A stretch of 64,000 nucleotides of DNA from Candidatus Dojkabacteria bacterium (GTDB lineage Bacteria; Patescibacteria; Dojkabacteria; SC72): the NCBI GenBank assembly GCA_023229785.1, contig JALNYV010000003.1, forward strand, positions 30,406 to 94,405, given 5' to 3'. Positions within the stretch are counted from its first letter, which is position 1, and each line of letters starts with the position of its first letter. Positions 1 through 64,000 of the stretch are shown here, one piece after another. The notes beneath the pieces were generated by a model. The model was not told where the DNA came from. It saw only the letters and a program-made list of their open reading frames with translations, and searched no databases. The position numbers were made by a program, and so were the translations under genes.

Positions 1-1606
1 ATTCAATCGCTTGTACCCCTACTTCACCTCGAATACCATACTTCACCCAATTATAGCCACCGTAAGTAAGGTTCATTTCCCCTGACGCCGATGGTCTTGT
101 GTAGTCGCCATTGTCATAGTCGGCAAAGCCAATAGATGAGATTGCGCTATAAAATGTTGAATGCTCATCAAGGCCGTAACCTTTCCATGATGTTAGATTA
201 ATGGTGTAGGCACCGACACGAAATGTAGAATCTTCAACACAATACATATTAGAATCAAAGTCCATTTCTGGCGGGTCTTCCCCGTGGACTTTGACGGCGA
301 AATCGTTATTTTGATTCTCACGGACCACAACGTTATATTTTACGTTTACATATTTGTGGGGGAGGGTAGTTGCTACGTCATCTGCAGTTGAGTCAAGCGT
401 AGTTGTAATGAGACGACCGTTTATTACTGTGTTGTTGAGTATGTAGAAATACTCACCGAGACTATCACCAAGAAATCCGTCTTCAAGGGATTGGAATCCA
501 TTATAAACGGCGGCACAGTTTATGAAAACATTACTATACACAGAGTCCTTGTATTGGTCCTCGAACAACTTGACACCAGTTGTACCGGTGGTTGGAGTAA
601 ACAAACAATTTCTCACGGCCCCCATACCTACCGGGCTATCATACCCGGATTTATATTGGATACAAGCGTCACCAGTGAATGTGCCGAAATATACGCAGGA
701 ATCAAAGACAGTTCGATATGTGTTATACAGCGTCGCACCCGTCCCGTGGGTGCTACCGGCATGGTTAACAACATAACCTGACGAGCAGGCGATGATGTGC
801 AAATCCTCAATATATTCGCCATCATCCAGTTGTCGGTTGAATAAACATGATGGGTTATTTAAACTAAAATCTGAGGCCGCCGCATAAGCTAACTTGCATC
901 TCTGTATGGTCAGGTCATGTAGACCGTCATTATCAGATTCGCCAAGAGATATAATTTGATTACTGGCGTTTCTTAGATACAGACCATATACCAGACAGTA
1001 ATTGCCACCAAAACTGCTCTGTGGTCCATCAACTGCTGTGTTGGATTCAATATGAAGAATCTCCTGATGTGCTCCCTCAACAGCATAATTATCCGGGTCA
1101 TACCCTGACCCCAAATCGTGTGCCCACATATAAATGATATTGTTCCCAGCGTCGATGTAATATCTACCGACGCCAGTCACACTTGACAACAACGAATACT
1201 GCCTGAATAGCGAATCACCTTGAGTAAGACAAATAACATCGGCGTCCGAGTAACTCGCCTGATAGATGTTTCCAGAGTATAGCGTCCAGCCGGTAATCGG
1301 GTCGGAACCAACAATGATAGCAGAGTGGTTCGTTTCTAAGCCAGTAGAGCATCGAATAACCGTCCAGTCATCAGCCGTTCCCGAAGCGGTAACTATCCAG
1401 CCACGCCATGTACCGGCACCAATGTTTACGGTATCTCCGCCCTCAATATAGTCGTGGTACGTATTCAGAGTTGTCCATGCGTTAGCCCACGATAACCCGG
1501 TGGTGTTGTTGCCAGCCGCAGAGACGTAGTATGTTGTCGAATTAACATTTGAAAACAACAACAAAACTGAAAAAATAAGCACTACAAAAAACTTAATATA
1601 ATTCAT
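1..1606 (-). CDS. secreted right-handed parallel beta-helix protein (C-terminus cut by window edge)
   Basis: An open frame runs without a stop from an ATG at 1606 to the left edge, so at least 535 residues are visible. The start follows a GAGGAG ribosome site. The N-terminus is a clear signal peptide (MNYIKFF, then a hydrophobic run, ending near VNS). The mature protein begins TTYYVSAAGNNTTGLSWANAW and continues with GDTVNIGAGTWRG, the usual opening of secreted right-handed beta-helix (pectate-lyase-like) proteins. Asn- and Cys-containing rungs such as NVFINC and NTVINGR follow. The role is probably polysaccharide binding or cleavage outside the cell. Base composition is visibly richer in G and C than the neighbouring phage genes, which suggests separate ancestry: a cargo gene or a host flank. 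Family is fairly sure; substrate is unknown. Confidence 0.75.
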   Translation of the reverse strand, partial: MNYIKFFVVLIFSVLLLFSNVNSTTYYVSAAGNNTTGLSWANAWTTLNTYHDYIEGGDTVNIGAGTWRGWIVTASGTADDWTVIRCSTGLETNHSAIIVGSDPITGWTLYSGNIYQASYSDADVICLTQGDSLFRQYSLLSSVTGVGRYYIDAGNNIIYMWAHDLGSGYDPDNYAVEGAHQEILHIESNTAVDGPQSSFGGNYCLVYGLYLRNASNQIISLGESDNDGLHDLTIQRCKLAYAAASDFSLNNPSCLFNRQLDDGEYIEDLHIIACSSGYVVNHAGSTHGTGATLYNTYRTVFDSCVYFGTFTGDACIQYKSGYDSPVGMGAVRNCLFTPTTGTTGVKLFEDQYKDSVYSNVFINCAAVYNGFQSLEDGFLGDSLGEYFYILNNTVINGRLITTTLDSTADDVATTLPHKYVNVKYNVVVRENQNNDFAVKVHGEDPPEMDFDSNMYCVEDSTFRVGAYTINLTSWKGYGLDEHSTFYSAISSIGFADYDNGDYTRPSASGEMNLTYGGYNWVKYGIRGEVGVQAIE

Positions 1607-1616
1607 AATCACTCCT

Positions 1617-1997
1617 CTATCCCTTTCCCACTGAACCTTCTTCACCACTAAAAAGAATGGTTAATGGCACAAAATTATGTATAGCAAGTTGAACACAACT
1701 ATCAATCTCACTTTGGTTATCTTGACCAGATAGTATCATTATAACACTATCCAATTTTTCATTAAAAATTCTTTCATTTGCCATAAACGCAGCATATCTT
1801 CCATCCTCTTCCCAATCAGGAAGAATCTGAACATATTCTATCTTGTTAGTATGGGCGTAATCAACTGCCGCCGCAGCTACACCTCTATTACCATTAACAA
1901 TAATTTTATATGGTTTTTCAAATAATTTATCTAAGGTGTTGTGCACAAATGAGATATCCTCTATCTCCCTGCTTCCACACACAAAAATTGTTTTCAT
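1617..1997 (-). CDS. SLOG-family (YspA/DUF2493-like) nucleotide-binding protein
   Basis: This 126-residue protein opens with MKTIFVCGSREIED. That is the glycine-rich first strand and loop of the cpYpsA-related SLOG fold (DUF2493), related to DprA and LOG proteins. Further family marks are the central NGNRGVAAAAVDYA stretch, where the family usually has GGARGaD, and DWEEDGRYAAFMANERIF, which matches the W..y...A...RN block. Such proteins are thought to bind nucleotides or nucleotide-derived ligands; their phage role is unknown. The usual GaD acid is replaced by A, so ligand binding may differ. The start has GGAG just upstream. The gene lies 10 bases upstream of the beta-helix gene on the same strand and is divergent from the integrase across a 58-base gap containing TATAAT-like sequence. 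Confidence 0.65.
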   Translation of the reverse strand: MKTIFVCGSREIEDISFVHNTLDKLFEKPYKIIVNGNRGVAAAAVDYAHTNKIEYVQILPDWEEDGRYAAFMANERIFNEKLDSVIMILSGQDNQSEIDSCVQLAIHNFVPLTILFSGEEGSVGKG

Positions 1998-2055
1998 ATA
2001 ATCTCCATTATATATTATATCGGAACTTTTTAGAATTTGTGTTGTTATATTTTAC

Positions 2056-2874
2056 ATGGAAAATAATAATTTGAAATCGTTTGAAACACACCTACTAAAC
2101 GTAGGAAAGAGTAAAGCTACCGTCCGTGGGTATATATCAGATTTAAATAATTGTCTCACACGTAATATTATCGACGAAACCTTGTCCAAAGTAGATGTAG
2201 AGTTACTGATTTCTTTAAGTCTCTCTTCTGCTACAAAACACCGGTTTATGGCGAGTATAAAAAAATATGCTACCTTTTTAGTTAAGAATGGGGCCTTACC
2301 AGAACTTCCAAAAGAGCTTATATCCCCGGAACTACCACCTACACGATTCAACATAAAGCCTGTGGTTGACGAGCAAAAGTTAATGTCTTTAGTAGATGAA
2401 ACATCAGACTTGGAAACCAAAGTAGCCCTATCAATTATGGTTAGTACCGGGTGCCGTATAGCCAGCTTGGCTGCTCTAAAAATTGATGACATAGATGATA
2501 ACTCCATAACATTTCACAACGCTAAGGGTGATAAGCCGTATAAGGCAGTGTTAACAGAACAAACAAGGGAGTTAGTGAAAGAGTACGCTAAAGAAATAGG
2601 GGATAAAAAATACTTGTTTTCAAATATGAAAGATGGGGTTAGGATAACCCCGGAAGCGTTAAGAATCAGAATGCGTAGGAAATTGAAAGACAAGTACGTG
2701 CAATCACATAAAATAAGACGTAGTATTGCTACGGTCCTTTTGAAAAATGGGGCAGACCTATATGATGTGAAAGAGTTCTTAAACCATAGTAACATAAATA
2801 CAACAATTCTTTATACAAACCTCTCCCTAACCGAAAGAAAAAAACGATTGACCGGGACACACCCTATGCTATGA
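2056..2874 (+). CDS. int: tyrosine recombinase / phage integrase
   Basis: This is a 272-residue tyrosine recombinase. The N-terminal 90 residues resemble the SAM-like core-binding domain. The catalytic domain shows R134 in STGCRIASL, a Lys in the beta-hairpin (K157 or K160), H218 and R221 in SHKIRR, H244 in LNHSN, and the nucleophile Y253 in ILYTN. All residues needed for strand cleavage are therefore present. It would catalyse site-specific integration or excision, or resolve genome multimers. No arm-binding AP2-like N-terminal domain is seen, and at 272 residues it is short for a lambda-type integrase. There is no obvious Shine-Dalgarno sequence. It runs opposite to the late operon, and its 3' end overlaps the adhesin gene by 6 bases. 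No repressor or excisionase was recognised in the window. Confidence 0.88.
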   Translation: MENNNLKSFETHLLNVGKSKATVRGYISDLNNCLTRNIIDETLSKVDVELLISLSLSSATKHRFMASIKKYATFLVKNGALPELPKELISPELPPTRFNIKPVVDEQKLMSLVDETSDLETKVALSIMVSTGCRIASLAALKIDDIDDNSITFHNAKGDKPYKAVLTEQTRELVKEYAKEIGDKKYLFSNMKDGVRITPEALRIRMRRKLKDKYVQSHKIRRSIATVLLKNGADLYDVKEFLNHSNINTTILYTNLSLTERKKRLTGTHPML

Positions 2875-5800
2875 AAGCAAGTTTAGCAACTCAGCTATCG
2901 GTAGTGTTGCTGATATTTTTGTCACATAACAAAATTTTCCTCTAGGGGAAAGTGGAAAGTCAGAGAATGTTACACCAGTACTATATTCTGGGTTTGGAGA
3001 ATTAAATACAATAACATCCCCACTGGTCTCATACAACTTTTTAGAAAAAGTTTTAAATTGCCCTAAATTTCCACCAAAACCAATATCATTAGGCATCAAT
3101 ACTAAATCTCGATTTACACCATTTAAAACAGTGCCCATCGAAGTAATTACCTTATAATATGTATAGGTGTCATCTTGAAGTCTATAGGTTAAAAGGTATT
3201 CATTACCCTCAATATATGTTACATCACAAGAAACTACATCAGGACGATACATTGTGGCAACTGAAGAAGAAAACCCACCAAAGGTATCTATCTGAAATCC
3301 CCTGATTGGAGACAAAGAAGCTTGGTCATATACGGTTACATTTATATGCCAAGGGGTTGGTTCAGAGGTCCATGTAACTAACAACTGAGAGTTAGTGTCA
3401 ACGTCAAAAGAAACAGCTAGTGGCCTTAACCCTGTAACACTTCCACTTAAAAGTGAGTCATGCATCGTTCCTGTTTTTGAATTTAAATATAAAACTTGTA
3501 TACCATAGCTTATTGGAGAATGATAATAAGCCCCACACACAATAAAAAAATCATCTACACGACTTTTTACTATTTTTGAAGTTGATGACTTCATTTTATT
3601 ACTTAAATATTGTGGTGTTGTTACATCAGGAAAGGGAGATGACATATTAGTAGACAAGCACGAATACATTGTTGTTTGACCATAGGTTGTCAACAATATG
3701 CAAGCAGTACCATTGGAGCTATACGCATACTGTGTTGCTATCTTTGGGGCGTCATCATACGCATCTAAAGAGGTTATATTGTAGGAGTTTATGTTATCCA
3801 TAGAAAGACTCCACATATTTGCACAAAATTTTGAATTACCGGCTGAATGGTAAATACTAACTCCTGCAAACCCAACTCTATCTTCAACATCTTCCAACAA
3901 AGAAGAAGAGATGTCTATAAACCCTTGGGTTGCCACTGCAATATTATTATTTATATTCCCATCTTTTGTTTTTACATAAATATAAGCATCATTTAATTTT
4001 AAATTCCCAGTCTCAATTGTGTTTGCACTTATCAATGTAGCATTAATGGCCCCTGCTTTTATTAACGTAGCATTTATTGTACCCGCTTTTATCAAAGAAG
4101 CGGTGATAGTTTCAGCAGCAATTTGAGTAGCTGTGATAGTACCTGCTTTTATTAACGTAGCATTTATGGCCCCAGCTTTTATCAACGTGGCATTTATTGT
4201 ACCGGCCTTTATCAAAGAAGCAGTGATGGTCCCGGCTTTTATATTAGTAGCTGTAATTGTATTGGCTCTTATGTGTCCACCATAAATCTGCTCACCTTCT
4301 ATCCAATTACCCCTAATTAAAGCCCCTTGAATATGGTCCGCAGTTATAACATCAACATCATAGTAATCTGTAGGGTCAGGAGTATTACTTTCTTCCAATT
4401 GAACAGCATCCCAACGAATAGACCCCATAGATGTGATGTTCATCCCTAAATAAGCAACACTAGCCTCTGCCACATATAATGTAGCAACTAACCGATACCA
4501 ATCAGTCATTGTGGCATAAGCTGTTTTGGAAATAAGTTTTGTTGTAACCTCTGCCCGCTCACTATTTCGAGCCCTTAGTTGTATATAACCAGTTCTATTT
4601 GCAGCACCGGGGTTGTAATAATAAGCACTTACTACATAACACTTTGTTCTCCCCACATATGGAAGAATGTGAATATCATTTTTTGCTATCGTCCAGCCTG
4701 TTTGAGTCTCAATATAGTTAGTTCCGTGATACGCCCCTTCACCCTGCCGCACTTCTACCCAACTACCATAACTTTTTTCAAATTGGCTGTTCCAAGTCCA
4801 ATTGTCCCACTCTGCTGGAATTAGTGTACCACTACTTGTATATGTGATTTTCTCAAAACTGGAATTTCCTATTAAATTTCTATACTTATTTCTGTAGGTA
4901 GTAACAGGACGAACTTCTTTATAATACGAATAGTTAGAATAATTTCCTGCCGGGTCTTGTGCCTTAGCCCTATATAGGTATCTAACCCAAGGCTTCACAT
5001 TACTATCTATATACTTAGCCCCCTCCGTTGTACGAGTTTCTGATACTGTAGCAAAAGTAGGAGCTTTGACAACCATAACCTCATCAAATAAAACATAATC
5101 GCCGGTAGTTCCATTAATACCAATCACCAACGATGTGTTAGCTGTTGCCTTATCATAAGTAAACGTACCTGATGCCTGCACCCACCTAGTTGATAGTACA
5201 ACATTACTTACAGTGATAAGTGAGGTCGCAGGAATTGCATCTAAATATAGTTTTATTGTACCTACACTACTTCCAGAAGGGAAGGCACAATAATTAAAAT
5301 AAACTAAATATTCTTGTCCATTTTCTAATATTGTCTCATTTGCCGGAGTTTTTATCTCTCTGCGTGACGCCCCATCTACTACCTTAAACCCCATAGAATA
5401 TCTATCAGTTGATTTATAATCAGCATCACACCAAACAGTTGCGTAAGCAGGCTCCTCTACTGACCACTTCAATGGTTTTACAACATCACCACTTAACACA
5501 TAATTTTCAAAACAAGGGTTTCCAAGGAGAGACTGTATTTCTGCTCGTTGTAAAAATATCTTATTAAAACCAACACCGTAAGTTGATGACCCCGACACAG
5601 CATCTGAAACAACATTATTATTGTACTTTAAAGACACATATGTCTCGTACCCATCAGTATCATTATGATTCCAGAAATTTCTTCCGGGAGTTATTATTGG
5701 GGCTACTTCATCTGCTTTTATATTTGTATATACAACATCACTGTAATTATTATATATATCCTTTACTTTCATTCTCAAATAAGTTTTATAAGTAACTGCG

Positions 5801-8790
5801 GCAAGACAAGTAATTTGCCCATTAAATGTTGCCCAAGCAGTCCACTCTTCACTTATAATAGGTAGCATTGCGCTAGCAAACATAGAGGCTATTGGAGCAG
5901 AACTGTCATCCACCAAAACAGAAGCCACAACACTACAATTAAACCACCCATATTCATTCGGGGATATCAAATCACCTGATTCATTTCTTAGCACTACAGA
6001 TATTTTAGGGTAATCAGGAACATCTTGTAAAGGAATAGCGGTTGCCAATATTGCTGCCGATTCGTTTTTATACGCATCTATAGCAGTTATATATCTTGAC
6101 GCAAGGGCCGTGCTCAATACTATTTCAGAATACATCATAGCCCTACCCGTAGCAGTTGTTGTCATTTCCCATTTTATACTTGTCAGGCCAACATCAGAAT
6201 AACACCTTATTGTCTTTAAATCTGGGGCTGTGGGATTAACCCAACTATGTAACAGGCCTCCAGCAGCAGGGGTTAAACTGTATGAACTAGGTGTTGCGGG
6301 GGCTGTTACATCCCCAGAATAGATGGAAGCTACTACAGATAAAGATGACCTATTCTTAAAAGGTGAGGTATCATACGCATCAATATAGTAAGAATAAGTA
6401 CTGTCAATTTCAATATCATAATCATCCCAATATGAGATATTACCATCCTGTGGATTCTTACTTCTGTCAATCACATGCTCGTACTGTGCTAAATAAATAT
6501 TGTTGCCAGTTAATAGATTTAATTGAGTACCTACTGTTTTAAACCATGTAGATTCTGTCGCAAAAATGCACTTATATGTATCTACTAGCTCCTCAGTAAA
6601 CATAAACTTAAAAAATCGTTTATTAATGTGGAAACTTCCAGTAGCAGATAATAATGTAGCAAAATAAGTAAGTTTGCAATAGCTACATGAAGCAGGAAAC
6701 GTTCTTCCATAGGTTGAAGATATTGTTCCTATCGTAGAATTAGAACCTATTCTGTAGGCAATGTTAGTGTGGATACTCTCATTATCTATAGTGTAGTCAT
6801 AATGCGTTGTTGAACAAGGTGTTTTCCCTGAATCATAGAATAGCACCCTAAGTCCTTGCTGTAGGGAAGAAGGGGTGTAATTTCTCCCCACAGAAAAATA
6901 ACTAAAATTGAGAGTAGCAAAAACTATAGTACTCGTTGTTGAAAAGATATTGATGTTGGCATAACCCCAACCACTAACAGATGGCACTAGTGTAGCTTGG
7001 TTTACATTAAACCCCACCCCAGATATTAAAAGAGTATTTGTCTCGGCTATTGTAGCATCAGTTGAATCATGAAAACTAATGGAATAGTCACCAAAACTAG
7101 GGGCTGAAGCTAAACAATTAACATTATGAACCATACCCTTAGTAAAAAAGAGGTTGTTTCCAGATGTTCTTAATTTACCACCAGATTTTTCTCTTACTAC
7201 TGAAACAGCCTTCATTCCACCAATTAAAGTAGCAACAGCAGTAATACTTCCAACTGCTTGCCATCTGGAGGGGGTTACACCATACTCACCTAAATTGAAC
7301 TTACCACCATAAATTGCCTCACTATTTGCGGCAACACCAAATGTATATATGTTGGTTGTTGACACAGCAAATATTGAAGAGGTAACATAAAAGTTTGTAG
7401 TTCCTAATGAAGATATAAGTTTGTTGACACTAAGATAGTTTCTACCTAATTCCGCCTCCCTGTCATTTTTAATCGTAGCCCAACTAGGTATTGTCCAATT
7501 TGAACTGCTATTATTAAACAACGAGTTTTTTACCAAATTAGCAGGCACATAAAAAGATTGAGCAATAGTTGCTACAGAGCCCGAAACTACTGCCGTCTTT
7601 TGAATTACGTTCGATAAAGCGGACCAGTTTCTTCCCTCAAAAGTTAGATAAGTAATATTTCCAAACTCATCCTCTTCTATGTTTTGAGGTTGAACTTCAT
7701 CTCCAGCTTTAATAGCCACATACCAAGTACCTACCGGTAATCCAACATTAACTGTTTCGGTGTTACCCGGAATTGTTGGTGTTATATCAACCAATATTCT
7801 AGTTGCGTCATAAAAATTTCCTTCAGTTATTAAAGTAGCACTATACCTTATATCATACACCTCCGCCACACCTGCTTCATAATCATCACCAACAGCAGTC
7901 CATGTTAGTGTAACGCCTGTACTATTAGATATAGTATCCCCGGAATTCAAAGTAGCATTGTTAGAACCAAATAAAATAACCCACGTATTTACATCAGCAT
8001 TACTATCATAGCCCAATAATCTAGTTGATAACGTAGCTGGGACAACTGCCCCAACCATATTTCCTGTGTCAACAAAACTCTTTTTATAAATACCATTTCC
8101 ACCAAAACCAATAGAGGTATCCTTTACCCAACCTAATCTCAACTTTACCTTTTTAACCTCGTCATCAACAACTATTCTTTGTAAAGGAACGGATGCCCAA
8201 ACAGGAGTATCGGGGGAAAGTATGTCAAGATTACGCCAACTTATTAGTTGAGAGTAGTCAACCCCTATGTAATATTCTGAATTGCTTGTAAAGGAATAGA
8301 AAATAATTACAACAGACTGCCATTTATAGCTAGCTATGGGAACATTCACAACTTTCTGTTTACTGTCTGTAACTTCAGCAACAAACTCCCACTCGTTTGT
8401 ATTCTCTGTTGCTTTGTATATTCTTACATTACCGTTGGAAACAGAGACCTCAAAAGGAACACTACAGTCCTTTGTAGTGTACAATTGCACTCCATACAAA
8501 TGATTATCGTATAAAGGAACACCACTATTCAAAATGGCTTTAGGGCCAACTATTTCCCACTTTATACTTCCACTATAGTTTTTAAACACATCGGGAGAAA
8601 TGCCTGATGTTCTCATCAAATTATAACTTCCGTGTGTCCATTGCGGAGAAATACTGTTATTAATAACAGAGCGAGAGGATGTCTCTTTTTGAGTTATAGT
8701 AACTATGGCTTTTTTATCTATCTCAGTATTCAGATGTCCTTTAGTCTGCTCACTAATCTGTTTTTGTAATACTTTATGCAACTTATTCAT
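2869..8790 (-). CDS. tail fibre / host-recognition adhesin
   Basis: This 1,973-residue protein is the last gene of the late operon. The C-terminal half contains about nine tandem 10-residue repeats of the type GTINATLIKA (see 3997-4263), preceded by HIRANTITA. This is typical of phage central tail fibre and tip proteins. Earlier parts contain fibronectin-like beta-sandwich stretches and at least three segments that look like carbohydrate-binding modules (CBM4/9-like), beginning NLVKNSLFNNSSSNW, LLGNPCFENYVLSG and NLIGNSSFEKITY. It probably sits at the tail tip and binds host surface glycans. The start MNKLHKVLQKQIS lies 2 bases after the stop of the next upstream tail gene. Being last before the integrase fits a rapidly varying receptor-binding protein. 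The family call is good; receptor unknown. Confidence 0.72.
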   Translation of the reverse strand: MNKLHKVLQKQISEQTKGHLNTEIDKKAIVTITQKETSSRSVINNSISPQWTHGSYNLMRTSGISPDVFKNYSGSIKWEIVGPKAILNSGVPLYDNHLYGVQLYTTKDCSVPFEVSVSNGNVRIYKATENTNEWEFVAEVTDSKQKVVNVPIASYKWQSVVIIFYSFTSNSEYYIGVDYSQLISWRNLDILSPDTPVWASVPLQRIVVDDEVKKVKLRLGWVKDTSIGFGGNGIYKKSFVDTGNMVGAVVPATLSTRLLGYDSNADVNTWVILFGSNNATLNSGDTISNSTGVTLTWTAVGDDYEAGVAEVYDIRYSATLITEGNFYDATRILVDITPTIPGNTETVNVGLPVGTWYVAIKAGDEVQPQNIEEDEFGNITYLTFEGRNWSALSNVIQKTAVVSGSVATIAQSFYVPANLVKNSLFNNSSSNWTIPSWATIKNDREAELGRNYLSVNKLISSLGTTNFYVTSSIFAVSTTNIYTFGVAANSEAIYGGKFNLGEYGVTPSRWQAVGSITAVATLIGGMKAVSVVREKSGGKLRTSGNNLFFTKGMVHNVNCLASAPSFGDYSISFHDSTDATIAETNTLLISGVGFNVNQATLVPSVSGWGYANINIFSTTSTIVFATLNFSYFSVGRNYTPSSLQQGLRVLFYDSGKTPCSTTHYDYTIDNESIHTNIAYRIGSNSTIGTISSTYGRTFPASCSYCKLTYFATLLSATGSFHINKRFFKFMFTEELVDTYKCIFATESTWFKTVGTQLNLLTGNNIYLAQYEHVIDRSKNPQDGNISYWDDYDIEIDSTYSYYIDAYDTSPFKNRSSLSVVASIYSGDVTAPATPSSYSLTPAAGGLLHSWVNPTAPDLKTIRCYSDVGLTSIKWEMTTTATGRAMMYSEIVLSTALASRYITAIDAYKNESAAILATAIPLQDVPDYPKISVVLRNESGDLISPNEYGWFNCSVVASVLVDDSSAPIASMFASAMLPIISEEWTAWATFNGQITCLAAVTYKTYLRMKVKDIYNNYSDVVYTNIKADEVAPIITPGRNFWNHNDTDGYETYVSLKYNNNVVSDAVSGSSTYGVGFNKIFLQRAEIQSLLGNPCFENYVLSGDVVKPLKWSVEEPAYATVWCDADYKSTDRYSMGFKVVDGASRREIKTPANETILENGQEYLVYFNYCAFPSGSSVGTIKLYLDAIPATSLITVSNVVLSTRWVQASGTFTYDKATANTSLVIGINGTTGDYVLFDEVMVVKAPTFATVSETRTTEGAKYIDSNVKPWVRYLYRAKAQDPAGNYSNYSYYKEVRPVTTYRNKYRNLIGNSSFEKITYTSSGTLIPAEWDNWTWNSQFEKSYGSWVEVRQGEGAYHGTNYIETQTGWTIAKNDIHILPYVGRTKCYVVSAYYYNPGAANRTGYIQLRARNSERAEVTTKLISKTAYATMTDWYRLVATLYVAEASVAYLGMNITSMGSIRWDAVQLEESNTPDPTDYYDVDVITADHIQGALIRGNWIEGEQIYGGHIRANTITATNIKAGTITASLIKAGTINATLIKAGAINATLIKAGTITATQIAAETITASLIKAGTINATLIKAGAINATLISANTIETGNLKLNDAYIYVKTKDGNINNNIAVATQGFIDISSSLLEDVEDRVGFAGVSIYHSAGNSKFCANMWSLSMDNINSYNITSLDAYDDAPKIATQYAYSSNGTACILLTTYGQTTMYSCLSTNMSSPFPDVTTPQYLSNKMKSSTSKIVKSRVDDFFIVCGAYYHSPISYGIQVLYLNSKTGTMHDSLLSGSVTGLRPLAVSFDVDTNSQLLVTWTSEPTPWHINVTVYDQASLSPIRGFQIDTFGGFSSSVATMYRPDVVSCDVTYIEGNEYLLTYRLQDDTYTYYKVITSMGTVLNGVNRDLVLMPNDIGFGGNLGQFKTFSKKLYETSGDVIVFNSPNPEYSTGVTFSDFPLSPRGKFCYVTKISATLPIAELLNLLS
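3997..4263 (-). repeat. tandem 30-bp (10-residue) repeats inside the tail fibre gene
   Basis: Nine in-frame units of 10 residues follow the pattern [GAEN]-[TA]-I-[TN]-A-[TS]-L-I-K-A. A block of three units is itself duplicated: the order ITASLIKA, TINATLIKA, AINATLIKA occurs twice with one ITATQIAA unit between. Such repeats form fibrous or beta-helical stalk segments in phage fibres. The near-identical DNA units could allow copy-number change by recombination. Confidence 0.85.
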
Positions 8791-8792
8791 AA

Positions 8793-11700
8793 TTAATATA
8801 TCCTCACTCCTAAAATTCTATTTCCATCAATATACAATCGAGTCACCTTATGTGTTGGGTCATATCCACCACACATTAACGGTTGAAATGGTATCGCCCA
8901 CCCCTGAACATATTTAAAAGGATAGTCATTTCCAAATCCTATTTCCTTACTTCCTAACCCATCAAAATCAGGACAATTATGATGTGTTCTGTATTTAGTT
9001 ATCTCATGCCCAGTATAATACTGGTATACTCCATTATCAAACAGTGGGTCTATGTACCAAATAGACCTTGTAAAGGTGCTTTCCCGTCCTGACATGTCAT
9101 ACACATGAACAAAAAAGCAATGGACTTGAGCAATAACAAGAGTTTTTACATTTAGTTTATAATTTCCTAAATACTTATCATTTAACATACTATCCATCTT
9201 AGACACTATCTTAGGTGCTATATAAGGTACGTTAGCTGGACCCTTGATATAAAACTCATTACCAAGTGTTCCATTAATAACCACAGTACCATCAAATACT
9301 TTATCTTCCTCAATAGAACTTGCAGAAACAATTTCTGATAAACTTACCCATTCACTTCCATCATCATATCTAGGATAATCGTAATCGGAAAAACAAACTG
9401 TTTTTATATATCTTGTAATAGTTAAATTCACTTTTCTCTTCACATTATGCTTATTGCCGATAACTAATTTCAATCCCTTACCATTGTTTTCATTTCCAGT
9501 GTAATAATACCTATACTCAGTACTAAGGTCCATACCAACATAATCATTTATTGTACTATTATACCAAAGTGTCCCAATACTTATTGTAGGTATACTAGAG
9601 GCTCCATAACCAATTTCTGCTTCCTCCAAAACCCCTTCGTCTTCTTTATCCAGTGCGGCACCGGTCATATTAAGATTGCTATAGATATACTCATCTGGAT
9701 AATGTGTTTGAGGAGTAGAAAACAATTGTCCTGTTGGGTCTATAAATTCAATAACAAATCTTGCCTTCGAGTAACCACGTTTCTTATCATTCTGAATGTA
9801 GTATCCTTCACTAACAACATATGTTTGCCCCAGAGAAGAGCTCCCAAGATTAGGCTTCCAGTCATCATCTACATTTTTTGCATATGCATCTCTCCACGGT
9901 AAATCTGTTACTGAACCCGCATAATTCCAAGCCCCTGTATTGACCTCATTATGCGCCCCAAACCTGTCTATCATACCCCAAACAAAAGTATGTTTTTTAT
10001 TTGCTTCTAAATACTCATACTGCCCCGTAGATGTGTTAATATCACTTCCTGTCAATACATCCAAAACAACACCATCTTTATCAATAACATATACCTTAAC
10101 AAAGCCTGACTGTAATATATAAAAACTGATAGCAGGGGCCATCCCCAATTCCTCTGTAGTATATGGACTAATACCTATTTTACACACCTTACCAACAACC
10201 AAAGTTAACCAGTCTACTGATGACCTACCCCCTCGCAGAGTAGTGTTGAACATACCACGCTCTAGTTGGTTTGTTCCATCCCCTATCTTAAACACTATAC
10301 CGGTTACACCATTTCCACCCCTTAGTTCCTCTAACCTGACAAAGGATACACTAGAATATCTAATAAGCTCATCTCCAACTTTCATATATCCAGCTTGTGG
10401 AATTCGCAATAAAGTCTCTGTATAATAATCACCATATACTTCATTGTACTCAAAGAACGAATCTGTTTTTCTTATTGCTATGTATAGTTGATACTCGTCA
10501 TCATCCAACAAAACAGTTGTCCCCTCTTGCTCACTCATCGGTAAACCTGTGTTATACACATTAACATCATAAAAGATACTACTATCATACCTACTGAGGC
10601 TTGGGAAAGGATATACAAAGTAGCTTTCCCACGGTTCTTGGGTCTCCAGAGTAAGGTTAGTTATAAACCCATTGTTTGTATAGGATTCGTTAACTCCGGC
10701 CACCCACAACTTATTGGCAGTACTTAGTGTGTTTAACTTTACATCAGTAACACTAATAATATCATTTAATTCAATAAGAGGATTGCCTACAATTTGTATT
10801 TGTGGGTTGATAGTCTTCTCATATGTGTTATATCTAAGGAGTGTCTCGTATGCTAACCACCCAGCCTGATTTTCACTGCTAATTTTTGGCTCTATAATAA
10901 GCATCTGTAATGGTCTACCCACAAAATTATAACTGGAAATAGACCCTATTGATGTTCTATCCATAGCCCTTGATACTATATGCTCTGTAATGGGGTTGTT
11001 TACATTAGCCTGTTGGTTGCTATCTTCTCCAACAGCTTCATACATAGTCGTTTTAACACCCTTTGCCATTCCAACAACAATAATATCATTTCGTATATTG
11101 TCAGCGTCGTTACTAAAACTGTAGCCATCACTTATGACAACACCATTTGCTGTTAAAGTATCCCCAGTAACTATGTCAAAGGCAGGAGTAGTATAGTTTC
11201 TGTCGTACACTAACATCCCATTAAACATAACCGTTGCGGTACTTTTGCTTGTTATTGTTACATTGTATGTTGCAACTCCATAATCAAAATCTAAATCAAT
11301 AATACAAGGATTGTACCCATATATATCATTTATTCCATCAAAAAATCCCCAATCTTCACCAAAGTTCAATTGATAATCAAAAGTTGCCATCTCCCCTAAG
11401 ATATAGTTGCTGACATTTATATGCACAGAGCCAAAACAACTTCCAACAGAAAACACCAACTTAGCACTTTCACCCAAAAAAGTAGCTGTAATCTGGGCGT
11501 TATTGGTGTTTGTTTTATATGTCACCCCACTAATAGCAACAGGGTCAAGATTCTCAGTCCAATCAACTGCGGAACAACTATCAATATCTTTTACTTTTAT
11601 GGGGTTTTTGGTACTGTTAATATAAAAATTACCTTGATGGTTAAATCCATAGTCAAAACCAAAACTATCCAGTAGGCTACTCAGGTTGTCTTTAAGTTTG

Positions 11701-13004
11701 TCATTCATAGAAAATTGCCAAATATAGGCATCATCTGGTTTGTCTACGTTATAGGGGTCTCCATAATTAAACTTCCTGCCTAAAAATATGGAAGTGCTGG
11801 AATTTAGAATATCAACTAAACTATAGTTGGAAGAAATAGTGTCACCAGATTCATTAATATAATCTTTTTTGGCATACAATATATCTGGGTCAATAAACGC
11901 ATTGGTAAAAATATTCTCAACTGCCAGCATAAGATTCCATGAATCATATGCTCTCGGCTTTGTATCTCCCGCTACACCCTCATCATTGTTCTTGTCAACA
12001 TACCCGGCTGTGATATAGTCAAGCATATTTGGATTACCTGTGTTAAACTGGTCATCAAGGAAAGACATCCAATCATAGCATACAATATTGGCAACATCCC
12101 CATTTTTGCTTCTAACAATATCAATTTTTCTTACTTGGCCTGTAAATTTTGTTATCGTTGAAATAGTAGAAACCCCATACCTGTACCCAGCATGGTACTC
12201 TATCATCTGAAATTTCTTTATAACATTATTAGAGACAACATCCTTTAGGTATTCCCCTTCTTTAACATATTCAAAACCAGCCGCACTGCTGGAAGACACA
12301 AGAGGAACTGAAAAAGTTAGCTTCGCTCCACTTCTTCTTTCCTTCTCTAACTCACAACTTATAACACTATCTATTTTTGTGCCTGTAATATAGCCACTAT
12401 AATTTGCATAGTCACTTGGGCTTATAACCCTACCGGCAGATAAAATAACAGGATGGTCGTCGAGGGGCTCTTTAATTTTAGCAACAAAAAACAAATGATT
12501 AGCATCAAGCTTTGATTTATTCCAATACTTTATCTTTATCGGCAACCATGCTTCCGGGTCAGCAGTTGATATTTGCACAGCTTGCACATTATTATCATCA
12601 TTTCCTAATGGTTTGTTAGCTATATAGTTGTACCCATTACATGTAACATCAACGTTTCCCTCACCATAAAAGTATAAAGTAGCCAGATAATAAAACTTTA
12701 TGTATCCCTCATATACAACCATAAATTGACTGCTATCATAGTACTCACTAGATATCTCTATCGGATAATACTTACCAGAATAGAATTTTGCCATCGGATT
12801 ATGGCTAACCCACTTGAGATTAGTATCAGTCGTAGCTGGAACACCAGTGGTATTTATTGTATCATATGAATACCATGAGGCCTTAAACCCATGTGACTTC
12901 ACCGTGTAAGGTGTATCAAAAGTATACAAACTTATATAAGGCTTTGTTATTTTAGCTTCATATGGTTGAAGCCCGTCTATGGTTGGGAAAACTTTAGCAA
13001 TCAC
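8793..13004 (-). CDS. large tail tip / hub protein (Tal-like candidate)
   Basis: This 1,403-residue protein lies two genes after the tape measure, which is the normal place for a tail hub or tail-associated lysin/adhesin. A segment near residues 210-240 (CELEKERRSGAKLTFSVP) resembles the start of hub domains of prophage tail proteins, which describe a ring of beta-sandwiches. The rest is rich in beta-strand, Tyr, Asn and Gly, as in phage tail tip proteins. I see no clear peptidase or glycosidase motif. It starts MIAKVFPTIDG two bases after the upstream stop. The positional call is solid; the precise domain make-up is not. Confidence 0.55.
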   Translation of the reverse strand: MIAKVFPTIDGLQPYEAKITKPYISLYTFDTPYTVKSHGFKASWYSYDTINTTGVPATTDTNLKWVSHNPMAKFYSGKYYPIEISSEYYDSSQFMVVYEGYIKFYYLATLYFYGEGNVDVTCNGYNYIANKPLGNDDNNVQAVQISTADPEAWLPIKIKYWNKSKLDANHLFFVAKIKEPLDDHPVILSAGRVISPSDYANYSGYITGTKIDSVISCELEKERRSGAKLTFSVPLVSSSSAAGFEYVKEGEYLKDVVSNNVIKKFQMIEYHAGYRYGVSTISTITKFTGQVRKIDIVRSKNGDVANIVCYDWMSFLDDQFNTGNPNMLDYITAGYVDKNNDEGVAGDTKPRAYDSWNLMLAVENIFTNAFIDPDILYAKKDYINESGDTISSNYSLVDILNSSTSIFLGRKFNYGDPYNVDKPDDAYIWQFSMNDKLKDNLSSLLDSFGFDYGFNHQGNFYINSTKNPIKVKDIDSCSAVDWTENLDPVAISGVTYKTNTNNAQITATFLGESAKLVFSVGSCFGSVHINVSNYILGEMATFDYQLNFGEDWGFFDGINDIYGYNPCIIDLDFDYGVATYNVTITSKSTATVMFNGMLVYDRNYTTPAFDIVTGDTLTANGVVISDGYSFSNDADNIRNDIIVVGMAKGVKTTMYEAVGEDSNQQANVNNPITEHIVSRAMDRTSIGSISSYNFVGRPLQMLIIEPKISSENQAGWLAYETLLRYNTYEKTINPQIQIVGNPLIELNDIISVTDVKLNTLSTANKLWVAGVNESYTNNGFITNLTLETQEPWESYFVYPFPSLSRYDSSIFYDVNVYNTGLPMSEQEGTTVLLDDDEYQLYIAIRKTDSFFEYNEVYGDYYTETLLRIPQAGYMKVGDELIRYSSVSFVRLEELRGGNGVTGIVFKIGDGTNQLERGMFNTTLRGGRSSVDWLTLVVGKVCKIGISPYTTEELGMAPAISFYILQSGFVKVYVIDKDGVVLDVLTGSDINTSTGQYEYLEANKKHTFVWGMIDRFGAHNEVNTGAWNYAGSVTDLPWRDAYAKNVDDDWKPNLGSSSLGQTYVVSEGYYIQNDKKRGYSKARFVIEFIDPTGQLFSTPQTHYPDEYIYSNLNMTGAALDKEDEGVLEEAEIGYGASSIPTISIGTLWYNSTINDYVGMDLSTEYRYYYTGNENNGKGLKLVIGNKHNVKRKVNLTITRYIKTVCFSDYDYPRYDDGSEWVSLSEIVSASSIEEDKVFDGTVVINGTLGNEFYIKGPANVPYIAPKIVSKMDSMLNDKYLGNYKLNVKTLVIAQVHCFFVHVYDMSGRESTFTRSIWYIDPLFDNGVYQYYTGHEITKYRTHHNCPDFDGLGSKEIGFGNDYPFKYVQGWAIPFQPLMCGGYDPTHKVTRLYIDGNRILGVRIY

Positions 13005-13006
13005 TT

Positions 13007-13417
13007 TTATACCTCTGGATACAACGAGAGTTCAACATTATACTTTATTTTGCCACCACCTGTAGCCTGCTCTATACTTACATCACAATTTCCAACCCTA
13101 ACTTTAGTCCAACCTAATGTCGGGTACGTGTAGTCAATGTCCCTGAAATTAACATACTTTATATCACCATAGTACGCTTTAATAGTAGCTACCATAGTTC
13201 CAAACCCTGCTATAGCTCCCTTGGCAATAGGCCCCCACCTTAACACATATGGACGGTCGTCAAAATAACTATCTTGCATTATCTTACCACCGTCGAGAAC
13301 ATCCATAACAACTTGTTTTTCACTATTATGGAGGTCCAAAAATGAAGGATTCAAAGGTACTGTATAAGCACCAACCTCAGTTGCGGTATCATTTAAAATT
13401 ACTCTTAATAATGACAT
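13007..13417 (-). CDS. distal tail protein candidate (Dit-like)
   Basis: I place the start at an ATG at 13417, giving 136 residues that begin MSLLRVILND. A longer frame reaches back into the tape-measure gene, but the chosen ATG sits one base after the tape-measure stop and has AGGTAG upstream. The protein is beta-rich with YVLRWGPIAKG near the middle and a strand-like C-terminus. It lies between tape measure and hub, which is the Dit or minor tail slot in siphophages. At 136 residues it is shorter than most Dit proteins (about 200-250), so it may be a reduced N-terminal Dit ring or another small tail protein. Function is inferred from position. Confidence 0.45.
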   Translation of the reverse strand: MSLLRVILNDTATEVGAYTVPLNPSFLDLHNSEKQVVMDVLDGGKIMQDSYFDDRPYVLRWGPIAKGAIAGFGTMVATIKAYYGDIKYVNFRDIDYTYPTLGWTKVRVGNCDVSIEQATGGGKIKYNVELSLYPEV

Positions 13418-13418
13418 A

Positions 13419-16400
13419 CTACCTATCCATAACAGATATATTAGTAGACCCTCTGCTATAAAGGTCATTTAGTTGTTTTGCTAATAGTGTTGCTGTATCC
13501 TGTCCTATATTACCACCAGAAGCATTTATCTGATTAATTATGGTAACAGCACCACCACCATATCCTTGACCAGACGGTAAAGAGAAGTTAGCGGGAGCAT
13601 TTATTATCTCTGGAGAAAGTTTGTCCACTAACTGTGCTGTATTTTTTTCAATCCTCTCTATATTACTCGCTACTTCTTCTTTCTCTTTACTACCCCCAAA
13701 TATACCACCTAAAACACCTCCAAGTAATTCACCTACGCCCATACCAACTCCCGGAGGAAGTCCGACTGCCACAGCCCCTGCTGAACCCAAGACACCACCA
13801 ATATCAGAGCCAACATTAACACCTTCAGTACTCTTTCCCTGACCTTTAGTAATGGCTACCGCTATTCCACGACTTGCCAAGCTACCCACTCTCTTTGCTA
13901 AACCATTAAGCGCATTTTTAAGTTCTTCTTCTTTCAACTTTGCAATAGCCGCATCTAATTCTGGTGTACCTACCCCTCCTTGTAATGCAGCTTTGCCATT
14001 TGATAACCTCTTAATACCCTCAAGATTGGTTACAACCTCTTCTTTCATTATCTCATTCAATTCCTTATTTAATGCTACGTGCTGTTGTCCATATAGTTGC
14101 TCCATCCCCAAAGAGGTTCTATTAACACTCAAAAGGTCCGATAACAAAGGAGTTGTCTTCTGTTGTGTAACGTCACTTACCTTGACTTCATCAAGAGTTG
14201 TTTTCTTTGAAGCTAACCTCATAGTCGTTAATTCATCACTAACTATTTTTGTTATATAAGAGTTATTATCTAACGCATTACTAAAATCTGTAATCAACGC
14301 TGTAGTTGCTGATTGTGGGGAAACATCCTTAACCTGTGTTTTGCTAACAGTGTTTGATAACTCCGCAACAACTTTTTTATCCTCCCCTACTGCTTTAGCT
14401 CCTGCCTTTAATTCACCACGAACCAACTTCACTATAAATGAGTCATCAAACTCCAGAGCACCCCCTATAGAGGCGGCTATACGTGGGATAATATCCTTCT
14501 CCACCGCTAAAAATGATTGATATAACGAATCCCCAATTGATTCCCCTAACTTTTTACCACTGGACAAAACACTCTCTTCAATATTGTCTGTAAGTCCCTT
14601 TGAATCCAACACAGATTGTAATCTAGCAACATCCTTATTGGCTCCAGTTATGACATTGGAGGCCTTGTCTTTAAACCAAACTATAAAAGCTTCCGCATCG
14701 GACTGTGCCATAGACGAATATATACTGGAAAACAATTTTTTAATAGAACTAAAACCATTATCCTTACTGAGTGATTCTACCCAACCTTCAGTATCTGTAA
14801 GCAATGTCTTAAACGCATCACCAATACCATCAGTCCTTTTGCTTATTCTACTCATAGCTTCTTCTGCCATCTCATACTGAATGGTTAATTTACTATTGAG
14901 TTTTTCTAATTCATAGCTAGCTATAAGCTTCTGTTTTTCAGTTCTGTACTGTTCATTGTCTATTATGCTAAGTGCCAACTTTGTGTCTAGTTGAGCTATC
15001 TGTGAGTCAAGTATGCTCTTCTGTATTTTCTCATTCTTGCTCCATGCCAGCAATGAGGACTCAGAAGTTAAACTGTTTAGCTTAATCTGTTGACCATACA
15101 TAGCATTTAGCATAGCTGTATTGTGCTCTATTAACCCACTCTCAAGTTTCCTATACTCTTGTATGTCCTTTGTCAACCTCAGTATCTTACTGTAAGCAGC
15201 AATAGCTTCTTTAAATAACGGAGCATCTTCCTTCTGTATTTCTCTTAAAGAATACAAACGAGCACTTATACTTGCTATTTTATCCTTTAACTCATTAACT
15301 TCGTCCTCTGCTAAAAATTTATCACCAAAGGCCCATGATTCATTCAAAAACAAAATTCTTTGTGTTTCTTTAAGCTCCCTACCTAGTGAACTTAGCTGTA
15401 TTGTGTTGTCCCGTTGTCTATTAACTAACTCCGTTACAGCATTTTCAGCAAACTTGGCATGCTCAGCAACCCTATCATAACTATTACCCAACAAGCTAGC
15501 TTGTCTTTCTACTAGTGACATCATTTCTAACTGAGTATTAAAACCAGCAACTAATTCACCACTACTTTGTTTTATACCGGAAATAAAGGCCACAACATCA
15601 AAACTTACTGCCCATGCTTTACCCTCTTTAGCTCCCTCTTTAAGCATGTTAGTTATGTTCCCCAATAATCCCGATACTTGTACAAAATCAGACGGCTTCA
15701 AGGCCTGCTTCAAATCTGCATTTATTAATCTAATAGCTGCATCAGCTATGTCATTCAAATCACCTGCCACATTTGTTGTCTTCAAAAATCCAAGCTTGGT
15801 ACCAAGCTCTTGGTTATCTTTAAATATCTCCGCATAAATCTTTTCCATCCCAATTGCGTCAAGTGTTATTTTTGCCGCTTCTTCTACTGATTTCTTACGC
15901 GCTGTTATCAACGCTGTGGCATCCTTACCTTGGGCAGCAGCAGCAGCAATCTTATTACTATTTAGTTTTACCTCATTGTACTTTTCCTCTAATGCTATCG
16001 CTTGCTTTTTGAGTTCTATTGTCTTGGTTAAATTAGCTATACCCGGAGATGAACGAAGCATTGCGGCAGTTTCAGCCGCACCCCCATACATTGACGCTGC
16101 TTCTTCTCCATTCCCACCCATTGTAGTAACATTTCGACGCCAAAGTTCCTTAGCCTTCTCTAACTCCGTTTCCAACTCAGCCAAATCTAATTTGAAAAAC
16201 TTCTTGATGCCACTATCTAGATTGCCGGAAGATGCAAACATCCCCATAAATTGCTCTTGAATATTTGAATCGGCGGTTGACTTCTCCATGAAAGATATTA
16301 GGTCTTTAAATGACTCTTTATATCTCTTCATTGGCTCCGCCAACACTTCACCAGCCATTGTTCTCTGCACTTCTGAATACTTAGTGTTAAACATCTCTAT

Positions 16401-18257
16401 AAGGTCAATAACTTTAGTAATCTCATCTGCTGTTAAGTTTGCTACATTCTTTCCAGAAAGAAACATAGCTATCTCGTCAGCCGCTTCCTTCGCTGTGATT
16501 TTATTTTGCTTGAAACTTTTTGTAACTTCAAAAACTTTGGTATTTATCAACGAAAACTTTGTCTGGCTGCTAAAGACATCCAAATTAGAAAAAGAAATAT
16601 CATTTAAACTTTTAGCAAACTCATCTAATATCTTTGTACCCTCTTCTAAGGCTTTGTTCTGTTCCTTCAGTTTCTTTATAAAAGAGGCTATCTCTGGCGC
16701 AACCGTAAATAACACAGCACCAAGTATGGAGAGTCTACCTGCCCACTTTGCCAATCCAGTAATCTGAGATGCTATTTTACTCTGTGGTTCTGTTAACTTT
16801 TTGGATGCTTCCCCAAAAACCAGACTAAAGGTGCTAACCCCCTTCATAACACCGACTCTTGTGGCATCAAACCCAATCAACATCTTTCGAGCAGCAAGTA
16901 CGGCGGCTGAAATCATTACAAAACTAGTCACTACCCTATATACACCACCCGGAATTTTATTCAGCCCAGATGAAACAGCACCCAAACTTTCTTGTGTGGC
17001 AACTAAGTTATTAAGATACCCTGCTGATGTTAAGGTAGACATAAACTGCATTGTTTCAGTTGATGCTATTTTAGTTCTCTTAGCATATGTCTCAAGAACA
17101 ATTGCGTTAGCATCAATGGCAGCACCAAATGACTCTTGGGCTTTCTTATTAATTTCCAACGCCCGTGGCATTTGCTGTATAAATGCTTGGAATTTAGCAT
17201 AATGCCTAACTTGGGCCAACACCATCGCTATGTTTTCTTTTTCAACTTCAGTGGCACTCTGAAGAGCGGTGTATAAATCTGAGAATATATCGAGAAGTGG
17301 CCTAAACTCATCCTTTGTTCTGTATACTGCTACCCCTAACTCTCCTAAAGCCGCAACACCTTCCTTTGAGACAAGCATTGACAGTACTCTTTTGAAAACA
17401 TTTGAAGCCTCTTTACCAGAAATACGAGAAGCCTCCCCAAGAGCACCTACAATGGCAAACAAGGAATTCATGTCCCCATTTATAGCCGTCACTGCCGGAC
17501 CTATACCGGTTATTGCTTGTACTAAGTCCCTAGCCTCTACTGCCGTCTCTGCTTGTACTTTCTGAATCTTATCCATAAGGGAAGCAGAGTTCTCAAAACT
17601 CATACCAAAAATTTTATTTGCGCCAATAATAGCATCAATAATTTGTTTAGTCTCAGCACCGGTTGTGTTCAACCCAAGTAAGGCTGTTCTAGCCGCAGAA
17701 ATTGACTGGGCGGCAGAAAGACCTGCTTGTGCAAATACTCTTAATATGTCAACCACTTCAAGTGGGTCACGCCCGAATTCAATAGAAAGGGAAAAAGCTT
17801 TTTCTTTCAAAAATCCAAAATCAGTTGCTTTAGGAAGTACTTTTTTCAACTCACCCATAGCAGTATCTAGCTTAACTGTAAACTCATACGCCTCTCTGAT
17901 TTTTTGAGTTACAGCAAAAACTGCGGCACCCATCGCTCCCCAAATAAAAACACGGCGGCCCACATCACCAATAGACGCACTGCTGCCTTGTATTCCCTTA
18001 TTTAATTTTTTGATTAATTTTTCTTCATCAGTAAGTATTGGTTTTAGTGTTCTTCCGGCCCTAGCAAGTTCTTCTTGCGTTCTGACAACATTGGCCTCCC
18101 CTTTTACAAGCACACTAGCAGAACTGGTAACTGCTGTTCCAATACCATTGATTTCGTTGCGTAATGTAGCAACTCGTTGCCTTAACTTTTGAGCATCACG
18201 TTCAAAACCCGCTAAGCTAAGACTCGTTCGTATAACAAATGCTGGTGTTGTGGTCAT
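13419..18257 (-). CDS. tail tape measure protein
   Basis: This 1,612-residue protein sets tail length and is threaded inside the tail tube. Residues about 110-300 carry the TP901-type core: LDTAMGELKKVLPKATDFG, then AQAGLSAAQSISAARTALLG, AVEARDLVQAITGIGPAV and SGKEASNVFKRVLS. It has several hydrophobic helices (for example VVTSFVMISAAVLAARKM), long coiled-coil regions and a Gly-rich C-terminal segment (GVGMGVGELLGGVLGGIFGG). Using about 1.5 angstrom per residue, the tail would be roughly 240 nm. It directly follows the frameshifting chaperone gene, the hallmark order of long-tailed phages. The start MTTTPAFVIRTSL has AAGGAAG upstream. Confidence 0.93.
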   Translation of the reverse strand: MTTTPAFVIRTSLSLAGFERDAQKLRQRVATLRNEINGIGTAVTSSASVLVKGEANVVRTQEELARAGRTLKPILTDEEKLIKKLNKGIQGSSASIGDVGRRVFIWGAMGAAVFAVTQKIREAYEFTVKLDTAMGELKKVLPKATDFGFLKEKAFSLSIEFGRDPLEVVDILRVFAQAGLSAAQSISAARTALLGLNTTGAETKQIIDAIIGANKIFGMSFENSASLMDKIQKVQAETAVEARDLVQAITGIGPAVTAINGDMNSLFAIVGALGEASRISGKEASNVFKRVLSMLVSKEGVAALGELGVAVYRTKDEFRPLLDIFSDLYTALQSATEVEKENIAMVLAQVRHYAKFQAFIQQMPRALEINKKAQESFGAAIDANAIVLETYAKRTKIASTETMQFMSTLTSAGYLNNLVATQESLGAVSSGLNKIPGGVYRVVTSFVMISAAVLAARKMLIGFDATRVGVMKGVSTFSLVFGEASKKLTEPQSKIASQITGLAKWAGRLSILGAVLFTVAPEIASFIKKLKEQNKALEEGTKILDEFAKSLNDISFSNLDVFSSQTKFSLINTKVFEVTKSFKQNKITAKEAADEIAMFLSGKNVANLTADEITKVIDLIEMFNTKYSEVQRTMAGEVLAEPMKRYKESFKDLISFMEKSTADSNIQEQFMGMFASSGNLDSGIKKFFKLDLAELETELEKAKELWRRNVTTMGGNGEEAASMYGGAAETAAMLRSSPGIANLTKTIELKKQAIALEEKYNEVKLNSNKIAAAAAQGKDATALITARKKSVEEAAKITLDAIGMEKIYAEIFKDNQELGTKLGFLKTTNVAGDLNDIADAAIRLINADLKQALKPSDFVQVSGLLGNITNMLKEGAKEGKAWAVSFDVVAFISGIKQSSGELVAGFNTQLEMMSLVERQASLLGNSYDRVAEHAKFAENAVTELVNRQRDNTIQLSSLGRELKETQRILFLNESWAFGDKFLAEDEVNELKDKIASISARLYSLREIQKEDAPLFKEAIAAYSKILRLTKDIQEYRKLESGLIEHNTAMLNAMYGQQIKLNSLTSESSLLAWSKNEKIQKSILDSQIAQLDTKLALSIIDNEQYRTEKQKLIASYELEKLNSKLTIQYEMAEEAMSRISKRTDGIGDAFKTLLTDTEGWVESLSKDNGFSSIKKLFSSIYSSMAQSDAEAFIVWFKDKASNVITGANKDVARLQSVLDSKGLTDNIEESVLSSGKKLGESIGDSLYQSFLAVEKDIIPRIAASIGGALEFDDSFIVKLVRGELKAGAKAVGEDKKVVAELSNTVSKTQVKDVSPQSATTALITDFSNALDNNSYITKIVSDELTTMRLASKKTTLDEVKVSDVTQQKTTPLLSDLLSVNRTSLGMEQLYGQQHVALNKELNEIMKEEVVTNLEGIKRLSNGKAALQGGVGTPELDAAIAKLKEEELKNALNGLAKRVGSLASRGIAVAITKGQGKSTEGVNVGSDIGGVLGSAGAVAVGLPPGVGMGVGELLGGVLGGIFGGSKEKEEVASNIERIEKNTAQLVDKLSPEIINAPANFSLPSGQGYGGGAVTIINQINASGGNIGQDTATLLAKQLNDLYSRGSTNISVMDR

Positions 18258-18308
18258 GTCACTTCCTTATCCCAAACTAAAAATTATAGTTATAATCTAA
18301 GAATGGCC

Positions 18309-19393
18309 TTAGTCAGTTTGAGACCACGATTTAGCATTTTTACCCTTAGTTTGGTCTCGTTTCCACTTTGAAACAAACGTATCCAATCTGTCAGGGTCTT
18401 CTACTGTATCTGCGTCTGGATGAGGACCATCTGGTCCTGTCACCCACTCATAATAATCAAACCAGTTTTTGAGTAACACTTGTTGAAGAGTGAGGTCACT
18501 GGCTAACCTCGGAGAACCATCTGGATTTTTAAAGTATGGAACCCCATGCTCCTTAGAATACCTATATCTTATCAGGTTTTCTGGTCTACAAGCGTATCTC
18601 CGAAAAAAGATACATCTACCCCACGAAGGACCATATTAAACAGAGACAAAATCCTCAAACTAGTATAGTCTGAACTAAGCAAATCTCCCATATTCTTCCA
18701 GTATGGAGAAATTGTATCACCTTTCTTTACCTTCACACATACAGGCGCATACAACTTAACTTTTTCTAAATTAGCTTGTTCTTCCAAAGATTCCCCAAAT
18801 AAGACTATCTTTTTAGATTGTAAATCTAAGTAGTCTAATTTTAAATTAGCTAATTCTTTCCATACCAAAAAGGCCTGTTCAGACTCTCTGTTAATTATAT
18901 TCTCCAACTCTAACTTACGAGCTTCTTTCTTCTTATTGCTCCCAAGGTCTTCCTTTTGAATAGTTAAATCATGTATCTTCTCACGATAATCTTCAAATAA
19001 CTTGTCTTTTTCCCTTATCTCATCCGGTAAGGATTCAAGTTTAGTCTCATCCTCATCTGTCCACGCCCCCTTTGATACTACAACTTGTTTTCCATCTTGC
19101 TCTATCATTACTGGTTGCTTATATATGGCTCTCAATTGAGCAATTGTCAACAACTTCCCTTTTCGCAATTGCTCCCCCTTAAACTCCGCTTGCAGTCGCT
19201 CACCTTGCAGTGTCAACTCTACTCCGGGCAATTCATATATAATAGTACCAATACCGGACAAAAAGACAGTTTGTACGCCCTTAGTAACACCCTCTGCTGT
19301 GGTGTTATCCTCTACGGTTACTTCCTCCTTAACCATTTCCGGCGACTTGGAAATATCTTCCTCGAACCTACCTCTGTTCACCTCTTTGCTCAT
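18309..19393 (-). CDS. tail assembly chaperone, -1 frameshift fusion (gpGT-like)
   Basis: The 273-residue chaperone frame can shift by -1 at the heptamer at 18602-18608. It then reads a second frame that stays open to a TAA at 18309, giving a fusion of about 361 residues. The extension begins RRYACRPENLIRYRYSKEHG and ends KNAKSWSQTD; it has no plausible start codon of its own, which supports expression only by frameshift. In lambda and most long-tailed phages such a pair (gpG and gpGT) coats and folds the tape measure protein before tail tube assembly. The position immediately before the tape measure gene matches exactly. Frameshift efficiency cannot be judged from sequence. Confidence 0.82.
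18572..19393 (-). CDS. tail assembly chaperone, short form (gpG-like)
   Basis: This is the zero-frame product of 273 residues, ending GDTLVDQKT shortly after the slippery site. It begins MSKEVNRGRFEED behind AGGAGAAATT. The middle is highly charged (EREKDKLFEDYREK-like helices), as expected for a coiled helical chaperone, and the N-terminal part has beta-rich TVFLSGIGTIIYELP. No sequence family was recognised with certainty; the role rests on position before the tape measure and on the frameshift arrangement. In related systems the short form is made in large excess over the fusion. Confidence 0.75.
   Translation of the reverse strand: MSKEVNRGRFEEDISKSPEMVKEEVTVEDNTTAEGVTKGVQTVFLSGIGTIIYELPGVELTLQGERLQAEFKGEQLRKGKLLTIAQLRAIYKQPVMIEQDGKQVVVSKGAWTDEDETKLESLPDEIREKDKLFEDYREKIHDLTIQKEDLGSNKKKEARKLELENIINRESEQAFLVWKELANLKLDYLDLQSKKIVLFGESLEEQANLEKVKLYAPVCVKVKKGDTISPYWKNMGDLLSSDYTSLRILSLFNMVLRGVDVSFFGDTLVDQKT
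18602..18608 (-). promoter_or_regulatory. -1 programmed frameshift slippery heptamer T TTT TTC
   Basis: In the zero frame the codons are TCT TTT TTC GGA, so the heptamer has the X XXY YYZ form that allows both tRNAs to re-pair one base back. The zero-frame stop lies ten codons downstream, and the -1 frame is open for 97 more codons. I did not confirm a downstream pseudoknot or an upstream Shine-Dalgarno stimulator. Confidence 0.8.
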
Positions 19394-19401
19394 AATTTCT
19401 C

Positions 19402-19767
19402 CTAATTAGAAAACATTCTATCTATTAAAGCAGTAACATCTAAATCATTTACCACACCATCACTATTGACATCCATTGCTTTCATCTTGTTTGTATATTC
19501 AACCAATGAGACTAAATCAACAATATTAACCTCACCATTTAAATCCACATCACCAAGAATAATTGTTGTAGTATCAGCAACAAAAGAACCATTACTTTCT
19601 TTCACAACAATCATTGAAACATTACTATTGTTATCAATAGCTACTTGTTTGCTTTCACATCCAGCCAAAATGGGATTTATTACAGCAACTGCTATAAAAA
19701 ATGAAACAGCAATAATACCAAGAAAAGGTACAGAGTATACCTTAAGCATCTTTTTAAAACTAAGCAT
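19402..19767 (-). CDS. dockerin-domain lipoprotein
   Basis: This 121-residue protein has a basic, hydrophobic N-terminus ending in a lipobox (ILAGC, lipidated Cys at residue 37). It should therefore be exported and anchored by lipid. Residues 73-84 (GDVDLNGEVNIVD) and 99-110 (DVNSDGVVNDLD) form two calcium-binding F-hand loops in the duplicated arrangement of a type I dockerin, the module that docks to cohesin domains. The start has AGGAG upstream. It lies between the major tail protein and tail chaperone genes, after a hairpin, which looks like an inserted cargo gene (moron). No cohesin was recognised in the window. It may display on the host envelope or be a virion part; both are inference. 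Confidence 0.78.
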   Translation of the reverse strand: MLSFKKMLKVYSVPFLGIIAVSFFIAVAVINPILAGCESKQVAIDNNSNVSMIVVKESNGSFVADTTTIILGDVDLNGEVNIVDLVSLVEYTNKMKAMDVNSDGVVNDLDVTALIDRMFSN

Positions 19768-19784
19768 CTTTTTCTCCTGTTATT

Positions 19785-19809
19785 TAGTGGGGGTAATTAG
19801 CCCCCACTA
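19785..19809 (-). terminator. GC-rich hairpin after the major tail protein gene
   Basis: Nine-base arms (19785-19793 and 19801-19809, TAGTGGGGG with CCCCCACTA) flank a 7-base loop. It lies just after the major tail protein gene and before the dockerin gene. On the minus strand the following bases are AAATAACAG, so there is no proper U-tract. It may be a weak terminator, a processing site or a 3' mRNA protector. Confidence 0.5.
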
Positions 19810-19822
19810 ATATTACTCAATG

Positions 19823-21325
19823 TTACATATATATAGGTGGAAGGCCAGAACCAGATATATTAAGTGTCTGCGAACTGAACTTTAATTCAAGTCCCGCATC
19901 ACCAGATATAGGCATGGTATGACTATCACCTATAAAGTTACAATCTTCAAAGACTGTGGTTTTCAATAACGTTGTAGCATCATGTGTTGTCTGACTATTA
20001 TACTCATAGTGAGTAATAGTAACATTCTTTACAGTTTGCAACTCAGCCATCAATATCTCAGTTAATGTGCCCGCATCAAAACTCTCCTGTAACCCAAGCA
20101 TCTTGGCGTATTCACGTAAATCATTCTTATTAAAAGTCAAAGTTATTTCATTACGTAAATTTCCGTCCATTGTCTTACCTACAGAACGAGATTCACCGAG
20201 TTCATCAACAGATGTTCTGGTCATTGGAATATTAAGGTCTATCCCGGTACACCTAGTAAGTTTCTCATTAGTGCCTGTACCAGTCTGCATCCAAACCTCT
20301 ACATACCCTTTTGATAGCTTACCTATGCTACTATCAAGATTTGTCAACACCTTATATCCCTTCTTAACTTTGTTAGTATAGTAGTATATAAGCTGTGTGT
20401 TGGCATCAATACTCAAACCAGCACCTATAGTAGCTTGTACTGTTAATTGACCAGATACATGAACAACTTGAGCCGCAGTGGCTAAGTTAGAAGCGGCATA
20501 GACAACATACGGAGAACCCGTTGCTCCCATGCATTCATCTGGAATTCTAAAAACTACATTAGCACCCGTGTACGAAATGAATGACCCCGTGATGCTTTGT
20601 ACTTCCCTTCTTGAACCAAGTAATAACCTCTCCTCCTCACCAACAATACTATAGTTTTGCTCAGCAGCACCATCAACATCAATTCTGTATGTTAATCCAT
20701 CAACATAACACCTAGGAAGTATCACACTATACATAATGTTTGTTGATGTACTGGAATATCTATGAGGTATTGTAAAATGAACAGGGTTGGAATCAATCGT
20801 ATCCTGTGTTATTGTATATGCATTCACTAATGTAACTATATCACCACCCGTAGCTTGCGCCGTTAAGGAGTAAGTTGGGGAAAGGCCATACAGTATGCTA
20901 GCACCAGCAAATGTTCTACTTACAATCTTCACATACTCAGCATCATTAGTTGTAGGATACATATTTGTTCTAATGACTTGTAACCAACTACCTACGGTTG
21001 CATTAGCCCATTGACCACCACAACCCTTCGACGCTACACGAATAGTGCCGGTAGTATTTCTGGTTGATTTTATAACATTACGTTGCTCTAATATACCAAA
21101 AATACCTGCCTCTAAATCAGTTGTGCCCCATTCGTTGGCGTTCATGGTTACTTGAGACTCTACGAGAGTAATCGTATCTTCAACAACACCATTGTTACCT
21201 AATTCAAAAACGGAGTCAATAGTAAAATTTGAATTCCAATCAAGAGACTGAACACGTCTCGTTGGGGTTGACCCAATATAAGCATATATATGCTTACTTT
21301 GTATACCTATCGGTTTTACTGCCAT
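19823..21325 (-). CDS. major tail (tube) protein
   Basis: This 500-residue beta-rich protein begins MAVKPIGIQSKHIYAYIG. It lies between the tail terminator candidate and the tail chaperone, which is the major tail protein slot. Strand-rich segments such as TLVESQVTMNANEWGTTDLEA and the C-terminal LELKFSSQTLNISG suit a tube-forming fold. It is longer than typical tube subunits (150-350 residues); the extra sequence may be surface Ig-like decoration. There is no sheath gene next to it, which argues for a non-contractile tail. A hairpin follows the gene, as after the capsid gene, fitting high expression. Confidence 0.65.
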   Translation of the reverse strand: MAVKPIGIQSKHIYAYIGSTPTRRVQSLDWNSNFTIDSVFELGNNGVVEDTITLVESQVTMNANEWGTTDLEAGIFGILEQRNVIKSTRNTTGTIRVASKGCGGQWANATVGSWLQVIRTNMYPTTNDAEYVKIVSRTFAGASILYGLSPTYSLTAQATGGDIVTLVNAYTITQDTIDSNPVHFTIPHRYSSTSTNIMYSVILPRCYVDGLTYRIDVDGAAEQNYSIVGEEERLLLGSRREVQSITGSFISYTGANVVFRIPDECMGATGSPYVVYAASNLATAAQVVHVSGQLTVQATIGAGLSIDANTQLIYYYTNKVKKGYKVLTNLDSSIGKLSKGYVEVWMQTGTGTNEKLTRCTGIDLNIPMTRTSVDELGESRSVGKTMDGNLRNEITLTFNKNDLREYAKMLGLQESFDAGTLTEILMAELQTVKNVTITHYEYNSQTTHDATTLLKTTVFEDCNFIGDSHTMPISGDAGLELKFSSQTLNISGSGLPPIYM

Positions 21326-21340
21326 AATTTATTGGCTCCT

Positions 21341-21856
21341 TTATTCAATCAAAGATTCTGCGGTTATTTCCATTGTAGCATGCACTAAAGCTACATGCCT
21401 TTCTGACAGTTCCGCAGAATTCCAGTCAGAAATATCATCCAACACTAAATCAGCTAAAGTAGCAGAACCAACTGCTACTTTATTTGCTGACCTAAAATCA
21501 TAAACATCAAACACTAACCCATCTAATCTTCGCCTTAATAGGTTTCCTAATGTGCGTAATTGATTATCATCAACAGCAATAATCGAGATTGTCACTACAA
21601 CCTCATCATACCCTGTGCTATTTCCTATTTCATAAGATATATTACGCACTTGGCCCGTCCCAATAGCTATTAACGGCAACTGTATTTGTCTGCTCCTGTC
21701 CTCTGCTTTTACAACTAATTCTTTTCCTCTTAGTGTGGGGTCTCCGGCTAGTGCTATACTATAGTTTGAACGCCAATCATTATCATTTAAATATTCTGAA
21801 ATATCATACTTCAGTGACAAAATGGCAAGAGTTATATTATCAATAATAGCTGACAT
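21341..21856 (-). CDS. tail terminator protein candidate
   Basis: This 171-residue protein (MSAIIDNITLAILSLKYD) has alternating helices and strands ending in VALVHATMEITAESLIE. Its size and its place immediately before the major tail protein match tail terminator or completion proteins (gpU-like). These cap the finished tube and join it to the head. No diagnostic motif is known for this group, so the call rests on size, fold impression and gene order. Confidence 0.5.
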   Translation of the reverse strand: MSAIIDNITLAILSLKYDISEYLNDNDWRSNYSIALAGDPTLRGKELVVKAEDRSRQIQLPLIAIGTGQVRNISYEIGNSTGYDEVVVTISIIAVDDNQLRTLGNLLRRRLDGLVFDVYDFRSANKVAVGSATLADLVLDDISDWNSAELSERHVALVHATMEITAESLIE

Positions 21857-21866
21857 TCATTACTCC

Positions 21867-22496
21867 CTACACTAAATACGTACTCACATATCTATTAAAT
21901 GCTCTTCGCATAACTTCAATACTACGTCTGTCCTCATCATATAATTTTTGTCTGCCCCGTATGTACGAATTATTCATATAGAAATAATTCTTGGGCTCTA
22001 ATCCGGGATGCTTTACCTTTTTGGCAAAAACAAAACCACCAGCATGCCTTGAATAGTACCTTAATAAAGATTTGTTTCGTGCTGAAATTGTATAATCTTT
22101 TCTCTTTGTCCCGGACTCAAATATTCTCCACAATTTAACTTTATTATTCCTTAATGCTCTTTTGGGGACAGCACTTGAAATTGGGTCATTAGCATCCATA
22201 TAAGCTACATTACCAGTCCAACCAGTAATACTCTTATTAGCACCACCAACAGGATAGGCCCCACTAGAGATGTTCCCACTAACTTTATTAATTGCATCCG
22301 TATTTTTGGATACATCACCATAACTTCTACCAACAGTAGCATTTTTTAACCTTGATGCAACGTTGCTCTCAATTACGTCACGATGTGCCTCCTCCATCCC
22401 CTCAACTAATTCAGGAGACCTCATCATTCTAAAAGCAGTTGCTCTTATATAATTCTCAAGTTGTGCAGTGTCAGCACTAAGACCAATGTGTATCAT
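21867..22496 (-). CDS. neck / HK97 gp10-like head-tail protein candidate
   Basis: This 209-residue protein starts MIHIGLSADTAQLENYIRAT with an ATGA overlap on the previous gene. The N-terminal helix, basic centre (KRALRNNKVKLWRIFESGTKRKDY) and position between the neck and tail terminator genes suit the HK97-gp10 / minor tail protein Z group. I did not see a decisive motif. Confidence 0.45.
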   Translation of the reverse strand: MIHIGLSADTAQLENYIRATAFRMMRSPELVEGMEEAHRDVIESNVASRLKNATVGRSYGDVSKNTDAINKVSGNISSGAYPVGGANKSITGWTGNVAYMDANDPISSAVPKRALRNNKVKLWRIFESGTKRKDYTISARNKSLLRYYSRHAGGFVFAKKVKHPGLEPKNYFYMNNSYIRGRQKLYDEDRRSIEVMRRAFNRYVSTYLV

Positions 22497-22972
22497 ATTG
22501 AACTCTCTTTAACCAAGAAAAGATGAACTACATCCTCAAACCCAAAGCTATCTGTTATAACTCCTTTTAGTGTGTACACATTCCCACCGATTTGTATGTT
22601 GTCAGCATAATCAAAAAAAGTTTTGTTGTTGCGTGTAATGATAACATCTTTCCTCAAACAAGAAACCCAAAAATCATAAGGCTCGATACTACTATATGGT
22701 GTTTGCTTAAACTCTTGTCCAGTACCAACCCTTAATCCTGTTTTCTCAATTGGAATGACCTTTATCCTATAGTATCCAAGTAACCCGTCGGGGTACCTTT
22801 TATCAAAAACACCTGATTGTCTGGCATCAAGAACTTCCCCATACTCTACTTCAATAGCATCCCCACCAACTTCTTCAGCTACTATAAACACAGTAGCTGT
22901 AACAGCAAATTCGCTATTCAGTAACTCGCTGTTGGCAAAATCACAAGCCTTTCTAATATAATCAAATGACAT
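22493..22972 (-). CDS. head-tail closure (stopper) candidate
   Basis: This 159-residue protein opens MSFDYIRKACDFANSELLN. It is predicted to be mostly beta-strand after a first helix, with a central GYYRIKVIPIEKTG strand. It lies between the connector candidate and the gp10-like gene, where siphophages place the stopper that closes the portal channel. It overlaps the next gene by four bases, so translation is probably coupled. Confidence 0.4.
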   Translation of the reverse strand: MSFDYIRKACDFANSELLNSEFAVTATVFIVAEEVGGDAIEVEYGEVLDARQSGVFDKRYPDGLLGYYRIKVIPIEKTGLRVGTGQEFKQTPYSSIEPYDFWVSCLRKDVIITRNNKTFFDYADNIQIGGNVYTLKGVITDSFGFEDVVHLFLVKESSI

Positions 22973-22973
22973 C

Positions 22974-23717
22974 TTATGTAGTTACTATATTCTCAGTATA
23001 AACATCAATAACTTGACCAGATGGCAGATTATCCCTCTGGTAATTTGCCGCTTTGTCGGCTATCTCAGTTTCCATACTTTTTGTAATAGACTGATAATCT
23101 TTCATTTGAGCAACACTATCAATAGTGTGCATTGGTCCTCTAAACCTTACACCCAGACCCCTAGACTTTTGTTCCTCAACAAAACGTCTACGCACTAATA
23201 CTGCCGTTGCTTTTATAATTAATTCCCGTTCGTTGTCGTTAGCATATATTGGTAAATAACCCGTGCCAGTTCCAGATGAAGTAAAAGAAAATCCAAATGA
23301 ATTGTTTAGATAGTTCACCGATAACGGAACAAAATCAGAAATCTCAGTATCTGAGAATGTATACGGATTTTTTTCAGTATACTCATACGTTGCCAATACT
23401 TGCTTAAATTTGTTTGGCTTATGCGGCTTGTCCGCATCTCCGTCAGAAAAAGTACAAGACAGTGTTGATGGTGCCCATAAAAAGACTTTTGAATTAGTTG
23501 CAACTGTAGTAAAAGTAGATGCTGCTGTATATGTATAAGGTTCTACATATAAAAATACAGATGCTATTGGACTATTTTTTAAATAAAAAGTCTCTCTGTT
23601 TCCTGTAGCAGCAGCCGTGTTACCTATTAAAATGTCAACAACAGCTTTTGAATGCTGTTTTGCATCAGGTATATAATTTCGAGCGGAGTCAACAATGCCT
23701 TGTACTGTTCCAGTCAT
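22974..23717 (-). CDS. head-tail connector (adaptor) candidate
   Basis: This 247-residue protein follows the capsid-adjacent gene. The C-terminal part (NDNERELIIKATAVLVRRRFVEEQ, then SVAQMKDYQSITKSMETEI) is helical and charged like adaptor proteins that bind the portal. The middle is strand-rich. Its position after the capsid block is typical for the gp6-like adaptor. There is no sequence hallmark, so this is a contextual call. Confidence 0.4.
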   Translation of the reverse strand: MTGTVQGIVDSARNYIPDAKQHSKAVVDILIGNTAAATGNRETFYLKNSPIASVFLYVEPYTYTAASTFTTVATNSKVFLWAPSTLSCTFSDGDADKPHKPNKFKQVLATYEYTEKNPYTFSDTEISDFVPLSVNYLNNSFGFSFTSSGTGTGYLPIYANDNERELIIKATAVLVRRRFVEEQKSRGLGVRFRGPMHTIDSVAQMKDYQSITKSMETEIADKAANYQRDNLPSGQVIDVYTENIVTT

Positions 23718-24419
23718 TTACACTCCTTCAATCAAGTCCCTATCGTTATTTGATAACTCAAGTTTGACTAACTCGTCTTCCATTTCCTTTTTAGATAATC
23801 CCTCAAATTGGATACCCGCAAGTTCACAAGCAGTTGTTAAATCGTGATGATGCAATATGCTGTATTTATGTTGTGTAAACAACTCTTGATATTTACGAAC
23901 TACTATAGAAAGTTTTGGAGATGCTTCTATCCCGTTGGCCTTTGCCACACGTAAGAAGTGTCTTGGAGCAAAATGATTTGTCATTTTTGACACAATACTT
24001 TTAACCTCATTTAATGAACTCTTTCCAAGAATCTCCAAAATCTGCTCATCCGTAAACGCATTAGGATTACTAACACTGTCCTTTTTGGCTACAACGCCGA
24101 CTGCGCCAAGAGCATTAATTGCGGAATCATCTCTGACAATAATACCACCAATGCACTCATTAGTTCCCTGTATTCTTAGCCACGCACTGTGTGTAATAAC
24201 CGCCTTCTCACCATAAGAACGAAGTATAACCTTAGTTATACCCAAAATAGGGGACTCTAGTCCTATACTAAACCCACCATCCCCATACCAAACAACACCG
24301 ACAAGTGGTGATTTCTGTCTGTATCTTTCTAATTCCTGTGTAGTTGCCTCAAGCTGCTTGGCAATCAACTCATACGTTTCCGGGGATATTTTATTATCCT
24401 TCTTTTCTTCTGAACTCAT
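23718..24419 (-). CDS. conserved-looking structural protein of unknown function, after major capsid
   Basis: This is a 233-residue protein with a charged N-terminal helix (SPETYELIAKQLEATTQELERYRQK). A beta-rich middle (GVVWYGDGGFSIGLESPILG) is followed by a helical C-terminus with HHHDLTTACELAGI and the SKKEMEDELVKLEL segment. The C-terminal part resembles small SAP- or HeH-like helix-extended folds, which often bind nucleic acid, but this is weak. A strong AGGAGG ribosome site lies directly after the capsid terminator, so it must be reached by read-through or a separate promoter. Confidence 0.35.
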   Translation of the reverse strand: MSSEEKKDNKISPETYELIAKQLEATTQELERYRQKSPLVGVVWYGDGGFSIGLESPILGITKVILRSYGEKAVITHSAWLRIQGTNECIGGIIVRDDSAINALGAVGVVAKKDSVSNPNAFTDEQILEILGKSSLNEVKSIVSKMTNHFAPRHFLRVAKANGIEASPKLSIVVRKYQELFTQHKYSILHHHDLTTACELAGIQFEGLSKKEMEDELVKLELSNNDRDLIEGV

Positions 24420-24430
24420 CTTTACCTCCT

Positions 24431-24460
24431 AAAAAAGAGGGGGAAAGGTGTCTTTCCCCC
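24431..24460 (-). terminator. intrinsic terminator after the major capsid gene
   Basis: On the minus strand a perfect 9-base stem (GGGGGAAAG paired with CTTTCCCCC, arms 24452-24460 and 24439-24447) closes a 4-base loop. It is followed by CTCTTTTTT. This is a textbook factor-independent terminator 22 bases after the capsid stop. It would limit read-through from the capsid gene into the neck genes. Confidence 0.88.
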
Positions 24461-24481
24461 TTTCAGTATAAATACTAATTA

Positions 24482-25450
24482 TTAGCTAGTTACAATTCTG
24501 CTAATTCTATCCGTGTGCCAAATTCCAATGCCATCATCCCATCTCATATAGATGTTCATGGATTCTGTCTGTGGAATAACCTCATCACTAGTACGCAGCG
24601 CACCAGCAATAACGGCACGACCAGCCGGTAAATCGGAGAACATCCACAAATCGGCGGCATCAAATGGATAGACAACTCCATAATCGTTATCTGTGAACGA
24701 ATTCACTTTGATAACAGGAATGCCAGCATATGTACCAACCTGACCGCGAGTTTCCCATTCCCGACGAGTGTCATTGGAATAGTTTACGTTACTGGACAGT
24801 TTAGCAATAGCATTTCTACGACCTACAATAACCTTGATTTCAGACTCATCCGTCAAAGTATTCATAGCGGTAATAATAGTACCGATAGAAACACCACCAC
24901 CAGCAGTATACTGCGCACCACCAGACTGATATGCTGTCATACCAGCTAACGTATTAACAAACAACATTCTGTTTCTCCAAGCATTAATCAGACCATTGGT
25001 ATAATCTGCCAACTCGGACACAGAATACTTACCCGCCTGAACACTAACCAAGTCAAGTCTAATACCAACCTCTTTAAGATTGGGCTTAGCACTGTAGCTA
25101 GTAAACTGCGGACGTGACATTCTTACAGCAGCACCGTAAGAGCCCGTATATATCGCCATACCAGAAATCTCATTCACTACCAGAGTTTCTCCGGGATTTA
25201 TTCTCTCTGTCGGTAAAACAGCCGAGATTAAATCGTTCTGGTTAACTTGGTCAGTAGTGTTTTTAATAACTTGCTTCGCAATTTGGTGAAGTTTAGCTCT
25301 GATTGCAGGGTCACTCCAATCAATATTCTCCAAACCAGCAAATTCTGCTTTTATAAGAGCCTTCTCCTCAGCATATAAAGCATATCTGTCACTAGTTGCA
25401 CCAAGCACACCAGAAGGAGAAACAAAACCAATGCTTTTCATCTTAGCCAT
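24482..25450 (-). CDS. major capsid protein (HK97 fold)
   Basis: This 322-residue protein shows the usual features of an HK97-fold capsid subunit. These are an N-terminal helical arm, a long strand-turn region (LVVNEISGMAIYTGSYGAAVRM), a spine-helix-like segment (YSVSELADYTNGLINAWRNRM) and a C-terminal A-domain with PVIKVNSFTDNDYGVVYPFD and a final RISRIVTS strand. It follows the protease-scaffold and decoration genes and is followed by a strong terminator, as expected for the most abundant virion protein. No separate delta domain is evident, in keeping with a scaffold expressed from the upstream gene. Confidence 0.8.
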   Translation of the reverse strand: MAKMKSIGFVSPSGVLGATSDRYALYAEEKALIKAEFAGLENIDWSDPAIRAKLHQIAKQVIKNTTDQVNQNDLISAVLPTERINPGETLVVNEISGMAIYTGSYGAAVRMSRPQFTSYSAKPNLKEVGIRLDLVSVQAGKYSVSELADYTNGLINAWRNRMLFVNTLAGMTAYQSGGAQYTAGGGVSIGTIITAMNTLTDESEIKVIVGRRNAIAKLSSNVNYSNDTRREWETRGQVGTYAGIPVIKVNSFTDNDYGVVYPFDAADLWMFSDLPAGRAVIAGALRTSDEVIPQTESMNIYMRWDDGIGIWHTDRISRIVTS

Positions 25451-25465
25451 TATTTATTTCCTCCT

Positions 25466-25945
25466 TTAAAGAACACGTACTTTCATCCAACCATTATATG
25501 TACCAATACATTTTCCAACTAACAAGGAAGACGCATAAGTACCATTGGACAGATACGAATATTTTCCGTTTAATCCTATACACACACCCTTTCCAAAGGT
25601 GTACCCAGCCACTGAAGCTTCTTCGGTCAAAGACTTATGAACTTCAAACACATTACCAGAAGTAAGATTAAACCCGATGACATAATCATTCTGGTCAATT
25701 GTAGCACCCACATTTTCCAAATCAGGGTCTTCCATATAAATAGGGAAGAAATTTGCAACTGTGTTAAGTGTACCATTGACAGCAGCAGCCGCAGTGGCCG
25801 CAGGGTAGGTAATCTTAGCATAAAATGTATTTAAATCCGAAGAGGCTATAGCGCACAAATGACCCTCTCTAACAGAAGTACCACTTACATATTTATACGA
25901 ACGCAAATCGCCTTCGTTATAAACAATCGGTCTAAAGGTCTTCAT
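25466..25945 (-). CDS. head decoration protein candidate
   Basis: This 159-residue protein, MKTFRPIVYNEGDLRSYKYVS, is strand-rich, with small side chains and an Ala-rich loop (AATAAAAVNG). It lies between the protease-scaffold and capsid genes. That is the place and approximate size of capsid decoration or stabilising proteins such as gpD. The GYTFGKGVCIGLNGKYSY segment resembles beta-barrel decoration folds. The role is inferred from position. Confidence 0.5.
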   Translation of the reverse strand: MKTFRPIVYNEGDLRSYKYVSGTSVREGHLCAIASSDLNTFYAKITYPAATAAAAVNGTLNTVANFFPIYMEDPDLENVGATIDQNDYVIGFNLTSGNVFEVHKSLTEEASVAGYTFGKGVCIGLNGKYSYLSNGTYASSLLVGKCIGTYNGWMKVRVL

Positions 25946-25956
25946 TAACTATCCTC

Positions 25957-26655
25957 CTACTTACTTTTCTTATATTGTTCACGCAATTTATCAAGCTTTG
26001 TATCAATACCAGCTCCCGCATCATGGTTTGAACCATGCCCGGCATCACCCATTACACCAGAAGCAGCCGCCAATGTGGTCTGCTTGAAAGTAGCAACGAT
26101 TGAATCATGTATCTTAGATAAGCTTTCTGTTGGGTCTGTGTTTTCTTTCTCACTCTTGTCAATAGCAGAAAACGCCATACCTTTTACAGTTTCTTGCATA
26201 AACTCCGTTAGAACAACCCCGGAATCGTGAATTGACTGCATGAAAGTCGCAACACGCTGTTCCTGTTGTTTTACTATTTCTGCCCGTTTTAAGGACTCTA
26301 TCTCACTAGTCAATGTCGCAACCTTAGCATTGGCATCTTCTAGTTCTTTCTTTGCTGTGGCTATCTCAACGTCCTTTTCGGACAAAAGTTGTGTAGCAAG
26401 AGCCTTTTCCTCTCCTCTGGTTTTGGAAATAGCATCCATCTTATCTTCTTTTGTATGCCCATACACAACCTCTACAGAAGACGTGTCGCTAGCAATATAA
26501 GCAACAACCACATCATTGAGCTCCTGCCCAAATTTAATGGCATCTTCCTCAGAGATTTTATTACCACCACAATAATCCTTTAATGCCTGATGTGCAATTA
26601 CGAAAATGTCACCCAAACATTTAGCAGCAGAAATCTTCTCTGCAAGTTTAAACAT
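25957..26655 (-). CDS. nested in-frame scaffold protein (lambda Nu3-like)
   Basis: An internal ATG in frame with the protease gene has a near-perfect ribosome site (AGGAGGAGATATA) directly upstream. Translation here gives a 232-residue protein starting MFKLAEKISAAKCLGD that contains only the coiled-coil scaffold part. In lambda the scaffold Nu3 is made this way inside gene C, and the same design is likely here: an abundant free scaffold plus a minor protease-scaffold fusion that enters the prohead. The evidence is the strength of the internal site and the domain boundary it matches. Confidence 0.75.
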   Translation of the reverse strand: MFKLAEKISAAKCLGDIFVIAHQALKDYCGGNKISEEDAIKFGQELNDVVVAYIASDTSSVEVVYGHTKEDKMDAISKTRGEEKALATQLLSEKDVEIATAKKELEDANAKVATLTSEIESLKRAEIVKQQEQRVATFMQSIHDSGVVLTEFMQETVKGMAFSAIDKSEKENTDPTESLSKIHDSIVATFKQTTLAAASGVMGDAGHGSNHDAGAGIDTKLDKLREQYKKSK

Positions 26656-27795
26656 TATATCTCCTCCTAATGACCTGTTTTTCAGGTCTTTCTTACCATT
26701 TTTGTCTTCTTCTTTATTATCGTTTAACCCCATACTTTTTGTATTATTTTTTGAATCTTTTTTTGCTGTTACTACATATTTTTTATCAACCAACATAACT
26801 GAAGGCTCCATTTTAACCACTTCGTTGGCAAAAGCTATGTTTTCAGCTAAAACGCCATGTTTTTCCCTTTGGGCGGCAGAAATACTCAAAGCTATGCTCC
26901 CGTCATCAGACGTACGCAAAGACATAACCTCTGCTCTGGGTTCTGCTGGATGAAGCACAACCCCATTACCAATAAAGTCTATACCAACCAAACCCCTATA
27001 GGCGTCTTCATCATTCTTATGCATAACATACCTATGGTGCTCAAACTCGAAGAAATCATAGAACATTTCACCACATTTTGTACATTTAATAGCGTCAAAA
27101 AAGACCTCCATACTCAATGATAGTTTGTTCTCAAAAAACCTTTGTCTTACAATTTCATCCCTTGTAACCTCACCCTCCATATATTGCATATATGGAGAAA
27201 GTCTGTTTAAAACACCGTTAATACCAATACAAACCGGTTGTTCCGGTTCGGCTACTATTTGGGAATCAAGAGAAAAACCAACAATCTGCTCCCTATAGTG
27301 TTCCCAATCAATAGGCTTATGTGCCATAGTCCTATATTTCTCAACTAATTCATCTTTAAAGAAAAAATCATCATTGAGGTTTGGACCTTCAAAAACTGGA
27401 CGACAATAAAAGTAATAATTGTCATTCAGTTCCGCTTGAGCCTTACTTTTACTATCTATCGGGTGTATATCATTACCACCAATAACCAGATTAGGTAAAG
27501 AAGAGCATAAAACAAGGTTAGCAGTAACTAAAGTTTTATTCTCTAGAAGTAACCCAACCTCGCTTGCTGTTCTAATCTTATCCTTTTCCTCAAGCCAAGA
27601 AACAATGGCATCCGTATTGAACCTATCCTTATCAAAAATGTAAGCATAGGTTTTAATCTTACCACTAACTTTTCCAACTATTGTTTTTACTCCCGGCTCA
27701 CAAGCTGTGGTATAAAAACTATCCACATCAAAAGCAGCCTTGTCAAAAACAGTAGCCACAAAGTATTTATCTTTTAACTTAATAACCTTACCCAT
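25957..27795 (-). CDS. prohead protease fused to scaffold, with a zinc-finger-like insert
   Basis: I chose the ATG at 27795 (AAGAGGTG upstream) over a GTG two codons earlier. The first 300 residues resemble a capsid maturation protease: AHKPIDWEHYREQIVGFSLD, then LSLSMEVFF and a final FIGNGVVLHPAEPRAEV. The catalytic His/Ser assignment is tentative. Between them is a C-x2-C-x11-H-H-x4-H cluster (CTKCGEMF to VMH) resembling a C2H2 zinc finger, unusual in this family. The C-terminal third is a charged coiled coil (SEKDVEIATAKKELEDANAK) typical of scaffolds, ending LREQYKKSK. A nested start inside makes the scaffold alone. The gene lies upstream of decoration and capsid genes, the classic order. 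Confidence 0.7.
   Translation of the reverse strand: MGKVIKLKDKYFVATVFDKAAFDVDSFYTTACEPGVKTIVGKVSGKIKTYAYIFDKDRFNTDAIVSWLEEKDKIRTASEVGLLLENKTLVTANLVLCSSLPNLVIGGNDIHPIDSKSKAQAELNDNYYFYCRPVFEGPNLNDDFFFKDELVEKYRTMAHKPIDWEHYREQIVGFSLDSQIVAEPEQPVCIGINGVLNRLSPYMQYMEGEVTRDEIVRQRFFENKLSLSMEVFFDAIKCTKCGEMFYDFFEFEHHRYVMHKNDEDAYRGLVGIDFIGNGVVLHPAEPRAEVMSLRTSDDGSIALSISAAQREKHGVLAENIAFANEVVKMEPSVMLVDKKYVVTAKKDSKNNTKSMGLNDNKEEDKNGKKDLKNRSLGGDIMFKLAEKISAAKCLGDIFVIAHQALKDYCGGNKISEEDAIKFGQELNDVVVAYIASDTSSVEVVYGHTKEDKMDAISKTRGEEKALATQLLSEKDVEIATAKKELEDANAKVATLTSEIESLKRAEIVKQQEQRVATFMQSIHDSGVVLTEFMQETVKGMAFSAIDKSEKENTDPTESLSKIHDSIVATFKQTTLAAASGVMGDAGHGSNHDAGAGIDTKLDKLREQYKKSK
26656..26670 (-). promoter_or_regulatory. 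strong internal ribosome binding site for the nested scaffold
   Basis: On the minus strand AGGAGGAG lies about six bases before an in-frame ATG, deep inside the protease gene. It is stronger than the ribosome sites of most neighbouring genes, so it is unlikely to be chance. Confidence 0.75.
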
Positions 27796-27809
27796 TAACA
27801 CACCTCTTA

Positions 27810-29258
27810 TTAAACAACAACCCTGTTCTTTGATGTGGAAATATCAAAGAAAGACATGGATACATCACCAAAAATTGATTTTAATGACTCCCACTTTCTA
27901 TTTATTCTTACTTGTATATCTTTATCTTTATCATATCCTAAGTTTGAAGCTTGGTAAGCATTAAACTTAGCTAATTCAATGTCACAATTCTCCAACGCAA
28001 TATCAGAAAAATATTCGTAAACTAATGATGTATTCTTAGGTTGCTTGGCCATAAAAGTATTTATCTCGTCGTTCATTTCTTTATTTTTGCCAAGCATACG
28101 TAATGTATGCGCATACTTTATGAACACATCCCTAAATGTTGGCTCCTCTTTATACGCCTTCAAAAAATACTCACTCGCAGTGGCTATGTCCCCTTGAATT
28201 GCCTTCACAACCCCTAAATTATATAGAACTATAAAAGAAGAGTTTAAGTGGTTCAATATCAAGTTAGTATTGTCTTTCTCAACATCATATCTGCTTTTAA
28301 TAAACAGATATCTTTTATACCAAAACTCTGCTTGCTCAAAATTCTTTAACTCAAGTTGTGTGTTGCCCATACTCATAAGAGAGTCAAGATGGTCTGGCTT
28401 CACGTCAATCGTATCTTTTATATGTGGCACAGCCTCTTCAAATCGCCTTTGCGCCATTAATGCAGTAGCGAGTTGGTCTTTGGCCATGATGAAAGCGTGG
28501 AGATACCTTTCTTCATTATTCTTTAACTTAGGCACTATTATCCGAAGAACTTCATTAGCATGCTTTTCCGTACCAACAAAATCAGCCTTAGCTCTTAGAA
28601 GTTGGGCTAGATTAAGGTGGGCAAAAAAGTTGTCATTATCAATTCTAATTTGCTCACGCAGTAACTCCTCAGAACGCTGATGCTTCTTTTCCATCTCCTC
28701 TTTTGACAACGCATAACCATAATGAATAACAGATATCTTAGGCCGTATAACGGGTATCTTTTTATCAATGATTAATTGGTTGTGCACAGTACTTTCAAAA
28801 ACTGGATTTGTTTTTTTGCCGTCTATCTTCCAAGGGAACATTCTTGGATAAAACAAAGAGGCCAACATCCCTTCTTGGTCAAGAGTATTGTATATGTTGC
28901 ATAAAACTACATAATCGGTGCTATCATTCAGTATTCTCTTAACATCAGGAATGGAGTCTTCAGAAATAACCTCATCCATATCAACATAGATACAGTAGTC
29001 AACCCAATCAGGCACGTACTCCAACCCCTGATTTCTTGCTTTGGAAAAATTCTTTTCCCAAGGATACTTAACAAGTATTAACTTGTCCTCCGGGATAAAC
29101 TTCCTAAAACTGGCCTCAGTATTATCACCATACTGTGTTAAGTTAATAACAAACAAATCGGCAATAGGTAAAAGTGACTTTGCCCATTGCTCCACCCATT
29201 TTTCCTCATCTCCACTAATAGCTATAACAGCTAATTTCTTCTTAGTATCTACTGGCAT
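27810..29258 (-). CDS. family 2 glycosyltransferase with C-terminal TPR repeats
   Basis: This is a 482-residue protein. Residues about 9-200 form a GT2 (GT-A fold) domain: LAVIAISGDEEKWVEQWAKS at the nucleotide-binding start, FSKARNQGLEYV, and the metal-binding DMDE (93-96). From about residue 200 there are repeated 34-residue helical units with TPR marks (AHLNLAQLLRAKADF, LMSMGNTQLELKNFEQAE, YNLGVVKAIQGDIATASEYFLKAY). GT2-TPR proteins usually glycosylate proteins or peptides, with the TPR part holding the acceptor. It lies in the late operon between endolysin and protease, so a virion protein is a plausible target. The start has AAAGG upstream. Sugar donor unknown. Confidence 0.8.
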   Translation of the reverse strand: MPVDTKKKLAVIAISGDEEKWVEQWAKSLLPIADLFVINLTQYGDNTEASFRKFIPEDKLILVKYPWEKNFSKARNQGLEYVPDWVDYCIYVDMDEVISEDSIPDVKRILNDSTDYVVLCNIYNTLDQEGMLASLFYPRMFPWKIDGKKTNPVFESTVHNQLIIDKKIPVIRPKISVIHYGYALSKEEMEKKHQRSEELLREQIRIDNDNFFAHLNLAQLLRAKADFVGTEKHANEVLRIIVPKLKNNEERYLHAFIMAKDQLATALMAQRRFEEAVPHIKDTIDVKPDHLDSLMSMGNTQLELKNFEQAEFWYKRYLFIKSRYDVEKDNTNLILNHLNSSFIVLYNLGVVKAIQGDIATASEYFLKAYKEEPTFRDVFIKYAHTLRMLGKNKEMNDEINTFMAKQPKNTSLVYEYFSDIALENCDIELAKFNAYQASNLGYDKDKDIQVRINRKWESLKSIFGDVSMSFFDISTSKNRVVV

Positions 29259-29260
29259 CT

Positions 29261-29644
29261 TTAACCTTTCATCTTAAGTTGGTAATGGGGTAAATCTGGT
29301 TTCTTCCAACTGCCACCCCATGTTATTACGTCTAAATTTAACTGTCTCGCAACCACTATCAATGCTCCTGATAACTGACAAAATAATTCTTCTTTTTCCC
29401 AAGGGATAGCACCATTTACATACGGTGCCAAATCAAACGCCCTAGATGGGTACACATTGTGCAAACTGTGTGGAAACTTTAAATCTGATGTTCCATTCTT
29501 ATAACACTCGTTCTGCTCTGCCTCACCACGATACCCAGAGGTAACGGTAAAGTCATAATACTTTACTAGCTCATTCGCAACAACCTGTAATGTTGGGGAA
29601 CAAGTTAATAATTTATTCTTTGAATTTGTGCTAAAAACTGGCAT
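29261..29644 (-). CDS. endolysin, peptidase M15 (VanY / L-Ala-D-Glu type)
   Basis: This 127-residue protein has the M15 zinc peptidase pattern. The TSGYRGEAEQNECY segment is followed by H62 in HSLHN, D71 in AFDLAPY and H120 in LPHYQLK as the zinc ligands. Length matches compact phage endolysins such as that of T5. It would cleave peptide cross-links of peptidoglycan and release progeny. It has no signal peptide, so it needs a holin; candidates are at 39868-40227 and 58321-58638. The gene overlaps the upstream gene by 14 bases. Confidence 0.82.
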   Translation of the reverse strand: MPVFSTNSKNKLLTCSPTLQVVANELVKYYDFTVTSGYRGEAEQNECYKNGTSDLKFPHSLHNVYPSRAFDLAPYVNGAIPWEKEELFCQLSGALIVVARQLNLDVITWGGSWKKPDLPHYQLKMKG

Positions 29645-30002
29645 CTTTGTTAACTATAAATGTTTGCTTATGGTCAAATCTCTTTTTAAATTCATTCAGA
29701 CTCACATCTGCTTTTTCTACTTCACCATTTAAGTGCACACAAAACATGATACCTTTTCTACTTTTGCTGTCAAACCCAGCGATGGTTCTTGAGTCCCACT
29801 TAAACACAACACTTTGGCCTACATTCAAAATACCCCCATCAGTAAAAAAGTAGACATCAAACCCCTCAAGCACATAATCCTTTCCATCAAAAGGATTGTA
29901 TACACTAAGAGATGATATATCTTTATCTCTGGGAATGTTTCTCCACGCCACCTCATTAGAGGTTACTACTTTTCCATCAATGTATGTTACTACTAATTGC
30001 AT
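29631..30002 (-). CDS. hypothetical protein
   Basis: This is a 123-residue protein starting MQLVVTYIDGKVV. It is predicted to be beta-rich with a charged C-terminal helix (SLNEFKKRFDHKQTF). I recognise no family. It overlaps the endolysin gene and follows two small structural candidates, so it may be a virion or assembly component. Confidence 0.4.
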   Translation of the reverse strand: MQLVVTYIDGKVVTSNEVAWRNIPRDKDISSLSVYNPFDGKDYVLEGFDVYFFTDGGILNVGQSVVFKWDSRTIAGFDSKSRKGIMFCVHLNGEVEKADVSLNEFKKRFDHKQTFIVNKDASF

Positions 30003-30005
30003 TAA

Positions 30006-30665
30006 TTAAGTCTCTGTAACCCAAGCTGTTTCTGTATTTTCCAAAGAAGCCACTGTAATTAGTGGTATGTTTGCTAATATACTTGTGTGTGTTGCGGCTG
30101 CTGAACCAAACCTGATACCAACACTGCCGTCTGTTATAGTACCCCAAACCGGAACACCATTTGTACCCCCCTCATGTTTATTGTTAGCATAAAAATTAAC
30201 AACAGGGATGGTACTGGTAAAGGTATACCTGCATACGATGTTATGCAATTTAGTCATTGTTGGATTTACGTCACATGGGACACGAAGTAATGCATTCCAC
30301 GTTATGCTAGCATTTGCAACCATTGAAGCAATGCTGTATCTAGGTGTCAGATAAGAAGCATCACCACACATCATACAAGTTGCCACACCGGCAGCATAGG
30401 TTGCCTCCGCATACCAGCTTGAAGAGCTCGGACCAACCCTTGCCGTATCAATAAAATACAACATTGGCCTGTTGTTATTAGCAGCCGAGCCTTGAAATAT
30501 CCTAAATGTAGTGGCAACGGTAGTATCACTATTAGGATAATCCGCATTATTATCATACGCCCTCAATTGAGGAAGACTTGATAAACGCTCACTAAATTTA
30601 ACTTTAAACACATTTTTGTCAGTGGATACACAAGCACCATTGACTTTAAATGGATACGTTGCCAT
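30006..30665 (-). CDS. putative virion protein, paralogue of the 39073-39738 product
   Basis: This 219-residue protein shares several blocks with the product of 39073-39738: NVFKVKFSERLSS against NVFKVDFNHPLSS, YDNNADYP against YDNNAIFP, VPVWGTITDGSVGI against APVWATIPSGSMGI, and LANIP near the C-terminus. The two flank the giant 14-mer repeat protein, so all three probably belong to one structure, such as head or tail appendages. The protein is rich in Thr, Ser, Ala and strand-forming residues. No known family was recognised. Confidence 0.55.
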   Translation of the reverse strand: MATYPFKVNGACVSTDKNVFKVKFSERLSSLPQLRAYDNNADYPNSDTTVATTFRIFQGSAANNNRPMLYFIDTARVGPSSSSWYAEATYAAGVATCMMCGDASYLTPRYSIASMVANASITWNALLRVPCDVNPTMTKLHNIVCRYTFTSTIPVVNFYANNKHEGGTNGVPVWGTITDGSVGIRFGSAAATHTSILANIPLITVASLENTETAWVTET

Positions 30666-30677
30666 TTTCTACTCCTA

Positions 30678-31076
30678 TTACAAAGAATAATCTACTTTTT
30701 TAACATAAAAAAGAATTTCGTCACTACATTGTTTGCCTGCCCATTGCCATGTCAACAACGTCTTGTGCATCTCTATTTCCTTAGAACTCAACATAGCATT
30801 ATCAGCTTTTTGCATTTCCCAAATAACTGTACCAGCAGTTAACACTTGAAAATTCATAGAGCCACTACCACCAGCATATACCACTTGGTTATATCTGCTA
30901 GCAATTGTAGCCAAATGAAATTTATCTGATACTCCAATATCGTTGTTATAATAATAATGGGTAACATACAATGTGCCTAACGTAGCTTTGTTTATAGCTA
31001 CTTGATTTTCATCTTCCAAACAAAATGTTACCCTACAACAATTATTCTGTTTAACCTTATATATTTGACTTGGCAC
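30678..31076 (-). CDS. small putative virion protein
   Basis: This 132-residue protein uses a GTG start that overlaps the TAG of the giant repeat protein by one base (TAGTG), implying coupled translation. It is strand-rich (ATLGTLYVTHYYYNND, GSGSMNFQVLTAGTVIWEM) and resembles small phage decoration or fibre-assembly proteins only in general character. The family is not recognised. Confidence 0.45.
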   Translation of the reverse strand: MPSQIYKVKQNNCCRVTFCLEDENQVAINKATLGTLYVTHYYYNNDIGVSDKFHLATIASRYNQVVYAGGSGSMNFQVLTAGTVIWEMQKADNAMLSSKEIEMHKTLLTWQWAGKQCSDEILFYVKKVDYSL

Positions 31077-34000
31077 TATATTATCTCCAATCCCGGTATG
31101 CTACCACTATTGATACTCAAATTTGATATTGTTGACTTTTTAACAATAAAGTTGTCAGCAAGGATTAACTCTGGTAGATACAACTTCAACAAAATCACAT
31201 ATTCTACTATATTTGTAGTTTTGTCTTTAAAGAACTCAATAAACTCTGACAACCTTTTCATCAGCAGTTCCTCTGCTATAAAGGATACATACCCAGAAAA
31301 AGATGAGATTGAATCTTTAGAAAATGCCGTGGTTTCTGTAGTCCTATAAAGGTTGGTAGACAGTAGGGTAACAAATTGAGAATATTTTGAAAATTTGTTT
31401 GCCACAAAATTTGCTGCCTCGTCCACAGCACCAAAAGAGGACTTTTCCATAAAAATATCACCAACAACCCGCCCTGTTGAGGTAGCTACAAGTGTAACCA
31501 CAGAATTAATAGCCGCCCTGTTTGTTGCCACAAAGGATACAAAACCAACTATATCAGCTTGAGAACCTTTCCTAAATAAAATCTGTTCTGTAATCTTCTC
31601 AACAGACCCCCTGCTCAAATCTAAGGTTTGTGAAAATCCTTCCAAAATAGCACGCTGTAGCATAACAAGAGAGACAAATCTAGTCTGCTTTTGTTTGTTT
31701 AGGTCAAATTTCTCAACAATGTAGCCCTGCTCCTCTTTACTAAGCCCAACTACTTCTGAAACACTTGCTTCTTTGTACCTATTAAACGACACCTCAGCTA
31801 CAATTGCGTCAGTAACTTCCTTGTTAAGCCCACATTTTTCTGCTATAGTATAAATCTGCTCCTTACTGAAAAACATAAGCTCCACTATTCTGGCTAAACT
31901 TACAGTTTCAGCTAAAAAGTTGACAGATTGCGCTATACTCTTTATCTTTGTTGACATAAACAAAATATCCTCGGCAAAACGTTGCATCTCATTTTTAACG
32001 TAATCAACGAGTTGTGCATATCTATTATCTGTATTTTCAGCTTGTAATTGTATAGTTTCAACCACTTTTTTGTAAAAATCTTTTATAAACAACGAGTCTT
32101 CAGAGAACATCCCTATTCGTACCGCCGAAAAGTCAATAAATTGGGCAATCTTTAAGTCTGCCAATAACTTATCAAACTCCACCACCTCTGATATATGTCT
32201 GGTACTATCCTTCTCAGATAACAGTGTTTGTACCATACCAACAAGTTTTACAGCCAACATGCTGACTGTTTCTGTTAGCCTCTCCTCCCGCTCCGCTTCA
32301 TAATCAACTGTCTCAGGTATGTATTTTAAATAAACATCGGCAAATCTGACTATATTGGAAATTTGACTGATAAACTCTTTATCAACCCTCAAAATATTGG
32401 AAACCTGCTTAGTCAAAAACTTACTTAATATAACATAGTTGGAAACTCTTGCATAAACAATATCTTCAAGAATAACTTTGTTTGCAATTTCAGTTGATAG
32501 CCCTTTATCGTTGGTCAGTTTCATTGCTAATCTAAAAACACTATTTTTGTCAGCAAGAATCAGGTTGGCCACTTCTTGTTTACTTATCTTATCCAAAACC
32601 AACTTATTCACAACCCTAACAACTATTCCCTTATCAAAAGATATCCTGTTAGCTAAACTTTCTACTAGTTTTTTATCCCCATAAAATTCATTTGAAACTT
32701 TGGCTGAAACTTCTTTATCCAAGTTCAAATATGTAGCAATCCGTCTCTTCTCTGTTTGTTCAATATTTACTTTATTGTTTATTCTTTCTACTAATTCTTT
32801 ATCTCCAACAATAATAGAGGCTACCTTTTCAACAAACTCCTTATCCCCCAGAAGTCGGCTGGCTATCATACTCTTTACAATCTTATCCCCATTAATTATA
32901 TTTGATATCTCTTCCACCACTTCCTTATCCGTAGACAGATGGGAAGCAATTCTATTTACTAACTCTTTATCACCAGATAGGTCATTTGCGATTCTTCTAG
33001 ATACCTGTTTATCTGTGTCAACAAAACAACAAATCCTTACAGCCTCTTCTTTATTTATTCTTAATCTATTTGATAATCTAGCCACAACCTCTTTATCACC
33101 AAGTAGTATGTTGGACATCTCTTGGAATACTTTTTTCTCCATCTTCAATTTACTTGCTACTCTTCTCGTGCCAACTCGCATAACATTCATATAGTGAGCA
33201 ACACGAGAACTTAAGTGCTTATCAACACTTAATATCTGTGCTAAAGTATCCTTTGATGTCCTCTCTACAGTCATTGCATTCGCAATGCGCCGGGAGGCAC
33301 TATATTCACCTATAACCAATTGTGCTATATTTTGAGCAGATGTTTTTTCCCCAATAACTTCTCCAGCAACCCTACTACCTCTTATATATGCGGGAGAGAC
33401 TAAGTTTGATACTTGTACCTGCCCTAATAAATCTGAATACTCAAATAAAGTAGCCTCTGGGGTAGGGGGTAGAGGAATCCAATCCTTAATCAAAATATGG
33501 TCAAGAAATTGTGTTTTGCTATTTCCAAATTTGAATGTTGCGAAAGAATAGCCACCTTTCCATGTTGTTCCCGGAACTGCAATTGCTAAATCCCCATCAA
33601 CTGTAACCCTAATTTGAGTACCAAATACACAATTCCAATAATGATACTGACTTGAATTTAGGGGTACTAAATTTGTATAAAGCCACTCATTACTGTCACC
33701 AAACCTATAGTATGCATTCTCCCCCCCATAAATTTCAAAAGTTCTATTTCCCTCAGTTATTAAATAATCCACATATATAGCTTGGTTTGCTGTTCCTGAT
33801 GCATAATTAATTTTGTCAATATACACCCCAGAGTACTCATTCATAATAGAAGCGTATATGTTATCAATATATAAGTATACTGTGGCTACCCCGTAAATTG
33901 GCCAACTGGCTAAAACCTGTAACTTTAACACAGTTGTAGCGGTTGATTTATAATCTATATAAAACTTAGTAAAGGCTGTTTTAGAAAGTAGCGATTCATC

Positions 34001-37000
34001 AATGTATGTGTTATCCAATGCGGTGTTACTTGTGTTTAAAAGAGAAAATGTTACTCTACTATTAGTATTTTTACTTCTTTTTAAACTTACAAAATATCTT
34101 ATATCTATACCCGTAGGTACAGAAAAAGTATCAGTACGCACCTTACAAAGTTGAGAATAACCCCCCATATGATATATGCAATCCAGTTTCAATGAATGGT
34201 CTCCCCAAACAGCTACAGCATCATCAACAAAAGTAGGAGAACCTACTGTGCATAAAGCATACCAACCATCAGTTACCATTCCCGCCCAATTTCGTTCCAA
34301 TGTTCCATCTGAAACTATGGGGTTGTAAGAAGATGCGTCAAATGTTGGTAGAATAAATTTCAATATATTAGGAATATCACTTCCAATTTCATAACCACAT
34401 CTAAATGTTGCCTCTGTCCAGCCACCATTACTTATATCTAAATGCATAGAACTACTAGCTAGGTCTAAAACAGCACTTGAATGCCTTTCTACAATTAACC
34501 TCTGGTCTGTATTTAACTTTGACAGAGAACCATAAACATAAAAATTAAACATTAAACTTGGTATTGCTGTAGGGAAAGAAGAAGAGCCACCCTTAACTGA
34601 GCAAGTTTTATTGTAATTGTTAAGAAACAAAGACTTAGAGCCACTATATTTAAACACAGAACTAATAGTAGGAGTGCCTTTAACTGTTGTCCAATGGGCA
34701 GATAACGGAGATACTTCAAAATTACCATTAGCTACTGTTGGTAACACCCAATAAGTCGGGCAACCTATTTTTAACCAAAAAACAGTAGTAGAAGTAGAAG
34801 TATAATTTATAAAAAAATTACTCCAGCCAACATCGGGAACATTAAAACTAAATGTGCCATGAGCAAGTTTATTATTAGATGTGTCATAAAGTTGCATATA
34901 AAAATGCCCAATGTCCCTTTTAACAAGCCATGTATAGTAATTTATAGACGGACAAAGAAATATGTTATACCGAATTGGTACATCAGTAACCATACTAAAT
35001 GTTGCAGAGGTTGCCCACGATTGAGCTGCTTGCATCAGACTAAATCTGTACGCACCTAGTCCATCTCTACAACCGTATAGATAATCTTCCATACTTATTT
35101 GATAGACATTACCAGATATCGCACTCCAATAATCAGGGTCAAAGAATGCCCCTTCTTCAAAACTATAATTTTTTACCGTTGGTACTGCAGTGGCATCATC
35201 TAAGTTAAGTTTTAAATAAATATCATTCGCCCCATTACCCCATTGAGCAAATTCCATCTCAAAATAGTTTCCAACTAACGTTGAAAGGGTAGGTATAGTT
35301 CTCTTTATACGCCCACCCCCATCAATCCAGAGACTCTTATCCCCAGACCACACTTTATTTGTATGTGGTTGGGGTGAAACAGTAGTACCAAAAGTAGTTC
35401 GCACACTAACTACCCCATAATCACTTGAGTCCCACCCATCCTCATCTGGGGCAGTATAAACAGGATATAGTTCAAAACCTTCAAAAAATCTATAGACATT
35501 GTTAGGGTCTGATGGGGGGGTGGCAGAAGCAAAATAATTACCATAATATAACCAATACTTATCTTTATAACTATCTCCACCCCTAATATCAGTAGTAGCA
35601 ATAGTTGATTGCATCGCAAACTGCATTTCTGTTTGGTTGTAATTCCAAAAATTCTTAGCAATTCTGTCTATTTGATGCGTTCCAAACACAACTCTGACAT
35701 CATCACCAGTAACTAAAAATGTAGTGCCGGGAGATGTTCCGTCCCAATAATCAACATTATAGCCGCGTGTAAAAGCTAACTCAGGGGTATTGTAGCAGGA
35801 GGGAACACAACTAATCATTGGTATACCATACCCAGAATTTCTAGTCAAATACTTGAAGGACCAATTTTCACCATAGTTATACGTTCTAAAGACACCTAGC
35901 TCACCCGCAAAATAACTATCCCCCTCTTGTTTAAATATAGCAAATATGTCTATTATTGTGTTCTCATAGTTTTCACTTCTATATATTTGCAACCCACCTG
36001 CGTGCCTATGCTTCCAAGGTTTAACCCCTACTTCATTAAACATACTAAACGTTGCCCAAACAGAACCGGGTTGAGATATAGCCACCATTTGGTCGCATGG
36101 AAGATTAATAAAGTTATTCCCCGGTTGTGTTGCTGCTAATTTAGCAATACAAAATATAATTGTGCCGTTGTCTGTGACACGGAGACCAGCACCATTATCA
36201 GTGTAATAAGGACCGGTTGTTGCAATTGGAGAATTTGTCATATATGGGGCGTTAAAAATAAGATTTGTCTTATCATAAGTAATATTATGAGTAGACATCC
36301 CCTCTGTTGTTGTCCCCGCAATACTTCCGTCTAAATTTTTCCAAGTAATTTTATCATCCGAATAATAACAACCAATTCCCCTATGGTAGTTACCATAAGT
36401 ATCCCCTAGTAATTCCGTAAAAGTAATAACCATATAATATCTGCCACTTTTGTCAGTACATACACCACCACAATATACACCTCTTTTTGGAACATATATA
36501 GAACCAAAATAAGCAGCTACATGCTGCCTTTCTCCCCATGTAACACCCCCATCATCAGATTCTTGAAAACACTCACAGTAATTTATGCTTCCATCTTCTG
36601 CTGGCGCGTCATCCCCAGCAACATATTCATACCGATAAAAAACAGTAAGATTGTCAGAGGAGTCTATTAATATTCTTGGATATGTCCCATCATCAACACT
36701 GGTTCTTTGCGTGAAGGATGTTATATCATAAGTTGCATCTGATACATACACATATTGGGGGGAGTTATGCCCACTGTTGACAATATATATATACCCCTCA
36801 GAATCCATATTCATAGAAGGATAATAATGGGAATCCCAATCCGGTAAATCGCATATACTAGTTTGTGGCCCAAATGTTCCAGTAGTGTGGTTATAATAAC
36901 TAATATAAGCCTTAGCATCTTCTTGAGTACGCCAACATATATAGGTTTTGTCACCTCTTCTCATTATACCGTTCTGGGCAGAAGGGCCTATGGCTTCATT

Positions 37001-38029
37001 AGCATGTCCATTTGTAGCTAAAGTTTTAATATTTCCACTATTAAACACAAAACCAACAGTATAACCCGGACATAAAGTTCCATGTGGAGTAGGAAAAACA
37101 ATCTCAGCCCTTCTCGTCCACGCACTGTTCCACCAATCGTCCGGGGCAGTGCTAGCTACATATCTAAACGTGCCAACAGCAGACCAACTACCTTCGTTAT
37201 CATTGGCATCCCAAAACTTACCCTTGACATAATAAACAGTATCCAGAGAAAGTGGAGTAGAGGACGCATATGCTATAGTAACAAATGCGCCAGAAGCTGA
37301 GGTTAAAGAAGCAACAACAGATTTATTTGTAGCCCAACAAACATTCGTTATTTCCCCACCACTATACCCAGAACCAACAACAACCCCCATTTTGCTTGTC
37401 TCATCATAATCTCCATAAGAAGCTGAGGTAGAATCTTCATATTTAAATCCAAGAATTGGTGTACCATCAGAAGTATCAACAATACCATCAAATAATTGCA
37501 ACCCACTAACAGTTATTGAAGCTGGAGCACTTGGTGCTGTGTCATCATAGTAAATGTTAAAGTACATCCCTATTTCTGACACATATGCTTTTCCAACATT
37601 GGTATGTTTTCTAGCCCTGATTGGTATACCTACTAATCTATTAATTGAACCATACCTGTCAGATGCCACTGACAACGCTTGGGTATATGTTGTAAATGTG
37701 GTCGTTAACACGGCTGTCCCAGCAGAGGGCTCTGACCAAGTACTCCCATCCCTTAGTATAACACCCATAGACATCTGAAACACAGCAGCCGCTTGTTTTC
37801 TTCCTCGAAAATACAAAGTAAGCCCATCATACCCACAACTCTTAGGCCATGTATTGCATATTGTAGCAGAAAGATAGCAAGAAAAAGAAGAAACTGCACT
37901 TACATTATCAATAATATATGAAGTATCATTAGGGGTCGAATAAGGAGCATTTAACTTACTCCATAAAGGTGTGGTAGTCCATACCCTAGTATTCCAATCA
38001 GAAACAGGGTACATATATGCAACAGCCAT
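31076..38029 (-). CDS. giant modular surface protein: BNR-like propeller plus 14-residue repeat array
   Basis: This 2,317-residue protein is the largest in the window. Residues 1-290 are beta-sandwich. Residue 296 onward has a DUF2341-like start (DDWWNSAWTRRAEI). About 330-790 resembles a BNR/sialidase-type propeller (YPSMNMDSEGYIYIV, YPRILIDSSDNLTVFYR, ESDDGGVTWGERQ). About 810-1,500 holds jelly-roll, carbohydrate-binding-like segments (NYSFEEGAFFDPDYW). From about 1,530 to 2,300 there are some 45 tandem 14-residue repeats. It may be a glycan-binding or glycan-cleaving appendage with a long stalk. It is flanked by two paralogous small virion candidates. Catalytic residues were not identified, so enzyme activity is uncertain. 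Confidence 0.6.
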   Translation of the reverse strand: MAVAYMYPVSDWNTRVWTTTPLWSKLNAPYSTPNDTSYIIDNVSAVSSFSCYLSATICNTWPKSCGYDGLTLYFRGRKQAAAVFQMSMGVILRDGSTWSEPSAGTAVLTTTFTTYTQALSVASDRYGSINRLVGIPIRARKHTNVGKAYVSEIGMYFNIYYDDTAPSAPASITVSGLQLFDGIVDTSDGTPILGFKYEDSTSASYGDYDETSKMGVVVGSGYSGGEITNVCWATNKSVVASLTSASGAFVTIAYASSTPLSLDTVYYVKGKFWDANDNEGSWSAVGTFRYVASTAPDDWWNSAWTRRAEIVFPTPHGTLCPGYTVGFVFNSGNIKTLATNGHANEAIGPSAQNGIMRRGDKTYICWRTQEDAKAYISYYNHTTGTFGPQTSICDLPDWDSHYYPSMNMDSEGYIYIVNSGHNSPQYVYVSDATYDITSFTQRTSVDDGTYPRILIDSSDNLTVFYRYEYVAGDDAPAEDGSINYCECFQESDDGGVTWGERQHVAAYFGSIYVPKRGVYCGGVCTDKSGRYYMVITFTELLGDTYGNYHRGIGCYYSDDKITWKNLDGSIAGTTTEGMSTHNITYDKTNLIFNAPYMTNSPIATTGPYYTDNGAGLRVTDNGTIIFCIAKLAATQPGNNFINLPCDQMVAISQPGSVWATFSMFNEVGVKPWKHRHAGGLQIYRSENYENTIIDIFAIFKQEGDSYFAGELGVFRTYNYGENWSFKYLTRNSGYGIPMISCVPSCYNTPELAFTRGYNVDYWDGTSPGTTFLVTGDDVRVVFGTHQIDRIAKNFWNYNQTEMQFAMQSTIATTDIRGGDSYKDKYWLYYGNYFASATPPSDPNNVYRFFEGFELYPVYTAPDEDGWDSSDYGVVSVRTTFGTTVSPQPHTNKVWSGDKSLWIDGGGRIKRTIPTLSTLVGNYFEMEFAQWGNGANDIYLKLNLDDATAVPTVKNYSFEEGAFFDPDYWSAISGNVYQISMEDYLYGCRDGLGAYRFSLMQAAQSWATSATFSMVTDVPIRYNIFLCPSINYYTWLVKRDIGHFYMQLYDTSNNKLAHGTFSFNVPDVGWSNFFINYTSTSTTVFWLKIGCPTYWVLPTVANGNFEVSPLSAHWTTVKGTPTISSVFKYSGSKSLFLNNYNKTCSVKGGSSSFPTAIPSLMFNFYVYGSLSKLNTDQRLIVERHSSAVLDLASSSMHLDISNGGWTEATFRCGYEIGSDIPNILKFILPTFDASSYNPIVSDGTLERNWAGMVTDGWYALCTVGSPTFVDDAVAVWGDHSLKLDCIYHMGGYSQLCKVRTDTFSVPTGIDIRYFVSLKRSKNTNSRVTFSLLNTSNTALDNTYIDESLLSKTAFTKFYIDYKSTATTVLKLQVLASWPIYGVATVYLYIDNIYASIMNEYSGVYIDKINYASGTANQAIYVDYLITEGNRTFEIYGGENAYYRFGDSNEWLYTNLVPLNSSQYHYWNCVFGTQIRVTVDGDLAIAVPGTTWKGGYSFATFKFGNSKTQFLDHILIKDWIPLPPTPEATLFEYSDLLGQVQVSNLVSPAYIRGSRVAGEVIGEKTSAQNIAQLVIGEYSASRRIANAMTVERTSKDTLAQILSVDKHLSSRVAHYMNVMRVGTRRVASKLKMEKKVFQEMSNILLGDKEVVARLSNRLRINKEEAVRICCFVDTDKQVSRRIANDLSGDKELVNRIASHLSTDKEVVEEISNIINGDKIVKSMIASRLLGDKEFVEKVASIIVGDKELVERINNKVNIEQTEKRRIATYLNLDKEVSAKVSNEFYGDKKLVESLANRISFDKGIVVRVVNKLVLDKISKQEVANLILADKNSVFRLAMKLTNDKGLSTEIANKVILEDIVYARVSNYVILSKFLTKQVSNILRVDKEFISQISNIVRFADVYLKYIPETVDYEAEREERLTETVSMLAVKLVGMVQTLLSEKDSTRHISEVVEFDKLLADLKIAQFIDFSAVRIGMFSEDSLFIKDFYKKVVETIQLQAENTDNRYAQLVDYVKNEMQRFAEDILFMSTKIKSIAQSVNFLAETVSLARIVELMFFSKEQIYTIAEKCGLNKEVTDAIVAEVSFNRYKEASVSEVVGLSKEEQGYIVEKFDLNKQKQTRFVSLVMLQRAILEGFSQTLDLSRGSVEKITEQILFRKGSQADIVGFVSFVATNRAAINSVVTLVATSTGRVVGDIFMEKSSFGAVDEAANFVANKFSKYSQFVTLLSTNLYRTTETTAFSKDSISSFSGYVSFIAEELLMKRLSEFIEFFKDKTTNIVEYVILLKLYLPELILADNFIVKKSTISNLSINSGSIPGLEII
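31150..33440 (-). repeat. array of about 45 tandem 14-residue (42-bp) repeats
   Basis: From residue about 1,530 the protein falls into register every 14 residues. Examples are DKELVNRIASHLST, DKEVVEEISNIING, DKEFVEKVASIIVG, DKKLVESLANRISF and, further on, SKEEQGYIVEKFDL and SRGSVEKITEQILF. The consensus is (D/S)-K-x-x-x-x-x-(I/V)-(A/S)-x-x-(L/V/I)-x-(F/L/G). About 26 units run without interruption; after a break near 32,330 the array continues with more varied units almost to the C-terminus. DNA identity between units is low, so the array is old and kept by selection on protein. Confidence 0.9.
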
Positions 38030-38032
38030 GTA

Positions 38033-38536
38033 TTATTTCCTAATAAATAATCGTCTTAAAAAGTCATGCGTGTCATTATCTTTTTGCATAGACACACAGT
38101 TTTCAGCTACTGTAAGTATTATAGGTATAGATAAACTTTTTATATTACTACAAAACATAGCACAACATAAAAACGAGTCTCTCAACCTGCTATCAAAACT
38201 AAAAAAATTACTAAGCTGATAGAACTTCTCAATAAAAGGAGTTACATCTTTTTTATTGTCCAAGCACACTAAAAAATCAGCTACAACGGGGTGGGGTAAA
38301 GAATTTGATAACTCCCTTATGGCAACAACACAACTTTTATATAAGTCAATACAACCATATAAAGACGGGCTACTATTGTACAAAACACTCATATCCATTA
38401 GGGTAATGTTTTGACTTAATAGTATTTCATCCAAGTTAAACTTATCTTTCCTTATCAAGCTCACAATTACCATGTATGTGTCACCAGATAGCTCAGAATA
38501 TTTTAAACTCCGAAAAAACGAGAGGCCAAATTTCAT
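38033..38536 (-). CDS. hypothetical protein
   Basis: This is a 167-residue mainly helical protein (MKFGLSFFRSLKYSELSG) with several Cys and hydrophobic helices. It overlaps the upstream gene by four bases (ATGA) and directly precedes the giant repeat protein in transcription. I recognise no family. Position suggests a helper or chaperone for that protein, which is inference only. Confidence 0.45.
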   Translation of the reverse strand: MKFGLSFFRSLKYSELSGDTYMVIVSLIRKDKFNLDEILLSQNITLMDMSVLYNSSPSLYGCIDLYKSCVVAIRELSNSLPHPVVADFLVCLDNKKDVTPFIEKFYQLSNFFSFDSRLRDSFLCCAMFCSNIKSLSIPIILTVAENCVSMQKDNDTHDFLRRLFIRK

Positions 38537-39069
38537 TTATAATTCAATCTCTTCAAAAAACGTTTGTCTATGCTATTATTGCTATCCACACCCTTTTTGA
38601 TACCATTTCCCAAAAATGACATATCTTTCAAAAAATGTCTTTTTTCTTCAATCAACAACGAAATTGATACTACTTCCTTTTTATCAATATAATCCTTTAG
38701 TTTATTGTACCGCTCATTTAATCTAATAACCCACTTATCCATGTCCTTACTTTTACTTAATTTTATTTTCTTAAACTGATTATTATACTCATTAAGCAAC
38801 GCTTCCCGTAACATAGATAAGTCATTTATACCATAGATAGTTTCTTTGACTATATAGTTCTTTGTGTCCCCAACTACACCACTAAGTTGTTGTGGCATAA
38901 CACTTATCATATCCGATTCCATATAATATTTATTATAACCACTCAGTTCTCTAACTATTCTAGCCCCATCAGTTATAATAAGTTTATGTATCTTCCCAAC
39001 AGGATGAAAAGTGGCCCAATTTTTTATTGGACCACTCATCTTTCCACTATCGTCTATTGCATAAACCAT
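38533..39069 (-). CDS. hypothetical protein
   Basis: This is a 178-residue protein with a beta-rich N-terminal half (MVYAIDDSGKMSGPIKNWATF, KIHKLIITDGARIV). The C-terminal half is highly charged and helical (NEYNNQFKKIKLSKSKDMDKW). I know no matching family. It lies three bases after the paralogous virion protein and before the 167-residue gene, as part of the appendage block. Confidence 0.45.
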   Translation of the reverse strand: MVYAIDDSGKMSGPIKNWATFHPVGKIHKLIITDGARIVRELSGYNKYYMESDMISVMPQQLSGVVGDTKNYIVKETIYGINDLSMLREALLNEYNNQFKKIKLSKSKDMDKWVIRLNERYNKLKDYIDKKEVVSISLLIEEKRHFLKDMSFLGNGIKKGVDSNNSIDKRFLKRLNYK

Positions 39070-39072
39070 ATG

Positions 39073-39738
39073 CTAGTCTGTAATCCACCCCTCTTGGGTT
39101 TTTTCTTGACCGGTTTCAGGAATGTTAGCAAGGTATGGACCAGCAAAGGGAGTATTCTCCCTACAATGCACAATTCCCATACTACCTGATGGTATCGTTG
39201 CCCAAACAGGTGCAGCCTCAGTTCCAGCAGTTGAAGGGGCTACTTGGTTAAAAAACCACGACACAGTAGGTGTGGTACTTATAAATGAATACCGCAATAA
39301 CAAGTCAAACCCTGCTGACGAAGATGTTTGCATAGAAGCAACAACCTTAACTTGCATATTAAAATAGATACTTCCACCACCAAAACTGTCCAATGTAGCA
39401 CTTTGTTGTGTTACGTAATGAGCAATACCAACCATCAAATTTGTAGTTCCAGTGTTGGTAGCTGCGTAATTTGTTGGAAACCACGTTGTGCCACAATCAC
39501 CAGTACCATTAGACGTATCCATCAATGCTATCATTGACTTCTCTGCCGCACTCATCCCAAATATGTCATTTACTGTACTTACAGCAGTATCTGTTGCTGG
39601 AAATATAGCGTTATTATCATATGTTTCATACCTTACCTTGGAAGATAAGGGATGATTAAAATCAACCTTAAAAACATTCTTAGCAGCATACCCACTCTCC
39701 CCAGAACCATACCCGTATGCTCTACCTTTTGTTGCCAT
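39073..39738 (-). CDS. putative virion protein, paralogue of the 30006-30665 product
   Basis: I use the ATG at 39738, which has AAGGAGATAG in front; a GTG one codon earlier is less likely. The 221-residue product matches the 30006-30665 protein in several blocks, including NVFKVDF, YDNNA, the APVWATIPSGSMGI stretch and LANIP near the end. The N-terminus is Gly-rich (GRAYGYGSGESGYAAK). The pair flanks the giant repeat protein, so duplication within one structural module is likely. Confidence 0.55.
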   Translation of the reverse strand: MATKGRAYGYGSGESGYAAKNVFKVDFNHPLSSKVRYETYDNNAIFPATDTAVSTVNDIFGMSAAEKSMIALMDTSNGTGDCGTTWFPTNYAATNTGTTNLMVGIAHYVTQQSATLDSFGGGSIYFNMQVKVVASMQTSSSAGFDLLLRYSFISTTPTVSWFFNQVAPSTAGTEAAPVWATIPSGSMGIVHCRENTPFAGPYLANIPETGQEKTQEGWITD

Positions 39739-39753
39739 CACTATCTCCTTAAT

Positions 39754-39867
39754 CTATTGTTGTGCAAGTATATTTAATACACTTATGCACGAACTTTTTA
39801 TTTCAAACTTTGTCAAAACAATGTCGTTGGTCACTTTTACTATCTTTACAACTACCTTATTAGACAT
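39754..39867 (-). CDS. small 37-residue hypothetical protein
   Basis: The ATG follows directly on the TAA of the upstream membrane protein gene, and the frame runs to a TAG, giving MSNKVVVKIVKV onward. This small frame fills an otherwise empty gap of 129 bases in a tightly packed operon and ends just before the next ribosome site. Coupled translation is plausible; function is unknown. Confidence 0.4.
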   Translation of the reverse strand: MSNKVVVKIVKVTNDIVLTKFEIKSSCISVLNILAQQ

Positions 39868-40227
39868 TTATTTACCCGTACTATTTATCTTAAAATGCAA
39901 TTCTTGTATTATTTTGCCGTACTCGTCTAGTTTACTCTCTATATCAGCAAGTTTATCAACTATTAATGCTTTATTCGTATACCATATCAAAACACCATCT
40001 TTATCTCTAATCTCATGCACATCCTTTAACCACCTGATTAGTACCAAAAGAGCACTGACATCATTTGATACACATTTCAGCGTATCACTAACACTTTGCA
40101 TATACACTAAACTGGTAGTTACATCTTGGTTATGTGTTTTCTTCGACAGATAATCCAATACCGCTTTTATAACAAGAAAAGCAAGCAACCCACCAACCCC
40201 TAATTCAGTCACCGATGAAATATCCAC
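39868..40227 (-). CDS. single-span membrane protein, holin candidate
   Basis: This 119-residue protein starts at a GTG with GGGGAA upstream. It has one N-terminal membrane helix (GVGGLLAFLVIKAVLDYL) followed by a basic SKK and a cytoplasmic helical tail. The layout fits class III-type holins or antiholins and other phage inner-membrane proteins. It is in the same late operon as the endolysin but about 10 kb from it. A second membrane candidate exists at 58321-58638, so the actual holin is not settled. Confidence 0.4.
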   Translation of the reverse strand: MDISSVTELGVGGLLAFLVIKAVLDYLSKKTHNQDVTTSLVYMQSVSDTLKCVSNDVSALLVLIRWLKDVHEIRDKDGVLIWYTNKALIVDKLADIESKLDEYGKIIQELHFKINSTGK

Positions 40228-40242
40228 ATTTTCCCCACTACA

Positions 40243-42408
40243 TTAGTCAATAAAGTTTAAGTTACAATTACATCCCAAATGTGGAGGAAACATTGCTGTA
40301 ACATCTGCTATATTAAAGATTTTACCTTCGTTAGCAAAACATAACTCACATGTATTTTCTCCGGGATTAGTCTCCCAAACACACCTCGTATGCCCAGCTT
40401 TGTTAGCCTTATATATCTTAGCCATAAGCAAGGCACGCTTTTCACCCTCAACTACATATGTTGCTAAACGCCTCTTAAAAGTTAAAAGCAGTGCTGAGAG
40501 TTCCTCGTTACTCAAACTCTCATTAACAATATGCCCCCTTAACTCACTATAAAAGTTATCAACATAACCTTTATTCCATGTCAACAACTCTGACAACTCG
40601 TAGTTGTCCTCACCATTAGTGCTATTATAAAAAATTCTCTTCAGATGGGACTCTAACAAACTATTAAAAGCGGAAAAACCACCAATTAAAGAAAGTTCTA
40701 TGGCATATTTATCTTTTAAATCTTTCTTACTATAAATATCTTTTGACATGTTATCAAATATTCCACTAAAAGAACTTTCAAAAGAAAAGGTAGCTGTCTT
40801 TGCTTCCTGAACTTCCACAGTCTTCTTAGGATTATCTTCATCCTTTGGTCTACCATCTGGGTCAACAGTGGTCTCAGTACCTTGGTATGGAAGTGAGTTA
40901 TTTTTAAACAACTCAGGCAAACCTTCATCCTGCTCTTTCTGTCTACGAAACTTCTCCGCCGCCATATCGTAGCCCATAACAGATATAAAAGTCTCTATAG
41001 AAATAACACCTAACTCATACAGTTTAATAGCAAAATTTCTAACACGCTCTTCATCTTTTAATAACAAAGAATCAAACTTAAAACTTAATTGAGTATATGT
41101 GAAACTATTAGCCACTGCTATATCATTTCCGATTTTTGTTAAAATTAACTCTAGCTCACCTCTCACAACATCCAAACCAACCTCAGTACTTATAAAAGAA
41201 GCCCAGTCTTTAGCAGATTGGCCAGAGGTGTTACCATCAATAAGCAAAGAGGGCACATGCAAAGCACGCAATACATCCAAATCAGCTTGTTTGTATTTAT
41301 CAACGAACTCCAAAATTTTTCCATCAGGACCAATATCCTCTACGGTTAAGTCCGGTCCCGGCCAAACTATTGCGTTTGCTCTCTTAGGGTCAGTTAGTAT
41401 ACTTATTAAAGCATTAACTCTACTCGGAGTAGGGATATGATAAACTTTATTTTTCTCTGAATCAGGCAAACCAATTTTAAAAATAGTAAACCTATTTATC
41501 ATACCATCTATTGTAGCCTCATCTACAGCTTGCAATCTTCTCTTATTTGCTATAGCAGTAAAAGTCTTTATGAAGATTGATTCACCCCAAGCTTTATAGT
41601 CCTTACAATTTCTTTTCAAATGAAAAGAAACATTTGGGTCTAGTACAATATCCGTATTGTTGTTAATACTCTTTTTCCAATAGTCGGGAATAGTCTTAAC
41701 TAAAAATTTATCGGCATCTGTTACAGGTTTCTTTACCTTGTCTTTAATCTCCCTAGATAAATTCAAAACCAATCTCTCATAACCAAGTTTAGCTAAATCT
41801 TCATCTGCCGCCAAAGAAAGAGTATCCAGAACCCTTATCGAGGTTGGAAGAAAAAAGCTAGGTGCGGACATACCGGGAACCATCTTTACATTTTTTTCCC
41901 AATTAAACACAAATACACTATCCCCATCGGTTAAGTATGAATCAAATATCTTTCTGATAGCCGCCCGCATACCGGGAACGGGAAGAATAATTCCCTTTAA
42001 ATTAATTAATCCAGTAATAGTGTTGACTGTACTAAACCAATCATTAAGTACTTTCTGTAACTCTTCATTATCTGTTGAAAATTTACCTTTTGTTACACCA
42101 AAGTCACAAAGAAGGTCAGCTACAGAAGAACAAACCCCTTCTCTACTTCTTAACTTTCTAGCTAACTCCACTACTGTTGTTCTATCATCAATATTAGCAT
42201 CTGTATAATCTTTTATATCTTTTAGATATATTGAAGAAGTTCTACTATTAACTTTTGAGTGTATAGCAACAGCCTGTGAAGACATCTTATCACTAACAAC
42301 GTCAACTGATGCCCTATTTATACTTGGTAAACCACTATCTCTTTGATTACTTCTGTTCTGCTTGGGTCTAGAAAATTTACCCGTTCTTTTATCTTTCCAA
42401 TAAGCCAT
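40243..42408 (-). CDS. portal protein fused to a MuF-like C-terminal domain
   Basis: This is a 721-residue protein from the ATG at 42408 (GGAG upstream; an upstream in-frame TTG is rejected). Residues about 30-500 read as a portal: QAVAIHSKVNSRTSSIY, GVCSSVADLLCDFGVTKG, a stem region, then DVLRALHVPSLLIDG and SAKDWASFISTEV. The C-terminal 150 residues end CVWETNPGENTCELCFANEG and PPHLGCNCNL. This is the Cys-containing end motif of the Mu gpF / SPP1 gp7 minor head family. In most phages these are two genes; here they are one chain. The portal forms the DNA entry ring, and the MuF domain would project into the capsid interior. It directly follows TerL. Confidence 0.82.
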   Translation of the reverse strand: MAYWKDKRTGKFSRPKQNRSNQRDSGLPSINRASVDVVSDKMSSQAVAIHSKVNSRTSSIYLKDIKDYTDANIDDRTTVVELARKLRSREGVCSSVADLLCDFGVTKGKFSTDNEELQKVLNDWFSTVNTITGLINLKGIILPVPGMRAAIRKIFDSYLTDGDSVFVFNWEKNVKMVPGMSAPSFFLPTSIRVLDTLSLAADEDLAKLGYERLVLNLSREIKDKVKKPVTDADKFLVKTIPDYWKKSINNNTDIVLDPNVSFHLKRNCKDYKAWGESIFIKTFTAIANKRRLQAVDEATIDGMINRFTIFKIGLPDSEKNKVYHIPTPSRVNALISILTDPKRANAIVWPGPDLTVEDIGPDGKILEFVDKYKQADLDVLRALHVPSLLIDGNTSGQSAKDWASFISTEVGLDVVRGELELILTKIGNDIAVANSFTYTQLSFKFDSLLLKDEERVRNFAIKLYELGVISIETFISVMGYDMAAEKFRRQKEQDEGLPELFKNNSLPYQGTETTVDPDGRPKDEDNPKKTVEVQEAKTATFSFESSFSGIFDNMSKDIYSKKDLKDKYAIELSLIGGFSAFNSLLESHLKRIFYNSTNGEDNYELSELLTWNKGYVDNFYSELRGHIVNESLSNEELSALLLTFKRRLATYVVEGEKRALLMAKIYKANKAGHTRCVWETNPGENTCELCFANEGKIFNIADVTAMFPPHLGCNCNLNFID

Positions 42409-42423
42409 TATAATCTCCAATAA

Positions 42424-44247
42424 CTAAATCGTGAGTGCTATAGGTTCTAACAAACTCATTCCAGCAAATCTTCTTCCTATTGTCTTTTCATCATATAGCT
42501 CTTTGTATCTGGCATTACCATAAAGTAATGCAGAGTACAGGTCTTTTTTACCCGGTGCCGGTCGCCCGGTAATGGGGTTTACACTCTCTATATCAAATCT
42601 AACACTTTTTCCGGCAGGGACCACCTTAATACGCATCAACTGACTAACCAACGTTTCAACATGCCCCTGTATCTCAAGTATCTCTATATTATCTGGTCTA
42701 TCTCTTAAGGCTTTTGGTAAAAGCAGTAAACAATTTACTAAATGACCTTTTAAATGACCATTATATGTTATATTATCGTCCTGCGTTGTAGTGTACAACT
42801 TCAAAATAGGCAACCCTTCTCCCTCTTTATTCCTCTCTGGGTCAAATATGGGCTCAACTGTTTCCCCAACAATCTCTCTGACTATTCTTCTATCCCCTAA
42901 TAAATCAGCAACTTCATACCCACCCCCACGAGCATCCATAGCAATAGCTATTATATTAAACTTCCTATAAAGTTCATATATTAAATTTACCCTATCCCTC
43001 AAGGGCATTTTATTGCGCTCGTATGCATAAACAACAGCGTTATAGTTTCTGTATAGACATTGACCATCATCAGCAAGCATTGGACATTTACAACCTAAAT
43101 TTGCAACACTGCACTTCGCTATGTCTCTATCCGTATAGTCTAATTGGCCAACCTTAGTCACTACAAAGGCACTATTATCCGATGAGGGGGCAGTATCTAT
43201 ACTTAGTATGCACTGTCCAGAACAACTTGATAAAGCATTAGGGTATGTGTCAGTATCCTTATCCAACAACACATTACTACACTTCTCTATGGCATCTATA
43301 GGAAAATACCCACCGGAAACATCCATTGGAACATTTTTATTTTCTGCCATCCAAACTTCCATATCAACGTTAGGACTGTTTTTCTTCTGTATTATTTTCT
43401 TCCTATCAATACCCCACAAAGTTTTTATTGAGCCATCAAGTTTAATATAAAAAGAATCTTCAAAGTTAAACTCAAAAACTGATATATCAGAAGGTCTTAC
43501 TTCAATATCATTAAAAACAACCTCAGAACCACTCTCCAATATTGATGTTAAATGCTTAACTTCTTTCCAAAAATCCCTGAAAGAATAGTCAATTGTAGAG
43601 GTCTTTATACTTTGGTTACAAACCACCTGTTCATCTTCACCCTTGGAGGGGTCATACAACACGTTAAGAAACGGGTCTATTATTTGCTGCACAAAAGTAG
43701 AAGGAAGAAGAAATGATTCATCTTGAGCTAATTTTAACGCTCTCAAGCCTCTAATCGTGCTTCCGTCTCCTAACGGAACTGCATACACAATAGACCCATT
43801 TTTAAATTGAATTGACCAAAAGCTAGGGTCTTTATTGACAACCCTACGAACATCATATAATGCTGCCCTAGCATATCCATACCCTTTTTGACCAGATAAT
43901 CTTCCAAGAACAACTTTCTCCATTTCAAGCATAACACTTTTAGATTGTCTAAAACCAGCACCACCTATTATCATTAATTTATTGTTAGGATATAAAAGGG
44001 AAGACAAGACATAATAAATAGCTACTAGCACAGACTTACCCATACCTCGGCTACACAATAAAACATTGTAGTGTTTCTGTCTTCCCCAATCTCTTAATAT
44101 AACCCTATGGTGAGGCGACAACTTTAAGCCAAGTATATCGAGTGCCGCTATATCCATGTGGCGGCGATAAAAATAAATGGGGTATAACTTTTTTATAATC
44201 TCACCCCTAGTCTCTAATGTCTTTACAGCCTTACTATACTCTGTCAT
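42424..44247 (-). CDS. terL: terminase large subunit
   Basis: The start is placed at the ATG at 44247, giving 607 residues; an ORF 24 codons longer lies wholly within the upstream gene. The ATPase shows a Walker A (CSRGMGKS, 65-72) and a Walker B (LAQDE, D176 and E177). The RNase H-like nuclease has D351 (SIDTAPSSDNSAF), D438 (AMDARGGG) and D569 (KKDLYSAL). It packages DNA into proheads. The nuclease domain contains a Cys-rich insert between residues 379 and 397 (C-x6-C-x-C-x8-C) that could bind metal and is not usual for TerL. The gene overlaps the small terminase candidate by 14 bases. Confidence 0.92.
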   Translation of the reverse strand: MTEYSKAVKTLETRGEIIKKLYPIYFYRRHMDIAALDILGLKLSPHHRVILRDWGRQKHYNVLLCSRGMGKSVLVAIYYVLSSLLYPNNKLMIIGGAGFRQSKSVMLEMEKVVLGRLSGQKGYGYARAALYDVRRVVNKDPSFWSIQFKNGSIVYAVPLGDGSTIRGLRALKLAQDESFLLPSTFVQQIIDPFLNVLYDPSKGEDEQVVCNQSIKTSTIDYSFRDFWKEVKHLTSILESGSEVVFNDIEVRPSDISVFEFNFEDSFYIKLDGSIKTLWGIDRKKIIQKKNSPNVDMEVWMAENKNVPMDVSGGYFPIDAIEKCSNVLLDKDTDTYPNALSSCSGQCILSIDTAPSSDNSAFVVTKVGQLDYTDRDIAKCSVANLGCKCPMLADDGQCLYRNYNAVVYAYERNKMPLRDRVNLIYELYRKFNIIAIAMDARGGGYEVADLLGDRRIVREIVGETVEPIFDPERNKEGEGLPILKLYTTTQDDNITYNGHLKGHLVNCLLLLPKALRDRPDNIEILEIQGHVETLVSQLMRIKVVPAGKSVRFDIESVNPITGRPAPGKKDLYSALLYGNARYKELYDEKTIGRRFAGMSLLEPIALTI

Positions 44248-45028
44248 ACTTTGACTCTCGCTCACCAACAAACAAATAAGCATCCTCCACTGACATATCT
44301 GCGAAAGCTGCCCCTTCAAATAAAACCCTACTTATTTCCTTACGCTCATATTTATTCAACAACATTTTTAGCTCATTATACCTAAACGCATCCATCAACT
44401 CTGGAAACTCCTCAAGAGTTTGCTCAAACTGTACCGCCAAGGAAGCAATATTATCCTTGCTCTCAGTTAATTTTGTCTTTTGACGGTCCCCTTCTGACAC
44501 CCCTAAGTAAGTACCAAGCCTTATCTGTGCGTCAATTAAATTCTTTATTGTAGTACTTTGCTTCTCCCCACTATACTGAAGTTCTTGTGAAATCCTCAAA
44601 GAAAGAATACAATAATTATCTATTATTGTATCCAAATCTTTTCTTTTGTCCAAAAAAGGATACTCATACAATAAGGTCTTCTTTATTTTTTTTAAGGCCT
44701 CTTCTTCATCTGCCTTACGCTCTTCACGTACAGATGTTGTATTCGCCGCCTTCCTTTTATCCTTTAACTTATACCTTTTTTGTTCTGTTTTTGTAGGTGA
44801 AAAGTAACCCCCTGTCTGTTCCTGAATTCTAGCTGGAAGATTTGTAATTTTGGGGGTTGGGTAGTCATTCCCATTAAAATCCAAACCTTGGAGTAAGTTA
44901 TTAAAATACAACTTAGACAACTTTTCTGCCTCTTCCATCTCCACCTGCTTGTAATAAACCAAGAAATCCTTTATCACAGTTGTGTATTTTTCAACATCTT
45001 TTTCATCTTTTATATCAAAAAGTAACAT
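44234..45028 (-). CDS. small terminase subunit candidate
   Basis: This 264-residue protein is the first gene of the late operon and lies directly upstream of TerL. It is strongly helical and charged (KRYKLKDKRKAANTTS, ADEEEALKKIKKTLL), with YCILSLRISQELQYSG and a helical C-terminal region ending GERESKYDRV. Small terminases bind the packaging site and form ring oligomers; they share little sequence, so position is the main evidence. The start has a strong GGAGGTAG site. Confidence 0.55.
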   Translation of the reverse strand: MLLFDIKDEKDVEKYTTVIKDFLVYYKQVEMEEAEKLSKLYFNNLLQGLDFNGNDYPTPKITNLPARIQEQTGGYFSPTKTEQKRYKLKDKRKAANTTSVREERKADEEEALKKIKKTLLYEYPFLDKRKDLDTIIDNYCILSLRISQELQYSGEKQSTTIKNLIDAQIRLGTYLGVSEGDRQKTKLTESKDNIASLAVQFEQTLEEFPELMDAFRYNELKMLLNKYERKEISRVLFEGAAFADMSVEDAYLFVGERESKYDRV

Positions 45029-45081
45029 TCTACCTCCATAATTATTATCGTACTAAAATAACTTTTTTGTCCGTAACTAAC

Positions 45082-45117
45082 CCAATATCTCAAAAAATGG
45101 GCCAATATCTCAAAAAA
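45082..45117. repeat. two direct repeats CCAATATCTCAAAAAA spaced 20 bp
   Basis: The 16-base sequence CCAATATCTCAAAAAA occurs twice (45082-45097 and 45102-45117) with start-to-start spacing of 20 bases, about two helical turns. It lies 54-89 bases upstream of the first late gene, where an activator or repressor could bind on one face of the helix. Confidence 0.8.
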
Positions 45118-45219
45118 GATGGATTTTATGTGTAACCTATAAGTTGTTGTTATTCAATGGGTTGTAAAAAAATGCACTTTTTTAAAAATTTTACTCCAGA
45201 AATGGGTCATTTTTGTCGA

Positions 45220-45235
45220 AATCTTAATTAAGATT
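45220..45235. promoter_or_regulatory. 16-bp perfect palindrome with nearby AGATTAAG copies
   Basis: AATCTTAATTAAGATT reads the same on both strands. Its right half begins an AGATTAAG element (45231) that recurs at 45262 and, as AGATTAAA, at 45282. A dimeric DNA-binding protein or origin-binding protein is a likely reader. Confidence 0.6.
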
Positions 45236-45358
45236 AAGAAATTAAGAATACATGATATAGAAGATTAAGATGAGTTTAATAAGATTAAAACATTATAGAA
45301 ATTTGGATTGATGAAAGAAGACCTATTTTTTGTAAAATTTTGCCTACAATTTACCCTT

Positions 45359-45453
45359 GGTTAACTCTTCAATTTCTGCAACAGAATAACAAAGATGTTA
45401 ACCAGATAGGAAAAGCAAGAAAGAAATAAATTCTTAACCTTTTTTCTGGTTAA
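45359..45453. repeat. four GGTTAA/TTAACC half-sites upstream of the early operon
   Basis: The hexamer appears at 45359-45364 (GGTTAA), 45398-45403 (TTAACC), 45434-45439 (TTAACC) and 45448-45453 (GGTTAA). The second and fourth extend to 9-base inverted arms (TTAACCAGA and TCTGGTTAA). Clustered half-sites next to the first early gene suggest operators. Confidence 0.55.
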
Positions 45454-45500
45454 ACAATAAAAAGTTTGGTTTTTGCCGATAATATATTTAAAGGAAGTTT

Positions 45501-45980
45501 ATGAAAAAACATCTCAGTATCACCTTGCCTCAAAAAACTGAGGCTGAAGATTTGGTTGCTTTACAAGAGTTCTTTGTTGCACAGATAATACAACTAATGG
45601 CTGACTTTAAAGCATTTGAAAATAGTGCACAGGTTGCTCTTGATGAAGCGGAGAAGGTCTTTCTTGAAAAAGAAGATTCTGACCCGGCTTTTTTGAAAGT
45701 TGAGCTATCTAAATGTTCTTCTCACTCATACAGGGTAGGTGCGTTAAGAGCAGAGGCCAAAATGTTTGATACAATTTTTGAGGCAGTATTTTTCTGTCCC
45801 AAAAAAGTGAAGTTTTCTGAAGAGGATAGAAAGAAGTATACGAGGGTAAAAACCCTACAAACGAAATACATTTTAAGTATGTTGGAAATGGCAGAGGAGA
45901 AATTGGATAAGAAAATAAGCTCTATTCAAAGTGTCTTAAAAGCAGAAACAGCACGGTATATGAAAGAACGACAAATATGA
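45501..45980 (+). CDS. hypothetical early protein
   Basis: This is the first gene of the rightward operon, with AAAGGAAG upstream. The 159-residue protein (MKKHLSITLPQKTEAEDL) is almost entirely helical, with a charged C-terminal coiled coil (SMLEMAEEKLDKKISSIQSV). No family is recognised. First early genes often act against host functions, but nothing in the sequence shows this. Confidence 0.5.
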   Translation: MKKHLSITLPQKTEAEDLVALQEFFVAQIIQLMADFKAFENSAQVALDEAEKVFLEKEDSDPAFLKVELSKCSSHSYRVGALRAEAKMFDTIFEAVFFCPKKVKFSEEDRKKYTRVKTLQTKYILSMLEMAEEKLDKKISSIQSVLKAETARYMKERQI

Positions 45981-46201
45981 GTAGCTATGGTACAACATGC
46001 ACAGTGATGTGTACATCTTGTCAACATAAGTGGTACATGAACTATAGAGAATATTTGTATGCATTTATTGAACGGAAATGTCCTAAATGTGGTTTTCTGG
46101 ATACCTCAAACAGTTTAGGTAATAACATACCTCTTTCCCCAGAGAATAAGAAGAGTCCTTATAGCAGTAGGGGTATTATTTTAAGATATGTGGATTTTTA
46201 G
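45977..46201 (+). CDS. small zinc-ribbon protein
   Basis: This 74-residue protein has two Cys pairs, CTSC near residue 12 and CPKC near residue 35, separated by about 20 residues. This is a zinc-ribbon pattern. The remainder is short and probably disordered. It overlaps the previous gene by four bases (ATGA). Such ribbons bind nucleic acid or protein; the target is unknown. Confidence 0.6.
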   Translation: MSSYGTTCTVMCTSCQHKWYMNYREYLYAFIERKCPKCGFLDTSNSLGNNIPLSPENKKSPYSSRGIILRYVDF

Positions 46202-46203
46202 GA

Positions 46204-46530
46204 ATGAGTGAACAAGTGTTAAATGTATTGGTTATCCATAATACACCATTAAAAAATAGTGTGTATAAGAAAATTCTATTAGAAACCCACCCCTTTCTTG
46301 GCGGAGACCTTTATAATGTAAAGGTAGTGAAGGCAGATATCAACTTTGAAAAGTATGTAAAATATGATGCTTTTTATGCGGACAAAAGTGTAGAGATGAA
46401 GGTAGTAAATAATCTTTCCTACCTTGTTGGTAAGCGTGTTTTTCATACGTTGTGTCTATCAAATAAACAAAAACTTTCAATACTAATCAATACACATTTA
46501 GATGAGGTTGTTAAAAATGCGAATAACTGA
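46204..46530 (+). CDS. hypothetical protein
   Basis: This is a 108-residue protein (MSEQVLNVLVIHNTPLKNS) of mixed alpha/beta type. I recognise no family. It starts two bases after the zinc-ribbon gene and overlaps the MazG-like gene by 14 bases, so it belongs to the same transcript. Confidence 0.45.
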   Translation: MSEQVLNVLVIHNTPLKNSVYKKILLETHPFLGGDLYNVKVVKADINFEKYVKYDAFYADKSVEMKVVNNLSYLVGKRVFHTLCLSNKQKLSILINTHLDEVVKNANN

Positions 46531-47299
46531 GTATCAGGAAAAAGTAAGTAAAACAGCAATATACCCAAGTATTGGTTTTAACAGAGTATATCCAACTCTT
46601 GGGTTAATTGGAGAAACTGGTGAATTTGTTGAACGGGTGAAGAAATACTATCGTGACAAAGCAGAATCGTGTGATTCTCATGACCCTAACATAGATGAGA
46701 TAGCTATTGGATGGTACTCATTCTTGCCTGATGAAGAAAAAAGAAAAATAGTAGCAGAGTTAGGTGATGTATTGTGGTATTTGTTTACTGTTGCTAATGA
46801 AAGTGGTATTGATGTTTTTGATGGTATATTTGAATTATTTTCTTATTACAATAATGATGAATCTTTTGGTGAGCACAATCCTGAAATAGTAGTTTCTTTT
46901 TCAGAAGTAGATAAACAAACACTATTCATACACGACAATCTAGAATATATGGATTTGAGCCTGAGTTCATTAGCATTTGAACTTTCAAACAATGTTTTTG
47001 AGATATCAAAAATATCTGATAGAGTAACAACTATTGAGAATAATGGTGGTGCAAAGAAACCTCTAATGATGGATATACACTTGCTTCGTACATACTTATC
47101 CTCAACCGTTGTGCTGGTGTCCTTAATTGCTATGTTACTTGGCAGCAGCAGCGAGGAAGTTGCTGAGTACAACATAGAAAAACTCAATAGTAGGAAAGAT
47201 AATAACATGTTGCATGGTGATGGTAGTGACAGGGAACGTGATACTAATAAACAGGGTTTATCGCAAGGTATAAACTTAGTCAAAAAGGAAGCCGAGTAA
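46517..47299 (+). CDS. MazG-like nucleotide pyrophosphohydrolase
   Basis: I prefer the ATG at 46517, because MRITEYQEKVSKTAIYP is the usual MazG start, over one five codons earlier. The EExxE-type helix is GETGEFVE (E33, E36), and the second metal motif is AELGDVLWYLF (E81, D84). The family-typical NIEKLNSRK comes much later, near residue 225. The 260-residue length and about 120 extra residues between motifs are unusual, since phage MazG proteins are often 100-150. The enzyme would hydrolyse (d)NTPs or alarmones to monophosphates, adjusting pools or host stress signals. It lies directly upstream of the dNMP kinase. Confidence 0.75.
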   Translation: MRITEYQEKVSKTAIYPSIGFNRVYPTLGLIGETGEFVERVKKYYRDKAESCDSHDPNIDEIAIGWYSFLPDEEKRKIVAELGDVLWYLFTVANESGIDVFDGIFELFSYYNNDESFGEHNPEIVVSFSEVDKQTLFIHDNLEYMDLSLSSLAFELSNNVFEISKISDRVTTIENNGGAKKPLMMDIHLLRTYLSSTVVLVSLIAMLLGSSSEEVAEYNIEKLNSRKDNNMLHGDGSDRERDTNKQGLSQGINLVKKEAE

Positions 47300-48105
47300 T
47301 GATTATTGGTATTCATGGAAAAGCTCGTTCTGGGAAAGACAGTCTCTCAGATATTCTGGAAAAATCATATGGGTTCAAAAAGGTGTCCTTTGCTGGAAAA
47401 CTGAAGGGGTATGGGAATACATATTTTGGGCTTGATGATGAGGTTATGTATTCAACAAAAACAAAACAGTCAAGGATGATACTACAGGGAATTGGTAGCA
47501 TGTGTCGTAATGAGGTTGTCAATGTCTACCACACGTTAGTAAATGACCATGACCTAATCAACAAACATGGACAGTCCTCTACACAACAAGAGTACCCGGA
47601 GTGGGTTAGGGAACTCGCAGTGAAATATTTCGATGTTACGGAAAAAGATTTACAAGGAAGAAAAAAAGTAACAAAGGATATTTTGACAGGTATTTTTAAT
47701 ATGTTCTTGGCTCACTATAAAGAGCTTTATGATGTTTGTTTAGGTGTGTCACAAGATGTTTGGGTTAATATTTTGTTTGATAAACTGTACAAAGATAGTG
47801 TCTATATAATTAATGATGTTCGGTATAAAAATGAGTATAATAGAATAAAAGATAGTGGGGGGTATGTAATAAAGGTTGTACGGGATGATTTGCCTGAGCC
47901 AGAATATGGCGCAGACCACCAATCAGAAAATGACTTGGATGATGTGGAGGATTGGGACTACATTATCAGAAACGAGAAAAAAACTGATTGGCAAAATAGG
48001 ATGAGTCAAGCAGCAGGAAACCTTGTACGAAAGATATCACATGATGGAAATATAACAGAGGAGCAAAGAGAAAAGTTTTTAGTAAATATAGATAAATATG
48101 AATAA
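47299..48105 (+). CDS. deoxynucleoside monophosphate kinase
   Basis: This 268-residue P-loop protein begins MIIGIHGKARSGKDS, with Walker A residues 7-15. It has the late VIKVVRDDLPEPEYGADHQ and DYIIRNEKK segments found in phage dNMP kinases (T5 and T4 gp1-like). It would phosphorylate dNMPs to dNDPs for phage DNA synthesis. Start and previous stop overlap by one base (TAATG). Together with the MazG-like gene it forms a nucleotide-pool pair. Confidence 0.78.
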   Translation: MIIGIHGKARSGKDSLSDILEKSYGFKKVSFAGKLKGYGNTYFGLDDEVMYSTKTKQSRMILQGIGSMCRNEVVNVYHTLVNDHDLINKHGQSSTQQEYPEWVRELAVKYFDVTEKDLQGRKKVTKDILTGIFNMFLAHYKELYDVCLGVSQDVWVNILFDKLYKDSVYIINDVRYKNEYNRIKDSGGYVIKVVRDDLPEPEYGADHQSENDLDDVEDWDYIIRNEKKTDWQNRMSQAAGNLVRKISHDGNITEEQREKFLVNIDKYE

Positions 48106-48379
48106 AGAACTGAGAAACAGAATAAAAGAATTAGATGGTAATATGTGTCGTGTGTATGGGTGTGGAATAACAGAAGGGCTAGATGTGCATCATCTGGTGC
48201 CTGTTGGAGCAGGTGGCCGTGATGAGGAGGGGAATTTAATTACAATCTGTAGAAAACATCATAACATGATAAAAACAGGGGAGACATCAAGTTTAAAAAT
48301 ACTTGATGATATCTCATACAAAAAAGATTTTAGGTGGCTTAGAGCACATTGTTGGTTAAAAATGGTTACTAAATTATAA
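48098..48379 (+). CDS. small HNH endonuclease
   Basis: This 93-residue protein has C17 and C22, the LDVHHLVP start of the HNH motif (H31, H32), N46 in EGNLITIC, and C51-x2-HH (H54, H55). Together these form the zinc-supported beta-beta-alpha-metal nuclease. It could nick or cut DNA, either as a packaging or recombination helper or as a homing-type free-standing nuclease. It overlaps the dNMP kinase gene by eight bases and precedes the sugar gene cassette. Confidence 0.78.
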   Translation: MNKELRNRIKELDGNMCRVYGCGITEGLDVHHLVPVGAGGRDEEGNLITICRKHHNMIKTGETSSLKILDDISYKKDFRWLRAHCWLKMVTKL

Positions 48380-48387
48380 GGAGTTGT

Positions 48388-50478
48388 ATGAATAACGGTT
48401 CTCAAAAAATTTCAGAAATGATGAAGCAGCAAACTAGAGAAGCAGTAGGTAAAGCAGTGCAAGGCTATATGTCAATAGCCCCGGAAAAAAGGCAAGAACT
48501 TGAGCAGAATGGTATAAACTTTTCTGACTTTATTTTTGATGCTATCTCTCCTGTAATGTACAATACACGAATGAAAGATGTGTTGATAGTTATGGAAGAG
48601 GGCATTGGTAATATGGTTATGCTGACACCGGCATTGAAAATGTTAAGGGCTAAAAATCCAAGATTAAACATCACTGTATGGGGTAAGGAACCTGCTGTTC
48701 AGGTTATTCGAGGGTGGGATGTAGTTGATAGGGTAATTACAGAATTTGATGATGGCTACTATGATATCTGTATGTTTAGTATGTGGAGTCAGACTACAAA
48801 ACAACGGTATAAAGATATTCTACAGCAACATTGTAAGGTGTCATTTGAAATTGTACCCAAGGTATTTCATGAAATAATACAGCAAAATGGTATAGCAGAA
48901 TTTTTTGATGGACAAGGTGACATCTTTACAACCCATTGCCAGATTTCCTCTGGTGAGGAAGCCAAGGCAGTTGATGTTGTTCTTAAAGATAAAGGTGTGG
49001 ATAAATTTATAGTTTTTGGAGACACCACACTCAGAAACTTTGGGTGGGAAAGAAAAAGATGGCCACATTATGTGGGGCTTGCTAAGATAATTAGTAATAA
49101 GTTTAAAGACTACAAAATTATTTTGATAGGTGATAAAGAAGACAAAGATAGGGTAGCTAATTTAGAGTGGCCTGATAACGTCATATTTGATTTTATGGGG
49201 GAATTGAGTATTCCACAGTTAGCCTATTTGTTGACCAAGTGTGAATTATATGTTGGTAATGATACCGGCCCTACACATATTGCGGCGGCTGTTGGGGCAC
49301 GTACATATGCCATCTTTGGTGGTACCCGTATTCATAAAAATAAGCCACTTGGAAAAAACGTACATGTCATAACAAAAGGTGTATCTTGCTCCCCGTGCCA
49401 GTATACGGAACGTTGGGATAAATGTGATAACTATATGTGCATGGATAATATTCTACCTGAAGATGTCTATAACACAATCTTTTATCCACAGAATAACGAA
49501 AAGAAAAAGAAAGTTCTTTTGGTTGGTGACTTTTCTCAAGGTGCGCATAGAAATGAAATTTATATAAGAAGAGTTTTGGAAGAGGAGTTTAAGCTAAAAG
49601 TAATTCCCTTTGACTATCGAGCAATTCAAAGAAGCATTAAAAATCAACACCTTGCTTCAATGGAGTTGTTGAATGCTGTTGTTGACAAAGAACCGGATTT
49701 GGTCCTTATTTGTGGTGGACAGGGTATAATTCCAAATGCTCTTTCTTACATATCAGTGTTTAGCCCTAAGACTAAAATAGCCAACTGGTATGTTGACCAA
49801 CGAGGTGGGGTTGAGCCGTGGTTCAAAGAACTTAGTATGTATTGTCATAATACCTATTGGTCAACTGGCGACCCCAACATGTTATCTAATATATTTTCAC
49901 AAACACAAAAACCATGTACATTTCTACCAATATCTCTAGATGACAAATCATTCTACCCTACTGAGGATGCAAAAAAAGATATAGATGTTTTATTTATAGG
50001 AAACCCAACTACAAACGAACGTGTTATGTTGTTTGAATATTTGGTCAGCAAGGGGATTAAGTTAGAAATACGTAGTAATAGTAATTGGCCCCCGTCATTA
50101 AAAAGTATAGTAAAAGATGGGGTTTTTGATAAGGAATTAAACAGGCTTTTGAATAGGGCTAAAATTGTTTTAAATATAAATACATTTAATAACATACCCT
50201 TGTATTTTAGCGACCGTATATTCTTTCCTATGGCGACTAAAACAGCCTCTTTATGTAAGCAAGTTCCAAGAACAGAAGACATGTTTAAAAATAATGAATT
50301 CATTACCTTCGTTGACAATGAGGACTGCTATAATAAGATAGTTGAACTTCTAGCAGATGAAAAACTTAGGGAGACAATAGCTAGCAATGGTTATGCAACG
50401 TATAAAGAAAAATACACGCTAACAAAAATGGTTAAGGTTATTGTTGATGATGCTGAGTTGGGGAAGAACAATGTATAA
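48388..50478 (+). CDS. two-domain glycosyltransferase (GT9 heptosyltransferase-like plus CgeB-like GT)
   Basis: This is a 696-residue protein. Residues about 60-370 form a GT9 domain like ADP-heptose:LPS heptosyltransferases: EEGIGNMVMLTPALKML, the donor-site VGNDTGPTHIAAAVGARTYA, then a CSPCQY plus later Cys pair. Residues about 375-690 form a second GT-B domain like CgeB/DUF3880 proteins (VLLVGDFSQGAHRNEIYIRR, DVLFIGNPTTNERVMLFEYL, RDFF-like IFFPMATKTASLCK). The first 60 residues are an extra helical leader. It starts the sugar cassette (48388-53795). GT9 proteins act on lipopolysaccharide-type acceptors; the acceptor here could be host LPS, phage protein or DNA. The family call is firm, the target open. 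Confidence 0.82.
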   Translation: MNNGSQKISEMMKQQTREAVGKAVQGYMSIAPEKRQELEQNGINFSDFIFDAISPVMYNTRMKDVLIVMEEGIGNMVMLTPALKMLRAKNPRLNITVWGKEPAVQVIRGWDVVDRVITEFDDGYYDICMFSMWSQTTKQRYKDILQQHCKVSFEIVPKVFHEIIQQNGIAEFFDGQGDIFTTHCQISSGEEAKAVDVVLKDKGVDKFIVFGDTTLRNFGWERKRWPHYVGLAKIISNKFKDYKIILIGDKEDKDRVANLEWPDNVIFDFMGELSIPQLAYLLTKCELYVGNDTGPTHIAAAVGARTYAIFGGTRIHKNKPLGKNVHVITKGVSCSPCQYTERWDKCDNYMCMDNILPEDVYNTIFYPQNNEKKKKVLLVGDFSQGAHRNEIYIRRVLEEEFKLKVIPFDYRAIQRSIKNQHLASMELLNAVVDKEPDLVLICGGQGIIPNALSYISVFSPKTKIANWYVDQRGGVEPWFKELSMYCHNTYWSTGDPNMLSNIFSQTQKPCTFLPISLDDKSFYPTEDAKKDIDVLFIGNPTTNERVMLFEYLVSKGIKLEIRSNSNWPPSLKSIVKDGVFDKELNRLLNRAKIVLNINTFNNIPLYFSDRIFFPMATKTASLCKQVPRTEDMFKNNEFITFVDNEDCYNKIVELLADEKLRETIASNGYATYKEKYTLTKMVKVIVDDAELGKNNV

Positions 50479-50689
50479 TAGCAGGTTTTCAATATACTGT
50501 ATTCTCACTAATAATGAAATTATTGTTGAAGAATTTGTAGACACAACAAATAGGGATGGTATGTTTGCTAACATTGTATCACACATACATGAGGGGAGAC
50601 GTTGTGTACAGATAGATGGATGTACTATTGTGGTTAACAATATTTGTAGGCTCTCAAAAGCGGCAAAGAAGTATGAAAGGATAGCATGA
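50471..50689 (+). CDS. small hypothetical protein within the sugar cassette
   Basis: I take the ATG at 50471 (GGGGAAG upstream), giving 72 residues beginning MYNSRFSIYCIL. An in-frame codon ten positions earlier lacks a ribosome site. The protein is compact and strand-rich with several Cys. It overlaps its neighbours on both sides, so it is part of the operon. Family not recognised. Confidence 0.5.
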   Translation: MYNSRFSIYCILTNNEIIVEEFVDTTNRDGMFANIVSHIHEGRRCVQIDGCTIVVNNICRLSKAAKKYERIA

Positions 50690-51723
50690 ATATAATATAC
50701 GCTCGTATGCCCGGTTATGATTTTGTTTCAACTCCTTCTGATGCGGTTGCCAGAGAATTGGAGAAATTGGGACATACAATATATATACTAAGTGATATTG
50801 ATACCATTGTACCCAACAAAGTTGATTTTGTGTGGTCTCCATATGAATCCGTAACTGTACTTGGGGACGCTTTATCTAGAATACATAAAGCCCCCCACTT
50901 TTCCCATATTGAGTGGTTACCACCTTGGAGAGTTGTACAAGATTGCAATATTGAGATTTATGGGTATAAAGAGCGTGAAGTGCCCTTTGAACAGAGTTAT
51001 AATAGCTATAAAAAAATTGTTGATATGTATAACATTGCTAGCATCAAAACCATTAGTAGCAAAGAATTTCTAAAATATATGTTTGACGCGTACCATTTAG
51101 AATTTGATGCAAATAACTTCATTTTTAGGGCACCTTCAATAGACTACGAGACAATAAAAAAAGCTAGAAGCATGTATACCCCAATGGATAGACCAAAAAA
51201 TAGAGTTATAACTATTGCTAGGGCAGTTCCAAATAAAAGATACGATTTAATGTGCTCAGTGATTAACAATATTAAAACAGAAATAGAATGGGTAATTGTT
51301 GGTTCTGGGCCAACATTAGACTTAATAGATAAAAATGTTAACAACAAAAATGTTTTTATCAAAAAAATTGGACCCCAATGGGGATTTGGTAAATATTATT
51401 GGTTGTTATCATCCACTGTGTTCCTTGGGGCATGGTCGGGGATGCCTCCAGTGGAGGCTGAGTTATTGGGAGCCAAATCATTTTTAATAAGACCACAGAA
51501 CACTAAAGAAGTTAATATAACTGCTGTTTTTAACGAACTATTTAATAACCAAATTTTCAATGATACTGACCCTATATCTGTTGCTAAAGAAATTGATTCC
51601 TACTTGTCCAACCCAATCAAAGATGATAGTTTTGAAACAATGTTCCTGAATAATGGAATGGGTGTGACAACAGCAAAACAGAATGCGATAAATATAGTAA
51701 AACTTATGGAAGGTATTAAGTAG
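50686..51723 (+). CDS. glycosyltransferase, GT-B fold (GT4-like)
   Basis: This 345-residue protein has an N-terminal Rossmann half (MNIIYARMPGYDFVSTPSDA, then VARELEKLGHTIYILSD). The C-terminal half has RVITIARAVPNKRYDLMCSV, WVIVGSGPTLDLI and SGMPPVEAELLGAKSFLI, which is the E-x7-E-like donor-binding block of family 4 transferases. It overlaps the previous gene by four bases. It would transfer a sugar from a nucleotide donor; acceptor unknown. Confidence 0.78.
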   Translation: MNIIYARMPGYDFVSTPSDAVARELEKLGHTIYILSDIDTIVPNKVDFVWSPYESVTVLGDALSRIHKAPHFSHIEWLPPWRVVQDCNIEIYGYKEREVPFEQSYNSYKKIVDMYNIASIKTISSKEFLKYMFDAYHLEFDANNFIFRAPSIDYETIKKARSMYTPMDRPKNRVITIARAVPNKRYDLMCSVINNIKTEIEWVIVGSGPTLDLIDKNVNNKNVFIKKIGPQWGFGKYYWLLSSTVFLGAWSGMPPVEAELLGAKSFLIRPQNTKEVNITAVFNELFNNQIFNDTDPISVAKEIDSYLSNPIKDDSFETMFLNNGMGVTTAKQNAINIVKLMEGIK

Positions 51724-51726
51724 TAT

Positions 51727-52674
51727 ATGAGGATAGCAGTTTTTGCTCCTAATATTAACTTTGTAATGCCTGTGGTTGACACAATGAAGGAACATGGGCA
51801 CGAAGTAAGACTTTTTTATAGCCATGATGACATAACGGTATCAAAATATATTACACCAACTGATATATTTAATGCTATAAATTGGTGTGATATTGCTTTT
51901 TTTGAATGGGCAAGTGAATTATTGGTAGTTGCCACAAAAAATAAGATAGATAAACCGGTGTTTTGTAGAATACATAGTGATGAGGTTATAGGGGGTAAAT
52001 GTACTCTTGTTAATTGGAACAACGTTGACGGTGTTATATTTGTTGGTGCCCCTATTAGACGGTTTATGATGGAATATTATGATATTACCTTAAAAAATAC
52101 AGCGATAATACCAATTGGTGTTGATACATGTAAATTTAATTTTGGCAAAGAAAAACCGATTACTTCAAAAATTGTTTTTTCTGGTAATATTGGCTATGTG
52201 AAAAATACACCATTATTGTTATCTTTATTTGGGCCCATACATAAAAAGTATACCTCAACCTCTTTACATGTGGCGGGGAAGGTAGAAGATGTAAGAAGCC
52301 ATGTTTATTGGAGCAACCATTTACAACATACCAAACTTCCTTGTCATATAGAAGGTAGACAGTCAAATATGGTTGAGTGGTTTAAAGATAAAACATTTTT
52401 GATTAACACCTCTTTGATAGAAAGCCAATTTCTATCTGGAATTGAGGCAATGGCAAGTGGTGTTATACCAATAATTTACAATTGGGATGGGGCGGAAAGC
52501 ATATTTCCGGCGAGATACTTGTTTACAGATATCAGTGAGGGGATTGAAATTTTTGATAACATATGCAGTACTAACATTGTTAGTGAGCGGGAGTATAGTA
52601 GAAACTATGTTATAGAGAACTTTAATGTTTTAAAATTAAACAAACGTATTCTAGACTTTATTGGTGCAAAATGA
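51727..52674 (+). CDS. glycosyltransferase, GT-B fold (GT4-like)
   Basis: This is a 315-residue protein with the first Rossmann half MRIAVFAPNINFVMPVVDTM and DIAFFEWASELLV. A GVDTCKFNF linker leads to a second half with SKIVFSGNIGYVKNTPLLL and LIESQFLSGIEAMASGVIPI, the conserved donor-site region. It starts three bases after the previous transferase and ends in an ATGA overlap with the epimerase gene. Its motifs differ enough from the neighbouring transferase that it probably adds a different sugar. Confidence 0.78.
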   Translation: MRIAVFAPNINFVMPVVDTMKEHGHEVRLFYSHDDITVSKYITPTDIFNAINWCDIAFFEWASELLVVATKNKIDKPVFCRIHSDEVIGGKCTLVNWNNVDGVIFVGAPIRRFMMEYYDITLKNTAIIPIGVDTCKFNFGKEKPITSKIVFSGNIGYVKNTPLLLSLFGPIHKKYTSTSLHVAGKVEDVRSHVYWSNHLQHTKLPCHIEGRQSNMVEWFKDKTFLINTSLIESQFLSGIEAMASGVIPIIYNWDGAESIFPARYLFTDISEGIEIFDNICSTNIVSEREYSRNYVIENFNVLKLNKRILDFIGAK

Positions 52675-53795
52675 GTAACAACCAAATGTATAACATTTGT
52701 ATAGTTGTGGGTACTCGTCCAAATATAATAAAATCTTTTCCTGTGTATGAGGCCTTCAAAAGGCAATTCAGTGAACTATGTAATGTAGAGATTATACATA
52801 CTGGTCAACACTATACAAACTCTCTATCATCTTCATTAATATCAGAACTACAACTCCCAATAACCTGTAATTTAGGTTGTACTTGTTCAGAAAGAGAAAC
52901 TCTTTTAAAACATCTTGATAGTTTTTTTGATACACACTTATATGATGTGGTAGTTGTAATAGGAGATGTGAACACAACTTTATCAGCAGCAATGTCAGCA
53001 AAAAAGCATAACATGTTGGTAGCACACATTGAGGCCGGTTTGCGGTCATCAGTGTGGTCAATGGACGAAGAAATAAATAGGGTGCTAGTTGACACACTTT
53101 CTGACTTTTTATTTATTAGCGAAGACGTGGGTGTAGAGAATTTAAGAAAAGAATTTACGTTATTAAATAAAGTAGTAGAGTTAGTTGGTAGCACTGTTTT
53201 TGACGCCCTAGTTACCGTTTCAAACAAACTGCTATCGCCCACTGTAGCAACATCAGGGGACAACTATGTGTTGGGTACATTTCATCGACAAAGCAATGTT
53301 GACAATGAGAAAGAGCTAACAGATTTATTTAACTTATTAAATACCATAAACAATCTTGTACCTATGAAAGTGGTGGCACATCCAAGATTGTACAAAAATA
53401 TTAACAAATATAACTTGCAAGAGCTAGTTAAAGATATTGAATTTTTGTCACCACAAGGGTATGTGGATTTTCTAAATATGGTGTTAAACGCGAATGTATT
53501 TATTACAGACTCAGGGGGTGCACAAGAAGAGGCTGTTTGTTTGAATGTGCCAACAATAACCTATAGGGAGGTTACAGAAAAACCCTGTACACTTACATTA
53601 GGTAATGTAGTGACAAAAGATAAAGAAAAAATTATTGAAATTGTTAAAAAAAACTTTCTTATAAAAAGAGGCAACACAGAAAATTTGTTTTTAAATGGCA
53701 ACTTTAATAATGCCTCAACAAAAATTGCAACAACTATTGTTGACTATCTTAATTTAAGGAGTAAAAATGGACATTGTAATAGTATTAAATGCTGA
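52671..53795 (+). CDS. wecB: UDP-N-acetylglucosamine 2-epimerase (non-hydrolysing)
   Basis: This 374-residue protein carries the family motifs: GTRPNIIK (14-21), HTGQHY (43-48), GDVNTTLSAA with D99, HIEAGLRS with E121, MDEEINRVLVDTLSD with E133/E134, FHRQSNVDN with H205, and DSGGAQEEA. It converts UDP-GlcNAc to UDP-ManNAc, a precursor of surface polysaccharides. Acid residues matching those used by the Escherichia coli enzyme (D95, E117, E131, H213) appear to be present. It is therefore probably active and feeds the adjacent glycosyltransferases. The last 29 bases overlap the next gene in another frame. Confidence 0.9.
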   Translation: MSNNQMYNICIVVGTRPNIIKSFPVYEAFKRQFSELCNVEIIHTGQHYTNSLSSSLISELQLPITCNLGCTCSERETLLKHLDSFFDTHLYDVVVVIGDVNTTLSAAMSAKKHNMLVAHIEAGLRSSVWSMDEEINRVLVDTLSDFLFISEDVGVENLRKEFTLLNKVVELVGSTVFDALVTVSNKLLSPTVATSGDNYVLGTFHRQSNVDNEKELTDLFNLLNTINNLVPMKVVAHPRLYKNINKYNLQELVKDIEFLSPQGYVDFLNMVLNANVFITDSGGAQEEAVCLNVPTITYREVTEKPCTLTLGNVVTKDKEKIIEIVKKNFLIKRGNTENLFLNGNFNNASTKIATTIVDYLNLRSKNGHCNSIKC

Positions 53796-54198
53796 TACCA
53801 CAGTTGGTAAAGAGGTTTCAATTTTCTTTTCTAGAAGATTTGTTACTTTGGCTTGTGGAAAAAATCTTGAAAATATGCACAAGGATAAAAATATTATACC
53901 ATTCTTTGTTGACACACAATCTGCTCTTTTGGTGGAACATTTAGAGGAAATTATTAATGATGTAAAGCGGGATGCAGAAGATGCCATAGTAGGCCTTGTG
54001 TATGTTAATATAGATGAATTTTCATTATGTGGTGGTATCCCCACGCCAAGAAGTTTTTTGCAAGAAGCTGTTGATAAGGTAGCAAACGAACTTAATCTAA
54101 ATGTTAAACCAATTATCTTTGAAAACAAAGAAAAGGCAGCATTTAGTGAAATAGTGGAATGTGCAAATATGGACTATAATCAGGAGTATAATCAGTAA
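53767..54198 (+). CDS. hypothetical protein
   Basis: This is a 143-residue mixed alpha/beta protein (MDIVIVLNADTTVGKEVS). It has AGGAGTAAAA upstream, located inside the end of the epimerase gene. The N-terminal strand and helix look like a small Rossmann-type fold, but no family motif is clear. It ends the sugar cassette or begins the replication block. Confidence 0.5.
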   Translation: MDIVIVLNADTTVGKEVSIFFSRRFVTLACGKNLENMHKDKNIIPFFVDTQSALLVEHLEEIINDVKRDAEDAIVGLVYVNIDEFSLCGGIPTPRSFLQEAVDKVANELNLNVKPIIFENKEKAAFSEIVECANMDYNQEYNQ

Positions 54199-54602
54199 TG
54201 TCCTCGCCCACATTGATACGTAAAAATGTACGTTTTGTATGTACAGCCTGCAAAACTGATTTTGTCAAAACTGTTTGGTTAAACCATATAAACAGGACCA
54301 ATCTCCCTGTAGAACAACAAGTTCCGCAAATCTTTGAAGATGAACAAGAAAAGATGGTGTGGGCTGTCGATAAAGATAGTATAGGCTGTCCATTGTGTAA
54401 CAAAAATGAAACAGTGGTAATGATAATAAGGAAGAAACCGAAGAAAACATATGTGTTAATACCACGAAAACATCAATCCGCGCCTAGCTCAAAAGGGTAT
54501 GATTCCCACCCATTAGATGGAGGGATACCGTTCGGTGAAGTTCCCGGAGATGATGATTATAGGTGGTTAGCAGAAGGCGGAGAAGTAGGGCCGCTACCAT
54601 AA
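54198..54602 (+). CDS. zinc-binding hypothetical protein
   Basis: This 134-residue protein has Cys pairs CTAC near residue 15 and CPLC near residue 64, likely forming one zinc site. Its C-terminus is acidic and Gly/Pro-rich (PFGEVPGDDDYRWLAEGGEV). It starts in a TAATG overlap with the previous gene and precedes SSB. Function unknown. Confidence 0.5.
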   Translation: MSSPTLIRKNVRFVCTACKTDFVKTVWLNHINRTNLPVEQQVPQIFEDEQEKMVWAVDKDSIGCPLCNKNETVVMIIRKKPKKTYVLIPRKHQSAPSSKGYDSHPLDGGIPFGEVPGDDDYRWLAEGGEVGPLP

Positions 54603-54612
54603 AGGAGAAAAG

Positions 54613-55017
54613 ATGTATAATAACGTAACACTCTTGGGAAATGTTGGAAAGATAACATTACATTCAGACACCATGCTCAAGTTTTCCCTTGCCACGTCAG
54701 ACAATTACAAAGACAAGGATACAAACGAATGGGTTAATAAAACACAGTGGCATAATTGCGTTTACTTTGGTAAGTACGCAGCTAAGCTGGCTGAGACCAT
54801 TAAAGTTGGAGAAACTGTACTTGTTGGTGGAAAGATTGAGTATACTAAACATGAAGAAAAGTACTTTACAAATATTATTGTAAAGGACATCAAGAGAACT
54901 AGAAAGACAAAGGACGACCGGCAAGATGGTGACAGTGAAGAGGCTACTGCCAATACAACTAATACATTGCCAGAACCACCTGTAAAAGAAGTAGAAACAG
55001 ACGACTTGCCTTTTTAA
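54613..55017 (+). CDS. ssb: single-stranded DNA-binding protein
   Basis: This 134-residue protein opens MYNNVTLLGNVGKITLH, the OB-fold start of SSB. It continues with WHNCVYFGKYAAKLAETIKVG and VLVGGKIEYTKHEE, and ends in an acidic tail DDLPF, the partner-binding tip of bacterial SSBs. It coats single-stranded DNA during replication. The ribosome site AAAGGAGAAAAG is strong. It lies three bases upstream of the polymerase gene. Confidence 0.9.
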   Translation: MYNNVTLLGNVGKITLHSDTMLKFSLATSDNYKDKDTNEWVNKTQWHNCVYFGKYAAKLAETIKVGETVLVGGKIEYTKHEEKYFTNIIVKDIKRTRKTKDDRQDGDSEEATANTTNTLPEPPVKEVETDDLPF

Positions 55018-55020
55018 AAT

Positions 55021-56931
55021 ATGCTTATTTGGAAAGAGCCAACATATAGAATAGTTCAAAATTCTGAGCAATTAGATGCTTTATGCTTGATTTTAAACAA
55101 GGCTATCAAGGATAAAGTTCCAGTGTCCATTGACGTTGAGACAACTGGACCCTTTCCAGAATCGGGGCTGGACTATTACTATGGTTGGCTCTTAGGCATA
55201 TCCTTGTGTGTGGATAAAGAGGTTGGTTACTACATACCCTTAGCCCATACACAAAATGGTGTATTAAGAGAAGACCAGTTATCTATAAAAGAAGTGGCAC
55301 CTAAGTTAAATGACATTTTTTCTACAGATGGAATATATTTAGGACACAATATTAAGTTTGATTACAAATTTTTATGGCAAGCAGGGATTAAGTTACATCC
55401 GGTTTTTTGGGACACATCAATTGCTATACAACTTATTAACGGGGATAATTTCAAAACCCGTGCTCTAAAGAAAGTTATTCCTACTTTTGTTGAGATACCA
55501 GAAGGTGTTGTACAAACATTTAGTGATGTAGCAGAAGAGACGGCGGCAGAGGTTCCGTATGACATACTTGGGAAGTACGCAATAAACGATGTAATTTTTA
55601 CATACTATTTGTATCAAGCCTTAAAGCCAATAATTGACAGCAAGTTTAAAAAACTTTTTTATGGTGCTGAAATACCCTTAATCCCGGTGTTGGCTCATAT
55701 AGAATTAAGGGGTGTAAGAATAGATGCTGAGTATTTTAAGACGTTAAAAGAGCCACTTTTGAAGTATCAAGGACAAATAGAAAAGTTTGTTGAAAGTAAG
55801 TATGGTATTAGTATAGGCTCATCCTTGCAATTATCAACACTATTAAGCACAAAGTTTAAGGATGTTTACTTACCAAAGACATTAAAGGGAAGAGTTAGTG
55901 TAGATGAGAAAGCACTTAATACTATATTAAAAACAAATACGGTTAGCAGTGAAGTTTACAAAATAGCCAAAAGAACATTGACACATAGGGGTATAGCAAA
56001 AGCTATAGGAACATATGCGGATAAATTTCCAAAGATAGCAGACATATTCTATGAGGGAGATAATGTTTCTCATATTATTCATACAGATTTTGACCAGATA
56101 AAGAATAGTGGGAGGTTGTCATCAGCACCAAATATACAAAATTTACCAAGAGACGTTGGTGTTGACATACGCAGGGGTTTTATTCCAAGAGAGGGCTGTT
56201 GCTTTGTAGAAGCAGACTACTCATCTGAGGAATTAAGAATAACCACTTGTGTATCTGGTGAACAAAAAATGCTGGATGCTTATTTGAAAGACCCAAGAGG
56301 TGCTGACCTGCATACATTGACTGCCTGTGGTATATTTGATGTGGAGGTTCCTACTAAGGAGCAGAGGCATGTTGGTAAAACAATTAACTTCTCCCTTTTA
56401 TATGGGGCCACAGAGTATAGCATCAGTAAGACATTGAATTGTGATTTGGCTGAGGCTAAGGGACATGTGGCAATGTATTACCAAACATACCCCGGTATTC
56501 TCAAGTGGAAACAAGAAGAAGAGAGAAAGATAATTGAGCGTAGATATGTAGAAACTTTATTTGGTAGACGCAGGTATTTAGCAGATGATATTTATCCGGG
56601 GATGCAAGAGCATTGGAAATATGAAGCGGCAGTTAGACAACTAATCAACACTATTATACAAGGAACGTGTGCGGATATATTAAAGTTTACAATGGTAAAG
56701 TTAACAAAGGCTTTTGCCAAATTAGAAGAAGAAAATGAAGGGCTAATAGCAAGAATAGTTGCCACCTCACATGACTCTATTACTACAGAAACAAATAACC
56801 CAGAACTGATAGAGAAGACCATGAGAGAAAATATGGAATTTACCATTAGAAAAATTTTGATGCCGGTTGATATTACAGTAAAACATTCGTTTTCATCCAA
56901 AAAGTACAAGGAACAAGAAGAAGAGGTATGA
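55021..56931 (+). CDS. polA: family A DNA polymerase with 3'-5' exonuclease
   Basis: This is a 636-residue protein. The proofreading domain has D38 and E40 (DVETTG), D114 (GHNIKFDYKF) and Y186 with D190 (YAIND), a complete DEDDy set. The polymerase shows motif A (EADYSSEEL, D399), motif B (R449, K453, F457, Y461 in RHVGKTINFSLLYG) and motif C (ATSHDSITTE, H584, D585). In motif C the usual Glu after the Asp is Ser. F457 matches Escherichia coli F762, implying discrimination against dideoxynucleotides. There is no 5'-3' exonuclease domain, as usual in phage replicative enzymes. The start has no clear ribosome site and is probably coupled to ssb. No helicase or primase was recognised. Confidence 0.93.
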   Translation: MLIWKEPTYRIVQNSEQLDALCLILNKAIKDKVPVSIDVETTGPFPESGLDYYYGWLLGISLCVDKEVGYYIPLAHTQNGVLREDQLSIKEVAPKLNDIFSTDGIYLGHNIKFDYKFLWQAGIKLHPVFWDTSIAIQLINGDNFKTRALKKVIPTFVEIPEGVVQTFSDVAEETAAEVPYDILGKYAINDVIFTYYLYQALKPIIDSKFKKLFYGAEIPLIPVLAHIELRGVRIDAEYFKTLKEPLLKYQGQIEKFVESKYGISIGSSLQLSTLLSTKFKDVYLPKTLKGRVSVDEKALNTILKTNTVSSEVYKIAKRTLTHRGIAKAIGTYADKFPKIADIFYEGDNVSHIIHTDFDQIKNSGRLSSAPNIQNLPRDVGVDIRRGFIPREGCCFVEADYSSEELRITTCVSGEQKMLDAYLKDPRGADLHTLTACGIFDVEVPTKEQRHVGKTINFSLLYGATEYSISKTLNCDLAEAKGHVAMYYQTYPGILKWKQEEERKIIERRYVETLFGRRRYLADDIYPGMQEHWKYEAAVRQLINTIIQGTCADILKFTMVKLTKAFAKLEEENEGLIARIVATSHDSITTETNNPELIEKTMRENMEFTIRKILMPVDITVKHSFSSKKYKEQEEEV

Positions 56932-57404
56932 AACCATTTCACATAACAAAAAAAGAAGCAAAGGTACAAGAGGAAAGAGTTGCTAAGATTTTAGCAGACC
57001 ACCTTAATTGTTATGCTTGCGCCGGTTTAGACAACAACCCATTTTGGGATGGAATTATTGAGACACCAGATTCAATTTGTGGAAAAACAGGATGTTTGAC
57101 ATTTGAATTAAAAGACGAGAGAAACAAATCAAGTAAAACAGGGAACCATTTTCTGGAGATAGTCAGCCGTAAAGTCCCCTCCGGGATACTTACCACAAAA
57201 GCCGATTTGTGGGCTATTTTGGTTAGTGAAAATGAATTAATTGTTATTCCAACAGAACATATCAGATTGGGAGTTATAGATAATAAGTGGGTCTGTAAGT
57301 CAGGTGGGGATTTAGATTCTGAGGGTAAAGGTACGAGCAGGGGGCTTCTCGTGCCTATAACATGGCTCAGGGAGCATGAAAAGAGTCAAGTCATTACGTG
57401 GTGA
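56928..57404 (+). CDS. PD-(D/E)XK nuclease-like protein
   Basis: This 158-residue protein has an N-terminal helix followed by NNPFWDGIIETPD and LTFELKDER. The Asp and the ExK triad are spaced as in PD-(D/E)XK nucleases (Holliday resolvase or exonuclease type). It overlaps the polymerase by four bases (ATGA), so it likely works in replication, recombination or repair. The match is by short motif only. Confidence 0.55.
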   Translation: MKPFHITKKEAKVQEERVAKILADHLNCYACAGLDNNPFWDGIIETPDSICGKTGCLTFELKDERNKSSKTGNHFLEIVSRKVPSGILTTKADLWAILVSENELIVIPTEHIRLGVIDNKWVCKSGGDLDSEGKGTSRGLLVPITWLREHEKSQVITW

Positions 57405-57714
57405 TAGAGTACAAAAAATGGTTAAAAAAGTAGATAATATAGGTATGAGAATAAAGAAAATTTTTCCTTTATCTAAGGATTCAGTTGAGGTTGAAAAGCT
57501 CAACATAATACAAGCAAATATTAGCTCAATTATATTAATGTTGCGGGTTCTGGAAGAAGATATGAGGGATGCTGTAATAGAGAGGGAAGAGGTCATCAAC
57601 TCAATACTCACTAAGAACGACTATGAAAGAGGACCATTTGAAACAGTTTATTACTTACCTCAAAGTAATAGGCTAGTCATCAGGGAACTAAAAAAAGAAG
57701 ATATAGGTGTATGA
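57376..57714 (+). CDS. hypothetical protein
   Basis: This is a 112-residue helical protein (MKRVKSLRGDRVQKMVKK). The start is uncertain: the ATG at 57376 overlaps the nuclease gene by 29 bases, and a second ATG 14 codons later is possible. The long central helix (EVEKLNIIQANISSIILMLR) could form a coiled coil. It ends in an ATGA overlap with the sigma-like gene. Confidence 0.4.
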   Translation: MKRVKSLRGDRVQKMVKKVDNIGMRIKKIFPLSKDSVEVEKLNIIQANISSIILMLRVLEEDMRDAVIEREEVINSILTKNDYERGPFETVYYLPQSNRLVIRELKKEDIGV

Positions 57715-58331
57715 AATCAAAAAGGGATGAGCTAATAAAAGAAGGGACTTTAATAGTTGATAAACTCCTTTCTTGTTTCACAAAGAAACACCATCTATAT
57801 GCTTTTATGTCAAAAGAAGATATTGAGGATATGCGGTCTGCCTGTATAGTTGAGATAATAACAAGGATTGATTGTTTTGACAGTAGCAGAGATGTAAAAT
57901 TATTAACCTATCTATATCCGCGCATAAATGGATTTTTTAAAGACTACTTATCCAAAGAAATAAGACATAGAAAAACAGAAACAGGGTTTATTCTGGATAG
58001 GTTGTCAGAGGTAATAGATAATTATTTAGATTTTAGTAGCGAGCAAGCAATTCAGTATCTAAAGAATGAGACAATGTGTATTGGCACTATTAACGATGAT
58101 ATATCAACAATACTTAGTAACGAATTAAGAAAGTCTTTATCAGAATTAGATAAAGAAATGGTATATGTCATTTTAGGGGTGTACATTCTAAACAAAAACA
58201 TTATTGCTATAGCAAAAGAATTAGATTATTCAGAAACGTCGGGATGGGTATATAAAATAAAAAAGAAAGCTCTTGTACGACTTAAAGAGAGTTTAGAAAA
58301 GAAAGGAGTAAAACCTAAATATGTTAACTGA
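57711..58331 (+). CDS. sigma-70-like transcription factor
   Basis: This 206-residue protein has two parts like a minimal sigma factor. Residues about 35-85 match region 2 (SKEDIEDMRSACIVEIITRI, FDSSRDVKLLTYLYPRI, KDYLSKEI), which binds core polymerase and the -10 element. Residues about 140-195 match region 4 (LSELDKEMVYVILGVYILNK, IAIAKELDYSETSGWVYKIK), a helix-turn-helix for the -35 element. It probably directs host RNA polymerase to late phage promoters. A second, less typical candidate lies at 62912-63490. Confidence 0.68.
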   Translation: MKSKRDELIKEGTLIVDKLLSCFTKKHHLYAFMSKEDIEDMRSACIVEIITRIDCFDSSRDVKLLTYLYPRINGFFKDYLSKEIRHRKTETGFILDRLSEVIDNYLDFSSEQAIQYLKNETMCIGTINDDISTILSNELRKSLSELDKEMVYVILGVYILNKNIIAIAKELDYSETSGWVYKIKKKALVRLKESLEKKGVKPKYVN

Positions 58332-58638
58332 AGCCATTCAAGGAATAAGTTCATTTATTTCCATTGAGAGTATTGTGGCGGCTGTGGTGGGAGCTTTTGC
58401 CCCATACATAGTTGAAAAAGTTAAGAGTAAGATGGAACTCAACACACAGATAATTGTTATTGTTCTTGGTGTTGTCGGTGCTTTTGTAGCATATGGTTCG
58501 AGTCTTATCCTCTTTTACTTGAAGTTGTCAACAACACATGTTGATATTGCAACATCACTTCAAGTTGGATTTGCTGTAACAGAAACTATTGCTACCTTGA
58601 TGTATCAGAGGTATATAAAAGAAAAGAAGGAGATTTAA
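58321..58638 (+). CDS. membrane protein, holin candidate
   Basis: This 105-residue protein has two or three membrane helices (SIVAAVVGAFAPYIV, IIVIVLGVVGAFVAYGSSLIL, and a weaker VGFAVTETIATLMY). The tail is basic (RYIKEKKEI). Size and layout fit a small holin. It overlaps the sigma-like gene by 11 bases and is followed by two envelope proteins, which together resemble a lysis or envelope module placed in the early operon. Its pairing with the endolysin at 29261-29644 is inference. Confidence 0.5.
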   Translation: MLTEAIQGISSFISIESIVAAVVGAFAPYIVEKVKSKMELNTQIIVIVLGVVGAFVAYGSSLILFYLKLSTTHVDIATSLQVGFAVTETIATLMYQRYIKEKKEI

Positions 58639-58644
58639 GTTATT

Positions 58645-59160
58645 ATGAAGAAGATATTAAGTATTATTGTAATTTTTGCGTTGCTGGTTATTTTTGTGTC
58701 TCCGTTAATGGCACAAGATACTAATAACAAGAACAGTGCTGGTTATTGTGGCATGTTGTTCAATGATTCTAAACTGTCGGGGGTGTTTGGGGTAGGCCAG
58801 AGAGTAAAAGGAAATCTTTGGTCGATGGAGTTGTTCTCAAGTGGTGCTAATAAGTCACTTGGAGTTGACATTATATACTTTGTTAAACCAAACAACCTTA
58901 TTGGTATTATACCATCTGCGCTTTCCATTGGTGCTATCGCTGGGCCAAATAACGATTGGGTAGCTTCTGAGACAGAAGGGATGCCCTCTATTTCATACTT
59001 TGCCGGAGCAACAGGTGTTGTTTGTGTATATGATGTAATTATCAATAATGTACATACATTCGATATCTGGGGAAATGCTAAGTATACTTTCGAGTTTAAC
59101 AATTCTGATTCTTATGAGTCCAATTGGCGAATTGCTGCCGGGTTGTCGATGTTGTTTTAA
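58645..59160 (+). CDS. outer-membrane beta-barrel protein candidate
   Basis: This 171-residue protein has a clean signal peptide (MKKILSIIVIFALLVIFVSPLMAQ). Alternating amphipathic strands (LWSMELFSSGANKSLGVDIIY, FDIWGNAKYTFEFNN) lead to an ending WRIAAGLSMLF. A C-terminal Phe after alternating residues is the outer-membrane insertion signal of diderm bacteria. Phage-encoded barrels such as Lom alter the surface of infected cells, for example by blocking superinfection. It is followed by a GC-rich hairpin. The barrel call is moderate; the role is inferred. Confidence 0.6.
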   Translation: MKKILSIIVIFALLVIFVSPLMAQDTNNKNSAGYCGMLFNDSKLSGVFGVGQRVKGNLWSMELFSSGANKSLGVDIIYFVKPNNLIGIIPSALSIGAIAGPNNDWVASETEGMPSISYFAGATGVVCVYDVIINNVHTFDIWGNAKYTFEFNNSDSYESNWRIAAGLSMLF

Positions 59161-59171
59161 TGTTATCATGT

Positions 59172-59192
59172 GGAGGGGATTATTTCCCCTCC
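59172..59192 (+). terminator. GC-rich hairpin after the barrel protein gene
   Basis: Eight-base arms GGAGGGGA and TCCCCTCC enclose a five-base loop 11 bases after the stop codon. No U-tract follows, so termination would be partial. It resembles the hairpin after the major tail protein gene. Confidence 0.45.
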
Positions 59193-59211
59193 CATTAGAT
59201 TGGTTATATTT

Positions 59212-59826
59212 ATGAAAACGTTTTTATCAAAAAATACAACTCTTTTTATATGCGTTATACTGTTGGTGTTATTGGCAGCCGTAAAGATGCAACTCAATGA
59301 GAATAAAAATGAGTTAGATAATTTGAAGTATGTTATAAAGAATGAAAAAATAGCTGTTTCTACTATAACATCCTATTCGCTATCTCTAACCAATGAATTG
59401 GGGGTAGCTATAGACTCAATAACAAAGTTGAATGCTCTGGCACGAGACACGGTAAGACCGGCGAAGCAAGTAGACACGCTAATAATGTTTGATACTATAG
59501 TGGTTGAGACTACTATTACAACATATGCTGACAGTATCACGAATAGTTACATTAAGAACAGCAGCCTAAAATTTGGAACAATAAGTTTTGTTGATACAAG
59601 TAACCACTTTGTTGATGTAAACGTTGTTGTTGACTTTCCACATGGACAACGAACAATTTACTATAGAGATAAGTATGTCAGAAAATACTTTAATAAATTT
59701 GTGGGTATTGGAAGAAATGATAATAGGTGGTTTGTACAAACCATATTTATGTATGGTGATATAGGTGTTGGTTTTAGTTTGAACACAAAAGGAAAAATAG
59801 GGTATGCGTGCATCTTGCACTTATAA
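59212..59826 (+). CDS. membrane-anchored envelope protein (spanin-like candidate)
   Basis: I start at the ATG at 59212 (MKTFLSKNTTLF); an upstream in-frame ATG would begin inside the hairpin. The 204-residue protein has one N-terminal membrane helix (FICVILLVLLAAV) and a helical region (NENKNELDNLKYVI). A periplasmic-type beta-rich end follows (DVNVVVDFPHGQRTIYY, GDIGVGFSLNTKGKIGY). An inner-membrane anchor with a periplasmic coiled coil suits an i-spanin, but the beta-rich end does not. No o-spanin lipoprotein is adjacent. Confidence 0.4.
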   Translation: MKTFLSKNTTLFICVILLVLLAAVKMQLNENKNELDNLKYVIKNEKIAVSTITSYSLSLTNELGVAIDSITKLNALARDTVRPAKQVDTLIMFDTIVVETTITTYADSITNSYIKNSSLKFGTISFVDTSNHFVDVNVVVDFPHGQRTIYYRDKYVRKYFNKFVGIGRNDNRWFVQTIFMYGDIGVGFSLNTKGKIGYACILHL

Positions 59827-60148
59827 AGACGTTGTAAAAGAGACTGCTCGTAGAACGGGTGGTTCAGTTCAAGAAACTGACTTTGTTATTCGAGCATTTG
59901 TTGCAACAATCAAGCATAATGTGTACAATGGGTACAGAGTACCCATACCACAATTAGGGGTTATGTATCCGTATGTTTACAAGCAAGCAATATTTAATTT
60001 ACCCAATGGGGCCACTATATATAGTGCTGAAAGAGCAACACCTAAGATGTACTTTTCCAAAGAATTTAAATTACATTTAAGAAATAATAAGAAGGTAGTA
60101 GAGGTATTAAAAAATGGAAAAAAAGCACAACGTAACCATAGATTTTGA
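59804..60148 (+). CDS. HU/IHF-like DNA-binding protein
   Basis: This 114-residue protein follows the HU layout: a two-helix start (YKDVVKETARRTGGSVQETD, FVIRAFVATIKHNVYNG) and a strand with YRVPIPQLGVMYPY in place of the usual v.i.GFG.F. A basic arm follows, then PKMYFSKEFKLHLRNN, matching the p.F.....lk ending. It would bend or compact DNA in replication or packaging. It overlaps its neighbours on both sides. The match is partial, since the loop PQLG replaces the usual GFG. Confidence 0.6.
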   Translation: MRASCTYKDVVKETARRTGGSVQETDFVIRAFVATIKHNVYNGYRVPIPQLGVMYPYVYKQAIFNLPNGATIYSAERATPKMYFSKEFKLHLRNNKKVVEVLKNGKKAQRNHRF

Positions 60149-60464
60149 AGTTGTTACTGAAGGAATGGTTACTTTTTACCCAGATGAAGACGAAGATGCG
60201 GATACTGGGACAACAACCACAGACACTGAGACAATAGTATTTGAAAATGTACCTATGGCTGTTGCAGACGTACATAGTCAGTTAGTTGAGGGTAGTAGCA
60301 ACAAATCAAGCAAGTTGTTTACGTTCAGGTTTCCCGAAGGTTATAGTACTTGTTTATTTTCTATTCCTTATAGCAGGCTAGTGCATATAACTGTTGCAAA
60401 CTACGTATATGAAGAATTGCATGACGTTATAACAAAGATAGAAAATAAGGAACCAATAGAGTAA
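60114..60464 (+). CDS. hypothetical protein
   Basis: This is a 116-residue strand-rich protein with an acidic, Thr-rich loop (PDEDEDADTGTTTTDTETI). It overlaps the HU-like gene by 35 bases, and GAGG lies upstream of its ATG. I recognise no family. Confidence 0.45.
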   Translation: MEKKHNVTIDFEVVTEGMVTFYPDEDEDADTGTTTTDTETIVFENVPMAVADVHSQLVEGSSNKSSKLFTFRFPEGYSTCLFSIPYSRLVHITVANYVYEELHDVITKIENKEPIE

Positions 60465-60466
60465 TA

Positions 60467-60946
60467 ATGCATACTGGTGTAGACTTAGGCTATAATACAA
60501 CTGCTGTTATAACACTTAATAGTAAAGGTAAGGTTCTTTATAAAAAGACCTTTGGCTATGGCAATAATGATGAACTAAAGGGTGCTGCTAAGGGGCACCC
60601 TCTTCTAAGAAATAAACTGTATGAGTATGAATTCCGGGAATTTTTTCTTGAAAACGACATTACAGGCACTGTTGTAATGGAGTATCCTATGGGCTCATTT
60701 TTTGGTAATGCTATCAAACTTGCGGAGATGTTTGGTTTTTATGGGTCTGTGTTGTTAGATTATTTTCCAGCAGAAAAGGTTTTTGTACCCAAAGCTAGCT
60801 CAATTAAGAAGTTTATAACAGGACACGGTAATGCCAGTAAAGAGGATGTTATACAGGCGTGTGAAGCACTTGGGTATACAGTGAACAGCGAACATGAAGC
60901 GGATGCGCTTGCAATGGCGTTAATGAGCTACAAAAACTCACTCTAA
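60467..60946 (+). CDS. RuvC-like Holliday junction resolvase
   Basis: This 159-residue protein has the RNase H-fold acidic residues of RuvC: D6 in GVDLGYNTTAV, E72 in VVMEYPMG, and the pair in SEHEADALAMAL (E142 and D146). It also has IKKFITGHGNASKEDV, the KxxxTGxGxAxK-like block of the family. It would resolve branched DNA before packaging. It is the last rightward gene, and its end overlaps the leftward 97-residue gene by nine bases. Confidence 0.78.
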   Translation: MHTGVDLGYNTTAVITLNSKGKVLYKKTFGYGNNDELKGAAKGHPLLRNKLYEYEFREFFLENDITGTVVMEYPMGSFFGNAIKLAEMFGFYGSVLLDYFPAEKVFVPKASSIKKFITGHGNASKEDVIQACEALGYTVNSEHEADALAMALMSYKNSL

Positions 60947-61231
60947 ATCACCATTTTCTACTATCTTTTCGTCCTCATACTTGGATAACTTTCTTCGGTA
61001 AAACTCTGACCCTGCTGCTAAAATCGCTCCGTATAATGAGTTTCCAGATGAGTAGTTTTTATTCATTTCAAATAGCTTCCAAACTATACGGGATATAATG
61101 TAATTAACATGACCAGCCACATCCTTAACAACATTTCCTTCACTGTCTCTACGAATCCCATCAAGTCCTTTGATAAGGTTATCAATGAATTCATCCATCC
61201 ACTTGCGTTCATCTTTTTTTAAGTAGGGCAT
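60938..61231 (-). CDS. hypothetical protein, DUF6899-like
   Basis: This 97-residue helical protein begins MPYLKKDERKWMDEFIDNL. Its centre (VAGHVNYIISRIVWKLFEM) and end (LYGAILAAGSEFYRRKLSKYEDEK) resemble a small phage-associated family often annotated DUF6899. The function of that family is not known to me. It has AAAGGAACATT upstream and lies directly after tRNA-Ile in the leftward cluster. Confidence 0.55.
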   Translation of the reverse strand: MPYLKKDERKWMDEFIDNLIKGLDGIRRDSEGNVVKDVAGHVNYIISRIVWKLFEMNKNYSSGNSLYGAILAAGSEFYRRKLSKYEDEKIVENGDLE

Positions 61232-61247
61232 AATGTTCCTTTCAAAA

Positions 61248-61321
61248 TAGGCCGGGGTGGATTTGAACCACCTGCCTCATGCTTATAAGGCATGGGCTCT
61301 AACCAATTGAGCTACCGGCCC
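61248..61321 (-). tRNA. tRNA-Ile(TAT)
   Basis: A full 74-base cloverleaf folds. The acceptor GGGCCGG pairs with CCGGCCT (first pair G-U), the D-stem is GCTC/GAGC, and the anticodon stem CATGC/GCATG has loop CTTATAA. The T-stem GGTGG/CCACC has loop TTCAAAT. The anticodon reads AUA, a codon common in this AT-rich genome. No CCA is encoded. Confidence 0.93.
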
Positions 61322-61365
61322 GTTGTTCATAAAATAATTTTCTCTAAGTTTCTTAAAGTAGTTTG

Positions 61366-61701
61366 TTACAAATATTCTATCTTAATAAATTCATCAGCCA
61401 TTTGGGAATCAACCCATTTTTTAATCCTAGCTTCCACTATAGCTAGCTCACCACTGCGCTTTGCTACTTCTAGTTTTAACCATTTCTGAAACGTTTTGGT
61501 GTTTACTAATCTTTTAAACGCAGCTTTTCTATTTTGTGCTTGGCTTTTGTACTCACGAGATTCACCCCTAGCTCCAGACGCATGGTGTATTATTCTAATA
61601 CCTGACTCAGTTTTATTTTGGTGTTGTCCACCATGTCCCCCGGAGCAAAAAGTTTGGAGTTCAAAGTCTTTTTTAGTTATGCTAAAAAGTAACTCTCTCA
61701 T
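61366..61701 (-). CDS. GGQ-domain release-factor-like protein (ArfB/RF-1 domain type)
   Basis: This 111-residue protein contains CSGGHGGQHQNKTESGIRII followed by HHASGARGESREYKSQAQN. That is the catalytic GGQ loop and flanking strands of class I release factors and ArfB-type ribosome rescue enzymes. It lacks the codon-recognition domains. ArfB also has a basic C-terminal tail that enters the mRNA channel; here the tail is short and ends KKWVDSQMADEFIKIEYL, so rescue by the ArfB mechanism is uncertain. It would hydrolyse peptidyl-tRNA in the ribosome. It sits between tRNA-Gln and tRNA-Ile, with a strong GAGGAAAG ribosome site. Confidence 0.75.
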   Translation of the reverse strand: MRELLFSITKKDFELQTFCSGGHGGQHQNKTESGIRIIHHASGARGESREYKSQAQNRKAAFKRLVNTKTFQKWLKLEVAKRSGELAIVEARIKKWVDSQMADEFIKIEYL

Positions 61702-61722
61702 ATGCTTTCCTCATATAAATTT

Positions 61723-61793
61723 CTGGCAGGAGAGGAGTTGAACCTCTATTATCGGGGTCAAAGCCCGACGCCCTACCATTGGACTACCTGCCA
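61723..61793 (-). tRNA. tRNA-Gln(TTG)
   Basis: The 71-base cloverleaf has acceptor TGGCAGG/CCTGCCA with a first U-A pair, as in bacterial glutamine tRNAs. The anticodon stem TCGGG/CCCGA has loop CTTTGAC, and the T-stem is AGAGG/CCTCT. The discriminator is G. The anticodon reads CAA. Confidence 0.92.
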
Positions 61794-61807
61794 ATATCTT
61801 TAGTTTA

Positions 61808-61880
61808 TCTAGGAAGGGGGACTCGAACCCCCAACCACTCGGCCCCAAACCGAGAACTCCACCAATTGAGCTATTCCTAG
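61808..61880 (-). tRNA. tRNA-Pro(TGG)
   Basis: The 73-base cloverleaf has acceptor CTAGGAA/TTCCTAG with a first C-G pair, as is usual for bacterial proline tRNAs. The anticodon stem CTCGG/CCGAG has loop TTTGGGG, and the T-stem GGGGG/CCCCC has loop TTCGAGT. The discriminator is A. It would read CCA and probably other CCN codons. Confidence 0.92.
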
Positions 61881-61883
61881 TTT

Positions 61884-62111
61884 TTACCAACCTAACTTAA
61901 CTATCTCTTCTTTGATTAGTCTAATCTCATCATCTGTTAGTACTACATCTATATCCTTAAAAAACTTTGCCTTACCGGGTTCATTGTGGTTGTACAAAAC
62001 TTTTCCTACACCCCAACACTTATTCCCATTATGTAGGCTAACATCTCTTTCCATCCCCTTATCTGTGACGAGCACAGCAATGTCAATACTAACTCTTATG
62101 TTTTCTTTCAT
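61884..62111 (-). CDS. hypothetical protein
   Basis: The 75-residue product begins MKENIRVSIDIAVLVTD. I choose the ATG at 62111 rather than one five codons earlier, because it overlaps the stop of the upstream 54-residue gene as ATGA. The protein is mixed alpha/beta with a C-terminal helix (TDDEIRLIKEEIVKLGW). It lies between tRNA-Pro and a small membrane protein gene. Family not recognised. Confidence 0.5.
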   Translation of the reverse strand: MKENIRVSIDIAVLVTDKGMERDVSLHNGNKCWGVGKVLYNHNEPGKAKFFKDIDVVLTDDEIRLIKEEIVKLGW

Positions 62112-62272
62112 CTTTTTTTCCAACATTCTATAAAAGCACTAGTAAAGTCACAAATAGAAAGATATGTTTCTTTAATAAATGAGTAAATTATGTCTGCTAC
62201 CAACAAGGGGATTATGGATAGAATGAGGACTGTTCTTCGCAACCAATCTGTTTTTATTTCATGAATAGCCAT
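62108..62272 (-). CDS. 54-residue single-span membrane protein
   Basis: A short frame starts MAIHEIKTDWLRRTV, has a hydrophobic helix (LILSIIPLLVADIIYSFI), and ends in a polar tail with ECWKKR. GTGGGG lies upstream, and the stop overlaps the next gene's start as ATGA. It fills the gap between two small genes in the same direction. The layout (basic residues before one helix) suggests an inner-membrane protein; the function is unknown. Confidence 0.55.
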   Translation of the reverse strand: MAIHEIKTDWLRRTVLILSIIPLLVADIIYSFIKETYLSICDFTSAFIECWKKR

Positions 62273-62287
62273 ACTAGTATAACCCCA

Positions 62288-62512
62288 CTAACCACATAAA
62301 TGTTCCAACATTTTTTTATAGCAGTCTATTTTTTGTTCACCTTTTAAGACAACTAAAGCATTGTCAACCCATTCACCATAAACATCTAAAGTTAAACAGT
62401 ACATACTTTTTACTTGCTCAGTAACTAGGGCAACTTTATGGGCAGTTGGGTATTTACTAAAGGCTCTTTTAGTTATAATCTCTATATATTTTTTTTCTAA
62501 TTTTTCTGTCAT
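62288..62512 (-). CDS. hypothetical protein
   Basis: This is a 74-residue helical protein (MTEKLEKKYIEIITKRAF). Its ribosome site AGGAG is part of the 3' acceptor strand of the upstream tRNA-Thr, so tRNA 3' processing would remove it. Family not recognised. Confidence 0.45.
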   Translation of the reverse strand: MTEKLEKKYIEIITKRAFSKYPTAHKVALVTEQVKSMYCLTLDVYGEWVDNALVVLKGEQKIDCYKKMLEHLCG

Positions 62513-62519
62513 AAAAAAG

Positions 62520-62592
62520 AGCTCCTGAGAGGTTTTGAACCTCCGACCTACGGTTTACAAGGCCGTTGCTCTACCAACTGAGCTACAGGAGC
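62520..62592 (-). tRNA. tRNA-Thr(TGT)
   Basis: The 73-base cloverleaf has acceptor GCTCCTG/CAGGAGC, D-stem GCTC/GAGC, anticodon loop CTTGTAA and T-stem GGAGG/CCTCT. The anticodon stem has a C-A mismatch next to the loop. The discriminator is U rather than the A usual for bacterial threonine tRNAs. It reads ACA. Confidence 0.88.
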
Positions 62593-62599
62593 TATATCC

Positions 62600-62686
62600 T
62601 TACTTCTTCTTTTTCTTTTTAGGTGTTTCTTCTTTTTCCAGTTTCTTGGGGCCCTTTTTAGGGACGCCTTTCTTTTTCTTTGCCAA
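62600..62686 (-). CDS. 28-residue polylysine-rich peptide
   Basis: A very strong ribosome site (GGAGGTGAT) precedes a TTG start. The frame gives MAKKKKGVPKKGPKKLEKEE followed by TP and six Lys before a TAA. About half of the residues are Lys. The frame fits exactly between two tRNA genes. Such a basic peptide could bind nucleic acid or ribosomes; nothing more can be said from sequence. Confidence 0.55.
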   Translation of the reverse strand: MAKKKKGVPKKGPKKLEKEETPKKKKKK

Positions 62687-62709
62687 TTGATATCACCTCC
62701 TTATTTTTA

Positions 62710-62783
62710 TACCTGTACAGAGATTTGAACTCTGACTGTACTGCTCTTAAGGCAGTTGCCTCTACCAGTTGGGCTATACAGGC
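62710..62783 (-). tRNA. tRNA with UAA anticodon (Leu-type) but short variable loop
   Basis: The 74-base cloverleaf has acceptor GCCTGTA/TACAGGT and a three-pair D-stem GCC/GGC with a large loop containing GGTAGA. The anticodon stem ACTGC/GCAGT has loop CTTAAGA, and the T-stem is CAGAG/CTCTG. The anticodon TAA would read UUA (Leu). Bacterial leucine tRNAs have a long variable arm; here the variable region is only five bases (ACAGT). The D-loop insertion is leucine-like. Charging identity is therefore open. Confidence 0.85.
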
Positions 62784-62802
62784 GTTGTATCAGCTAAATT
62801 TA

Positions 62803-62876
62803 TATGGGTGAAAGGAATTGAACCTTTAACCACATGCTTAGAAGGCATGTGCTCTATCCAATTGAGCTACACCCAC
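62803..62876 (-). tRNA. tRNA-Arg(TCT)
   Basis: The 74-base cloverleaf has acceptor GTGGGTG/CACCCAT, D-stem GCTC/GAGC, anticodon stem CATGC/GCATG with loop CTTCTAA, and T-stem AAAGG/CCTTT. The discriminator is A. It reads AGA, a codon often rare in hosts and common in AT-rich phages. Confidence 0.92.
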
Positions 62877-62911
62877 AATTTGTAATTATATTATCGACAA
62901 TAGTATACCTA

Positions 62912-63490
62912 CTATGTACGAAGTAGTTGTCTAAAGTTATAAATATCTTGTTGAACCTGTTTAGATGCTTTTTTAACAAAGGAATAAATCCAACTAGGGT
63001 CAAGTCCAACTGTTGCAGCTACTTGTGGAACAGGGATATTGTCTACTATTACAGCCGTTAGTATACCCTTATCTCGTTCAGAGAAATTGCTGATGCTCAT
63101 ATTTAGTATTGCTTTCAACTCTTCCTCCGGGGCATAAAAAGCTTGGTAGGTGGAAGAGCCGTCTCTGTAGAACTTCTGGGCGACATTATCAAACATCGCA
63201 GTGCCATTTACACTAATTCCTCTACTTCGCTTCTTACCATTTCTACAAAACGGCCCAAACTTTCTTAAGTAGTCTGTTGTTCTTCTTGAGATACATTTAA
63301 CCATTAACTTGCCAAACTCATTTTCATCTTTAGACCGCTTAAGTATCTTTTCTTTATTGTGTGCGTACTCAAATAGGCCATTTGAAATAGCTTCTTGTAC
63401 ATCGACACCCATAACAGCATGCACACGCTTTGCAATTATTTTTGTAATTAAATCAGCGTATTTTTTGTCACATATATCTTTATCCGTCAT
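62912..63490 (-). CDS. sigma-like helix-turn-helix protein
   Basis: This is a 192-residue protein starting MTDKDICDKKYADLITK behind AGGAGAAGC. The N-terminal half (DVQEAISNGLFEYAHNKEKI, then KLMVKCISRRTTDYLRK) resembles sigma region 2. The C-terminal part (FSERDKGILTAVIVDNIPVP, QVAATVGLDPSWIYSFVKKA) resembles region 4. The match is weaker than for the protein at 57711-58331. It may be a second phage sigma factor or an antitermination-type regulator. It overlaps the upstream gene by four bases. Confidence 0.5.
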   Translation of the reverse strand: MTDKDICDKKYADLITKIIAKRVHAVMGVDVQEAISNGLFEYAHNKEKILKRSKDENEFGKLMVKCISRRTTDYLRKFGPFCRNGKKRSRGISVNGTAMFDNVAQKFYRDGSSTYQAFYAPEEELKAILNMSISNFSERDKGILTAVIVDNIPVPQVAATVGLDPSWIYSFVKKASKQVQQDIYNFRQLLRT

Positions 63491-63780
63491 GCTTCTCCTT
63501 GCCCGTCTTCATGCTCTTTTATAGTTCTTATTGTCCACGCCAGTCCTAATATATATCTATCAGACACAGGTTCTCCTGTCATAAATCTACGAAGTGTTTC
63601 TGAGCATATTTCAGAAAGACGGTTTCCAGATAGAGAGCAAGAAGCAAAGGATTCTGAAAAGGTTGCCAGTTCTTTAAAGTCCAAAGAACGTAGGTATTTT
63701 ACTGCTTCATATGCCGCCGGGTGTGGCTCACTTAATCCTAATGTACCTCTTTCAGTATCATTCTTTTCTTTTTTCATCAT
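63487..63780 (-). CDS. hypothetical protein
   Basis: Two adjacent ATGs (63780 and 63777) follow AGGAAGAAGAG. An upstream in-frame ATG is rejected because the overlapping gene to the right still reads there. The product is about 97 residues, helical, with LSEICSETLRRFMTGEPVSD and YILGLAWTIRTIKEHEDG. The middle looks like a small helix-turn-helix, but I do not recognise a family. It is cotranscribed with the sigma-like gene. Confidence 0.45.
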   Translation of the reverse strand: MMKKEKNDTERGTLGLSEPHPAAYEAVKYLRSLDFKELATFSESFASCSLSGNRLSEICSETLRRFMTGEPVSDRYILGLAWTIRTIKEHEDGQGEA

Positions 63781-64000
63781 TCTCTTCTTCCTTTGGCTCT
63801 TCCTTTGTTTCATTTACTACTATGTCTTGTGTAGTTGTCATTGTCCACTCACCCTTTTCTGGGTAAAAATCATAAGGCCTACCTATACCATACAAGACTA
63901 CTATAGGATAATTAATAGGTGGCTTAACTAACATCTTCTTGCCTTTAATGTAGGTTATTGTTGGTGGTTTTTGTTCCTTCTCTACATTGAGTTCATATTC
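63758..64000 (-). CDS. hypothetical protein (N-terminus beyond right edge)
   Basis: An open frame enters from the right edge and ends at a TGA at 63758, giving at least 80 residues. It contains TITYIKGKKMLVKPPINYPI, VVLYGIGRPYDFYPEKGEW and an acidic tail rich in Glu and Lys. It overlaps the start of the next gene by 23 bases. Family not recognised. Confidence 0.5.
   Translation of the reverse strand, partial: EYELNVEKEQKPPTITYIKGKKMLVKPPINYPIVVLYGIGRPYDFYPEKGEWTMTTTQDIVVNETKEEPKEEENDEKRKE

Follow-up and report, generated by a model that had tools for sequence, protein, structure and literature searches.

An unnamed 14-residue repeat array behind the BNR_4 head of a putative virion adhesin

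The window, by which is meant the whole stretch of 64,000 nucleotides analysed here, encodes a protein of 2317 residues (P0001, the window protein) that ends in a long row of 14-residue units, and this raises the question of what kind of repeat it is and what it may do for the protein that carries it. The reading favoured here, with moderate confidence, is that of a virion adhesin, of the tail-fibre or spike type, in which a BNR_4 head is combined with a long shaft of unnamed 14-residue modules. The parts of the protein and the neighbouring genes on which this reading draws are collected in Table 1.

Table 1. Coordinates in the window of the array gene, its parts and its neighbours (residues are those of P0001; loci L001, L002 and L025 carry relatives of the array gene).
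Feature	Position	Strand	Remarks
127-aa protein	29261..29644	-	Peptidase_M15_4-like, E 1.6e-4, 22.6 bits vs cut-off 25
219-aa protein	30006..30665	-	homologue directly downstream of array gene in L001, L002, L025
132-aa neighbour	30678..31076	-	weak homologue (E 1.65e-4) downstream of array gene in L002
Adhesin-like ORF, 2317 aa (P0001)	31076-38029	-
C-terminal tip	31079..31159	-	residues 2291-2317; by eye like ends of P0002, P0003
Array, more diverged block with register breaks	31160..32155	-	residues 1959-2290
Array, unbroken block	32156..33394	-	residues 1546-1958, ~29 units
Whole array	~31160-33424		ends placed by eye
Weak DUF2341-like stretch	35459..35572	-	residues 820-857; E 0.19, below cut-off
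BNR_4 domain (PF15892)	36266..36946	-	residues 362-588; Pfam, E 3e-13
Weak Ig-like match, Ig_Rha78A_N	37163..37324	-	residues 236-289; E 0.0096, below curated cut-off
N-terminal domain	37535..38029	-	residues 1 to ~165; boundary by eye
178-aa neighbour	38533..39069	-	homologues downstream of array gene: L001 (E 3e-8), L002 (E 2e-4)
222-aa protein	39073..39741	-	closer homologue of the protein downstream of the array gene in L001, L002, L025; here upstream of array gene
Tape-measure gene	13419-18257
Portal gene	40243-42420
TerL gene	42424-44319

A first-pass annotation of this DNA had described an array of about 45 copies, and both profile and autocorrelation analyses bear this out over residues ~1546-2290. 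Residue identity within residues 1522-2317 was 0.168-0.196 at lags of 14, 28, 42 and 56, compared with a maximum of 0.110 at any lag from 2 to 59 in 300 shuffles, and the hydrophobicity autocorrelation of the same residues also peaked at these lags, with values of 0.23-0.32 against at most 0.161 in shuffles. Periodicity is much weaker in the second half of the array than in the first, since lag identity was 0.223-0.251 in the first 420 of these residues (shuffle maximum 0.126) and 0.116-0.144 in the last 376, where two of the four lags lay above the shuffle maximum of 0.130. A 14-column profile placed 45 units above threshold in P0001, against 2.3 by chance, with 34 neighbours exactly 14 residues apart and four at 28; an earlier profile, trained on P0001-P0004, placed 44. 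The cyclic Viterbi path through P0001 holds 48 complete units across 755 residues and keeps its register until a first break at residue 1959, so that a long unbroken run does exist as first described, at a length of ~29 copies from residue 1546 and not 26.

Protein searches revealed seven relatives with the same layout (P0002-P0008, 1516-2641 aa), a count that is no measure of rarity, as each search scored ~8,000 candidates and only those sharing exact words were visible. Over all eight proteins the consensus is [LFG][DE]K[ETI]xxx[RK][LI][AS][NEQH]x[LIV]x; the consensus given earlier, (D/S)-K-x5-(I/V)-(A/S)-x2-(L/V)-x-(F/L/G), was right, and it can be extended by R/K at 8 and by N/E/Q/H at 11. 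Cyclic profiles were trained on P0001-P0004 first and then on P0001-P0008, and the first of them found 43 and 71 units in P0005 and P0006, which lay outside its training set, where 1.7 and 2.6 were expected. With array ends placed by eye, the number of complete units on the best path is 48 in P0001, 47 in P0002, 45 in P0003, 56 in P0004, 41 in P0005, 76 in P0006, 39 in P0007 and 31 in P0008. A super-period common to these arrays was rejected, as no value was shared by P0001-P0008: the best diagonals, in units, were 3 and 7 (P0001), 1 and 7 (P0003), 2 and 18 (P0004), 2 (P0005), 5, 8, 17 and 10 (P0006), 10 (P0007) and 2 (P0008), and the best diagonal of P0002 lay at lag 100.

Units of the same type also occur ahead of the main head part, as runs of 2-4 near residues 163-221 in five of the eight proteins (P0004-P0008), with two further units at 384 and 412 in P0004. 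The BNR_4 domain starts after these early runs, at residue 513 in P0004, 320 in P0005, 293 in P0008 and 297 in P0007. No early runs were found near these residues in P0001-P0003, for which single hits at 1335 (P0002) and 303 (P0003) were recorded. By eye, the C-termini of P0007, P0008 and a further protein, L025, carry short repeats of ~10 residues (ITDEDLxxI-like) after the array.

The first-pass annotation knew of no named phage repeat family of this form, and none was found in the libraries searched here (Pfam, PHROGs, NCBIfam and PDB profiles). When the whole window protein was searched, no Pfam, PHROGs or NCBIfam match above cut-off fell within residues 1522-2317, and a PDB profile search with the array gave a best E of 0.2. 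The best family match to 36 slices of the eight arrays was DUF685 (E 2.3e-4, 21 of 25 bits, with cut-offs for the first slice only), and no family among the best 25 of 31 recurred in more than two of the 36 slices. Membership of a named repeat family was therefore rejected for the libraries searched. The repeats of YadA-like heads, which form a left-handed parallel beta-roll, also have 14 residues and thus the same length as the window repeat, with another consensus; the YadA head family is absent from the seven Pfam families listed for the window protein up to E 10. The literature, covered at the level of titles and abstract openings and with most subscription journals outside that coverage, yielded nothing on this 14-residue repeat.

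It had also been proposed that unit length is kept at the protein level while the units differ in their DNA, and tandem repeat searches, diagonals and the gap counts of pair alignments all uphold this. TRF detected no 42-bp tandem repeat in the array DNA and reported just two short rows there (periods 7 and 11, scores 31 and 34). The best diagonal between P0001 and P0003 spans 629 residues at 31% identity (score 920 vs 345 for the next diagonal) and that between P0001 and P0002 spans 494 residues at 36% identity (856 vs 363); this method is ungapped by design, so its weight lies in the score distance to the next diagonal, at least 10 residues off. MAFFT alignments of the same two pairs contain ungapped stretches of up to 559 and 448 residues. 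For five of the six pairs aligned, these being at like identity, the head has 3 to 10 times as many gap openings as the array (head/array openings per 100 aligned residues: P0001-P0002 4.43/0.93, P0001-P0003 4.12/0.43, P0002-P0003 3.64/1.20, P0004-P0005 3.54/0.83, P0005-P0007 3.97/0.88). Two observations count against a shaft. The sixth pair, P0007-P0008, has about equal values (1.53 in the head, 1.36 in the array). Across the six array alignments there are 42 gap runs, counting those at the ends, of which nine have a length of 14 or 28; the remaining runs, with lengths from 1 to 197, are not multiples of 14. The alignments thus suggest that indels are scarce, and they bear out change by whole units only in part.

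These data also bear on whether the array could provide reach without stiffness, as a disordered linker or as short amphipathic helices strung flexibly together, which is considered distinctly unlikely. Disordered linkers tolerate indels, whereas indels are scarce in five of the six pairs, and the composition of the P0001 array (proline 0.4%, glycine 3.6%, hydrophobic residues 45%) also speaks against a linker of this type. In its favour are the unit number, which varies freely among the relatives, the helices with breaks that AlphaFold2 predicts at low confidence, and the slightly higher fraction of disorder-promoting residues in the array (0.44, against 0.40 in the head), a figure that in turn counts against a shaft.

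The BNR-like head that had been proposed for the window protein was confirmed by profile match as BNR_4, with a PF15892 score well above the curated cut-off (50.2 vs 27.3 bits). BNR_4 is present in seven of the eight proteins and in L025, a further BNR_4 protein with an array that came from a pattern scan of IMG/VR. No BNR_4 was found in P0006, which has the longest array and shows a DUF2341 trace below the cut-off, and this counts against the shaft reading. DUF2341 (PF10102) did not reach its cut-off of 23.4 bits in the window protein (12.6 bits) or in the relatives P0005 (20.7), P0006 (17.0) and P0007 (17.2). Compared with BNR_4 proteins as described by Pfam, whose model covers the head only, the window protein adds an array that is without any model.

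If the window protein is a virion adhesin, its BNR_4 head would probably bind or cleave surface glycan, the protein would serve host attachment, and the number of modules would set the distance between the parts that flank the array. As first proposed, the array may be a solenoid or stalk that keeps the BNR-like head at a distance from the virion. The array would then be stiff and extended and, by analogy with tail fibres, which work as trimers, it would act as an oligomer, probably a trimer. An array of 53 units would be ~110 nm long as one continuous helix and ~70 nm long if packed like the adenovirus shaft.

By scanning for the repeat pattern in at least 237 loci and at least 5061 ORFs, at least four distinct genes with 20 or more 14-type spacings were identified; among the matches listed, these are the genes for P0004 (loci L001 and L003), P0007 (L002, L004 and L014), L025 and L043. 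All pattern scans required a 42-nt period, so the frequency at which 14-residue arrays were met is no sign that a length of 14 is preferred. In a pattern scan of genome contigs, no ORF had at least 20 such spacings among the matches listed, and a scan of genome contigs with the array gave no relative. Among viral contigs scanned with array or protein alignments, those of L001, L002 and L025 were the only ones to yield BNR-type relatives. A tblastn search of 50,697 phage records returned no match for the window protein or P0007 (E 1e-3), none for L025 or the 208-aa partner (E 1), and one for P0006, in its head, at E 0.4.

The L043 protein, from an uncultured viral contig, has a different head, Laminin_G_3 (E 3.5e-19), together with an array of 61 units by its own profile and 42 by a BNR-array profile built without it. 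When compared by hhalign, slices of the window family matched L043 slices at 97.3% (E 2.1e-11) and L043 as a single sequence at 94.0%. As periodic sequences inflate profile scores, controls outweigh E-values here, and three other 14-residue arrays gave 3.1% (SEYIAENLDKNIAY arrays, as alignment), 0.10% single and 0.49% as alignment (L334, VQSDLAQTF), and 0.03% and 0.03% (L323, SDRLIYTEGK); with hhalign values of at most 3.1%, kinship of these arrays with the window array was rejected. The window and L043 arrays, as judged by their sequence pattern, are the same 14-residue module, a likeness that is not proof of common descent. They have in common K at position 3, R at 8, a hydrophobic residue at 9 and a polar residue at 11; L043 differs in its LamG head and in having Q at 11, Y/F at 12 and T/S at 7, and its array is very basic (K+R 21%, D+E 1%), unlike that of the window. 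The same tblastn search gave no match for the L043 array alone (E 10), while 47 records matched the whole protein, the best 20 of the 47 all within query residues 40-331, mostly the LamG part.

Shorter arrays extend this picture. A second L043 ORF has 19 units by the L043 profile and 10 by the BNR-array profile, and L355 has six and three, respectively. L355 matched L043 slices at 98.3% and window-family slices at 31.8%, which suggests a tie to the window family through L043, with a weak direct match. This weak match, the gap lengths and the share of disorder-promoting residues slightly weaken the shaft reading and slightly strengthen that of a flexible linker. L080 reached 10.3% against window-family slices, and had no tblastn match to the phage records (E 0.01).

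Several side observations were made on the scanned contigs. In the L043 ORF at 3-3374 (-), an ARMET_N Pfam match lies inside the array at residues 911-953 (28.6 bits vs a cut-off of 26.9); its total is just above the cut-off, no single stretch passes, and it is probably a chance match to repetitive basic sequence. L323 encodes (8341-13257, -) Laminin_G_3 domains (2.9e-33) followed by a very long array of the SDRLIYTEGK type, strand-like by eye and unrelated in sequence to the window array. A strict array, VQSDLAQTFxVxNx, also unrelated to that of the window, is found in L334 (4351-5439, -). L319, L263, L285 and similar contigs carry the SEYIAENLDKNIAY arrays in proteins of ~700 aa that look coiled-coil-like by eye, and an ORF of a Nostoc contig (L173, 3064-3567, -) has near-identical GDKRFIHRVLNSIN units that are perhaps just a DNA-level repeat.

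A strict unit, few indels in five of the six pairs, 31-76 units per array and reuse of the module behind an unrelated head together fit a spacer or shaft in an adhesin, with a reach that would follow from the number of units. A broader proposal, for now a tentative one, is that phages use the K-x4-R-hydrophobic module generally as an extension cassette of unsolved fold, placing 2 to more than 70 units behind unrelated host-binding domains (BNR_4, LamG and others) or between them and so setting their reach.

How the module folds bears on whether such a shaft is oligomeric. AlphaFold2 predicted helices at low confidence for the 796-residue C-terminus with four sequences (pLDDT 34) and, for eight units with 28 rows, a helix in each unit that begins at position 3; most of these helices end at positions 11-13, and the fifth continues into the unit that follows. 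By Chou-Fasman averages, the L043 array leans to strand and the BNR family gives a mixed picture. Neither AlphaFold2 model provides a confident fold, which counts against the shaft reading, and no choice is made between helix and strand. The one helix per unit of the eight-unit model, together with the strict unit length and the conserved small A/S at position 10, would suit a single-chain solenoid that stacks on itself, with each unit forming a single coil, or a short helix and a linker, in place of an oligomeric shaft. This solenoid is judged unlikely: the model has a pLDDT of 52, Foldseek searches of PDB and BFVD with it gave nothing better than E 2.9, as expected of such low-confidence models, and the runs of just 2-4 units seem short for a capped solenoid.

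The shaft reading favoured here can also be set beside known kinds of shaft. Like phage tail-fibre shafts and the triple beta-spiral, the window protein would combine a head with a shaft whose length depends on how many short repeats it has. The adenovirus-type spiral is a trimer of ~15 residues per unit, each with two strands and a Gly/Pro turn, whereas the window unit has 14 residues, no Pfam or PDB sequence match, and no position at which every unit keeps a Gly/Pro turn; the low proline and glycine contents of the array argue against such a turn. Heptad coiled-coil stalks are similar in that 14 equals two heptads and AlphaFold2 gives helix at low confidence. They differ in that the 3.5 harmonic of the mean hydrophobicity profile of the eight proteins is not the strongest (2.88 at 3.5, the heptad, 4.48 at 2.8 and 3.81 at 4.67), and L/F/G at position 1 and D/E-K at 2-3 fit a/d positions badly. 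These profile-based harmonics are in line with the earlier remark that the array is not a plain heptad coiled coil.

The phage structural setting that had been assumed for the array gene is borne out, as it lies among virion genes that include those for TerL, portal and tape measure. In the window and in L001 it is located between the portal and tape-measure genes and not after tail genes, which counts against the shaft reading and is what might be expected if the array served as a ruler for assembly or as a structural element associated with the head. Such a role is judged very unlikely, as BNR_4 or LamG domains are attached to the arrays, the array gene is in the tail or lysis part in L002 and L355, and the window has a tape-measure gene of its own (Table 1). 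The array gene is downstream of a tape-measure gene in L002, near a tail-fibre-like gene and an endolysin in L355, and downstream of a major head protein gene in L043; near L025, the upstream genes include one for a head protease/head protein.

A homologue of a ~220-aa protein directly follows the array gene in all three BNR-type loci compared (L001, L002, L025), and none was found in the stretches compared at L043 and L080. In the window, two such proteins flank the array gene, one on each side, and neither has a Pfam match above cut-off or a PHROG match up to E 0.01. L002 also carries, downstream of its array gene, a homologue of the 127-aa Peptidase_M15_4-like protein. Elsewhere in the window, a family 2 glycosyltransferase match with TPR repeats (27810-29258, -) is found inside the structural gene cluster, and six tRNA genes are clustered at 61248-62877 (-).

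On the shaft reading, the window protein belongs to a known kind, the repetitive shafts of viral adhesins, and what is new is the repeat, which is without a model in the libraries searched. If the shaft reading is true, an unnamed repeat would join the small set of known fibre-shaft solutions, annotators would gain a signature for adhesins that are now unnamed, and a simple protein part would be available whose length may track its unit number. In addition, the family raises the structural question of how 14 residues fold when they are repeated up to ~76 times.
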